NCBI GenBank assembly: GCA_949292245.1
Contig: CASEYV010000006.1
Span: forward strand, 1-37,759
Source of the DNA: an uncultured bacterium
GTDB taxonomy: Bacteria; Bacillota_I; Bacilli_A; RF39; UBA660
DNA length: 37,759 nt
Reading direction: 5' to 3'
Shown: piece after piece, positions 1-37,759 of the stretch
Position numbering within the stretch: the first letter of the stretch is position 1
Layout of the letters: each line of letters opens with the position of its first letter
Notes under the pieces: generated by a model
Database searches by the model: none
What the model was told of the DNA's origin: nothing
What the model saw: the letters and a program-made list of their open reading frames with translations, nothing else
Made by a program: the position numbers and the translations under genes

Positions 1-57
1 TATCAATTAGTTACTGCAGCTAGTGATGGTGCTAGAGTAATAAATAATATGAAGTAA
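1..57 (+). CDS. C-terminal end of a thioredoxin-reductase-like flavoprotein (partial)
   Basis: Frame 1 is open from the first base to TAA at 55-57 and encodes 18 residues containing QLVTAASDGA. This matches the segment near the C-terminus of thioredoxin reductase (TrxB) and related FAD/NAD(P) oxidoreductases, where the consensus is roughly Q-(V/I)-(V/I)-TA-A-x-DG and contacts FAD. The rest of the gene lies upstream of the window, so the enzyme cannot be confirmed from this fragment. The next gene starts 13 bases later, so the two may be co-transcribed. Confidence 0.5.
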   Translation, partial: YQLVTAASDGARVINNMK

Positions 58-70
58 GGATGGTGAATTA

Positions 71-376
71 ATGGAAAAAGTAGATAACAAAAAATTGATT
101 CTTGGGGGAATATTGCTAATAGTAGTTGTTGTAAGTGTATTTGTTTATTTAAAATTCTTTCAAACATTTACGGTAACATTTGAAGTTGATTTAGGTCCAG
201 GAATAGAGGCTCAACAAGTTAAGATAAATGAAGTAGTTACTAAGCCAGATGATCCTACATATGAAGGATATGAATTTATTGGTTGGTATGTTGATGATGA
301 AGAATATGATTTTAGTAAACCAGTAACTGAAAGTTTTACAATTACTGCAAAATGGGAAAAAGTAACTGAAAATTAA
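71..376 (+). CDS. Small membrane-anchored protein with one InlB B-repeat domain
   Basis: The 101-residue product has a short basic N-terminus, one membrane helix at about residues 10-28 and a single extracellular domain of about 65 residues. That domain matches the Listeria-Bacteroides/InlB B-repeat family (Flg_new): it starts with the strand pattern FTVTFEVD, has the central YEGYEFIGWYVD motif and ends in ITAKW. Such repeats normally occur in tandem in cell-wall adhesins; here one copy is tethered directly to the membrane with no LPXTG signal. The start is supported by GGATGGTGA just upstream. A rho-independent terminator follows within 20 bases, so the gene closes the upstream transcript. 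Its ligand is unknown. Confidence 0.75.
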   Translation: MEKVDNKKLILGGILLIVVVVSVFVYLKFFQTFTVTFEVDLGPGIEAQQVKINEVVTKPDDPTYEGYEFIGWYVDDEEYDFSKPVTESFTITAKWEKVTEN

Positions 377-393
377 CAAAATGAACCTTAAAA

Positions 394-424
394 TTGGTAG
401 TAAATAGCTACTAATTTTTTTATT
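394..424 (+). terminator. Rho-independent terminator
   Basis: A 7-bp stem (TTGGTAG at 394-400 with CTACTAA at 408-414, including one G-U pair) has a 7-base loop and is followed at once by a T-rich tract. It lies directly behind the InlB-repeat gene. Confidence 0.7.
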
Positions 425-444
425 ATTTATTTGGTGAAGTAAAA

Positions 445-564
445 ATGGATAAATTAAAAGAAATAATAGATAATATTATTACTACAATAAAAATATTTAT
501 TTATGTTATATTTGTTTTAGTTTTAATTTTATTTAGTTTGTATATTTTTAAATTTTTTGTATAA
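445..564 (+). CDS. 39-residue single-pass membrane peptide
   Basis: A short ORF starts at ATG 445 behind a GGTGAAG ribosome-binding site (434-440) and ends at TAA 562-564. The product has a charged amphipathic N-terminus (MDKLKEIIDN) followed by one strongly hydrophobic helix of about 22 residues ending in FKFFV. It stands alone between a terminator and the Xre-regulator promoter. No family is recognised. The layout resembles small membrane peptides or type I toxin-like peptides, but nothing here proves toxicity. The correctly spaced ribosome-binding site is the main evidence that it is translated. Confidence 0.5.
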   Translation: MDKLKEIIDNIITTIKIFIYVIFVLVLILFSLYIFKFFV

Positions 565-589
565 TATAAAATATACTAATTTGGCAACC

Positions 590-608
590 AAGTTGCAAAT
601 TGCAACTT
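590..608 (+). promoter_or_regulatory. Perfect 9-bp inverted repeat, candidate Xre operator
   Basis: AAGTTGCAA (590-598) and TTGCAACTT (600-608) are perfect inverted arms around one base, 26 bases upstream of the proposed -35 of the Xre-regulator gene. A second, shorter dyad, CAAC-N5-GTTG (624-636), overlaps that -35. The shared CAAC/GTTG half-site suggests binding by a dimeric HTH protein; autoregulation is inferred. Confidence 0.5.
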
Positions 609-633
609 AATATTGACAAAAAACAACCTAAAG

Positions 634-661
634 TTGGTAGTTTAAAATAATTATTTATAAT
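634..661 (+). promoter_or_regulatory. Promoter of the Xre-regulator gene
   Basis: TTGGTA (634-639) and TATAAT (656-661) are separated by 16 bases and end 23 bases before the ATG at 685. The -35 element overlaps a CAAC/GTTG dyad. Confidence 0.5.
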
Positions 662-684
662 ATATTTATGGCGAGGTGGAAAAA

Positions 685-2169
685 ATGAAATTTTGTGAAA
701 AGTTACAAAAGTTAAGAAAAGAAAAGGGGTATTCGCAAGAACAACTTGCAGATTTATTAGATGTTTCAAGGCAATCAGTTTCTAAATGGGAATCTGGTAC
801 TACATATCCTGAAATGGATAAATTGTTAAGTCTTTGTAAAATATTTAATGTTTCGTTGGATGATTTAACTAATGATGATATAACTGACCGAAATATTTTA
901 GAAAAGAAAAAGAATAATTTTAGTAATATATTTAACTCTATGTTAGAAATGATTAATAGAAGTGTGGAAATGTTTAGAAAAATGCAAAAGAAAGAAATTG
1001 CTAAATGTATTACAGAATTAATTATTTTATTTTTAATATTATTGTTATTAAGAATACCTTTTAATTATATTAATAATTCTATTGAAAATATATTTGTAAA
1101 TTTTTCTTTAAAAGCATTTAATATTTTAAATAGTATTTGGTTATTTTTATCTAATACAATTTATTTAATATTATTTATTACAATATTTATTTATATTTAT
1201 AAAATTAGATTTTTAGATAAATATGAGACTAATAAATATGAAGAAAAAATAGAAAATAATATAACTAATGAAGAAAAAATATCAGAAAAAAAAGTAATTA
1301 AAGAAGAAAAACATACTTTTGTATTGTTTAGTGTTTTAGGAAGATTATTTAATATATTTATTAAAATATGTTTATTATTAATACTTATACCAATATTATT
1401 ATTTTTTATATTTACAGTTATTATGTTAGTATTTAGCATAATAGTTCAATTTATTGGTATACATTTTATTGGAATATCTTTAACTCTCTTAGCATTATCA
1501 ATAATACTTGCTATTATAATTGAATTATTAATTAGATTTTTATTAAATAGTAGATTACATGTTAGTAGAATGTTTATTATATTTATTAGTAGTTTAACTT
1601 TATTTGGAATAGGCTGTGGTATATCTACTTTTGAATTAACTAAAATAAAATATATTGATGAAGTCCCTATAAATAATAGTATTGTAAATAATGAATATAT
1701 TTTTGATATGAATGACAATTTGAAATTTTCTATTTCTGATTATTATGATAAAGAAGTAATAATAGATAATAGTTTAGGTGATAAAATAAAAGTTAATATT
1801 GAAAGTTATGAAGATTATGTTAGTTATAATATAGATATTATTAATAACTATTTAAGTATTTATACTTATGTACCTTGGAATAAAGCAATGAATTATTTTG
1901 AGTTATTAAAAAGTAATTTAGTTGATAATAAAATATATAATTATAATGAATTAAGTAAAATTAAAATATATATTTATATTAGTGAAGAAAATTTAAATAT
2001 AATAAATAATAATATGGAAGAAATTAATGCATTAGAAGATTATTATAATGAAGAAATAGAGAGATTAGAAAATGAAAATAGTCTTAAAGATGAAAAAATA
2101 TATGAGTTAGAATTAAAAATAGAAGAGTTAGAAGAAAAAATAACAAATATAAATAATTTAACTAATTAA
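685..2169 (+). CDS. Membrane-bound Xre-family transcriptional regulator
   Basis: The protein of about 494 residues begins with a canonical HTH_3/Xre DNA-binding domain (residues 1-65, including GYSQEQLADLLDVSRQSVSKWESG). A linker and several membrane helices follow: two around residues 100-170 and a cluster around 220-320 after a highly charged Lys/Glu loop. Next comes a predicted extracellular beta-rich segment and a C-terminal coiled coil (about residues 450-490). ATG 685 is preferred because GAGGTGG (673-679) is correctly placed for it; the in-frame GTG at 676 lies inside that ribosome-binding site. Fusion of a DNA-binding domain to a membrane domain suggests a one-component envelope sensor. 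The flanking dyads suggest autoregulation. The signal and targets cannot be read from sequence. Confidence 0.8.
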   Translation: MKFCEKLQKLRKEKGYSQEQLADLLDVSRQSVSKWESGTTYPEMDKLLSLCKIFNVSLDDLTNDDITDRNILEKKKNNFSNIFNSMLEMINRSVEMFRKMQKKEIAKCITELIILFLILLLLRIPFNYINNSIENIFVNFSLKAFNILNSIWLFLSNTIYLILFITIFIYIYKIRFLDKYETNKYEEKIENNITNEEKISEKKVIKEEKHTFVLFSVLGRLFNIFIKICLLLILIPILLFFIFTVIMLVFSIIVQFIGIHFIGISLTLLALSIILAIIIELLIRFLLNSRLHVSRMFIIFISSLTLFGIGCGISTFELTKIKYIDEVPINNSIVNNEYIFDMNDNLKFSISDYYDKEVIIDNSLGDKIKVNIESYEDYVSYNIDIINNYLSIYTYVPWNKAMNYFELLKSNLVDNKIYNYNELSKIKIYIYISEENLNIINNNMEEINALEDYYNEEIERLENENSLKDEKIYELELKIEELEEKITNINNLTN

Positions 2170-2218
2170 GTGCTATTAAAAATTATTAAAATATGATAAA
2201 CTTATAATAGTGGTGAAT

Positions 2219-2974
2219 ATGAAAAAGAGAACTAGTAAATTAACTATAGGAATTATTTTAACTTTATCAAGTTTATTTGTAGTATTGATATTTATTGGAA
2301 CAATATTTGTATTTAAACACGCATATCAAGAAATATTATTAGAAGATAATATAAATGAAATAAATGATTTAATTGATTATGATATAAATAATGCAAATAT
2401 AGATAGATTATTAGATACTTATGTAAGTAGTGGAGAATATTTAAAAGTTGAAAAGGCAGTAAAAGAATATTTTAGTGATTTATTATTTTATTGTCGAAGA
2501 GTAGATGATTTAGGTAATGATTTAGATTTGATTATGGTTCTTAGTTTAGATAATTTTTATGTAGATATGCCTAATTTTAATGATTCATTAAATATTTTGG
2601 AAGAAAAAAAGATTGAAATAACTGAAGCATTTGAAAATGTTAGTAAATTGTTAGATAAAACAGTAATTAATTCCTATCTTGATCCAAGTTTATCACAATT
2701 TTATGTTGAATATTATAATAGTTTATTAAGTACAGATGAAGAACTATTTGAAAATCAAAATGCTATAAATACTGATTTAAATTTTATAATAAATGTTATT
2801 GATTTATATCATGACTTTTTTACCTTTTTAAAAGTTAATCAAGATTATTGGATGGTTGATGGGGAATATATTTATTTTGCTAATACTGATTTAGAAAATG
2901 AATATAATTATTATTTAAATCAAATGGAAACTATATCTAGGGAAGATTTTGATTTTACTGAAGATTTTATATAA
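2219..2974 (+). CDS. Single-pass membrane protein of unknown function
   Basis: The 251-residue product has a basic N-terminus and one membrane helix (about residues 8-32), followed by an acidic, mostly helical domain of about 215 residues predicted outside the cell. No enzyme motif or known family is recognised. ATG 2219 is preferred over the upstream in-frame GTG codons because those overlap the GGTGA ribosome-binding site. A TATAAT at 2203-2208 sits only 10 bases upstream of the start. The gene follows the membrane-bound Xre regulator on the same strand after a 49-base gap and precedes the ABC transporter; it could be a partner of either, but this is only positional. Confidence 0.6.
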   Translation: MKKRTSKLTIGIILTLSSLFVVLIFIGTIFVFKHAYQEILLEDNINEINDLIDYDINNANIDRLLDTYVSSGEYLKVEKAVKEYFSDLLFYCRRVDDLGNDLDLIMVLSLDNFYVDMPNFNDSLNILEEKKIEITEAFENVSKLLDKTVINSYLDPSLSQFYVEYYNSLLSTDEELFENQNAINTDLNFIINVIDLYHDFFTFLKVNQDYWMVDGEYIYFANTDLENEYNYYLNQMETISREDFDFTEDFI

Positions 2975-3038
2975 AATTAATAAAAGTCATTTAATAGTCA
3001 CTTTAAAAAAATATAGTAATTATGAAAGGACTGATTAA

Positions 3039-3716
3039 ATGGAAATTTTAAAAGTTGAGAATTTATCGAAAATCTATGGTAAGGGAGAAAACAAAATTAA
3101 GGCTGTAGATAATATTTCTTTTTCAGTTACAAAAGGAGATTTTGTTGCTATTGTTGGAGCTTCGGGTTCAGGAAAATCAACACTTTTACATCTTATTGGT
3201 GGAGTAGATCGACCTAGCAGTGGGAAAGTATTTATTGATGGAGTTGATATTTATTCAATGGACAATGATTCTTTAGCCATATTTAGAAGAAGACAAGTTG
3301 GTTTAATATATCAGTTTTATAATTTAATTCCAATATTAGATGTTGAAGAAAATATTACTTTGCCATGTAAATTAGATAAAAAAATTACTGACAATGAAAA
3401 ACTTGAAGATTTATTAAAAACTTTAGGATTAGAAAATCGTAGAAAACATTTGCCTAATGAACTTTCTGGTGGTCAACAACAAAGAGTATCAATAGGTAGA
3501 GCAATAATTAACAATCCTGCTTTAGTTTTAGCAGATGAACCAACTGGTAATTTAGATTCTAAAGCAAGTGATGAGATTATTTCATTATTAAAAAAATCAA
3601 ATCAAAAATACAATCAAACTATTATTGTTATAACTCATGATATGGAAATTGCAAATGAAGCTAAAAGGATTATTACTATTGAAGATGGTAAGATCATTAG
3701 TGATGTAAGGAATTAA
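3039..3716 (+). CDS. ABC transporter ATPase (LolD/MacB type)
   Basis: This 225-residue cytoplasmic ATPase energises the FtsX-type permease encoded next to it. Walker A GASGSGKST is at residues 40-48, the signature LSGGQQQR at 142-149, and Walker B with the D-loop reads LVLADEPTGNLD from about 162. The LSGGQQQR and DEPTGNLDS signatures are typical of the MacB/LolD/BceA/FtsE group, which usually act as mechanotransmission or antimicrobial-peptide-resistance pumps rather than classical importers. The gene is followed one base later by the permease, so they form an operon. GAAAGGA lies a suitable distance before the ATG. Confidence 0.93.
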   Translation: MEILKVENLSKIYGKGENKIKAVDNISFSVTKGDFVAIVGASGSGKSTLLHLIGGVDRPSSGKVFIDGVDIYSMDNDSLAIFRRRQVGLIYQFYNLIPILDVEENITLPCKLDKKITDNEKLEDLLKTLGLENRRKHLPNELSGGQQQRVSIGRAIINNPALVLADEPTGNLDSKASDEIISLLKKSNQKYNQTIIVITHDMEIANEAKRIITIEDGKIISDVRN

Positions 3717-3717
3717 C

Positions 3718-6276
3718 ATGAAAATATTAAATAATCTTACATTAAAAAATTTAAAATTAAATAAAAGAAGAACAATAGTAACAATAATAGGAATAATGTT
3801 ATCTACGGCACTAATTTGTGCAGTTGCAGGAATGGTTTCTAGTTTACAAGAAACTTTAATTCAAATGGCAAAAAATGATAATGGAAATAAACATATTACA
3901 ATACAAAGTGTAAAATATGAAGACTTAAAATATTTTTCGAATAATCGTAATATTGAAAATGTATATTTAGTTAAAAATTTAGGATATGCAAAACTTGAAA
4001 ATAGCAATTTAGATACAACACCATATTTAAATATAGTTGCTTATACAAAAGAGGCATTTTTAAATAATAAATTAACTATTGTTGATGGAAGGCTTCCTCA
4101 GAATGAAAATGAAATAGTCATACCTACAAACATTAAATCTAGTGCTTTAGTAAATTATAAAATTGGAGATAGATTAAGTTTAGAGATTGGAAATAGAGTT
4201 TGTAGTGATGGTACGATATTAAATCAAAATAATCCTTATTATGTAGATAAATATTATGAAAGCGAAGATACATGTTTTGAAAGTTTAGATTATAAGTTTA
4301 ATGAAGAATATACTGTTGTGGGTATAGTAGAAACTTTTAATTATAATAATGAACCTTTTGGTGCTCCAGGTTTTACAGTTGTCACTTATACAGATAAAAT
4401 TGATGATAAAAGTAATTATGATGTCGCATTATTATTTCAAGATTCAAATTATTATTTAAGTTTTGAAAAATATTTAAAAAATAGTACTCAATTAAGTGAT
4501 TATAGTTATTATTATAATAGAGATTTATTACGATATGAATTAAGTGGTTTAAGTAATAAAAGTATGAATTCTTTATATGGAATAGCAGGAGTAGTAATTG
4601 GAATTATAATTTTAACTAGTATTTTTGTTATAAAAAATAGTTTTAGTATTTCTATTGTTGAAAAAACAAAGCAATATGGAATGTTGGCAAGTATTGGTGC
4701 AACAAGCAAACAAATTAAAAAAAATGTTTTATATGAAGGTTTTATTTTAGGTATTATAGGTATACCTCTAGGAATATTGTGTGGAATATTAGCTGATTTC
4801 ATTTTATGTAAGGTAGTAAATTTATTTTTAAAAGATTTAGCGGAAATACAATTTGTTTTTAGTGTTCCAATAATTCCAATAATATTTAGTGTAATTCTAG
4901 CTAGTATTACTATTTATTTAAGTATAATAAGTAGTGCTAAAAAATCAAGTAAAATATCTCCGATAGAAGCAATAAGAAATAATAATGAAATTAAAATTAA
5001 TAGAAAAAAAATGAGAACACCAAAAATAATAGGGAAAGTATTTGGAATAGGGGGAGAAATTGCTTATAAGAATTTAAAAAGAAGTAGAAAAAAATATCGT
5101 TCAACCGTTGTTTCTTTAGTAGTTAGTGTTACTGTTTTTATATCTTTATCTTCATTTTTAAGTTATGGGTTTGAAATGACAAAACAATATTATATAGATT
5201 TAAATTACAATATTTCTGTTAAACCTTTAATAGATGATAATAATTCTTTTCAAAAAATATATCAAGATATTTTAAAAATGGAGAATATTAATAGTTATTC
5301 AATTCACAAATCAGTTATTTTATCAATTAATCCTTATGATTATATGACAGATGAAGGTTTTTTAAATAATTATGGTTATGAAAAAAATAGTAAAGAGGAA
5401 AACATTAGTAGTAGTATTGAAGTTTATTCTTTAGGTGATGAAGAATATAAAAGATTTATTAAAAAAATTGGTGGTAAAATAGAAGATTATGAAAACAAAG
5501 GAATATTAATAGATGATTTTAAAGTTTATCAAAATGATGATAAATATTATTATTATAATACCTATAATTTAGATAAAAATGATGTAATAAATGGTACAAT
5601 TAATGATATTGAATTTAGTATTCCTATTGCAGTACGTACTAAAGAAAGACCAATGGGGTTAGAAGGGTCTTATAGTTCTACAGGTTATTTAATTGTTTCA
5701 GATAAAATTTTAAATGACTTAAATTATGTGTATTACGGAAGTTTATATATCGATAGTAGTAATCCAACAAAATTAGAAGAGAGTATTAATAAATACTTTA
5801 ATAATACAAATTATAATTATTATATTTTTAATGTTGATAAGGAAGCACAAGCTCAAAGATCAGTAATTATACTTATGGCAATATTTTTATATGGATTTAT
5901 TATTGTTATTAGTTTAATTGGAATTACTAATATTTTTAATACTATTACAACAAATATTAATTTAAGAAAAAAAGAGTTTGCTATGTTAAAGTCTATAGGT
6001 ATGACAAAAAAGGAATTTAATAATATGATAAGTTTAGAAAGTTTTTTCTACGGTACTAAGTCATTAGTAATAGGAGTAATTTTAGGAATAACAGGTTCAT
6101 ATTTAATTTATTATGAATTTGCTAAATCTGAAGAATTTGGTTATATACTACCATGGCAAGCAATAACAATATCAATAATAGTTGTTTATATTTTAGTAAG
6201 TTTAATAATGTATGTTTCTGTTAATAAAATAAATAAGCAAAATATTATTGAAACTATAAGAAATGATAACATATAA
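3718..6276 (+). CDS. ABC transporter permease with two MacB/FtsX modules
   Basis: The 852-residue permease contains two copies of the module TM1 - large extracellular domain - three-TM FtsX core. The first copy has a helix at about 17-40, an exterior domain to about 285 and an FtsX core at about 286-410. The second has a helix near 462-485, an exterior domain to about 715 and a core at about 720-845. Eight helices with two exterior domains differ from ten-helix BceB and resemble fused MacB-like half-transporters. It pairs with the ATPase one base upstream. Likely substrates are peptides, lipids or envelope stressors. A terminator overlaps the stop codon and the two-component genes follow. A truncated paralogue of its C-terminus lies at 15534-15776. 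Confidence 0.9.
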   Translation: MKILNNLTLKNLKLNKRRTIVTIIGIMLSTALICAVAGMVSSLQETLIQMAKNDNGNKHITIQSVKYEDLKYFSNNRNIENVYLVKNLGYAKLENSNLDTTPYLNIVAYTKEAFLNNKLTIVDGRLPQNENEIVIPTNIKSSALVNYKIGDRLSLEIGNRVCSDGTILNQNNPYYVDKYYESEDTCFESLDYKFNEEYTVVGIVETFNYNNEPFGAPGFTVVTYTDKIDDKSNYDVALLFQDSNYYLSFEKYLKNSTQLSDYSYYYNRDLLRYELSGLSNKSMNSLYGIAGVVIGIIILTSIFVIKNSFSISIVEKTKQYGMLASIGATSKQIKKNVLYEGFILGIIGIPLGILCGILADFILCKVVNLFLKDLAEIQFVFSVPIIPIIFSVILASITIYLSIISSAKKSSKISPIEAIRNNNEIKINRKKMRTPKIIGKVFGIGGEIAYKNLKRSRKKYRSTVVSLVVSVTVFISLSSFLSYGFEMTKQYYIDLNYNISVKPLIDDNNSFQKIYQDILKMENINSYSIHKSVILSINPYDYMTDEGFLNNYGYEKNSKEENISSSIEVYSLGDEEYKRFIKKIGGKIEDYENKGILIDDFKVYQNDDKYYYYNTYNLDKNDVINGTINDIEFSIPIAVRTKERPMGLEGSYSSTGYLIVSDKILNDLNYVYYGSLYIDSSNPTKLEESINKYFNNTNYNYYIFNVDKEAQAQRSVIILMAIFLYGFIIVISLIGITNIFNTITTNINLRKKEFAMLKSIGMTKKEFNNMISLESFFYGTKSLVIGVILGITGSYLIYYEFAKSEEFGYILPWQAITISIIVVYILVSLIMYVSVNKINKQNIIETIRNDNI

Positions 6277-6297
6277 ATCATCTTTTGATGATTTTTT
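6275..6297 (+). terminator. Rho-independent terminator between permease and response regulator
   Basis: AAATCATC (6275-6282) and GATGATTT (6287-6294) form an 8-bp stem with a TTTT loop, followed by a T tract. The stem overlaps the permease stop codon and could reduce read-through into the two-component genes. Confidence 0.75.
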
Positions 6298-6305
6298 GTT
6301 ATAAT
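6297..6305 (+). promoter_or_regulatory. Extended -10 promoter of the two-component operon
   Basis: TGTTATAAT is a perfect extended -10 (TGnTATAAT) placed 16 bases before the regulator ATG. No good -35 is visible, since that region is occupied by the terminator stem. Confidence 0.55.
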
Positions 6306-6321
6306 TTAAGGGGATGATATT

Positions 6322-6969
6322 ATGTATAAATTATTATTAATTGAAGATAACGAATTTATTAGTAAAGGATTAGTATATTTATTTAGTCAAAATAATTTTG
6401 ATGTAAAAGTTGTAAATTGTTTGCAAAAAGCAGATCTAGAATTAAATAATAATTATGATTTAATTATATTAGATTTAATGTTACCAGATGGGAATGGACT
6501 AGATTTTTATAATAATAATTTAAAAGGAAAAAATACAATTGTTTTGACTGCTAAAGATGATGAAGACACTGTTGTTAAAGCTATTGATAATGGGGTAGAT
6601 GATTATATAATAAAACCATTTAGGGGCAAAGAGTTAATATCAAGAATAAACAAAATATTAAGAAACAAAAAAAATGAAAATATAATAGCAGTTGATAATG
6701 TTTTAATAAATTTAGATTCTAGTCAAGTATTTGTTAATAAAGAAGAAGTTTATTTTACAAGTTTAGAATATAAGATATTAATATTATTGTTTCAAAATTT
6801 AAACAGAGTAGTATTAAGAGATGTTATTATTGATAGAATTTGGGATATGTCTGGAAAATTTGTTAATGATAATACATTAAGTGTATATATTAAAAGAATT
6901 AGAAAAAAATTACAAAATGAATATATTATAAAAACCATAAAAGGTATTGGTTATAGGGTGGATAAATGA
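6322..6969 (+). CDS. OmpR/PhoB-family response regulator
   Basis: The 215-residue protein has a receiver domain with acidic residues near position 8, the phospho-acceptor Asp51 (LIILDLMLPDG) and the conserved Lys in IIKPF. A C-terminal winged helix ends with IKRIRKKLQ and a GIGYRVDK finish typical of the OmpR family. It is phosphorylated by the histidine kinase encoded next, whose ATG overlaps its TGA (ATGA), giving translational coupling. The adjacent transporter genes suggest that it controls them, although the regulator has its own extended -10 promoter behind the transporter terminator. Confidence 0.93.
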   Translation: MYKLLLIEDNEFISKGLVYLFSQNNFDVKVVNCLQKADLELNNNYDLIILDLMLPDGNGLDFYNNNLKGKNTIVLTAKDDEDTVVKAIDNGVDDYIIKPFRGKELISRINKILRNKKNENIIAVDNVLINLDSSQVFVNKEEVYFTSLEYKILILLFQNLNRVVLRDVIIDRIWDMSGKFVNDNTLSVYIKRIRKKLQNEYIIKTIKGIGYRVDK

Positions 6970-8147
6970 AAAAATTATTATTTTTTAGTTGCTTTTTTAT
7001 CATATTGCTAGTAGGTTTTATAACTTATAAAGATTATTATAATTATAAAACATTATCCAATCAATTTGTAATTAGTGTAGTAAATGAAGTAAAAAAAGAA
7101 TATCCGGATTTTGATGAAAGCAAATTAATAAAGGTTATAAATCAAGATAATTATAGTAATAGTATAGTAAATGATTATGGTTTAGATAGTAATGATTTAA
7201 CTATTTTAAAATCTTATGAAGAAAATTACAAAAAAAGCATGTATATAAATTTATGTATAATTATAGTTTTTTTATTAATAATTTTAATGTTTTATTATTT
7301 TATAAGAAATAGGGAAAAAAGGCAATTAAATAAAATAATTAACTATATTAGGAAAATAAACAATGGTATTTATGATTTAAAAATTGAAGAAAATAAAGAG
7401 GGAATATATAGTATATTAGAAAATGAAATATATACTACTACAATAATGTTAAAAGAACAAAATGAACAATCTTTAAAAGATAAAAATGATTTAAAAGAAT
7501 CTTTAGAAAATATATCACATCAAATTAAAACTCCTTTAACTTCGATTATGCTATTAGTTGATAATTTAAATGATACAAATATGGATAATAAAATGCGGAA
7601 GGAATTTATTGATGATATAAAGTTACAAGTTGATAACATAAATAATTTGATAATTAATTTATTGAAAATATCCAAACTTGATGCTAATGTTGTAAAATTT
7701 AAAAAAGAAAGCATTAATGTAAAAAAGTTAGTTTTGGATTGTTTAAAATATTTGGATATTTTAATAGATTTGAAGAATTTAAATATAAATGTTAGTGGTG
7801 CAAATAATGTTTCTTTTAGTGGTGATTATAAATGGGAGTTTGAAGCTATATGTAATATTATTAAAAATTGTATTGAATATAGTGAAGAAAATAAAAATAT
7901 ATTTATAAATTTTGCAGAAAATAATTGCTATACAAAAATAATAATTGAAGATCAAGGACCAGGAATTGATGAATATGAAAAAAAGAAAATATTTTCTAGA
8001 TTTTATCAAGGAAAAAATAGTTTTGATAATAATTTTGGTATTGGGTTAGCTTTGGCAAAAGAAATAATAAATAAAGATGGAGGAAATATTACATTCAAGT
8101 CAATAAAAAATAGTGGTACTAAATTTATTATTAAATATTATAAATAG
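6966..8147 (+). CDS. Sensor histidine kinase
   Basis: This 393-residue membrane kinase has a TM helix at about residues 4-21, an extracellular sensor of about 70 residues, and a second TM at about 93-113. A linker leads to the HisKA domain with phospho-acceptor His185 (NISHQIKTPLTS). The HATPase domain carries the N box (NIIKNCIEYS), the G1 box DQGPGI and the G2 box FGIGLALAKEI. It pairs with the response regulator, overlapping it by 4 bases. The sensor is small but larger than the loop of BceS-type intramembrane kinases, so direct extracellular sensing is possible. The architecture resembles VncS-like kinases encoded beside FtsX-type exporters. Confidence 0.92.
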   Translation: MKKLLFFSCFFIILLVGFITYKDYYNYKTLSNQFVISVVNEVKKEYPDFDESKLIKVINQDNYSNSIVNDYGLDSNDLTILKSYEENYKKSMYINLCIIIVFLLIILMFYYFIRNREKRQLNKIINYIRKINNGIYDLKIEENKEGIYSILENEIYTTTIMLKEQNEQSLKDKNDLKESLENISHQIKTPLTSIMLLVDNLNDTNMDNKMRKEFIDDIKLQVDNINNLIINLLKISKLDANVVKFKKESINVKKLVLDCLKYLDILIDLKNLNINVSGANNVSFSGDYKWEFEAICNIIKNCIEYSEENKNIFINFAENNCYTKIIIEDQGPGIDEYEKKKIFSRFYQGKNSFDNNFGIGLALAKEIINKDGGNITFKSIKNSGTKFIIKYYK

Positions 8148-8193
8148 TTTACTAATGTTATTAAAATTTAGTATAATTATATTGGTGAAATAA

Positions 8194-9135
8194 ATGCAAG
8201 AATTTAAAAAACTAGTTAAAACTAAAAAGTTGTTTTTTACTATGTTAATAATTTTAACTTTATTAACATTATTTGTATTTATTTATATAAACATTTATAT
8301 AAATAATCAAAAGGCAGTTTATTTAGACAAAGTAGATGATGAATATACTTTAGCAAATGTTAATGTATATTTACTAACAGATTATTTTGCGACTTTAAAT
8401 GATTCTGGGGATATAGAAAGATTTTATATAGTATTTGATGAAAATGAAAATATATTTGTAGTTAGATTAGATGATGAGACTTTTGATGAACTAAGTAGTA
8501 TTCATGAATATACTTATAATGCTGAAATAGATAAAGCAAATAGTGAATTAATTACAGGAAGAACAAAATTGCTTCCAAGTGAAATAAAGAATTATGCATT
8601 AGATTATTTAATATCAATGAATTTAGAAAATAGTAATATAGATGAAAATATTATATATTATCTAGATGCTACTATTACTAATACTTATATTTTACATAAA
8701 GTGTTATATATATTTATTCCTATATTTTTATTAGAATTAGTTATAATAATATTATGGATAGTTAAATATATAAAAAGAAAGAAAAAAATAAATTTAATTA
8801 CAGAAGAAGAATTAAAAGATTTTAATAATTATGCTAATTGTCATGTTATAGTTACTAATAATTATGTTGTTAATTATAAACCTAGGTTATTAGTAATAAA
8901 AATAGATGATATAAAATGGTTATATCCATATGAAGTAAGGAATAATAAAAAAGTTTGTGAGAGAAATATATTTATTATGACTAATAATAATAAATATAAT
9001 ATAGGTTCTATTTCAAAAATTGATGAAGAAAAAGAATCGGAATATGGAAAGCTTTATCAAGATTTAGTAAATAAAGCAAAAAATGCATTAAAAGGTTATA
9101 CTATGGAAAATAAAAATAAAGTAAAGGATGGATAA
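8194..9135 (+). CDS. Two-TM membrane protein of unknown function
   Basis: The 313-residue product has a TM helix at about residues 14-32, an extracellular domain of about 135 residues, a second TM near 170-190 and a basic-entry cytoplasmic domain of about 110 residues. The cytoplasmic part is beta-rich with a segment IKWLYPYEVRNN. This layout resembles two-TM families of unknown function in Bacillota (for example DUF6709-like proteins), but I cannot confirm membership. GGTGA lies before the ATG and a TATAAT (8172-8177) ends 16 bases upstream, so it probably starts a new transcript. Its stop codon is one base before the DUF362 start, suggesting co-expression. Confidence 0.65.
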   Translation: MQEFKKLVKTKKLFFTMLIILTLLTLFVFIYINIYINNQKAVYLDKVDDEYTLANVNVYLLTDYFATLNDSGDIERFYIVFDENENIFVVRLDDETFDELSSIHEYTYNAEIDKANSELITGRTKLLPSEIKNYALDYLISMNLENSNIDENIIYYLDATITNTYILHKVLYIFIPIFLLELVIIILWIVKYIKRKKKINLITEEELKDFNNYANCHVIVTNNYVVNYKPRLLVIKIDDIKWLYPYEVRNNKKVCERNIFIMTNNNKYNIGSISKIDEEKESEYGKLYQDLVNKAKNALKGYTMENKNKVKDG

Positions 9136-9136
9136 A

Positions 9137-10015
9137 ATGAAAGCAAAAGTATATTTTATAAAAGATATAAGTAGTGAGAATTTAATAAAAATATTTAATA
9201 AATTAGATAAAGAGTTATTAGGTAATGTTGCAGTTAAATTACATTCTGGAGAAAAAGGTAATAAGAATTATTTAAAACCAGAATTTGTGCGAGATTTAGT
9301 AAATTATGTAAATGGAACAGTAGTAGAATGTAATACAGCATATGAAGGCGCTAGGAATAATACAGAAAAACATCTTAATTTAATAAAAGAACATGGATGG
9401 GATAAATATTTTAAATTTGATTTATTGGATAAAGAAGGGCCAGACTTAGAGCTTGATATTCCTGAAGGTAAAATTTTAAAGAAAAATTATGTTGGTAAAA
9501 ATTTAGTTAATTATGATTCTTTATTAGTATTATCACATTTTAAAGGTCATGCGATGGGTGGTTATGGCGGTTCATTGAAACAGCTTTCTATTGGTTGTGC
9601 ATCAAGTGCTGGAAAAACTTTAATTCATACAGCAGGTGTAACAGATAAGCAAGAAATATTATTTGATAATCTACCAGAGCAAGATAAGTTTTTAGAAGCA
9701 ATGGCCGAAGCGGCATCTAGCGTGGTTAAACTTTTTAATGGTAATATCGTTTATATAAATGTATTAAAAAATATATCTATTGATTGTGATTGTGATTTTA
9801 ATGCATCTTTACCATGTATGCAAGATATTGGAATAATGGCAAGTTTAGATCCTGTTGCTATTGATCAAGCATGTTTAGATACCATTTATAATTCTAATGA
9901 TTCTGGTAAAGAAAAATTAATAAAAAGAATTGAATCTTTACATGGAATACATACTGTTGAAAGAGCAGCAGAATTAGGTATTGGTTCTAGAGATTATGAG
10001 ATTATAGAAATATAA
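9137..10015 (+). CDS. DUF362 domain-containing protein
   Basis: The 292-residue protein matches the DUF362 family along its length: VAVKLHSGEKGN near the start, the Gly-rich SHFKGHAMGGYGGSLKQLSIG segment in the middle (a conserved cysteine follows) and DPVAIDQACLD near the end. Many family members carry ferredoxin-type CxxCxxC clusters; none is present here, although a Cys pair (DCDCD) is. The biochemical role of DUF362 is not established, but it often sits near iron-sulfur genes, and here it directly precedes the SufC-SufB pair. ATG 9137 is preferred over ATG 9128 because AAAGGA is at the right distance; the earlier ATG has no spacing from it. Confidence 0.82.
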   Translation: MKAKVYFIKDISSENLIKIFNKLDKELLGNVAVKLHSGEKGNKNYLKPEFVRDLVNYVNGTVVECNTAYEGARNNTEKHLNLIKEHGWDKYFKFDLLDKEGPDLELDIPEGKILKKNYVGKNLVNYDSLLVLSHFKGHAMGGYGGSLKQLSIGCASSAGKTLIHTAGVTDKQEILFDNLPEQDKFLEAMAEAASSVVKLFNGNIVYINVLKNISIDCDCDFNASLPCMQDIGIMASLDPVAIDQACLDTIYNSNDSGKEKLIKRIESLHGIHTVERAAELGIGSRDYEIIEI

Positions 10016-10032
10016 TCTTTTTTAATTAATTG

Positions 10033-10061
10033 TTGATTAAAAATATAAGAATGGATATAAT
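10033..10061 (+). promoter_or_regulatory. Promoter of the minimal SUF operon
   Basis: TTGATT (10033-10038) and TATAAT (10056-10061) are separated by exactly 17 bases and end 29 bases before the sufC-like ATG. Confidence 0.6.
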
Positions 10062-10090
10062 AGTTATAGTCATTTAAAGAAAGGAAAATT

Positions 10091-10798
10091 ATGTTAGAAT
10101 TACAAAATGTTTCAGTTATTATAGATAATAAAAAAATTATAGATAATATTAATTTAAAGTTTGATGAAACAAAGTTTTATTGTATCACGGGGCCTAATGG
10201 TAGTGGAAAGTCAACTTTAGCAAAAGTAATTATGGGAATTATTAAACCAACCAAGGGGAAAATAATTTATAATGGAATAGATATTACTAAAAAAGATATT
10301 AATAAAAGAGCCCAAATGGGAATATCTTTTGCTTTTCAACAACCTATTACTTTTAAAGGAATTACTGTTTTTGATTTATTAAATTTTGCTAGTGAGAAAA
10401 TCTTATCAAAAAAAGAAGCATGTTTAATTTTATCAAAAGTTGGTTTATGTGCTTTAGAATATATAGATAGAGTTGTAGATAATTCATTATCGGGGGGAGA
10501 ATTAAAAAGAATAGAAATTGCTAGTATTATAGCCAGGAATCCTAAAGTTGCTATATTTGATGAACCCGAAGCGGGGATTGATTTATGGAGCTTTCAAAAT
10601 TTAAATAATATATTTAAAGATTTAGAAAAAAATAATCAAGGTATTACAATAGTTATTTCTCATCAAGAAAGAATTTTACAAATAGCGGATGAAATTATTT
10701 TATTAAATGATGGAATAGTTGTTAAAAAAGGAAATATTAATGATGTTGTTGATTTAATAGATAATAAAAAATGTTGTAAGCAGGTGAATTATGAATAA
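10091..10798 (+). CDS. sufC: SufC-like Fe-S cluster assembly ATPase
   Basis: This 235-residue soluble ABC ATPase has Walker A GPNGSGKS at residues 34-41, a signature LSGGELKR and Walker B AIFDEPEAGID. The combination of LSGGELKR with DEPxxGID is characteristic of SufC rather than membrane transporters. SufC hydrolyses ATP to drive conformational change in the SufB/D scaffold. It overlaps the following scaffold gene by 8 bases. No sufS, sufU or separate sufD is present, so this is the two-gene minimal form (described as SMS/SmsCB in anaerobes). The C-terminal tail holds a CC pair (KKCCKQ). Confidence 0.9.
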   Translation: MLELQNVSVIIDNKKIIDNINLKFDETKFYCITGPNGSGKSTLAKVIMGIIKPTKGKIIYNGIDITKKDINKRAQMGISFAFQQPITFKGITVFDLLNFASEKILSKKEACLILSKVGLCALEYIDRVVDNSLSGGELKRIEIASIIARNPKVAIFDEPEAGIDLWSFQNLNNIFKDLEKNNQGITIVISHQERILQIADEIILLNDGIVVKKGNINDVVDLIDNKKCCKQVNYE

Positions 10799-11705
10799 AA
10801 CAGAAGAAATGTTAAAATTTATTGATGCTAGTGATTATCAAAAAAGTGATGCTTATAATATAAGAAGTAATGGGAAATTAGTTGATAGAAAAGTATCTCC
10901 ATATATAAATATAGAAACAAAAAATGATAAAAATGGAATAAATGTTTATATAAAGGATGATACTAAATTTGGTATAGTGCATATTCCAGTAATAATTACT
11001 AAAAGTGGTTTAAAAGATGTTGTTTATAATGATTTTTATATTGGAAAAAATGCTAATGTAATAATACTTGCTGGTTGTGGAATTCATAATGATTTGCATA
11101 AAGATAGTGAACATGATGGAATTCATCGTTTTTTCTTAAGTGAAAATGCCAAAGTCAAATATGTTGAAAAGCATTACGGAGAAGGTAAAGGTAGTGGTAA
11201 AAAGACTTTAAATCCTGTTACAGAGATATATATGAAACCTAATTCAAGTATGACTATTGATTCTTCACAATTTAAAGGAGTAGATGATACACTAAGAGTT
11301 ACAAAGGCTTATTTAGATAATAATACTACTTTAACTATTAATGAAAAAATATTTACTAATAATTCTCAAAATGCGAAAAGTGAATTTTTAGTTGAATTAA
11401 ATGGTGAAAATGCAAGTACTAAAATAACTTCGAGATCTATAGCTACCGAAGATTCATATCAAGAATTTAAATCTAATATTATTGGTAATAATAAGTGTTA
11501 TGCTCATGTATCTTGTGATGCTATGATTAAAGATAATGGAAAAGTTTTAGCTATTCCAGAAATTTTTGCTAAAAATGTAGATGCTAATTTAATTCATGAA
11601 GCAAGTATCGGTAAAATTGCTGGAGACCAATTAATCAAATTAATGACTTTGGGATTAAGTAAAAAAGAGGCTGAAGAAGCAATTATTAAAGGATTTTTGA
11701 AATAA
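10791..11705 (+). CDS. SufB/SufD-like Fe-S cluster scaffold protein (minimal type)
   Basis: The 304-residue protein is about two thirds the length of E. coli SufB and corresponds to its right-handed beta-helix core plus C-terminal helices. Recognisable family signatures are VSCDAMIKDNG, the C-terminal HEASIGKIAGDQL, and GLSKKEAEEAIIKGF. A His-rich segment (about residues 101-112, GCGIHNDLHKDS) and the Cys in SCDAM are candidate ligands for a nascent cluster. A single SufB/D protein with SufC implies a homodimeric scaffold. A GCAGGTGA-like ribosome-binding site lies within sufC, consistent with coupled translation. A bidirectional terminator closes the operon. Confidence 0.88.
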   Translation: MNKTEEMLKFIDASDYQKSDAYNIRSNGKLVDRKVSPYINIETKNDKNGINVYIKDDTKFGIVHIPVIITKSGLKDVVYNDFYIGKNANVIILAGCGIHNDLHKDSEHDGIHRFFLSENAKVKYVEKHYGEGKGSGKKTLNPVTEIYMKPNSSMTIDSSQFKGVDDTLRVTKAYLDNNTTLTINEKIFTNNSQNAKSEFLVELNGENASTKITSRSIATEDSYQEFKSNIIGNNKCYAHVSCDAMIKDNGKVLAIPEIFAKNVDANLIHEASIGKIAGDQLIKLMTLGLSKKEAEEAIIKGFLK

Positions 11706-11734
11706 AAAAAAATAGTGTACCTCACTATTTTTTT
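11706..11734. terminator. Bidirectional terminator between convergent genes
   Basis: AAAAAAATAGTG (11706-11717) and CACTATTTTTTT (11723-11734) pair perfectly around the loop TACCT. The A and T tracts serve the plus-strand SUF operon and the minus-strand lipoprotein gene respectively. The stem contains the lipoprotein stop codon. Confidence 0.85.
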
Positions 11735-12204
11735 AATTTAATTGAATCTGCCCATTTGATAAATTCAGATTCATATTTCTCAGTATCTTCTTTAAAACAA
11801 AAGAAAGTTATTAAATAAAATTCATCATCACTTTTAAATACATTACTCATATAATGATAAGTAGTTTCATCAACTGTATTATCATAAATAAAATATAAAT
11901 AATTATTTCCTTCTTTTATTTCGTAGTTAGCATTGTTACTTTCCTTTACGGCATTAGCATAATCTTCTAAAGTTGAATCTTTATTTAAACCAATTGTTTC
12001 TAAATCAGTAAAAGTTTCTTCTAGAAAAGTTATACCAACTTCTTTACTTTCTAAATAAGCAAGATAGCCATCCATTTCTTTTTGTTCAAATTCTTTAGGT
12101 AAAGTAATTGTTAAATCATCAATGGTAAATTCTTTTTGAGATTCACAGCCACTTAATAAAAAAGCTCCTAGTAAAATGATAATGATATAAAGTATTTTTT
12201 TCAT
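11725..12204 (-). CDS. Lipoprotein of unknown function
   Basis: The 159-residue product has a lipoprotein signal peptide: MKK, a hydrophobic stretch and a lipobox LLSG|C at about residues 16-20, so the mature protein is predicted to be lipid-anchored outside the membrane. The mature part of about 140 residues begins with SQKEFTIDDLTITLPKEF and resembles small secreted alpha/beta domains seen in many Bacillota lipoproteins, in which a segment starting 'LTITLP.EF' is common. Function is unknown. AAAGGAG (12210-12216) precedes the start. It is the only intact protein gene on the minus strand and is transcribed divergently from the flavodoxin gene. Confidence 0.75.
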   Translation of the reverse strand: MKKILYIIIILLGAFLLSGCESQKEFTIDDLTITLPKEFEQKEMDGYLAYLESKEVGITFLEETFTDLETIGLNKDSTLEDYANAVKESNNANYEIKEGNNYLYFIYDNTVDETTYHYMSNVFKSDDEFYLITFFCFKEDTEKYESEFIKWADSIKLKK

Positions 12205-12223
12205 TTAGTCTCCTTTCATATTA

Positions 12224-12252
12224 ATTATATAAAATTATATATATTTTGTCTA
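12224..12252 (-). promoter_or_regulatory. Promoter of the minus-strand lipoprotein gene
   Basis: On the minus strand, TAGACA (12252-12247) and TATAAT (12229-12224) are 17 bases apart, and the -10 ends 19 bases before the start codon. Confidence 0.5.
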
Positions 12253-12298
12253 TTAAATAGAAGAATTATTATTAATAATAGTATATATTTTTTTATTG

Positions 12299-12307
12299 TG
12301 TTAAAAT
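12299..12307 (+). promoter_or_regulatory. Extended -10 promoter of the flavodoxin operon
   Basis: TGTTAAAAT fits the extended -10 form TGnTAnnnT and lies 25 bases before the flavodoxin ATG, which has AAGGAGG between. Confidence 0.4.
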
Positions 12308-12332
12308 AATATTGTAAACATAAGGAGGCATT

Positions 12333-12854
12333 ATGCAAAGTTTAGTTATATATTTTTCAAAAGCTGGACAAAATTATGTAAATGGAGAAATAAAAAGTTT
12401 AGAAGTTGGTAATACCGAAGTTGTTGCTTTAAAAATTGCACAGTTAACTAATGCTCAAGTTTTTAAAGTAGAAACAATAAAAGATTATCCTGATGATTAT
12501 AGAGAATGTTGTAAGGTTGCTCAAATAGAAAAAAGTAATGATATTCATCCTGATTTAAAAAATTATTTAAGTGATATATCTAATTATGGTATTATTTATA
12601 TTGGATATCCTATTTGGTATGGTTCTTTTCCTATGCCTTTGGTATCATTATTAGAAAGACTTGATTTTAATGATAAAATTATAAAACCTTTTGTTACTCA
12701 TGAAGGAAGTAAACAAGCTAATTCTATTAATGACTTAAACGAACTATGTAAAGGTGCAACTATAATGGATGCTTTAGTTATTAAGGGAAGCGATGTTTTA
12801 AATACTGATGATATTATAAGTAATTGGATAAATGTAAGTGGTGAAAATGAATAA
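12333..12854 (+). CDS. Flavodoxin-family protein
   Basis: The 173-residue protein has a flavodoxin fold: the first strand and FMN loop SLVIYFSKAGQN, GNTEVVALKIAQ after an insertion, then IIYIGYPIWYGSFPMPLVSLLE, the segment around the FMN isoalloxazine. This matches the NAD(P)H-quinone/flavodoxin-like group (Flavodoxin_4) more than short classical flavodoxins. It probably carries electrons or reduces quinones in the cytoplasm. AAGGAGG gives a strong ribosome-binding site. It overlaps the next gene, a GltD-like flavoprotein, by 8 bases, so the two may form an electron-transfer pair. Confidence 0.85.
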   Translation: MQSLVIYFSKAGQNYVNGEIKSLEVGNTEVVALKIAQLTNAQVFKVETIKDYPDDYRECCKVAQIEKSNDIHPDLKNYLSDISNYGIIYIGYPIWYGSFPMPLVSLLERLDFNDKIIKPFVTHEGSKQANSINDLNELCKGATIMDALVIKGSDVLNTDDIISNWINVSGENE

Positions 12855-14100
12855 AGAAATAGAAATTTTAAATGAAGCAAACTTTTGCATCCATTGTTTA
12901 GCTAAGCCCTGTCAAGAAGGGTGTCCATTAAATAATGACACTGAAGGATTTATAGATTTAATAAGAGAAAAGAAATATAAAGATGCTTATGATTTATTGT
13001 TAGAAACAACAGTATTACCTTCGGTTTGTGGACGAATTTGTCCTCATGAAAATCAATGTGAAGGAAAATGTGTTAAGAAAATTGCTTCAAGATCGGTGAA
13101 AATTGGTATGTTAGAAGCTTTTATAGGTGATCAAGCAATTAAAAATAATTGGTCAATAAAAAGTAATATTGTTGATAAAGATAAAAAGGTTGCTGTAGTT
13201 GGAGGTGGACCATCAGGACTTTCCTGTGCGGCTTTTTTAAGAAAAAAAGGTTATAAAGTTACTATTTTTGAAAAATATAACTCTTTAGGTGGATTACTTT
13301 CATATGGTATACCTGATTTTAGATTAGATAAAAATATTTTGAAACAAACAATAAATAATATTTTAAATATGGGTATAGAAGTAAAATATAATAAATGTTT
13401 AGGTATAGATTTTACTTTAGATGATTTAAAAAATAATTATGATGCTATATTCTTAGGAATAGGTACTAATATTTCTAAAAAATTAAATATTTCAGGAGAA
13501 AATTTAAATGGTGTATATGGGGGAAATGAATTATTAGAGCATAAGAACTATCCAGATTTTAATAATAAAAAAGTTGTAATATATGGTTGTGGAAATGTTG
13601 CAATGGATTTATCAAGAACAATTATAAGAATGAATGCGAGCGAAGTATATGTAATATATCGTAGAGATGAAAATAATGCTCCAGCTTTAAAAAGTGAAAT
13701 CGAAAATGCCAAAAGTGAAGGAGTTAAATTCATTTTTTTAAGTAGTATTGTTGCAATAAAAGGTACTGATAAAGTAGAAAGCATCGAATTAATTAAAAAT
13801 GAATTAGTTAATGATGATGATAATGTAGGTATTAAAAGTATTATAAATAGTAATTATGAAATAAATTGTGATTATGTTATTAAAGCAATAGGTTCTATGC
13901 CTAATTTAAATTTAGTTAATTCTTTAAATTTAGATTTACTAGATAATGGTAAAATTAAAATTAATAATTTTCAAACCAGTGATGAAAAAGTATTTGCAGG
14001 TGGAGATGTTGCAGGTATTAAAAGTACTGTTGCATTTGCTGCTAGATCAGGGATAGATGCAGCAGAAAGTATCAATAAATATTTAGAAGGGAAGAATTAA
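12847..14100 (+). CDS. GltD-like NAD(P)-dependent FAD oxidoreductase
   Basis: This 417-residue enzyme resembles the small subunit of glutamate synthase and its relatives (NfnB, PreT, SudA). The N-terminal Fer4_20 domain has two Cys groups (C14, C17, C22, C26 in NFCIHCLAKPCQEGC, and SVCGRICP/NQCEGKC), which bind two [4Fe-4S] clusters. The FAD Rossmann motif VVGGGPSGLSCAAF is at about 114-127, the NAD(P) site GCGNVAMD is near 245, and a C-terminal AGGDVAG contacts FAD. No glutamate synthase large subunit is nearby, so a diaphorase-like role with the adjacent flavodoxin is plausible. ATG 12847 is chosen because the in-frame GTG codons upstream overlap the GGTGA site. Confidence 0.88.
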   Translation: MNKEIEILNEANFCIHCLAKPCQEGCPLNNDTEGFIDLIREKKYKDAYDLLLETTVLPSVCGRICPHENQCEGKCVKKIASRSVKIGMLEAFIGDQAIKNNWSIKSNIVDKDKKVAVVGGGPSGLSCAAFLRKKGYKVTIFEKYNSLGGLLSYGIPDFRLDKNILKQTINNILNMGIEVKYNKCLGIDFTLDDLKNNYDAIFLGIGTNISKKLNISGENLNGVYGGNELLEHKNYPDFNNKKVVIYGCGNVAMDLSRTIIRMNASEVYVIYRRDENNAPALKSEIENAKSEGVKFIFLSSIVAIKGTDKVESIELIKNELVNDDDNVGIKSIINSNYEINCDYVIKAIGSMPNLNLVNSLNLDLLDNGKIKINNFQTSDEKVFAGGDVAGIKSTVAFAARSGIDAAESINKYLEGKN

Positions 14101-14102
14101 TA

Positions 14103-14735
14103 ATGTTAGATAATGTAAAATTTGTAAAACATAGTTCTATTAAAATTTGTGATAATTTAGTTATTTATTTTGATCCATTTAAAATAGATAAAGTTTATAA
14201 TGATGCTGATATAATCTTTATTACCCATAATCATTATGATCATTATTCGGAAGAAGATATTAAAAAAGTAATGAAAGATGATAGTTTTATCGTAATGCCT
14301 TATGATTTAGAAGAAAGTGTTTTAAATTTAGGTTTTAAGCTGGATAGAATTATCAAAGTAAAACCTAATCAACAATATGAAGTATTAAATATAACTTTTA
14401 ATACTATTCCTGCATATAACATAGATAAAAATTTCCATTTAAGAAGTTATGATTGGGTAGGTTATATTATTAATTTAAATAATTTTACTTATTATATTGC
14501 TGGTGATACTGATAAAACACCTGAAAATAGTAGTGTTTTATGTGATGTTGCATTTGTTCCTATCGGAGGAACTTATACAATGAATTATTTAGAAGCTGCA
14601 GAGTTAATAAATGAAATTAAACCAAAAATGGTTGTGCCAATTCATTATGGAGTAATTGTTGGTTCAAGAGAAGATGCTATTAAATTTAAAAATTTAATTA
14701 ATAAAGATATAATATGTAAGATATATGATAATTAA
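14103..14735 (+). CDS. Metallo-beta-lactamase-fold hydrolase (UlaG-like group)
   Basis: The 210-residue protein has the metallo-beta-lactamase metal motif THNHYDH (H42, H44, D46, H47), then YYIAGDTDKTPE with a metal-bridging Asp, and a late metal His in VPIHYG. Its short length and the initial VKFVKHSSIKI strand match the compact lactamase_B_3 group (UlaG/YtkL-like), whose characterised members are lactonases or nucleases. The substrate cannot be read from sequence. It starts two bases after the GltD-like gene, in the same operon, and an HD-domain gene follows. Confidence 0.85.
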   Translation: MLDNVKFVKHSSIKICDNLVIYFDPFKIDKVYNDADIIFITHNHYDHYSEEDIKKVMKDDSFIVMPYDLEESVLNLGFKLDRIIKVKPNQQYEVLNITFNTIPAYNIDKNFHLRSYDWVGYIINLNNFTYYIAGDTDKTPENSSVLCDVAFVPIGGTYTMNYLEAAELINEIKPKMVVPIHYGVIVGSREDAIKFKNLINKDIICKIYDN

Positions 14736-14750
14736 AAAGGTGGAATTAAT

Positions 14751-15308
14751 TTGAATAACATTGATTTAGAAATGGTAAAAAATGAAGTATTTAAAATCTT
14801 AAAAAATGATGATACTGGTCATGATATTAATCATATAAATAGAGTACTTAATTTAGCAATGAAATTTCAAAAAAATACTGATGCTAATAGTGATATAGTT
14901 GCTTTAATTGCTTTATTACACGATGTTGATGATTATAAACTTTTTGGAGAATCTAATGCAAATAATTTAACTAATGCTAAAAAAATATTGCATAAATATA
15001 AAATAAGTAAGAATTATGAAAAACAAGTTTTAAAAGGTCTATCGGAGATAGGTTTTAGTAAAAGAATGCAAGGTATAGTTCCTTGCACTATAGAAAGTAA
15101 AATTGTATCTGATGCTGATATGTGTGATCTTTTGGGAGTTAATGGTATATTAAGAACTTATAATTATAGTAAAAAATATAATCAACCTTTTTTTGATAAA
15201 AATGTATTTCCTAATATAAATATTACTAGTGAAGAATATAAGCATAATTGTTCTAATAGTGTTTGTCATATATTTGAAAAAGTTTTGAAATTAAAGTATT
15301 TATGTTGA
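14751..15308 (+). CDS. HD-domain phosphohydrolase, frameshifted near its C-terminus
   Basis: The 185-residue product has an HD metal-dependent phosphohydrolase fold: H24 in TGHDINHI, H57-D58 in LLHDVDDYKLFG, and a late Asp in VSDADMCDLLG, all expected metal ligands. Typical members of this YpgQ-like group extend about 40 residues further with a pattern LKLKxLM-T..G...A..R..F...FL. Exactly that continuation lies in the next frame at 15302-15436, so this gene appears truncated by a one-base deletion after KYL. TTG 14751 is the start, supported by a strong AAAAAGGTGG. The core catalytic residues are intact and the shortened protein could still work. Confidence 0.8.
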   Translation: MNNIDLEMVKNEVFKILKNDDTGHDINHINRVLNLAMKFQKNTDANSDIVALIALLHDVDDYKLFGESNANNLTNAKKILHKYKISKNYEKQVLKGLSEIGFSKRMQGIVPCTIESKIVSDADMCDLLGVNGILRTYNYSKKYNQPFFDKNVFPNINITSEEYKHNCSNSVCHIFEKVLKLKYLC

Positions 15309-15436
15309 CTCCTGAAGGAAAAAAAGAAGCTAATAAAAGATATCAATTTATTGTTAATTTTTTATATACCTTATTTGAAGAAGAAGGGGCAATAGATTGG
15401 ATAAATTATTTAAATGAATATTTAGAAAAAAAATAA
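15302..15436 (+). pseudogene. Out-of-frame C-terminal tail of the HD-domain hydrolase
   Basis: Read from ATG 15302 this encodes 44 residues (MLTPEGKKEANKRY at the start, then FIVNFLYTLFEEE) that match the C-terminal helix of HD hydrolases of the preceding gene's family. The ATG overlaps the TGA of that gene. Adding one A after TTA at 15302 would rejoin the frames. It is either a recent frameshift, an assembly error, or a separately translated tail through the ATG-TGA overlap. Confidence 0.6.
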
Positions 15437-15457
15437 TTTAAATTAGTGTAAAAAACT

Positions 15458-15505
15458 TAAGTAAAGTAATTTAAATTTAAGAACAAAATTTTACTTATTT
15501 TTTTT
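15458..15505 (+). terminator. Likely terminator behind the flavodoxin-HD operon
   Basis: TAAGTAAA (15458-15465) and TTTACTTA (15490-15497) are perfect 8-bp arms with a 24-base A/T loop, followed by eight T residues. The long loop weakens the call. Confidence 0.5.
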
Positions 15506-15509
15506 GCCA

Positions 15510-15526
15510 TGGTATAATTAAGGTGG
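15510..15526 (+). promoter_or_regulatory. Orphaned promoter and ribosome-binding site
   Basis: The extended -10 TGGTATAAT (15510-15518) is followed directly by AAGGTGG (15520-15526). No ATG follows at a usable distance. Instead the sequence runs into the truncated permease 3' end, so the promoter and ribosome-binding site remain while most of the gene is gone. Confidence 0.5.
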
Positions 15527-15533
15527 ATAAAAA

Positions 15534-15776
15534 ATAGAAAGTTTATTTTATGGAACTAAATCATTAGTTATTGGTATACCTTTAGGTATAATTGGTTCAA
15601 TTCTAATTTATAAAGCTTTTGAAGTCGGCAATGATTTAGGTTACATTATACCTTGGGAGTCTATTATTATAGCTAGTATTGTAGTGTTCTTACTAATAAG
15701 TATAATAATGCATTTCTCTGTTAAGAAAATAAATAAACAAAATATCATTGAAACTATTAGAAATGATAATATCTAA
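15534..15776 (+). pseudogene. Truncated FtsX-type permease, last 80 codons only
   Basis: From about 15534 to TAA at 15774-15776, frame 3 encodes an almost collinear copy of the end of the permease at 3718-6276. It has ESLFYGTKSLVIG near its start, an LGYIIPWESI segment and a final KINKQNIIETIRNDNI, identical to the intact permease over its last 16 residues. No start codon exists and the region immediately upstream holds an in-frame TAA. The divergence in the middle shows it is a paralogue, not a recent duplicate; its 5' part was deleted, bringing a promoter and ribosome-binding site up to the junction. Confidence 0.85.
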
Positions 15777-15826
15777 TTTAAAGTGCAATTATTTAAATTT
15801 AAAGTGCAAATTTTGCACTTTAAATT
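15775..15826 (+). repeat. Operator-like triple repeat (two direct, one inverted copy)
   Basis: The 14-mer AATTTAAAGTGCAA occurs at 15775-15788 and 15796-15809, a 21-bp (two helical turns) spacing. The second copy extends into a perfect 15-bp inverted repeat (15796-15810 and 15812-15826, one-base spacer). It ends 19 bases before the extended -10 of the Fic gene. The position suggests an operator, perhaps for the wHTH of that Fic protein; the palindrome could also form an RNA hairpin. Confidence 0.6.
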
Positions 15827-15844
15827 GTTTTATAATAAAATTAA

Positions 15845-15853
15845 TGATATAAT
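15845..15853 (+). promoter_or_regulatory. Extended -10 promoter of the Fic gene
   Basis: TGATATAAT is a perfect TGnTATAAT element 21 bases before the ATG at 15875. The expected -35 region falls within or beside the 15-bp inverted repeat, so a bound protein would be well placed to block polymerase. Confidence 0.55.
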
Positions 15854-15874
15854 ATAGTAGTAAGAGGTATTGAA

Positions 15875-16921
15875 ATGGAAAAAGAAAAATGGAATTTAGA
15901 ATTATCAGAATATATAAAAAGTTCTGAAGATAATACTGTAGAGAAAGCTAAAAATTGGGAAATTGCTATTGGCCTTCAAGATGTTGATGGATTAAAACCA
16001 TCGAAATATTTAATTGAAACCGCCAAAGAACATATTGAAGGTAATATTGATTTAAAAGAAGCAGAAAAAAGAATTAATCAATATTATAAAGTATTAGATA
16101 ATAGAACACTTGAAGAGGCTAGTGAAGAAGCTGATAAAGTTTCTGTAAGAATTATCGAATTATTAAGTGAAAAATCTTTTACATTTAATCCAACTGAATT
16201 AATTAATATTCACAAAAGATTATTTTCAGGAATCTTTAAGGATGCTGGAAAAATAAGAGATTATAACTTTATAAAAAACGAATGGGTTTTAAATGGTGAT
16301 ACAGTTACTTATGCATCTTTTGAAACAATTGAAGCAGCTTTAAAATATGATTTTGATGAGGAAAAAGAATATTCATATAAAGATAAAACTCTCGATGAAG
16401 CGATAAAACATTTGTGTAAATTTACTTCTAACATATGGCAAATTCATCCTTTTTGTGAAGGTAATACTCGCTCTGTTGCAGTATTTATTATTAAATATTT
16501 AAAAACATTTGGTTTTGATATTAATGATGATGCTTTTGCTAAACATTCATGGTATTTTAGAAATTCATTAGTTAGAGCTAATTATAAAAATTATGAAAAA
16601 AATGTATTTGAAGATATATCATTTTTAGAAAAATTCTTTTATAATCTTTTAACGGATACCATTTATGAACTAAAAAATAGATATACTCATGTTGATTATA
16701 AAAATCAAACAGAAGAAAATAATGAAAATATCAAGTATACTTTAGAAGAACAAGCTATTATTAATATAATAAAAAACAATCCTTCGATTACTCAAGAAGA
16801 AATTGCGGGGATTATTAATAAATCTTTAAGAACAGTAAAAACAAGAATGACTGAAATGCAAAATAAAGGGTTAATTACTAGAAAAAATGGTAAAAAGAAC
16901 GGATTTTGGATTATATTATAA
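15875..16921 (+). CDS. Fic-family AMP-transferase with C-terminal winged helix
   Basis: The 348-residue protein has a VbhA-like N-terminal region (about residues 25-75, including GLQDVDGLKPSKYL), a Fic catalytic domain and a C-terminal winged HTH (about 285-348, with ITQEEIAGIINKSLRTVKTRMTEM). The Fic motif reads HPFCEGNTRS starting at His191, the catalytic base; the canonical form is HPFxxGNGR, and Thr replaces the second Gly, as in a known subgroup. Fic enzymes transfer AMP or related groups onto target proteins and often act as toxins or regulators. I could not identify an inhibitory (S/T)xxxE(G/N) motif with confidence. The dyad upstream suggests autoregulation through the wHTH. Confidence 0.9.
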   Translation: MEKEKWNLELSEYIKSSEDNTVEKAKNWEIAIGLQDVDGLKPSKYLIETAKEHIEGNIDLKEAEKRINQYYKVLDNRTLEEASEEADKVSVRIIELLSEKSFTFNPTELINIHKRLFSGIFKDAGKIRDYNFIKNEWVLNGDTVTYASFETIEAALKYDFDEEKEYSYKDKTLDEAIKHLCKFTSNIWQIHPFCEGNTRSVAVFIIKYLKTFGFDINDDAFAKHSWYFRNSLVRANYKNYEKNVFEDISFLEKFFYNLLTDTIYELKNRYTHVDYKNQTEENNENIKYTLEEQAIINIIKNNPSITQEEIAGIINKSLRTVKTRMTEMQNKGLITRKNGKKNGFWIIL

Positions 16922-16951
16922 AAACTTGTATATTATTTTTTTTCCCAAATG

Positions 16952-16980
16952 TTGTCAAATGAAATTTATTATGATATTAT
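16952..16980 (+). promoter_or_regulatory. Promoter of the OatA-like acyltransferase gene
   Basis: TTGTCA (16952-16957) and TATTAT (16975-16980) are separated by exactly 17 bases and lie 29 bases before the ATG at 17010. Confidence 0.6.
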
Positions 16981-17009
16981 AGTTTCATAATAGCAATTAG
17001 GGTGTTAGT

Positions 17010-19217
17010 ATGAAAGATAAGAAGTATTGTACAGGTATTGATTATATTAGGGTTATAGCATGTATTGTTATATTTTTATATCATTTAGGACTTTTAAAAG
17101 GTGGATATCTTGCAGTATGCATGTTTTTTGCTTTAAGTGGATATCTTGCTTGGAAATCTGCATTTAGTGAAAAACATTTTTTAGTTAAATCCTATTTTGG
17201 TAAAAAATTAAAAAAAGTTTATATTCCTTTATTATTATTTGTTTTTGTAACTATCGCCGTAGTATCCTTAATTCCAAATGTTCACTGGGTAAATTTAAGA
17301 CCAGAAACTATTTCGATTTTATTTGGTTATAATAATTTTTGGCAATTACATGCTAATTTAGATTATTTTACAAAACAGTTAAATTCACCTTTTATTCATT
17401 TATGGTATATTTCTATCCTTTTTCAATTTTATTTGGTATTTCCTTTTATTTATATTGGATTAAGAAAAATAGGTAAAAAAATAAAAAAATCTATTCCTTT
17501 GTTTATTTCTTTAGCTTTAGCAATTATTTTTGGTGTGTATTTTTATGTTGCTAGTAAAAATCAAGATATGATGAATGTTTATTATGGAACTTTTAGTAGA
17601 TTATTTTCTTTGTTTTTTGGTTTAGCTTTAGGAGTAATCCATTCATATTACAAACCATTATTAAAAGATAAAAAAACTTTATTATATAAAATAATATTTG
17701 GAATTTGTATTTTAATATTATTAGTTTTATTTATTTTTATTGATTCTAATTCACCATATTTTGCTATAAGTATGATTGTAGTAAGTTTAATTACATGTTT
17801 ATTAATTAATGTAGTAATTTTAATAAATAAAAAATTAAATGTATTTGATAAAATTGTAAAATCTTTAGCAAATATTAGTTATGAAATATATTTAATTCAA
17901 TATCCAGTAATATATTTATTTCAATATGTTTATATAAATAATATTTTAAAAGTAATAATTATTGTTATTATTACGTTAGTATTATCTTATTTACTTAATT
18001 TTAGTTTAAAGTTTGATAAAGAAAGAAAAAATATATTTAAAGTTATATTATTAGTAATTTTTATTATAATTTCAATGTTTGGTTTTTATAAATTTGAAAA
18101 AGCAAGAGAATATATTAAACAAATGCAACAATTAGAAGAATTATTAAATAAAAATGAAAAAACTATGGAAGAAAAACAAAAAGAATATGAACAAAAGGTT
18201 AAAGATCAACATGAAGAGTATGTAATGAATATTGGTGAAATAGATGAAATTTTAAATAATTTAGATTCAACTGTAAGTAATTTATCTGTTGTTGGAATCG
18301 GAGATTCTGTTATGCTTGGGGCCGTAAATAATTTATATGATCAATTTCCTAATGGTTATTTTGATGCTAAAGTTTCTAGAGCAATGAAAACTGCAATAGA
18401 TATTTTAAATGACTTAAATAATAAAAATATGCTAGGTGATGTAATCGTCCTAAATTTAGGTGCTAATGGTGATTGTTCTTCATCTTGTAAAGATGAAATA
18501 ATTAAATCTGCGGGAGATAGAGACATATTTTGGGTTAATGTTACTAATGATGAAAATGTTCATGTTAATCAAAAATTGCAAGATTTGTCAATAAAATATG
18601 AAAATGTTCATGTTATTGATTGGAATAAAATTTCTGAAGGACATGATGAATACTTTTATGCTGATGGAATTCATCTAACCATTCCTGGAAGAAAAGCATA
18701 TACCAAAGTAATTTATGATGCTATATATCAATTATATTTAGAAAAATATAATAATAAAAAAGAAGAAATTACTAATAATTATGTTAATAATAAAATTAAT
18801 TTTTATAGTGATGATATTTTAGTAAATGCTTTAGATGAAATTGAAGATAGTGTGTCTAATGTTCAATTTGTTTTAGATAATGACTTTGATTTTGATAAAA
18901 TATATAATTTATTAAGTGAAGCAATAAAAAATAACAATTTAGGAAATAAAGTGGTTTTATCTTTTGAAACTATTAATTTAAGTTTAAAAGATTATCAAAA
19001 ATTAATAGAATTATGTCAGGATAGGCAAGTATATATTGTAGTAACAAAGGAAAGTACAATGAATAAATTGGTCGACTTAAATAATGAAAATGTAGAAATT
19101 ATAAACTTTTATGAACAAATTAAAGATAATAAAAACTATTTAATATTAGATGGATTGCATTTAAGTGATAAAGGAAGTAGTGCTTTAAGTAAAATTTTAA
19201 TTGAAGTTTTAAAATAG
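17010..19217 (+). CDS. OatA-like membrane acyltransferase with tandem SGNH-like domains
   Basis: The 735-residue protein has an N-terminal acyltransferase-3 domain (about residues 1-350, ten or so TM helices; IDYIRVIACIVIFLYHLG with catalytic His25), a charged coiled coil (about 365-405) and an extracellular SGNH domain (about 425-580). The SGNH triad is visible as GIGDSVML (Ser433) and DGIHL (Asp552, His555), with LGANGD as the Asn/Gly block. OatA-type enzymes O-acetylate peptidoglycan or other wall polymers and give lysozyme resistance. Unusually, a second domain of similar design follows (about 595-735). It ends in DGLHLSDKG but has YSDDIL where the GDS serine motif should be, so it looks catalytically dead. 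Confidence 0.88.
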   Translation: MKDKKYCTGIDYIRVIACIVIFLYHLGLLKGGYLAVCMFFALSGYLAWKSAFSEKHFLVKSYFGKKLKKVYIPLLLFVFVTIAVVSLIPNVHWVNLRPETISILFGYNNFWQLHANLDYFTKQLNSPFIHLWYISILFQFYLVFPFIYIGLRKIGKKIKKSIPLFISLALAIIFGVYFYVASKNQDMMNVYYGTFSRLFSLFFGLALGVIHSYYKPLLKDKKTLLYKIIFGICILILLVLFIFIDSNSPYFAISMIVVSLITCLLINVVILINKKLNVFDKIVKSLANISYEIYLIQYPVIYLFQYVYINNILKVIIIVIITLVLSYLLNFSLKFDKERKNIFKVILLVIFIIISMFGFYKFEKAREYIKQMQQLEELLNKNEKTMEEKQKEYEQKVKDQHEEYVMNIGEIDEILNNLDSTVSNLSVVGIGDSVMLGAVNNLYDQFPNGYFDAKVSRAMKTAIDILNDLNNKNMLGDVIVLNLGANGDCSSSCKDEIIKSAGDRDIFWVNVTNDENVHVNQKLQDLSIKYENVHVIDWNKISEGHDEYFYADGIHLTIPGRKAYTKVIYDAIYQLYLEKYNNKKEEITNNYVNNKINFYSDDILVNALDEIEDSVSNVQFVLDNDFDFDKIYNLLSEAIKNNNLGNKVVLSFETINLSLKDYQKLIELCQDRQVYIVVTKESTMNKLVDLNNENVEIINFYEQIKDNKNYLILDGLHLSDKGSSALSKILIEVLK

Positions 19218-19249
19218 TGTAATTTATATTAAAAAGGAAGTGCATAATA

Positions 19250-20599
19250 ATGTTGAAAAAAGATTTGTTAGATTTAATTTTTAATTTTGAAAAAGAAACA
19301 TGGAAATATAATAGTAATGAAAATTTAGATAAAGACATGGACTATATATATTCTATTGAAAATGCAATAAAAAATGCTTCCGATACAAATTTAAAATTGC
19401 TTTATGATAGGTTAGTAGCTTTAATTGGAATTATTAGATTAAAATATGGTTTTGAAAGTATTGTAATTAATAGCATTCCTGAATTGGAAAATTTAAAAAA
19501 TGAAATCGATGGTATTGATTTAAGTGATAATGAAATAATTACCAAATTTAATCGTATTATAAATTTATATAATAGTGTTTTAAGTAAAATTGTCGATGTT
19601 GATTTTATAAAAAACAATTATGAAGGAATTCAAGGTAAAGAAGGATTATATCTTGCAGTTGAATCTTTAAAATCTTTGATTACTAATACTGAATATAGAG
19701 CCTTAATTGGTGATAATCAAATAAATAGTATAATAGTTGATTGTATAAGTCTGAATATGGGTATTGCAAATATTAAAATACTTGAATCAAAATATAAAGA
19801 AATTATAAATTCTATTTGGGCAAGGTCATTGACAAATGAAATAAATGAAAATAATAATTTTAGATTTTTATTTTCAAATATTTCGGGTGGTACTTTAAGA
19901 GATGGCGCTATACGGTTAATAAATCGTCCTAATCAATCCTCATGCAGTATGATTAGTTCTAATTTTATAGCAACTTATGGGGATGAAACTAGAAAAATTG
20001 GATTTGTTTATCCAAGTAATTCAGACATAATTATGGCTAGTGCATATGATCTTGGTTCTAATGTTTTTGGAGAAGGATCAGTTAATAAAGAAAAAGGAAC
20101 TATTCTCGTTACACCACAAGTTTTAGAAAAAATTGGTAAAGCAAGGGCAATTAAAAATGGTGAAGATATATATTCATCTAGTTGCTATAATGAGGTGCTT
20201 GTTAATGCTAAACCTTACGGAATAGTGGTTATAGGACTGGGAGAAAGTGATTTAAATATCGATTATCAAGATGCTATAATGCTTTCTTCAGAAATGAATT
20301 TGCCAATATATTATATAGATATTATGAAATATAAAAGTAATTTATCAGAAACTGATAAAAATTATATAGCTTTTCATTCATTAATGTCTTATGTAGGAAT
20401 GTCTAGAAATGAATTATTGCAACAAGTTGAACAAAATAATGGTTGTAATGAAATATATAATCTAATTAAAATTTATAAAGAAGAATTAGTCGATATTTTC
20501 CAAACTTTAAAAAGAGATGGCAATTTAAGTAAATATAATATGTGTCAAGCAATGAGTAGTATAATAGAGATTCCTAAAAAAAATGGTAAAAATAAATAA
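19250..20599 (+). CDS. Unknown protein sharing a C-terminal domain with the 893-residue protein
   Basis: The 449-residue protein has no signal peptide or TM helix. The N-terminal half (about 1-190) is acidic and helical. The C-terminal half (about 200-360) aligns with residues about 585-840 of the protein at 27204-29885: LINRPNQSSCSMIS matches its DRP...SCSYIN, then GFVYPSNSDIIMASAYDLGSN, CYNEVLVNAKPYGIVV against YNEVVIERR...KPDYIIM, and NLPIYYID against DIPLVVID. The order SxS then NE at a distance resembles ADP-ribosyltransferase folds, but a catalytic His/Arg is not evident here (FLFSNIS replaces FLVHCVG). It lies 32 bases behind the OatA-like gene and has AAAAAGGAAG before its ATG. Confidence 0.6.
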   Translation: MLKKDLLDLIFNFEKETWKYNSNENLDKDMDYIYSIENAIKNASDTNLKLLYDRLVALIGIIRLKYGFESIVINSIPELENLKNEIDGIDLSDNEIITKFNRIINLYNSVLSKIVDVDFIKNNYEGIQGKEGLYLAVESLKSLITNTEYRALIGDNQINSIIVDCISLNMGIANIKILESKYKEIINSIWARSLTNEINENNNFRFLFSNISGGTLRDGAIRLINRPNQSSCSMISSNFIATYGDETRKIGFVYPSNSDIIMASAYDLGSNVFGEGSVNKEKGTILVTPQVLEKIGKARAIKNGEDIYSSSCYNEVLVNAKPYGIVVIGLGESDLNIDYQDAIMLSSEMNLPIYYIDIMKYKSNLSETDKNYIAFHSLMSYVGMSRNELLQQVEQNNGCNEIYNLIKIYKEELVDIFQTLKRDGNLSKYNMCQAMSSIIEIPKKNGKNK

Positions 20600-20638
20600 T
20601 TTAGTTTGTATTTTAAGTTAAAAACTGTAATAAGTGTT

Positions 20639-20667
20639 TTGGTATTGTATTTATTTTGTGCTATACT
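20639..20667 (+). promoter_or_regulatory. Promoter of the nucleotidase/nucleoside-hydrolase operon
   Basis: TTGGTA (20639-20644) and TATACT (20662-20667) are 17 bases apart, with TGC just before the -10 (extended -10). The -10 ends 17 bases before the ATG at 20685. Confidence 0.6.
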
Positions 20668-20684
20668 TAAATAGTAGGTGTTAA

Positions 20685-22109
20685 ATGAAAATAGGAATAA
20701 ATATAGACAATGTAATATCAAATTTTAATGATGTTTTATTAAAAAATTATAAAAAACATGATAAAAAGGTTGCTAAAAAAGGTATTGTTAATAAAGATGC
20801 ATATATAAGAAGTATGTTTGATTGGCCGATAGAAGAAGAACAATTATATTATAATGAAAATATTGAAAGATTAGCTAATTTATTTAAACCAATTAAAAAT
20901 TCTTCTAAATATATAAACAAATTAAGAAAAAATGGAAATTTAATATATATTATTAGTGGCAGAAATAATGGAGATTATGCAAATCCTTACGAGATGACTG
21001 TTAAATGGTTGAAAAAACATAATATAAAATATGATAAACTTATTTTAACTAATGGGGCTAATCATCAAGAAAAAGCCGATGTTTGCAAAAAATATGATAT
21101 AAAAATTATGATAGATGATTCGATTAATGTTTGTTTGAAGTGCTTTGAAAATGGTATTAAACCTTTATTATTTAATACCGAATATAATAGAAAAGAGAAT
21201 AAATTTGAAAGAGTAAATAATTGGGAAGAGATTTATAATTACGTTAGTAATTTTAAGAGTGAAAAAATAAATGTTATATTAGATACTGATGCAAATAATG
21301 AATGTGATGATTTGTTTGCTCTTGCATATATGCTTAAAAGTCAAAATATTTTTAATATTGAAGCCATAACCATAGCACCTTATTTTCATCGAGATCAAAA
21401 AGATTCTATTATTGATGGTCAAGAAAAAAGCTATCAAGAAATATTAAAAACCTGTGAGTTAGCAAATTTTCCTTCTTTAAATAAAGTGTTTAAGGGTTCG
21501 TTGGATTATCTTTGTAATGATTATGAACAAGATAGTGTTGCAGTAAAAAAGATTATTGAAGTTGCAATGAAAAATACTAAAACTTACATTTTGGCGATTG
21601 GAGCAATTACTAATATTGCATTAGCAATAAAAAAAGAACCTAAAATAATAGATAAAATTGAAGTTATTTGGTTAGGGGGAAACAGTTTATCATATTCTAA
21701 TAATCTAGAATTTAATTTTAAACAAGATATAATTGCGGTAAAAACTGTGTTTAATTCTAAAGTAAAATTAACTATTATTCCTTGTTTTAATGTTGCTTCA
21801 AAATTAAAAATTTCAGGTGGAGAATTAGAAAAACATTTGAAGGGAAAAAATGAATTAAGTGATTATTTATTAAATAGGTTTTTTGATGATGGATATCATT
21901 ATGTACAAAAGAGTAGAATTATTTGGGATATTTCAGTGATTGCTTATATGATAAATAAAAATTGGTTTACAAGTAAAGAAATTAGTTGTCCTAAAATAAG
22001 AGACGATACTTCTTATAAAAAAACTTATGATAAACATAAAATAAGGATGATTAATTCTATTGATGTAAATAAAGTATATGAAGATTTATTTATCAAGTTG
22101 GAGGATTAA
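20685..22109 (+). CDS. Fusion of a HAD 5'-nucleotidase-like domain with a nucleoside hydrolase
   Basis: The 474-residue protein joins two enzyme folds. Residues 1-190 match NT5C-type HAD (deoxy)nucleotidases: motif I GINIDNV, motif II IISGR, motif III EKAD and motif IV IMIDDS. The motif I nucleophile Asp is Asn6 (NID in place of DID), so this half may be inactive or need another mechanism. Residues 196-474 match inosine-uridine nucleoside N-ribohydrolases: the Ca-binding DTDANNECDD (200-209), AIGAITNIALAI and a WLGGNS block. As an active pair the halves would convert NMP to nucleoside and then to base plus ribose. The next gene, an HD hydrolase, starts at the base after its TAA. Confidence 0.88.
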   Translation: MKIGINIDNVISNFNDVLLKNYKKHDKKVAKKGIVNKDAYIRSMFDWPIEEEQLYYNENIERLANLFKPIKNSSKYINKLRKNGNLIYIISGRNNGDYANPYEMTVKWLKKHNIKYDKLILTNGANHQEKADVCKKYDIKIMIDDSINVCLKCFENGIKPLLFNTEYNRKENKFERVNNWEEIYNYVSNFKSEKINVILDTDANNECDDLFALAYMLKSQNIFNIEAITIAPYFHRDQKDSIIDGQEKSYQEILKTCELANFPSLNKVFKGSLDYLCNDYEQDSVAVKKIIEVAMKNTKTYILAIGAITNIALAIKKEPKIIDKIEVIWLGGNSLSYSNNLEFNFKQDIIAVKTVFNSKVKLTIIPCFNVASKLKISGGELEKHLKGKNELSDYLLNRFFDDGYHYVQKSRIIWDISVIAYMINKNWFTSKEISCPKIRDDTSYKKTYDKHKIRMINSIDVNKVYEDLFIKLED

Positions 22110-22715
22110 ATGAAACTAACAAGTAAACAAGCTAAACAAATTTTAGATGAAGTAAGAAAAAATGCAAAAGATGATGGTTGGATAATTCATAGTATTAATG
22201 TTGGATATTGTGCTAAGAAGATAGCTTTGTCTTTAGTAAAAAAAGATATAGTTGTTGATGTTGATAAAGCAGTAGCTCTTGGTTATATTCATGATATTGG
22301 AAAATATAATGGGGAATATCATAATCATGTGATGAATGGATATAGGTTTCTTAAAGAAAAAGGTTACGATGAAGAATATTGCAATGTATGTTTAACCCAT
22401 TCTTATTTAAATAATGATATTAATTGCACTGCTGGTGCTTTAAAAAATAAAATAAATCCTGTTTTAGAAAATTTTATAAAAAATCATGAATATACGATTG
22501 AAGAAAAAATTATAAATTTATGTGATTTGATGTGTCCTCCGATTAATAAAATTTATACTATTGACAAACGATTAATTGAAATGATTATTAGGAAAGGAAT
22601 AAATACTAATACTCAATATCATATTAAAGAAGCATATAAATTAAAAGAATATTTTGATAATTTAATAGGCTTTAATATATATGATTTATTTCCAGAAATT
22701 AAAAAAAATTTATAA
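22110..22715 (+). CDS. HD-domain phosphohydrolase
   Basis: The 201-residue protein carries the HD metal site: H27 (WIIHSINVGYCA), H61-D62 (GYIHDIGKYNGEYHNH), later His residues in THSYL and an Asp in NLCDLMCPP. Members act on nucleotides or other phospho-esters. TGGAGGA gives a strong ribosome-binding site. The ATG directly abuts the stop of the nucleotidase/nucleoside-hydrolase fusion, so the two are certainly co-translated. The gene set suggests nucleotide or nucleoside turnover. The substrate is unknown. Confidence 0.85.
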   Translation: MKLTSKQAKQILDEVRKNAKDDGWIIHSINVGYCAKKIALSLVKKDIVVDVDKAVALGYIHDIGKYNGEYHNHVMNGYRFLKEKGYDEEYCNVCLTHSYLNNDINCTAGALKNKINPVLENFIKNHEYTIEEKIINLCDLMCPPINKIYTIDKRLIEMIIRKGINTNTQYHIKEAYKLKEYFDNLIGFNIYDLFPEIKKNL

Positions 22716-22745
22716 AAAATTTATATTAAAAGGGAAGTGTTAAAA

Positions 22746-24473
22746 ATGCGTAAAAATAAAAAATTTATACAATTTTTAATTTCGTTATATAAACCAGTTA
22801 AGTTTTTAATTGTTATTATGCTTTGTAGTATGATAATATCGCAAATTTTTGATTTAGTAAAACAATATATTATTAAAGGTATTATTGATTTACCTTCAAA
22901 TGCAAATTTTCAAATTGGTGATTTATATAGAGTTATTTTGATCTTATTAGGTGTAATAGTTTTGGAATTAATATTTTTTTATATTTCAAATATTACGCGA
23001 ACAATATTTGTTGTGAAAAAACAAACTCCATATATATCTGAAAAACTATTTAATAATTTAAATAATAAAAATTATTCTTTCTTTGTAGATAATTTTAGTG
23101 GTAAAATATCATCTTCAATTAATGAAATAAACGATGAAATAATTAATTTAAATAATGGGGTTACAACAGAGTTTGTATCATTATTAACATCTATGGTAAG
23201 TAGTTTAGTAATGTTATATATTATCGATATTAAAATATTTGTTGTTGCATTTATATTGTTTTTTGGAATAGTGGTAACAAGATTATTGTATTTTTCAAAA
23301 AATTATTTACCATTAATAAAAAAATCTCAAGAGTCTAATAGGGAATATACAGGAATATTAAACGATGCTATATTAAATTTTACTTCCTTGCGAATCTATG
23401 GAGCAGTAGAAAACTTTGCTAAAACATTAAAAACTAAAAAACAAGAAGCAAATTATTTTAAAAATAAAGCATCTACACATGAATTTAGTTATGGGGCAGT
23501 TGCTAATTTAGTATATTTAATAACATTTATAGCATTATTGTTTTATTCAATTAATATGTTTAGTAGGAATTTAATGAGTTTGGGAGATTTGATTTTTTTT
23601 ATAAATGCAATGATTTCTTTAAAAAGTTCTACTACCCGTTTTACTTGGTCATATATAAATATTGGTGAAAAACTTGTAGTATTAAAAAATTGTTATGACT
23701 TATTATATGATGAAACAAATATAATTGAAGATAATAAAAAACCAATAGAGATTAATAAAGGAGCTATAGAATTTGAAAATGTTTCATTCAGATATGATAA
23801 AAATAAAGTATTTCAAAATTTTAATTTATATATAAAAGAGAGACAAAAAGTAGGAATAATAGGAGTAAGTGGTAGTGGGAAGACAACATTAGTAAATTTG
23901 CTTTTTAAATTTTATGCACCACAAAAAGGGAAAATATTAATAGATAATAAAGATATAAATGAATATAATACAAAATCAATATATGAGAATTTAACATATG
24001 TACCACAAGAAACAATATTATTACATTCTACGATTTATGAAAATATAAAAATAGCAAAGCCAACAGCAACTTATGATGAAATAATAGCAGCAGCAAAAAA
24101 AGCAGAGATGCATAGTTTTATAGAGAGTTTAGAAGATAAATATGATACAATAGTTGGTGAAAGAGGAATCAAATTATCTGGAGGACAAAGACAAAGAATA
24201 GCATTAGCAAGAATATTTTTAAGAGATTCAAAAATAGTAATTTTTGATGAAGCAACAAGTAGCTTAGATAATAATACAGAATTTAAAATTCAACAAAATA
24301 TTCATAAATATTTTGATAAGCAAACAATAATATGCATAGCACATAGGTTATCAACTCTTAAAGATATGGATTATATTATTGTTATAGATAATGGAATAAT
24401 TATTGATAGTGGTAGTCCAGAAATTATTATTCCTAAATATGAAAAAGTAGATTTTTTAATGAATGAAAAATAA
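22746..24473 (+). CDS. ABC exporter with fused membrane and ATPase domains
   Basis: The 575-residue half-transporter has an N-terminal six-helix ABC membrane domain (about residues 1-320) and a C-terminal ATPase with Walker A GVSGSGKTT, signature LSGGQRQR, Walker B VIFDEATSSLD and the H-loop His in IAHRLS. It must dimerise to act. There is no N-terminal C39 peptidase, so it is unlikely to process a double-glycine peptide. This type exports lipids, drugs or peptides. It sits between the HD hydrolase and an acyltransferase; its substrate may be a small molecule handled by the neighbours (inference). ATG 22746 is chosen because AGGGAAG lies 8 bases upstream. Confidence 0.9.
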   Translation: MRKNKKFIQFLISLYKPVKFLIVIMLCSMIISQIFDLVKQYIIKGIIDLPSNANFQIGDLYRVILILLGVIVLELIFFYISNITRTIFVVKKQTPYISEKLFNNLNNKNYSFFVDNFSGKISSSINEINDEIINLNNGVTTEFVSLLTSMVSSLVMLYIIDIKIFVVAFILFFGIVVTRLLYFSKNYLPLIKKSQESNREYTGILNDAILNFTSLRIYGAVENFAKTLKTKKQEANYFKNKASTHEFSYGAVANLVYLITFIALLFYSINMFSRNLMSLGDLIFFINAMISLKSSTTRFTWSYINIGEKLVVLKNCYDLLYDETNIIEDNKKPIEINKGAIEFENVSFRYDKNKVFQNFNLYIKERQKVGIIGVSGSGKTTLVNLLFKFYAPQKGKILIDNKDINEYNTKSIYENLTYVPQETILLHSTIYENIKIAKPTATYDEIIAAAKKAEMHSFIESLEDKYDTIVGERGIKLSGGQRQRIALARIFLRDSKIVIFDEATSSLDNNTEFKIQQNIHKYFDKQTIICIAHRLSTLKDMDYIIVIDNGIIIDSGSPEIIIPKYEKVDFLMNEK

Positions 24474-24563
24474 TATGTTAGTTTAGTAATGGAATTTTTT
24501 AAAAATTTTTTTGCTAGAAGGTTGATCTATTATAAAAAAGTAAAAAGTGAGGGTCTTAATATA

Positions 24564-25409
24564 ATGAATACAAAAACTATTGATAATGCACTTTTATATT
24601 ATGATATTATAGATGAAGATTATAAAAATCAATGCTATGATTGTCTTAAGAAAATAAAACAAAATGCTAAATTACAAAAAGAGTTTAATGATTTATTTAA
24701 TGCTATTTTTGTGAAAAAGAGTGATGAGGTAAAAAAATTGTGGAATATAAAATCAACAGATTTAATATTTAGCGAAAATGTACATCCATACATTACTAAT
24801 TTATTATTACTTAGAGGTTATAAAATACATCAAAAAAATATTGATTCTTATAAGTTGGATGAGCAACAAATATATATACATAAATTAAGAGTAAAAGAAA
24901 CATTAACAAATGATATAAAGATAAGAAATTTAGATGGAATACGTATATCTCAAATGTTATGGGGTTCTTATTTTGTTAATCTTAAATTAATAGAAATTGG
25001 AAGATTACAATTTGAATATGAAGATTCAAATTCTATAAAAATACATATTCCTGCAGGTGAAAAATTAGATATAGATAAAGTAATAGATTCATTAAATAAA
25101 GCAGAATTTTTTATAAAAAAATATTTTAAAATAAAAAACTATTGTTATTATTGTAATTCTTGGTTATTAAGTAAACAAATTCATAATATCGTTAGTAAAG
25201 ACTCTAATATATATAAATTTTATAATTTATTTGATGTAACTGAAGGTGAAAATTGTATTGAAGACATTTTAAATTTTGTATATAAAAAACTCTCAATAAA
25301 TAATTATTGTGAATTGCAAGATGAAACATCATTACAAAGAAATATTAAAAGCTACTTATTAAATAATAATGATATAAAATTGGGGAAAGGTACTTTAAAA
25401 AAAATATAA
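24564..25409 (+). CDS. Acyltransferase of the NAT_N / GNAT_C family
   Basis: The 281-residue protein matches the two-domain NAT_N plus GNAT_C acyltransferases: a helical N-terminal part, then IGRLQFEYEDS, IHIPAGEKLDIDKVIDSL, CYYCNSWLLS, NIYKFYNLFDV and ETSLQRNIKSYLL. These blocks make the GNAT_C assignment secure. Biochemical substrates for the family are largely unknown. An alternative start at 24489 adds 25 residues but has no ribosome-binding site; ATG 24564 has GAGGG 10 bases upstream. It lies between the ABC exporter and an APH-like kinase, a combination seen in antibiotic-modification clusters, although that role is not shown here. Confidence 0.78.
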   Translation: MNTKTIDNALLYYDIIDEDYKNQCYDCLKKIKQNAKLQKEFNDLFNAIFVKKSDEVKKLWNIKSTDLIFSENVHPYITNLLLLRGYKIHQKNIDSYKLDEQQIYIHKLRVKETLTNDIKIRNLDGIRISQMLWGSYFVNLKLIEIGRLQFEYEDSNSIKIHIPAGEKLDIDKVIDSLNKAEFFIKKYFKIKNYCYYCNSWLLSKQIHNIVSKDSNIYKFYNLFDVTEGENCIEDILNFVYKKLSINNYCELQDETSLQRNIKSYLLNNNDIKLGKGTLKKI

Positions 25410-25429
25410 AAGTAAACGGAGTTAATATA

Positions 25430-26385
25430 ATGGAAAAAAATTTATATATGAAATAAAATCTATACATATAGATGATGTTATAGAAAAAGTTGGTGGTGGA
25501 TACTCTGGAGCTTTATTGTATAAAGTTACAAGTGGTAATAATTGTTTTTTTCTAAAAATTCTTAAATGGGAATTGATAAAAGAAAAAATAGAAAAAATTG
25601 CTTTTATATATGAGAAATTAAATATAAAATCATTACATATAATTGAAATAGGTTATATAAAAAGTTGTGAAAAATATTATATATTATATAATTTTATAGA
25701 AGGGCAAAATTTAAAAATATATAATGATGAACAAAATACTGATTTAAAAAGTATTAAAGAAATAGGGAAAACAATAGGACAACAATTATTAAAACTAAAA
25801 AAATATGGTGATACTGATGCTAAAAATATTTTAGGTGTTTATGATATTAAGAATGATATTAAAAATTCTATAGAAAATTTTCAATTGTTAATGCAGGATA
25901 ATAATTATCGAAATATGATGCTTGAATATTATACAAAGTTAGAATTAAAAGATATGGAAAATAAATTAATAAAATATGGTAATATGTTAAAACGTAACAA
26001 TAAACCAAAGTTAATTCATGGGGATATAAAAAGATCAAATATAATGGTTGATAAAAATAAAGAGTTTCATTTTGTAGATATTGAATCAATGAAATTTAGT
26101 TATGATGTAATAAATTTTAAATATCAAATGACGTGGGCTTTATTTGATGGTAATGAAAGTGAATTTGAGTTTGTAAAAGGATGTTTTGATGGGATATATA
26201 ATAATAAAAGGCCTAAAAATTTTAATTACTATGTAATATTTGTTGTTATATTAAATTTTTTCACTGAATCTTATCATCAATATAGATATGATGATGTAAA
26301 AGATTTTAAAAAGTATATAAAAAAGTGTAGAGCAGTATTTAATAAGATAAAAGATATAGACTTATGTAATGATAATATAGTATAA
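25430..26385 (+). CDS. APH-family phosphotransferase, out of frame at an A7 tract
   Basis: The main open frame from about 25516 encodes an aminoglycoside/choline-kinase-type domain: HGDIKRSNIMV with the catalytic Asp and Asn, and VDIES with the metal-binding Asp. The nucleotide loop VGGGYSGALLYKV lies partly upstream of 25516 in the same frame, so the gene must start earlier. ATG 25430 has CGGAG in front but reads ATG-GAA-AAA-AAT and stops at once. One extra A in the A7 run (25434-25440) would give MEKKFIYEIKSIHIDD joined in frame to the kinase. This is a phase-variation-like slip, an assembly error or a real lesion. The gene follows the acyltransferase by 20 bases. Confidence 0.75.
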
Positions 26386-26519
26386 ATTTCATAATATACT
26401 AAATAAAATAATGTTTAATTGTTTAATAAAAAAGTGATATTTTCTTTTCCTTTTTTTGGTATAGAAACTAACTTATTAAAGAAGAAATTTTAAATTATTT
26501 TATAAAAAAATAAAAATAA

Positions 26520-26528
26520 TGGTATAAT
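26520..26528 (+). promoter_or_regulatory. Extended -10 promoter of the histidine-phosphatase operon
   Basis: TGGTATAAT is a perfect extended -10, followed by AAAGAAGG and the start of the phosphatase gene. It separates this two-gene unit from the kinase gene upstream. Confidence 0.6.
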
Positions 26529-26552
26529 TATTAAAGAAGGTATGTGATTTTT

Positions 26553-27200
26553 TTGACAACTATTTATTTTATTAGGCATTCACAGCCATTTAGAAAATTA
26601 TTGGGTGAATATAATGCTTACGAAGATGAACAATTAAAAAATGAAAAAAACCCATTAAGTGTTAATGGTGAAAAACTTGCAGAAAAATTAAGCAAAATAA
26701 AAGAACTTCAAAATATAGATGTTATTTATTCATCTCATTATGTTAGAGCTATGTGTACTGCTAAATATATTGCTGAAAATAATAATAAAAAATTAAATAT
26801 TGATTATAGATTGGGAGAAAGAAAGTTTGGTGTTAACAATATATCGGAATTACCAAAAAATTATTTTGAAGATCAATTTAGAAATTGGAATTATAAATTA
26901 AATAATGGTGAGTCTATTAATGAAGTTTCTGTAAGAATGAATGAAGTTGTTTTTGAAATACTTAATCAAAACCGCAATAAAAGAATTGTTATAATATCAC
27001 ATGGGACTGCAATATCTGCAATGCTGATAAAATGGTGTAAAGTTATTTTAAATGAAAAGACTAAGTTAGTTGAATTTTATTTTAATAATAAATTAGTTTT
27101 TGATGGTAATTGGAATTGTCCAGAATTATTTAAATGTGATTTTGATGATGATAATCAATTAAATACTATTAAGAATATAAAATTTGATTCAGTGAGGTAA
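26553..27200 (+). CDS. Histidine phosphatase superfamily protein
   Basis: The 215-residue protein has the phosphoglycerate-mutase-like core: the catalytic motif appears as RHSQ (R8, H9; the usual RHG or RHA is RHS here), SSHYVRAMCTA with a phosphate-binding Arg, a proton donor probably in LGERKFG, and the second His in ISHGT. Such enzymes dephosphorylate sugars, nucleotides or small molecules. The start is uncertain: GTG 26544 is only 3 bases from AAGAAGG, while TTG 26553 gives MTTIYFIRH, the usual beginning in relatives. The unknown 893-residue protein starts three bases after its stop. Confidence 0.85.
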   Translation: MTTIYFIRHSQPFRKLLGEYNAYEDEQLKNEKNPLSVNGEKLAEKLSKIKELQNIDVIYSSHYVRAMCTAKYIAENNNKKLNIDYRLGERKFGVNNISELPKNYFEDQFRNWNYKLNNGESINEVSVRMNEVVFEILNQNRNKRIVIISHGTAISAMLIKWCKVILNEKTKLVEFYFNNKLVFDGNWNCPELFKCDFDDDNQLNTIKNIKFDSVR

Positions 27201-27203
27201 TTA

Positions 27204-29885
27204 ATGAATGAACTTATTAATAAATTAAAAGATATATCAAGTTTATTAGAACTAGAAAATTTAAATGATATTAATACTAATTTACTATTATATGCTATTG
27301 CAAAAAGTTATAGATATAAATTGTTAAATGGTGTAAATATAAGATTAAATGTTAATGATATTGATACGCTTGAAATGCTTGTTGATTTTTTAATAACTGA
27401 TGAAGATATACTATTTTATATGTATAAAAATGGGTTTGTTATTTCAAAAGAGGAATTAGAAGTAATTTTTAATATTGTTTTTCAAAAATATCATTATTCA
27501 TATCAATTGGAAAGTTTTTTTAAGAACTTTTTTAGAAGTGTAGATGAATTAAATGACTTTGTAAAAGAACATGATAAATTTTTTGAAAAGTATATTAATG
27601 TTGAAAATGTATACGTTCCATTAATATTAAAAGGTTGTGATAGTTTTATTGAATTAGTATTAAAAAGTAATCATTTTGAACTTATTTCTAATTTAGAAAA
27701 TTATTCATTATCTAATCTTAAATTATTAGCACAATTATTAAAGAAGAATATTAATCTTCCATATTATTTAGGTAATGATAGATATGCACAACTTTTATTT
27801 GACTTAAAATTAGATTTAAATCTAGATGAATTTTGTAATTTATTAAGTTTACTTAAAGAAAAAGCTTGTTATGATAGAAAAAATAGTGAGACAAATATTA
27901 GTTCTTTTACAAAATTAGTAAATGAAAATATAGATTATTTAATTGATGCTGCGTCTAAAACGAGTATATTACCAAAATGTTTAGTAGAATCAAGCGCTTT
28001 TAGAGATGGTTGTATAAAAAGAAATAGATTTGATCTAGCAGTTAAATGTATTTTGCCGTTAGATATTACGACAAATAGAGAATTAATGAAAGCTTACTGT
28101 AAAGAATTAAATATTGCTCCTAAAGATTTTAATGAAAGATGTACTTGGCTTTTAAATTATTATCGAAAAAACAATAATATTTTTAATACTATTATAGGAG
28201 AGTCTTTAAAAAATAATGTTTATAGTTTTAATAAAGATCATTATGAAAGATTTATAAATGATGTGGAAATTCAAATGGCTATTTCTAAGTTAAGTGATAA
28301 AGAATTGGAAGTTTTGTCAAAAATATTAAACTTTTATAATTTTAATGAATATGATATTTCAGCTATGATTGTTAATATAATTAATAATATTAGTGATTAT
28401 AAAGATTTAATAAATTCTTTGGATATAGATAATATTTCAGAACAAGATTTAAGAATGTTAGTTAGTGTTTTACAATTACCAAATAATTTATATCAAATTA
28501 ATGATTCTACAGCATTACAAAATTACAATGAATTAAAGAAACAATATTTTATGAATAATAATTCAAGTGATTTAGATGTTTATAAAAATAATTTATTAAA
28601 AATGCTATTTAATATAGATTTAAAAGAAGCAAAATATATTAATTTAAAGTATTGTTTTGAATGTAATAATCTTAAAAATACTGAATTACCATTACCAATA
28701 TATAATTATTTAGTATTAATTAATAAAATTGTTTTATCAAATAATTTAGATGAATTATCTACTTTATTTAATGATTTAAAAGATTGGATAACTTATGATT
28801 TAGAAATACCTTTTGAATCATTTTTAAGAGCTCAATATACAAATCTATATTCAAAATCTTTATACAAAATAGATGAAAGAAAGCATATTTATGGCCCTAA
28901 AGATAGTTTGTATTATGAAACAAATTATAATGGAAAAGATATTCAAATATGTGTTCCGAGAGAAAAATTTTATTTTTTGGTTCATTGTGTAGGTTCTTGT
29001 TCTTTAGCATCAGAAGTTTTTCATACAAATTATAAAATTGATTGGTTAGATAGACCACAAATACAAAATCATTTTATATCTTGTAGTTATATAAATGAAT
29101 TAGGAATATATTCTATTAGATCTCAAGGAAGTATCATTTTAGGGTTTTCTTCTTTAGAAAATAGTTCAATTTTGGGTATGGGCAATTCTGATATTGATTC
29201 CTTAGGGAGATATGCAAATTCTTATTATGGTTCGCGAGAGTTGCAAGAGGGAAATGGTACGAGAGCAAGGTATTTTATTCCTTCTGAACTTCTTAAAACT
29301 ATAAGTAATGGATATAATGAAGTTGTAATTGAAAGAAGAAATAATGATAAAGCAAAAGATAAAGAATTTAAAAGAAAACCTGATTATATAATAATGATGG
29401 CAGATTCTTTAGAACAAAGTAATTTTAATTGTTTAGAAGCTTTATATCGTAAACAATTATCATTCATATCAGAAGATGATAGAAATGTAATAAAGCAAAT
29501 GGGTAGTCGAGGTAAATTAAAAGAATTTTTAAAAAAGTATATTGATGTAATATCTCGTTTTGCTGCTCTTCAGGGATTAGATGCAAATGATTTAATTAAT
29601 ATGTATGTTGATTTAGTTTTTAAATCAAAGTATTACGAGGATTGTTTGAAAGCTGCAAGTGAATTTGATATTCCATTAGTAGTGATAGATAGAACTTATT
29701 ATTTTAATAAAATGTTAGAAGAATCTACTATATATAGTGGTGAGGAAATTAAAGTAATTTCTAGTTTTTATTCTAATGAAAGTGAATCAAGAAAAAAACA
29801 AATTTTTAATATGGTTGCAAATGGAAAAAATTTAACTTCGATTATGCAGATTAAAGGATCTAATAATTTTACAATTAGTATTTAA
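27204..29885 (+). CDS. Large unknown protein with possible ADP-ribosyltransferase-like C-terminus
   Basis: The 893-residue protein has no signal peptide or membrane helix. About residues 1-560 are Leu/Asn/Asp-rich and mostly helical without recognised motifs. Residues about 565-845 hold the domain shared with the 449-residue protein: FLVHCVGSCS (His594), HFISCSYIN (Ser626, Ser628, Tyr629) and YNEVVIERR (Glu706). His594 to Tyr629 is 35 residues and Tyr629 to Glu706 is 77; in PARP-type H-Y-E enzymes these gaps are about 34 and 92. That makes an ADP-ribosyltransferase fold worth testing but unproven. GTGAGG gives the ribosome-binding site. The gene is coupled to the histidine phosphatase. Confidence 0.6.
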   Translation: MNELINKLKDISSLLELENLNDINTNLLLYAIAKSYRYKLLNGVNIRLNVNDIDTLEMLVDFLITDEDILFYMYKNGFVISKEELEVIFNIVFQKYHYSYQLESFFKNFFRSVDELNDFVKEHDKFFEKYINVENVYVPLILKGCDSFIELVLKSNHFELISNLENYSLSNLKLLAQLLKKNINLPYYLGNDRYAQLLFDLKLDLNLDEFCNLLSLLKEKACYDRKNSETNISSFTKLVNENIDYLIDAASKTSILPKCLVESSAFRDGCIKRNRFDLAVKCILPLDITTNRELMKAYCKELNIAPKDFNERCTWLLNYYRKNNNIFNTIIGESLKNNVYSFNKDHYERFINDVEIQMAISKLSDKELEVLSKILNFYNFNEYDISAMIVNIINNISDYKDLINSLDIDNISEQDLRMLVSVLQLPNNLYQINDSTALQNYNELKKQYFMNNNSSDLDVYKNNLLKMLFNIDLKEAKYINLKYCFECNNLKNTELPLPIYNYLVLINKIVLSNNLDELSTLFNDLKDWITYDLEIPFESFLRAQYTNLYSKSLYKIDERKHIYGPKDSLYYETNYNGKDIQICVPREKFYFLVHCVGSCSLASEVFHTNYKIDWLDRPQIQNHFISCSYINELGIYSIRSQGSIILGFSSLENSSILGMGNSDIDSLGRYANSYYGSRELQEGNGTRARYFIPSELLKTISNGYNEVVIERRNNDKAKDKEFKRKPDYIIMMADSLEQSNFNCLEALYRKQLSFISEDDRNVIKQMGSRGKLKEFLKKYIDVISRFAALQGLDANDLINMYVDLVFKSKYYEDCLKAASEFDIPLVVIDRTYYFNKMLEESTIYSGEEIKVISSFYSNESESRKKQIFNMVANGKNLTSIMQIKGSNNFTISI

Positions 29886-29930
29886 AAATATAATAATGTA
29901 TTAACATAAATTTATTACTTTATAGTTTAA

Positions 29931-29962
29931 TATTTATATAAAATAAAAACCTAGGAACTTTT
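29931..29962 (+). repeat. Left copy of a 32-bp direct repeat flanking a decaying island
   Basis: The first 20 bases (TATTTATATAAAATAAAAAC) are identical to 33501-33520. The following 12 (CTAGGAACTTTT) differ at only two positions from the right copy. The right copy lies in the tRNA-Gly terminator. This suggests an integration scar, or a duplicated terminator. Confidence 0.6.
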
Positions 29963-29988
29963 AAAAATTAAGTCTATAAGATTTTATT

Positions 29989-30007
29989 AAATTTATCAGA
30001 TAAATTT
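29989..30007 (+). repeat. 9-bp inverted repeat upstream of the island's first gene
   Basis: AAATTTATC (29989-29997) and GATAAATTT (29999-30007) are perfect arms around one base, 44 bases before the extended -10 at 30051. It may be an operator, but A/T-only content makes chance occurrence possible. Confidence 0.35.
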
Positions 30008-30050
30008 TTATATCTATTTTTAAACATAATCTATAATATTTCAAAAAAAA

Positions 30051-30059
30051 TGATATAAT
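30051..30059 (+). promoter_or_regulatory. Extended -10 promoter of the island's first gene
   Basis: TGATATAAT fits TGnTATAAT exactly. The leader to ATG 30112 is about 45 bases, longer than for other genes in the window. Confidence 0.5.
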
Positions 30060-30111
30060 AATATACGTAATTAATTCATATTACTAATTTTTATTGGGGG
30101 CGAGAAAATTA

Positions 30112-30318
30112 ATGCGTTTTAAAAATCCAAGATCTTTATTATCTAATGTGTCAAATATGAAAAAATGTCAAATATTATATGAGATTGAAAATATGCAAAA
30201 TGACATAATAATAACAAATTCAATTGAAGATATTGTTGAAAATATAATAAACAGGGGACAGTACAAAAGCCAAATTGTTTTTATGATAGAAATTTTTATT
30301 ATGAAAAGTAATTTATAA
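30112..30318 (+). CDS. Small hypothetical protein (68 residues)
   Basis: The product starts MRFKNPRSLLSNVSNMKK and has a central acidic segment (ENMQNDIIITNSIEDIVENII). No family, signal peptide or motif is recognised. A GGGGGCGAG sequence precedes ATG 30112 and an extended -10 lies further upstream; a TTG at 30094 would add six residues but overlaps that site. The C-terminal part (GQYKSQIVFMIEIFIMKSNL) looks like out-of-frame or eroded sequence, so it may be the remnant of a longer gene. It begins the repeat-bounded island and precedes the HD hydrolase by 29 bases. Confidence 0.4.
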   Translation: MRFKNPRSLLSNVSNMKKCQILYEIENMQNDIIITNSIEDIVENIINRGQYKSQIVFMIEIFIMKSNL

Positions 30319-30347
30319 AGTTTTGGGGTTTATGAGTGAGGTTTAAA

Positions 30348-31451
30348 ATGAACAAATATTATGATAGTTTAAATGATGAAGTAAAAGAATATTTTAATAT
30401 TCTATCACCGGAATTTCCAGAATGGTTGGTAGAATATATTAATACTCCTGAAATGGAGAGAATTAGTAAAATTAGTATGAGTTGTGGTATGGATTATTCC
30501 AAATGCTTTAATGTTAAATATTGGTATTCGAATTTGGATCATAGTGTTGGTGTTGCATTAATTATTTGGCATTTTACACACGATAAAAAGCAAACTTTGG
30601 CTGGTTTATTTCATGACATTGCTTCGCCGGTATTTAGGCATTGTATAGATTATATGAATGGAGATTCAGAAACTCAAGAATCTACTGAAGAAAAAACTTC
30701 TGATATTATTAGAAATTCTTCAAAAATTATGAGTTTGTTAAAAAGGGATGGTATAAAATTAGAAGAAGTAGTTGATTATAAAATTTATCCCATTGCTGAT
30801 AATGCAATACCAAGATTATCCGCAGATAGATTTGAATATACTTTTGCAAGTGGATTAACTTTCTTTAGAATTTGGGAATTAGATAAAATTAGAAAAATAT
30901 ATAATAATATTGTAATAACTATAAATGAAAATGGTGCACAAGAACTTGCTTTTAGAGATAAAGAAGTTTGTGAAGAATATATAGATACAATTTCAAAATT
31001 ATGGCCTGAATGGGTAAGTGATAAAGGTAGAACAGTAATGCAATTTTTAGCAGATATGTGTAAGTCAATGAATAATGCTGGTTATTTAACAGTAGAAGAT
31101 TTATATACTCTATCTGAACAAGAAGTAATTGATAAAATTTTAACATGTGAAGATAAATATTTATCAGATTGCTTTAAACTATTTCAAGATGCAAATAAAG
31201 TTCATAAAAGTTCAATACCTGTTAGTGAAAAATATTGTGTTAATGTAAGCGCAAAAACACGATATGTTGTACCATTAGTTAAAATTGGTGATAATGCGGT
31301 TAGAATAAATCAAGTATCAAACACAGCTGCTCATCAAATTACAGATTATTTAAATTCTCCAAAAGGTGGATGTTATACATATTTTGATTTTCAATTTGTA
31401 CCTTACGGAGAAGTAGTTGCAAAAAAACTTATTAAAAAAGGCAATGTTTAA
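30348..31451 (+). CDS. HD-domain hydrolase (dGTPase/SAMHD1-like core)
   Basis: The 367-residue protein has an HD domain with H65 (LDHSVGVALI), H89-D90 (GLFHDIASPVFRH) and a later Asp in RLSADRFEYT, which is the arrangement seen in dGTPase/SAMHD1-type triphosphohydrolases and related HD proteins. A C-terminal extension of about 190 residues without motifs follows. The substrate is unknown, with nucleotides the best guess. GTGAGG (30336-30341) is the ribosome-binding site for ATG 30348; the GTG inside it would be a false start. This is the only large intact gene of the island, and the third HD hydrolase in this window. Confidence 0.82.
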   Translation: MNKYYDSLNDEVKEYFNILSPEFPEWLVEYINTPEMERISKISMSCGMDYSKCFNVKYWYSNLDHSVGVALIIWHFTHDKKQTLAGLFHDIASPVFRHCIDYMNGDSETQESTEEKTSDIIRNSSKIMSLLKRDGIKLEEVVDYKIYPIADNAIPRLSADRFEYTFASGLTFFRIWELDKIRKIYNNIVITINENGAQELAFRDKEVCEEYIDTISKLWPEWVSDKGRTVMQFLADMCKSMNNAGYLTVEDLYTLSEQEVIDKILTCEDKYLSDCFKLFQDANKVHKSSIPVSEKYCVNVSAKTRYVVPLVKIGDNAVRINQVSNTAAHQITDYLNSPKGGCYTYFDFQFVPYGEVVAKKLIKKGNV

Positions 31452-31495
31452 TCTTTATCATTTTTAAAATATATTAAATAATAAAATTTATTGTT

Positions 31496-31633
31496 ATGTA
31501 TGGCCCTGAAGCAATTCAAAATAAAAAGGCAAAAATTATTATTTCAACTAATCGTGGCAAAATAAAATTGAAAATTAAATTAAATGACTATTATTTAAGT
31601 CTAAAGGATTTTACTAATGAACCAAGTGACTAA
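31496..31633 (+). other. Short ORF or gene remnant of 45 codons
   Basis: ATG 31496 to TAA 31631-31633 encodes a lysine-rich 45-residue sequence (starting MYGPEAIQNKKAK). There is no ribosome-binding site and no family is recognised. Given the broken genes on its right, it is more likely a remnant than a functional gene. Confidence 0.25.
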
Positions 31634-31650
31634 ATTATGGAGGTGTATAG

Positions 31651-32092
31651 ATGGCTGAAATAAGTGTCTTAAATCAAAAAATATCATACTTTAAAATAGA
31701 AAATGAAGATTATATTCCAATTACTGATAAGTTTAAATCTAAAGATGGAGATTTTTTTGTCAAATTGGTTAAGAAATAGAAATACTATTGAATTCTTAGA
31801 AATTTAGGAAGAAATACATAATCTTAATTTTAATTATGGCGAATTCGCCATAATTAAAAGTCAAGCATGTTTAAATAGTTATAAAATAAGTGTTAAAGAA
31901 TGGGTAGAAAAAATTAATGTAAATGGTATAATATCAAAAGCAAGAAGATATGGTGGAACTTATGCTCACAAAGATGTTGCTTTTGAATTTGGAACGTGAA
32001 TTAGTCCAAAATTTAAACTACTTTTAATTAAAGAATTTGAAAGATTAAAAAGATTAAACAAGATAGTTTTTCACAAATCAAGTATTAAATAA
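31651..32092 (+). pseudogene. KilA-N domain protein, broken by one frameshift and two stops
   Basis: ATG 31651 behind GGAGGTG opens MAEISVLNQKISYF. At a T7 run (31752-31758) the frame shifts by one; six Ts would restore DFLSNWLRNRNTIEFLE, a hallmark of KilA-N proteins. Continuing in the new frame there is TAG at 31805-31807 where relatives have Trp, then RRYGGTYAHKDVAFEF, then TGA at 31997-31999, again in place of a Trp, and ISPKFKLLLIKEFERLKR to the final TAA. KilA-N is a DNA-binding domain of phage and mobile-element antirepressor-like proteins, so this marks former mobile DNA. The following 195 bases up to the HAD pseudogene show no convincing ORF. Confidence 0.85.
31828..31859 (+). repeat. 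Perfect 32-bp palindrome inside the KilA-N pseudogene
   Basis: The sequence reads the same on both strands from 31828 to 31859, with the centre GGCGAATTCGCC at 31838-31849. It lies between the TAG codon and the KilA-N core. Confidence 0.8.
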
Positions 32093-32287
32093 TACTGATA
32101 TGAAATATTTAAAATGAGATAATTTAAAAGGAAAATATAATATTTAAAAGGGCAACATTAGATAATTTGATAGATATTCAAATTTTAATAATAAATTATT
32201 TAAATTAGAAATTAATAATGTTTAATGATTATAAAAAAAATTAAAAAGGGATTTAATAAAAAATAATATTGTAAGGTGATATATGTT

Positions 32288-33026
32288 ATGCAAAGATTAG
32301 ATGCATTAAATTTAAAAGGAAAGAGATACATAATTTTTGATATGGATGGAACTCTAATTGACTCTATTGGTGTATGGAATAAAACAGATCAAAAATTAAT
32401 CGAAGAATATGCAAGAGTATCAAATGATTTAGATTCCATACAATTGGAAAGAGATGCCTTTCTTCATAGTAATCAAGATAGCGATATTTATTTGGCTTAT
32501 TGTGAACATTTGATTAAAGTATGATTTTAGTATTCATAATGCAGAAGAATTACTTAGAATAAGATGGGATAAATCAGGAGAAATTTTAGAAAGAGAAATT
32601 GATTTTAAACCTGATGTTCCAGAACTAATAACAAAACTAAAGCGATTGGGTTTTACTTTAATATTAGCAACTATGACAACACAAGTTCAATTAGATATTT
32701 ATTCTAAAAAGAATCAGAAAATGATAAAACAAATGGATATTTCAAAAGTATTTGACTTCATTATCAAAAAAGAAGATGTTAAAAATAAGAAGCCTGATCC
32801 AGAAATCTATAATATTATAATGAAACATTATAATGCACGACCTAATGAGTGTTTAATATTTGAGGATTCATATACAGGTGTTTTAGCAAGTAAAAATGCA
32901 GGTATTGAAGTTGTAAATGTTTATGACAAATATGCAGATTTAGATAGAAATAAAATTAATGCAATAACTGATTATAGTATTTTAAATTATAGAGAGTTTA
33001 TTGACTTTTTAGAACGTATTTATTGA
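32288..33026 (+). pseudogene. HAD-superfamily phosphatase split by a frameshift
   Basis: ATG 32288 (AAGGTGATA upstream) begins a HAD hydrolase with motif I FDMDGTLIDS. At about 32518 the frame ends in CEHLIKV followed by TGA; dropping one base rejoins KYDFSIHNAEELL in the next frame, which runs on to TGA at about 33026 through PDVPELITKLKRLGF, motif II ATMTT, motif III KNKKPDPEIY, and motif IV FEDSYTGVLASKNAG. All four HAD motifs survive, so the lesion is recent. The family is beta-phosphoglucomutase-like (phosphosugar or nucleotide phosphatases). Confidence 0.85.
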
Positions 33027-33051
33027 AAGCATCAAAGAGTAGAAGGTAACA

Positions 33052-33465
33052 ATGAAAGAAATAGATAAAATAGTTTTTATATATTTAAATAATGGTAAGA
33101 TATTAAGTATTTTATCAAAAGAAAAAAATCCTTATTATATACCAGGCGAAAAAAGAGAAAGGACTGAAACTGATGAAGAAACTTTAATTGGAGAATGTAT
33201 GGAAGAATTAACTATAGATATATTAAAAGATACAATCAAATGTTTGAGTTTTTAAAGCACAAGTACATGTCAAGGCAGAGGTGTTATAGTTAAAATGCCT
33301 TGTTATATAGCTGACTTTGAAGAAATTTTAAAACTGGCTTCAGAAATTGAAGAAATAAAGTGGCTAGATTATAGTAATTTGAAAGTGACAATTTCACCTG
33401 TTGATAAATTAATATTTAAAATTTATATGATAATCATTAAAAATATTTTAGATGAAAAAAAGTAA
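33052..33465 (+). pseudogene. NUDIX hydrolase with compensating frameshifts and a stop
   Basis: ATG 33052 opens a NUDIX domain with IPGEKRERTETDEETL...ECMEELT, a NUDIX-box-like signature in which one Gly is lost and REx2EE becomes ECMEEL. TAA at 33253-33255 ends the frame after CLSF. The family continuation is partly in the +1 frame (FKAQVHVKAE) and then back in the original frame (GVIVKMPCYIADFEEI, SEIEEIKWLDYS, SPVDKLIF) to TAA 33463-33465. An inserted T and a later one-base loss explain this. The gene sits 25 bases behind the HAD pseudogene and probably belonged to its operon. Confidence 0.8.
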
Positions 33466-33500
33466 ATTACTTTTATGATTTTTACCTATTTTTTAATAAT

Positions 33501-33532
33501 TATTTATATAAAATAAAAACTTACGAACTTTT
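33501..33532 (+). repeat. Right copy of the 32-bp direct repeat, next to tRNA-Gly
   Basis: This copy covers part of the tRNA-Gly terminator: its first 20 bases match 29931-29950 exactly and the rest nearly so. The interval between copies (29963-33500) holds mostly broken genes. Confidence 0.6.
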
Positions 33533-33547
33533 TACAGTCCGTAAGTT
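33511..33547 (-). terminator. Terminator of tRNA-Gly
   Basis: On the minus strand AACTTACGGACT (33547-33536) pairs with AGTTCGTAAGTT (33529-33518), 12 bp with one G-U, around the loop GTAAAA, followed by TTTTTATTT. It begins 10 bases after the CCA end of the tRNA. Confidence 0.85.
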
Positions 33548-33556
33548 GTATTCAAA

Positions 33557-33631
33557 TGGAGCAAGTGAGGAGGATCGAACTCCCATCTCAACCTTGGCAA
33601 GGTCGTATACTAGCCATTGTACTACACCTGC
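33557..33631 (-). tRNA. tRNA-Gly (anticodon GCC)
   Basis: Read on the minus strand, GCAGGTG pairs with CACTTGC as the 7-bp acceptor stem. The D arm contains TACAATGGCTAGTA. The anticodon stem CGACC/GGTTG closes the loop TTGCCAA with anticodon GCC, and the T arm GGGAG-TTCGATC-CTCCT follows. The discriminator T and CCA are encoded (33560-33557). The minus-strand promoter and terminator are both visible. Confidence 0.95.
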
Positions 33632-33639
33632 GTAAATAA

Positions 33640-33668
33640 ATTGTATCAAATTATTACTTTTTTTGCAA
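33640..33668 (-). promoter_or_regulatory. Promoter of tRNA-Gly
   Basis: On the minus strand TTGCAA (33668-33663) and TACAAT (33645-33640) are 17 bases apart, and the -10 is 8 bases before the mature tRNA 5' end. Confidence 0.6.
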
Positions 33669-33674
33669 CAATAA

Positions 33675-33703
33675 TTGCTAAAAAATGTAATTATTGCTAT
33701 AAT
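33675..33703 (+). promoter_or_regulatory. Promoter of the LTA-synthase-like operon
   Basis: TTGCTA (33675-33680) and TATAAT (33698-33703) are 17 bases apart with TGC before the -10. The -10 ends 22 bases before ATG 33726. It is divergent from the tRNA promoter. Confidence 0.65.
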
Positions 33704-33725
33704 GGTATTTGTAAGAAGGGAATTT

Positions 33726-35747
33726 ATGAAAGAAAAAATAAAAAAAACATATAGAACAATTCGTAAAAGTATTGTTGAATATACAATAACAAATCGTCTA
33801 TTTATATCATATGTTATATTGGCTCTTTTAGGAACAATGACCTTAAGATATTTTACTTTGGGTAATTTTTTCTATTTTAAATCTTTTATAACTGATTTAG
33901 CAGTTATTCTAATTATCGGAGGATTAGGATATTTTGTTAAACCTAAAAATCAATTTAAGTATTATTTTATTTGGTTGATTATTTTTACTATTATTAATGT
34001 AGTAAATTCTATTTATTATAAATTTTATGATAATTTTACATCTGTTGGCTACTTATCTACTGTTTCACAAGCGGAAACTGTAACAGGTTCAATTTTTGAA
34101 AAATTAAGTTTTTATGATATTATGTATATATTTGTTCCTATAATCTTTTATATTATTCACAAAAAATTATTATCATCATCTTATTATTATTTTATTGATA
34201 AAATTGAAAAAGGGAAAAAGATGGTTGTAACAACACTATTAGTTGGTGTACTTTGTTTAGGATATAGTTTTGGTGTGGCAACAGGAAAGGATTATTCACG
34301 TCTTGCTAAACAATGGAACAGAGTCTATGTAGTTGAACGATTTGGAATATTACTTTATCAAGCAAATGATGTTGTTCAAGTATTAAGATCTCAATTAAGT
34401 AGTTTATTTGGGGAAGAAGAAGCCCTTGAAGCTTTTAATGCTTATTTTGATGCTAAGGAAGAACATGAAGAAAATGATTACACGGGAATTTTAAAAGGTA
34501 AAAATATTGTTTTTGTTCATATGGAAGGTATTCAAACATTCTTAATGGATTTAGAATTTAATGGCCAAGAAGTTACTCCAAATTTAAATAAACTTGCTAG
34601 TGAAGGTATGTTTTTCTCAAACTTTTATCCACAAGTTAGTACAGGAACATCTTCTGATACAGAATTTACTTTATTAACGGGACTTATGCCTGCGGCGAGT
34701 GGAGCAGTTTTCACAAGTTATTATGATCGAACTTATTTTACTATTCCAAAATATTTAAGTAGTTTAGGTTATTATACTTATAGTATGCATGGTAATGCCG
34801 ATACTATGTGGAATAGAAATATGGCTCATCCATCTTTGGGTTATGAAGGAATGTATTTTGAAGAATCATTTATTTATGAGGATACTGATGTTATAAATCT
34901 AGGAATAAACGACCAATTATTTTTTAAACAAGCAATACCAATTATGGAAAATATTGAAAATACATATGAAAATTATATGGGGTATGTTATTACTTTATCT
35001 AATCATTCACCTTTTAGTGATGCTGCTACTCATAGTACTTTAGATTTAACTAGTTACTATACGGAAATTGATGAAATTACAATGGAAGAGATAGAAAAAA
35101 GTATGGATTATTTATCTGATACAGCAGTAGGTGAATATATTAGAAGCGCTAATTATGCTGATATTGCTTTAGGAGAATTTTTACAATATATAAATGAATC
35201 AGATGCTTTTGATGATACTATATTTGTCTTTTTTGGGGATCATGATGCTAAATTAAATCGTAGTGATATTAATTATTTATATAATTTAAACCCAGTTACT
35301 GGTAAAACTTATAGTGAAAATGATGAAGAATATGTAGAATATGACTACTATGATCATGAACTAAATAAAAAGACTCCATTAATAATTTGGACAAAAGATA
35401 AAAGTTTAAAAAATGTATTTAAAGGAGAAATTACATATTATACAGGTATGTATAATGTCGCTCCAACTATACTAAATATGTATGGATTATATAATAAATA
35501 TACTGTTGGTGATGATATATTTAATTCCAAAGAAGATAATATAATAGTATTTCCTAATGGTAATATTTTAACAGAAAAAGTATATTATAATAATTCAACT
35601 GGTGAATATAAAGTTTTAGAAGATGGTGCTAGTTTAGATGAAGATTATATTTATGATATAAGTCTAATTGGAGAAAGTCGTTTAGAAATATCTAATTATA
35701 TAATAGTTTATAATTTACTAAATCAAGTAACTATGACAGGTGAATAA
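33726..35747 (+). CDS. LTA synthase family membrane phosphotransferase
   Basis: The 673-residue protein has about five N-terminal TM helices (residues 25-180) and an extracellular sulfatase-fold domain (about 255-610). Family motifs are VFVHMEGIQ (metal-binding Glu267), TGTSSDTEF around the active site and FFGDHDAKL (metal ligands). LTA synthases use phosphatidylglycerol to build or decorate glycerol-phosphate polymers on the outer face of the membrane. In S. aureus LtaS the nucleophile is Thr300 in GKTSDSEF; by alignment the equivalent here is Ser309, or Thr308 beside it. ATG 33726 has AAGAAGGG 5 bases upstream; an earlier in-frame start lies within the promoter. Confidence 0.92.
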   Translation: MKEKIKKTYRTIRKSIVEYTITNRLFISYVILALLGTMTLRYFTLGNFFYFKSFITDLAVILIIGGLGYFVKPKNQFKYYFIWLIIFTIINVVNSIYYKFYDNFTSVGYLSTVSQAETVTGSIFEKLSFYDIMYIFVPIIFYIIHKKLLSSSYYYFIDKIEKGKKMVVTTLLVGVLCLGYSFGVATGKDYSRLAKQWNRVYVVERFGILLYQANDVVQVLRSQLSSLFGEEEALEAFNAYFDAKEEHEENDYTGILKGKNIVFVHMEGIQTFLMDLEFNGQEVTPNLNKLASEGMFFSNFYPQVSTGTSSDTEFTLLTGLMPAASGAVFTSYYDRTYFTIPKYLSSLGYYTYSMHGNADTMWNRNMAHPSLGYEGMYFEESFIYEDTDVINLGINDQLFFKQAIPIMENIENTYENYMGYVITLSNHSPFSDAATHSTLDLTSYYTEIDEITMEEIEKSMDYLSDTAVGEYIRSANYADIALGEFLQYINESDAFDDTIFVFFGDHDAKLNRSDINYLYNLNPVTGKTYSENDEEYVEYDYYDHELNKKTPLIIWTKDKSLKNVFKGEITYYTGMYNVAPTILNMYGLYNKYTVGDDIFNSKEDNIIVFPNGNILTEKVYYNNSTGEYKVLEDGASLDEDYIYDISLIGESRLEISNYIIVYNLLNQVTMTGE

Positions 35748-35748
35748 T

Positions 35749-36381
35749 ATGAAAAAAACAATAAAAAAAGGAGTAAAGAAAATATTATTAATAATAATAG
35801 TTCTTTTAATATTGCTAGTTATAAGTTTAATTATTTATAAATTATTAAATAATAATAGTGATAAAGAAGATATTAAGGTAGTAGATAGTATAGAAAAGTA
35901 TGGATATAATTTAGATGATAGAGATAGTGCTTTAATGAAAAGCAAATATGAAGAATTAAAAAAAGTACTAAATAGTGATGAAATAAATTATGAAGAATAT
36001 GCTAAGATATTATCTGAATTATTTGTTATAGATTTATTTACTATGAATAATAAAATTAATAAATATGATGTCGGTAGTGTAGAATATGTATATACTGATT
36101 CTGTTGATAATTTTAAATTAAATGTTGAAGATACTATTTATAAGCATATGGAAAATAACTCAGATGGTAAAAGAAAACAAGAATTGCCAGAAGTTAAAAG
36201 TATAGAAGTTGTAAGTATAAATAGTGATGAATTTGAAATTGATGAAGAAAGTTATGAAAGCTTTGTTGTTGATTTAGATTGGAATTATGTTAAAGATTTA
36301 AGTTATGATAATACTGCCACAATAACTTTAATTAATTTAGATAATAAATTATATGTAGTAGAATATCTTGTAGGAGAATAA
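35749..36381 (+). CDS. Single-pass membrane protein in the cell-envelope operon
   Basis: The 210-residue product has a Lys-rich N-terminus, one TM helix (about residues 11-32), and an acidic extracellular domain of about 175 residues with no recognised motif. Its stretch INKYDVGSVEYVYTDSVDNFKLNVEDTIY and the C-terminal beta-rich part look like a small folded domain. AGGTGA precedes ATG 35749; an in-frame GTG at 35740 lies inside that site. It starts one base after the LTA-synthase-like stop and precedes the LCP gene by six bases, so it probably assists the same envelope process. Function is unknown. Confidence 0.7.
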   Translation: MKKTIKKGVKKILLIIIVLLILLVISLIIYKLLNNNSDKEDIKVVDSIEKYGYNLDDRDSALMKSKYEELKKVLNSDEINYEEYAKILSELFVIDLFTMNNKINKYDVGSVEYVYTDSVDNFKLNVEDTIYKHMENNSDGKRKQELPEVKSIEVVSINSDEFEIDEESYESFVVDLDWNYVKDLSYDNTATITLINLDNKLYVVEYLVGE

Positions 36382-36387
36382 TTAGGG

Positions 36388-37759
36388 ATGAAAAAAGTAT
36401 TAAGAAAGTTGAAAAGATCTAAAGAAATATATAGATATTTGTATTATATAATAGGAATTATATATATAATTTCTTTGTTTTTCTTTATAAAAAGTTTATT
36501 AAATTTAAAGGGTATAGAAACAACTCTTAGATTTATATTTATTATATTTTTTATTCTTTATTTAATATTATACTTATTTATTAATTTAGCAAATTTGATT
36601 AAACATAAATATAAAGTATTTATACTTACTTCATTAATATCTATAATATTTATTTTAATATTTTGTTTTGGTTCATATTATATAAATATTATTTATAATA
36701 ATTTAAATAATATGACTGATGATGAAAACTTAGTTTATACTAGTTTGCTTATTTCTTTAAAAGATACTGATTTTGATAATAAATCTATTATAGGTATGAT
36801 TAGTAATGAAGAAGAAGTTGAAGGAAATATATTAGCTAAAAAGTTATATAGTAAAGAAAAGTTAGCTAATAGTATAGAAGAATATGATGATTATTATCAA
36901 TTAATTAAGGATTTATATGATGAAAAAATAGATGCAATATTTGTTCCAAGTAATTATGTAACTTTATTTAATGAAGAAGAAAATTATAAAAATATAGCAA
37001 GTGATACTAAAATATTATATAAATATAGTGAAGAAAGAGAAAACGAGGATTTAATATTATCTAGTAATAAAACATTTGAAGAACCATTAACATTTTTACT
37101 TTTAGGTGTTGATTCTGAGACAGCATTTAATGGAGATACCTTAATGATTATTACTTTTAATCCAGATACATTACAAACTACAATGGTAAGTATTCCAAGA
37201 GATACTTATGTACCTATTACTTGTCGTAATGATAATTATGCTAAAATTAATTCTGCTGCAGCATATGGAACAAGTTGTGTGGTTGATACAGTTAGTAATT
37301 TTTTGGATATTGAAATTGATTATTATGTTAAAATTAATTTTAAAGGGGTAGTTGAATTAGTTGATGCTATTGGGGGAATTGAAGTTGATGTAGAAGCACC
37401 AACTTATAATGCCGGTAAATATGATGGTAAGATGTGTGAACAAAATTCTGATAGATTATTTGGTGATCATTTAGTTTGTGTTGAACCGGGGTTACAAACA
37501 TTAAATGGTGAACAAGCTTTAGCATATGCTAGAAATAGGCATTTATATATAGGCAGTGATTTAGATAGAATTAGACATCAACAACAAGTAGTTGAAGCTA
37601 TAGCTAATAAAGCTTTAGGTTTTAGTAGCGTAAAATCATTACAAGACATATTAAATGCTGTAAGTAATAATATTGCAACAAATATGGATATTGATGCGAT
37701 ATTATCTGGTTATAGTGTAATTAAAAATATGGTTGCAAATGTTTTAAGTGGTGAAGATT
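36388..37759 (+). CDS. LytR-CpsA-Psr (LCP) family wall-polymer ligase, 3' end outside the window
   Basis: The reading frame from ATG 36388 (AGGAG upstream) is open to the window edge: 457 codons. It has three TM helices near the N-terminus (about residues 17-37, 47-68 and 74-96), an extracellular linker and an LCP domain from about residue 232: LLLGVDSE, SIPRDTYVP (conserved Arg271), and ALAYARNRH with DLDRIRHQQQVV. LCP enzymes transfer teichoic acids, capsule or other glycopolymers from lipid carrier to peptidoglycan. It shares an operon with the LTA-synthase-like gene, which fits envelope-polymer assembly. The C-terminus is missing. Confidence 0.9.
   Translation, partial: MKKVLRKLKRSKEIYRYLYYIIGIIYIISLFFFIKSLLNLKGIETTLRFIFIIFFILYLILYLFINLANLIKHKYKVFILTSLISIIFILIFCFGSYYINIIYNNLNNMTDDENLVYTSLLISLKDTDFDNKSIIGMISNEEEVEGNILAKKLYSKEKLANSIEEYDDYYQLIKDLYDEKIDAIFVPSNYVTLFNEEENYKNIASDTKILYKYSEERENEDLILSSNKTFEEPLTFLLLGVDSETAFNGDTLMIITFNPDTLQTTMVSIPRDTYVPITCRNDNYAKINSAAAYGTSCVVDTVSNFLDIEIDYYVKINFKGVVELVDAIGGIEVDVEAPTYNAGKYDGKMCEQNSDRLFGDHLVCVEPGLQTLNGEQALAYARNRHLYIGSDLDRIRHQQQVVEAIANKALGFSSVKSLQDILNAVSNNIATNMDIDAILSGYSVIKNMVANVLSGED

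Follow-up and report, generated by a model that had tools for sequence, protein, structure and literature searches.

The locus examined here raises the question of why two nearly identical stretches of DNA lie 3.5 kb apart beside a tRNA-Gly gene in the genome of an uncultured bacterium, and of what placed the material between them. The window, i.e. the whole stretch of DNA analysed, comprises 37,759 nucleotides. As a preliminary description had claimed, positions 29931-29962 and 33501-33532 form a near-identical direct repeat (30 of 32 bases), and the segment that it bounds ends in the terminator of the tRNA gene. This gene, tRNA-Gly(GCC), was located with ARAGORN on the minus strand at 33557-33631. 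The terminator that now serves it, referred to from here on as T1, occupies 33501-33556 on the same strand (hairpin of -15.6 kcal/mol, cmsearch E-value 2.4e-16), and the right copy of the repeat is the far half of its hairpin. The reported repeat is a pair of copies of T1 and is more telling than its short length implies.

Taken by itself, the exact 20-base core of the repeat, which occurs twice in the window, is feeble evidence. It had been described as improbable by chance, and locally this holds: when the 7-kb region was Markov-shuffled 500 times, an exact 20-mer repeat arose once. However, shuffling the whole window 200 times produced such a repeat in 27 cases, and another, unrelated exact 20-mer pair is present at 5928 and 28175, and because of these two observations the core is weak as sole evidence. 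What persuades is its position at a tRNA terminator, together with the relatives described below. Within its own genome, the repeat is found at these two sites only, besides weak partial matches of about 30 bp, and the possibility that it is a widespread generic terminator, raised in the preliminary description as a way of refuting it, was rejected for this genome. Among relatives, T1-like terminators also adjoin tRNA-Gly(TCC) and one tRNA-His.

The coordinates first given for the repeat are nearly correct, but the left copy is probably longer, extending in degenerate form to the equivalent of the tRNA 3' end (29914-29999), so that it would represent a decayed and displaced T1 of which 29931-29962 is the best-kept part. 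Its positions 29917-29962 are 91% identical over 46 bp to the tRNA-Gly(TCC) terminators of relatives G001 and G012. Positions 29971-29999 match the right arm of T1 plus the tRNA end at 18 of 29 bases, a moderately significant match that is equalled at 14 of 12441 control positions (roughly 1 in 1000 by chance), and in which the tRNA-end position reads TTTATC where TGGAGC is expected. In a cmsearch of the window the left copy ranks third (E 0.013), with a covariance-model match that stops short of the tRNA-end continuation. A search further leftward in the window found no decayed T1 copies above noise, and no distal end of the class that we call type T was found directly after the left copy. 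The right end of the island looks intact and the left end decayed.

The genes between the copies all lie on the plus strand. The leftmost is a 74-aa open reading frame (ORF), for which no relatives were found and which is probably a gene remnant (30094-30318). It is followed by an intact 371-aa ORF (30336-31451) that is HD-domain-like, with conserved H69, H93-D94 and D164 and a match to Pfam HD that falls under the cut-off (E 0.0024). This ORF, the one intact gene of the island, was overlooked in the preliminary description, whose three pseudogenes are all confirmed by Pfam. These are a KilA-N gene with a frameshift and a stop (31657-32093, 1.6e-9), a HAD hydrolase gene split into two ORFs in different frames (32276-33026, HAD_2 2.9e-4 and, for the second piece, 2.8e-18) and a NUDIX gene with an in-frame stop (33052-33465, 3.4e-5 with X placed at the stop). 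The KilA-N remnant contains a perfect 32-bp palindrome that is conserved in relatives (31828-31859).

The same content recurs in mobile elements of the genus. The HD protein is 77% identical to the product of a gene in G007 that adjoins a CD-NTase and a 4TM effector, and 45-47% identical to those of genes in G019, G043 and G008. In G043 the HD relative occurs together with a T1-like end, a small protein of about 92 aa and a recombinase, and in G007 together with a relaxase. No relatives with a solved structure were found, and the AlphaFold model of the protein has a mean pLDDT of 43.9, which is too low for use. KilA-N remnants similar to that of the window lie between tRNA-Gly and a displaced T1 in G018 (85% identity) and G044. 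The island shares the NUDIX in-frame stop with G001, to which 32995-33562 is 96.8% identical at the DNA level.

Comparison with relatives supports the view that this is the remnant of an element integrated site-specifically beside tRNA-Gly. An empty site with a single copy of the repeat had been proposed as a check, and G013 has one, in the order 421-aa gene, T1, tRNA; in G019, the 421-aa gene is followed by a T1 copy (98.6% the same), a related 2.4-kb island with an HD gene, and another T1 copy. The exact empty site of this particular island was not found among the relatives. In G044 both repeats enclose unrelated content, which had been named as grounds for refutation but is not one, because a reused integration site predicts exactly that. 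T1 plus TGGAGC without a tRNA is present in other genomes of the genus (G001, G003, G005, G019, G022, G023 and others). Most such displaced copies comprise the complete terminator together with TGGAGC from the tRNA 3' end; divergence begins directly after that sequence, and T1-type copies mostly have just 6-7 tRNA bases in common with the gene. These bases correspond to the last six of tRNA-Gly in the window, on its minus strand and including the encoded CCA (33557-33562, TGGAGC on the plus strand), and in G001 a 9.9-kb element separates the shared part from the tRNA exactly there. Intact elements at tRNA-Gly in G001 and G005 encode a large serine recombinase (PF00239 plus PF07508; CcrB profile match 1.7e-45) and a relaxase, and a recombinase is also present in the elements of G002 and G004.

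The attachment sites point to the same class of enzyme. Type-T attP sites form a 22-4-22 dyad around GAGC, with 15-16 of 22 positions matching (P ≤1.5e-4) and the tRNA 3' end as its centre, which is the arrangement of two inverted half-sites around a short core seen with large serine recombinases; type-P ends gave no significant dyad. The right arm of T1 pairs with type-T distal ends at 15 of 22 positions (P 5e-5 to 1.5e-4) and is the proximal attP half-site. The statement that no integrase remains is correct for the island, where none was found among the ORFs and Pfam matches between the repeat copies and where a relaxase is absent too, but this genome has serine recombinases of the right kind beside further RNA genes. 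A search of this genome for the 92-aa gene found no remains on the contig of the window.

Taken together, 29914-33562 is very probably what survives of a small island that integrated site-specifically as part of an accretion array stacked behind the 3' end of tRNA-Gly(GCC). Recombination would take place at the last tRNA bases, TGGAGC, i.e. the encoded CCA end. On arrival, an island would move the resident terminator away from the tRNA, a copy of the tRNA end going with it, and the side of the island that faces the tRNA would carry a fresh terminator. T1, the right copy, would have come with the latest island, and the left copy would have belonged to the island before it, or to the original site, until this insertion displaced it and decay set in. 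What the sequences show directly are the displaced T1 copies, the terminators, the attP dyad, the empty and filled sites, and the intact islands with recombinase and relaxase that share this tRNA; the order of events in this genome we infer. The movers are likely to be Ccr-like large serine recombinases, whose gene in intact islands adjoins that of the 92-aa partner just inside the tRNA-side end. Both genes would have been lost here, leaving the HD-domain gene and the three pseudogenes. The island is likely to be of type T, an assignment that rests on T1 and the HD gene because recombinase, small protein and intact distal end are absent.

In the preliminary description, the terminator and not the tRNA was taken to be the integration target, which amounts to strand exchange inside the T1 hairpin loop with duplication of the left arm only. 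The evident identity between the two copies does stop in the loop, at 33532. The match to G001 likewise breaks off within the hairpin, with about 98% identity up to 33529 and 9 differences over the next 34 bases or so, and what follows the left arm in G043 is not clearly T1. We nevertheless consider this improbable, as most displaced copies in relatives retain the full hairpin and break only after TGGAGC, the dyad is centred on the tRNA end, and the right arm and tRNA-end position are still detectable in the left copy itself.

It is more improbable still that the left copy is the product of recombination, homologous or slipped, involving the terminators of tRNA-Gly(TCC) and tRNA-Gly(GCC) but no site-specific element. 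The resemblance of its outer flank to the tRNA-Gly(TCC) terminator region of G001 and G012 is what such a segmental copy would leave, but at both loci islands have this same flank in their T1-94aa end, the content between the copies recurs in relatives, and the TCC locus of this genome lacks T1 and has another island end. We regard as equally remote that a tyrosine integrase, the enzyme that usually acts at tRNA genes, inserted the element and was afterwards lost. At least two islands at tRNA-Gly do use another agent: G019 has a tyrosine-type integrase adjoining tRNA-Gly on its contig 9 (recognised by eye), and G022 shows a longer tRNA duplication, of about 47 bases, that is typical of such enzymes; moreover, the genome studied here contains phage-type integrases. 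Against this, the 6-7 shared tRNA bases of most T1-type copies are typical of serine recombinases, the T1 half-site pairs in a dyad with the type-T distal end, relatives of the HD gene accompany a serine recombinase or a relaxase, and, while the island contains no tyrosine integrase, the comparable tRNA-Gly islands of G001, G002, G004 and G005 have serine recombinases.

The preferred reading, of island arrays built by serine recombination at the CCA end, reaches beyond tRNA-Gly. At 42 of 54 loci the 92-aa protein (family unassigned), usually followed by a Ccr-like large serine recombinase, is encoded at most 130 bp from a CCA-ending tRNA or tmRNA gene. Ten types of RNA gene are represented among these 42 loci, a single bacterial family accounts for nearly all of the loci, and the CCA is encoded at every one (42/42). 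A half-site motif lies 12-13 bases past the CCA in 23 of 38 distinct ends, as against 1.6% of control pieces, and T1 carries it at 13 (hand count). Hairpin terminators were found in all 17 tRNA-proximal flanks tested, compared with 3% of control pieces. A recombinase-free retron cassette bears the same ends as recombinase-bearing elements, which suggests mobilisation in trans. The small protein has no match in plasmid records. We lean slightly towards the view that the Ccr-like serine recombinases form a family whose members, each paired with its own dedicated partner of about 92 aa (presumably a specificity or direction factor), land at the encoded CCA end common to tRNA and tmRNA genes and supply a new terminator. 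On this view they build arrays of putative defence cassettes behind at least ten different RNA genes within a single family of uncultured Bacilli, and some of the cassettes lack a recombinase and are mobilised in trans.

Among the closest known systems are the Dehalococcoides ssrA islands with DsiB (McMurdie et al. 2011, PMC3146451), in which a CcrB-like large serine recombinase likewise acts at an RNA-gene 3' end, that of tmRNA, and tandem islands are bounded by RNA-end repeats, some without an integration module. There, however, one target, a 20-bp repeat and insertion in the T-loop are found, as opposed to at least ten RNA genes and exchange at the CCA end; two serine recombinases reside in a six-gene module, as opposed to one with its small partner; and terminators, located at the island end here, are not mentioned in the text of PMC3146451. 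SCCmec/ECC (CcrAB, CcrC; PMC6222049) likewise have a Ccr-type recombinase and variable cargo and insert at a conserved gene's 3' end. The recombinases of the relatives match Ccr profiles at 1e-23 to 1e-45, but their scores fall well short of the Ccr cut-offs, 155.7 against 900. SCC is defined by ccr integration at the 3' end of rlmH, whereas the present target is tRNA-Gly, with no CcrA/B pair and a relaxase in several elements. IMEs and CIMEs (PMC5704250, PMC5357655) are similar in size (about 9-10 kb), in carrying integrase and relaxase when intact, in accretion at one site and in remnants that retain attachment sites; neither of the two genes is found in the window island, and the elements of G001 and G005 at this tRNA have both. 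Serine-integrase IMEs of the streptococcal survey mostly disrupt protein genes (PMC5704250, PMC5357655), whereas the elements here lie at tRNA and tmRNA ends and leave the RNA genes unbroken. Tyrosine-integrase tRNA islands (Islander, PMC4383910) share the tRNA 3' end as target, a displaced fragment at the far end and tandem arrays, and differ in enzyme family.

Serine-recombinase targeting of tRNA genes is described in two papers as unknown or rare, phiRSM1 and Mycobacterium AICEs being cited as exceptions (PMC3218068), and Islander left serine recombinases out because such targeting is attributed to tyrosine integrases (PMC4383910). If true, a large serine recombinase family dedicated to tRNA and tmRNA genes would be an addition to integration biology, and would be a source of new integrases whose landing sites are of a type that every bacterium has. 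The replacement terminator would account for the survival of an essential tRNA through repeated insertion. The window island itself is dead and ordinary, and its value is as a trace leading to this recombinase family. To the left of the left copy, a histidine-phosphatase gene (Pfam His_Phos_1 6.3e-24) and an 893-aa gene, together spanning 26544-29885 on the plus strand, are probably cargo of an older displaced island: relatives of the phosphatase occur near displaced T1 copies in G013 and G019, and in G007 such a relative and the HD gene are a few kb apart.

The direct repeat at 29931-29962 and 33501-33532 is identical at 30 of 32 bases, and its right copy makes up the far half of the hairpin that terminates tRNA-Gly(GCC) (33557-33631, minus strand). 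We refer to this terminator, together with the last six bases of the tRNA (TGGAGC on the forward strand), as T1. An exact 20-mer repeat arose in one of 500 Markov shuffles of the 7-kb region but, when the whole window was shuffled, in 27 of 200; repeat length by itself is therefore weak evidence. The interval between the copies contains a 74-aa ORF, an intact 371-aa ORF that matches the HD domain weakly and that the preliminary description had passed over, and all three of the KilA-N, HAD and NUDIX pseudogenes it had listed; as it also stated, there is no integrase gene among the genes between the copies. The KilA-N remnant carries a perfect 32-bp palindrome (31828-31859), preserved at 94-100% in the KilA-N remnants of three relatives (G018, G012 and G043). 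The most probable reading is that of a dead island belonging to an array stacked at the 3' end of the tRNA.

The flank of the left copy, 29917-29962, is 91% identical to the tRNA-Gly(TCC) terminator regions of G001 and G012, where T1 is followed by a 94-aa gene (complete in G012). Positions 29971-29999 match the terminator right arm and tRNA end at 18 of 29 bases, equalled at only 14 of 12441 control positions. With a covariance model built from 24 T1 copies, the left copy is the third-ranked match in the window (E 0.013), behind two matches on T1 itself, and the match ends before the tRNA-end position. The left copy is read as an entire displaced T1, now decaying, with the tRNA-end part held with moderate confidence.

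A search of same-genus genomes found T1 with TGGAGC and without the tRNA in G001, G003, G005, G019, G022, G023 and others. The G001 copy lies beside the same NUDIX remnant (96.8% identity over 32995-33562), 9.9 kb from tRNA-Gly. An empty site of the kind sought by the preliminary description, for a related island at this locus, is found in G013, where a 421-aa gene precedes a single T1 and the tRNA. G019 has the 421-aa gene too, and behind it stand, in order, a T1 copy with 98.6% identity to the one in G013, ATGGAGC, a 2.4-kb island (267-aa gene, HD gene with 45% identity to that of the window, 94-aa gene) and a second T1 with TGGAGC; this is the window's layout in a less decayed form. In G044 the order is a decayed T1, a KilA-N piece, other genes and finally T1 beside tRNA-Gly, and in G018 a KilA-N piece sits between tRNA-Gly and a displaced T1. 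A T1-like terminator also occurs on a tRNA-His (G023, L131 2033-2176).

Joining the T1 end to the distal end found in G019, which belongs to the islands with a T1 end (type-T), gives GTCCGTAAGTTGTATTCAAATG-GAGC-GAATCACATACAAGTTACGAAC, two inverted 22-base half-sites (15-16 matches with G019 or G044 ends, P 1.5e-4 or less), a dyad built like the attP of a large serine recombinase. Type-P ends gave no such dyad in the same test. The type-T dyad has its centre at the 3' end of the tRNA, and therefore the T1 right arm appears to serve both as half-site and as terminator arm. Arriving islands push away the resident terminator and supply another. A hairpin followed by T's occurs no more than about 75 bases from the tRNA in 17 of 17 tRNA-proximal flanks at tRNA-Gly genes, mostly island ends of several sequence types, with energies of -6.7 to -15.6 kcal/mol (-5 is reached by 3% of control pieces).

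Candidate movers at tRNA-Gly are found in G001, G002, G004 and G005, which encode a protein of ~90-110 aa together with a large serine recombinase (600-643 aa); the G001 enzyme combines a Resolvase with a Recombinase domain, and its CcrB match of 1.7e-45 falls under the Ccr cut-off. A MobA/VirD2-type relaxase is also present in G001 and G005, in G007 a piece of a relaxase lies near an HD gene with 77% identity to that of the window, and a single G043 contig holds a partial T1, a 94-aa gene, a recombinase and an HD gene. The two groups of small proteins are related to each other (hhalign probability 80, E 1.5e-5). The small-protein profile matches 18 of 30 same-genus genomes and 17 of 198 in a class-wide sample, all except one from the same family. 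At 42 of the 54 distinct loci, no more than 130 bp separate the start of the small protein from the 3' end of a tRNA or tmRNA gene on the same strand, and a large serine recombinase usually follows; the RNA genes are Gly, His, Leu, Met, Cys, Thr, Trp, Arg, Phe and tmRNA, and all 42 encode CCA. A half-site motif begins 12-13 bases past CCA in 23 of 38 distinct ends (1.6% in controls), and at 13 in T1, counted by eye. The window's own genome has such an element with a frameshifted recombinase at tRNA-Gly(TCC), small protein plus serine recombinase at tmRNA (contig 7 near 41595, L148) and tRNA-Met (contig 5 near 27865), and the small protein at tRNA-Leu (contig 5 near 41670). Two papers describe serine-recombinase targeting of tRNA genes as unknown or rare; PMC3218068 terms it rare and names phiRSM1 and Mycobacterium AICEs. 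The Dehalococcoides ssrA islands with CcrB-like DsiB (PMC3146451) are nearest in kind. Among the open-access papers searched, none linked a large serine recombinase, tRNA-Gly and an integration site, and from this scope novelty does not follow.

The identity shared by the window and G001 is interrupted within the T1 hairpin, which the tRNA-end model leaves unexplained; 33529-33562 differs from L047 15086-15120 at 9 of ~34 bases, after ~98% identity. Positions 16387-20641 are 99.3% identical to G001, probably by recent transfer, compared with 88.9% for the flank past the tRNA (33556-37759), and 20642-32994 is missing at the corresponding place in G001; therefore transfer and deletion have probably both remodelled the locus. 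In G001 the counterpart of 16387-20641 directly abuts the NUDIX remnant.

Island cargo includes a FokI-like restriction system and AAA ATPase in the G001 element. In G007 the HD gene comes after the genes for a CD-NTase (PADLOC cyclase, 4.7e-92) and for a 4TM effector (1.9e-55) and is the third gene of a CBASS-like operon (L123 1353-4009); the HD protein has no PADLOC match. A defensive function of the window's HD gene is on this basis no more than a guess. G003 (L051 7268-9790) and G040 (L128 140-2592) share a 2.3-kb retron-type cassette (RT_Ec107-like protein and AAA ATPase) without a recombinase, and its ends are the same as those of the serine-recombinase elements of G001 and G005. The cassette proteins are 99% identical between the two genomes.
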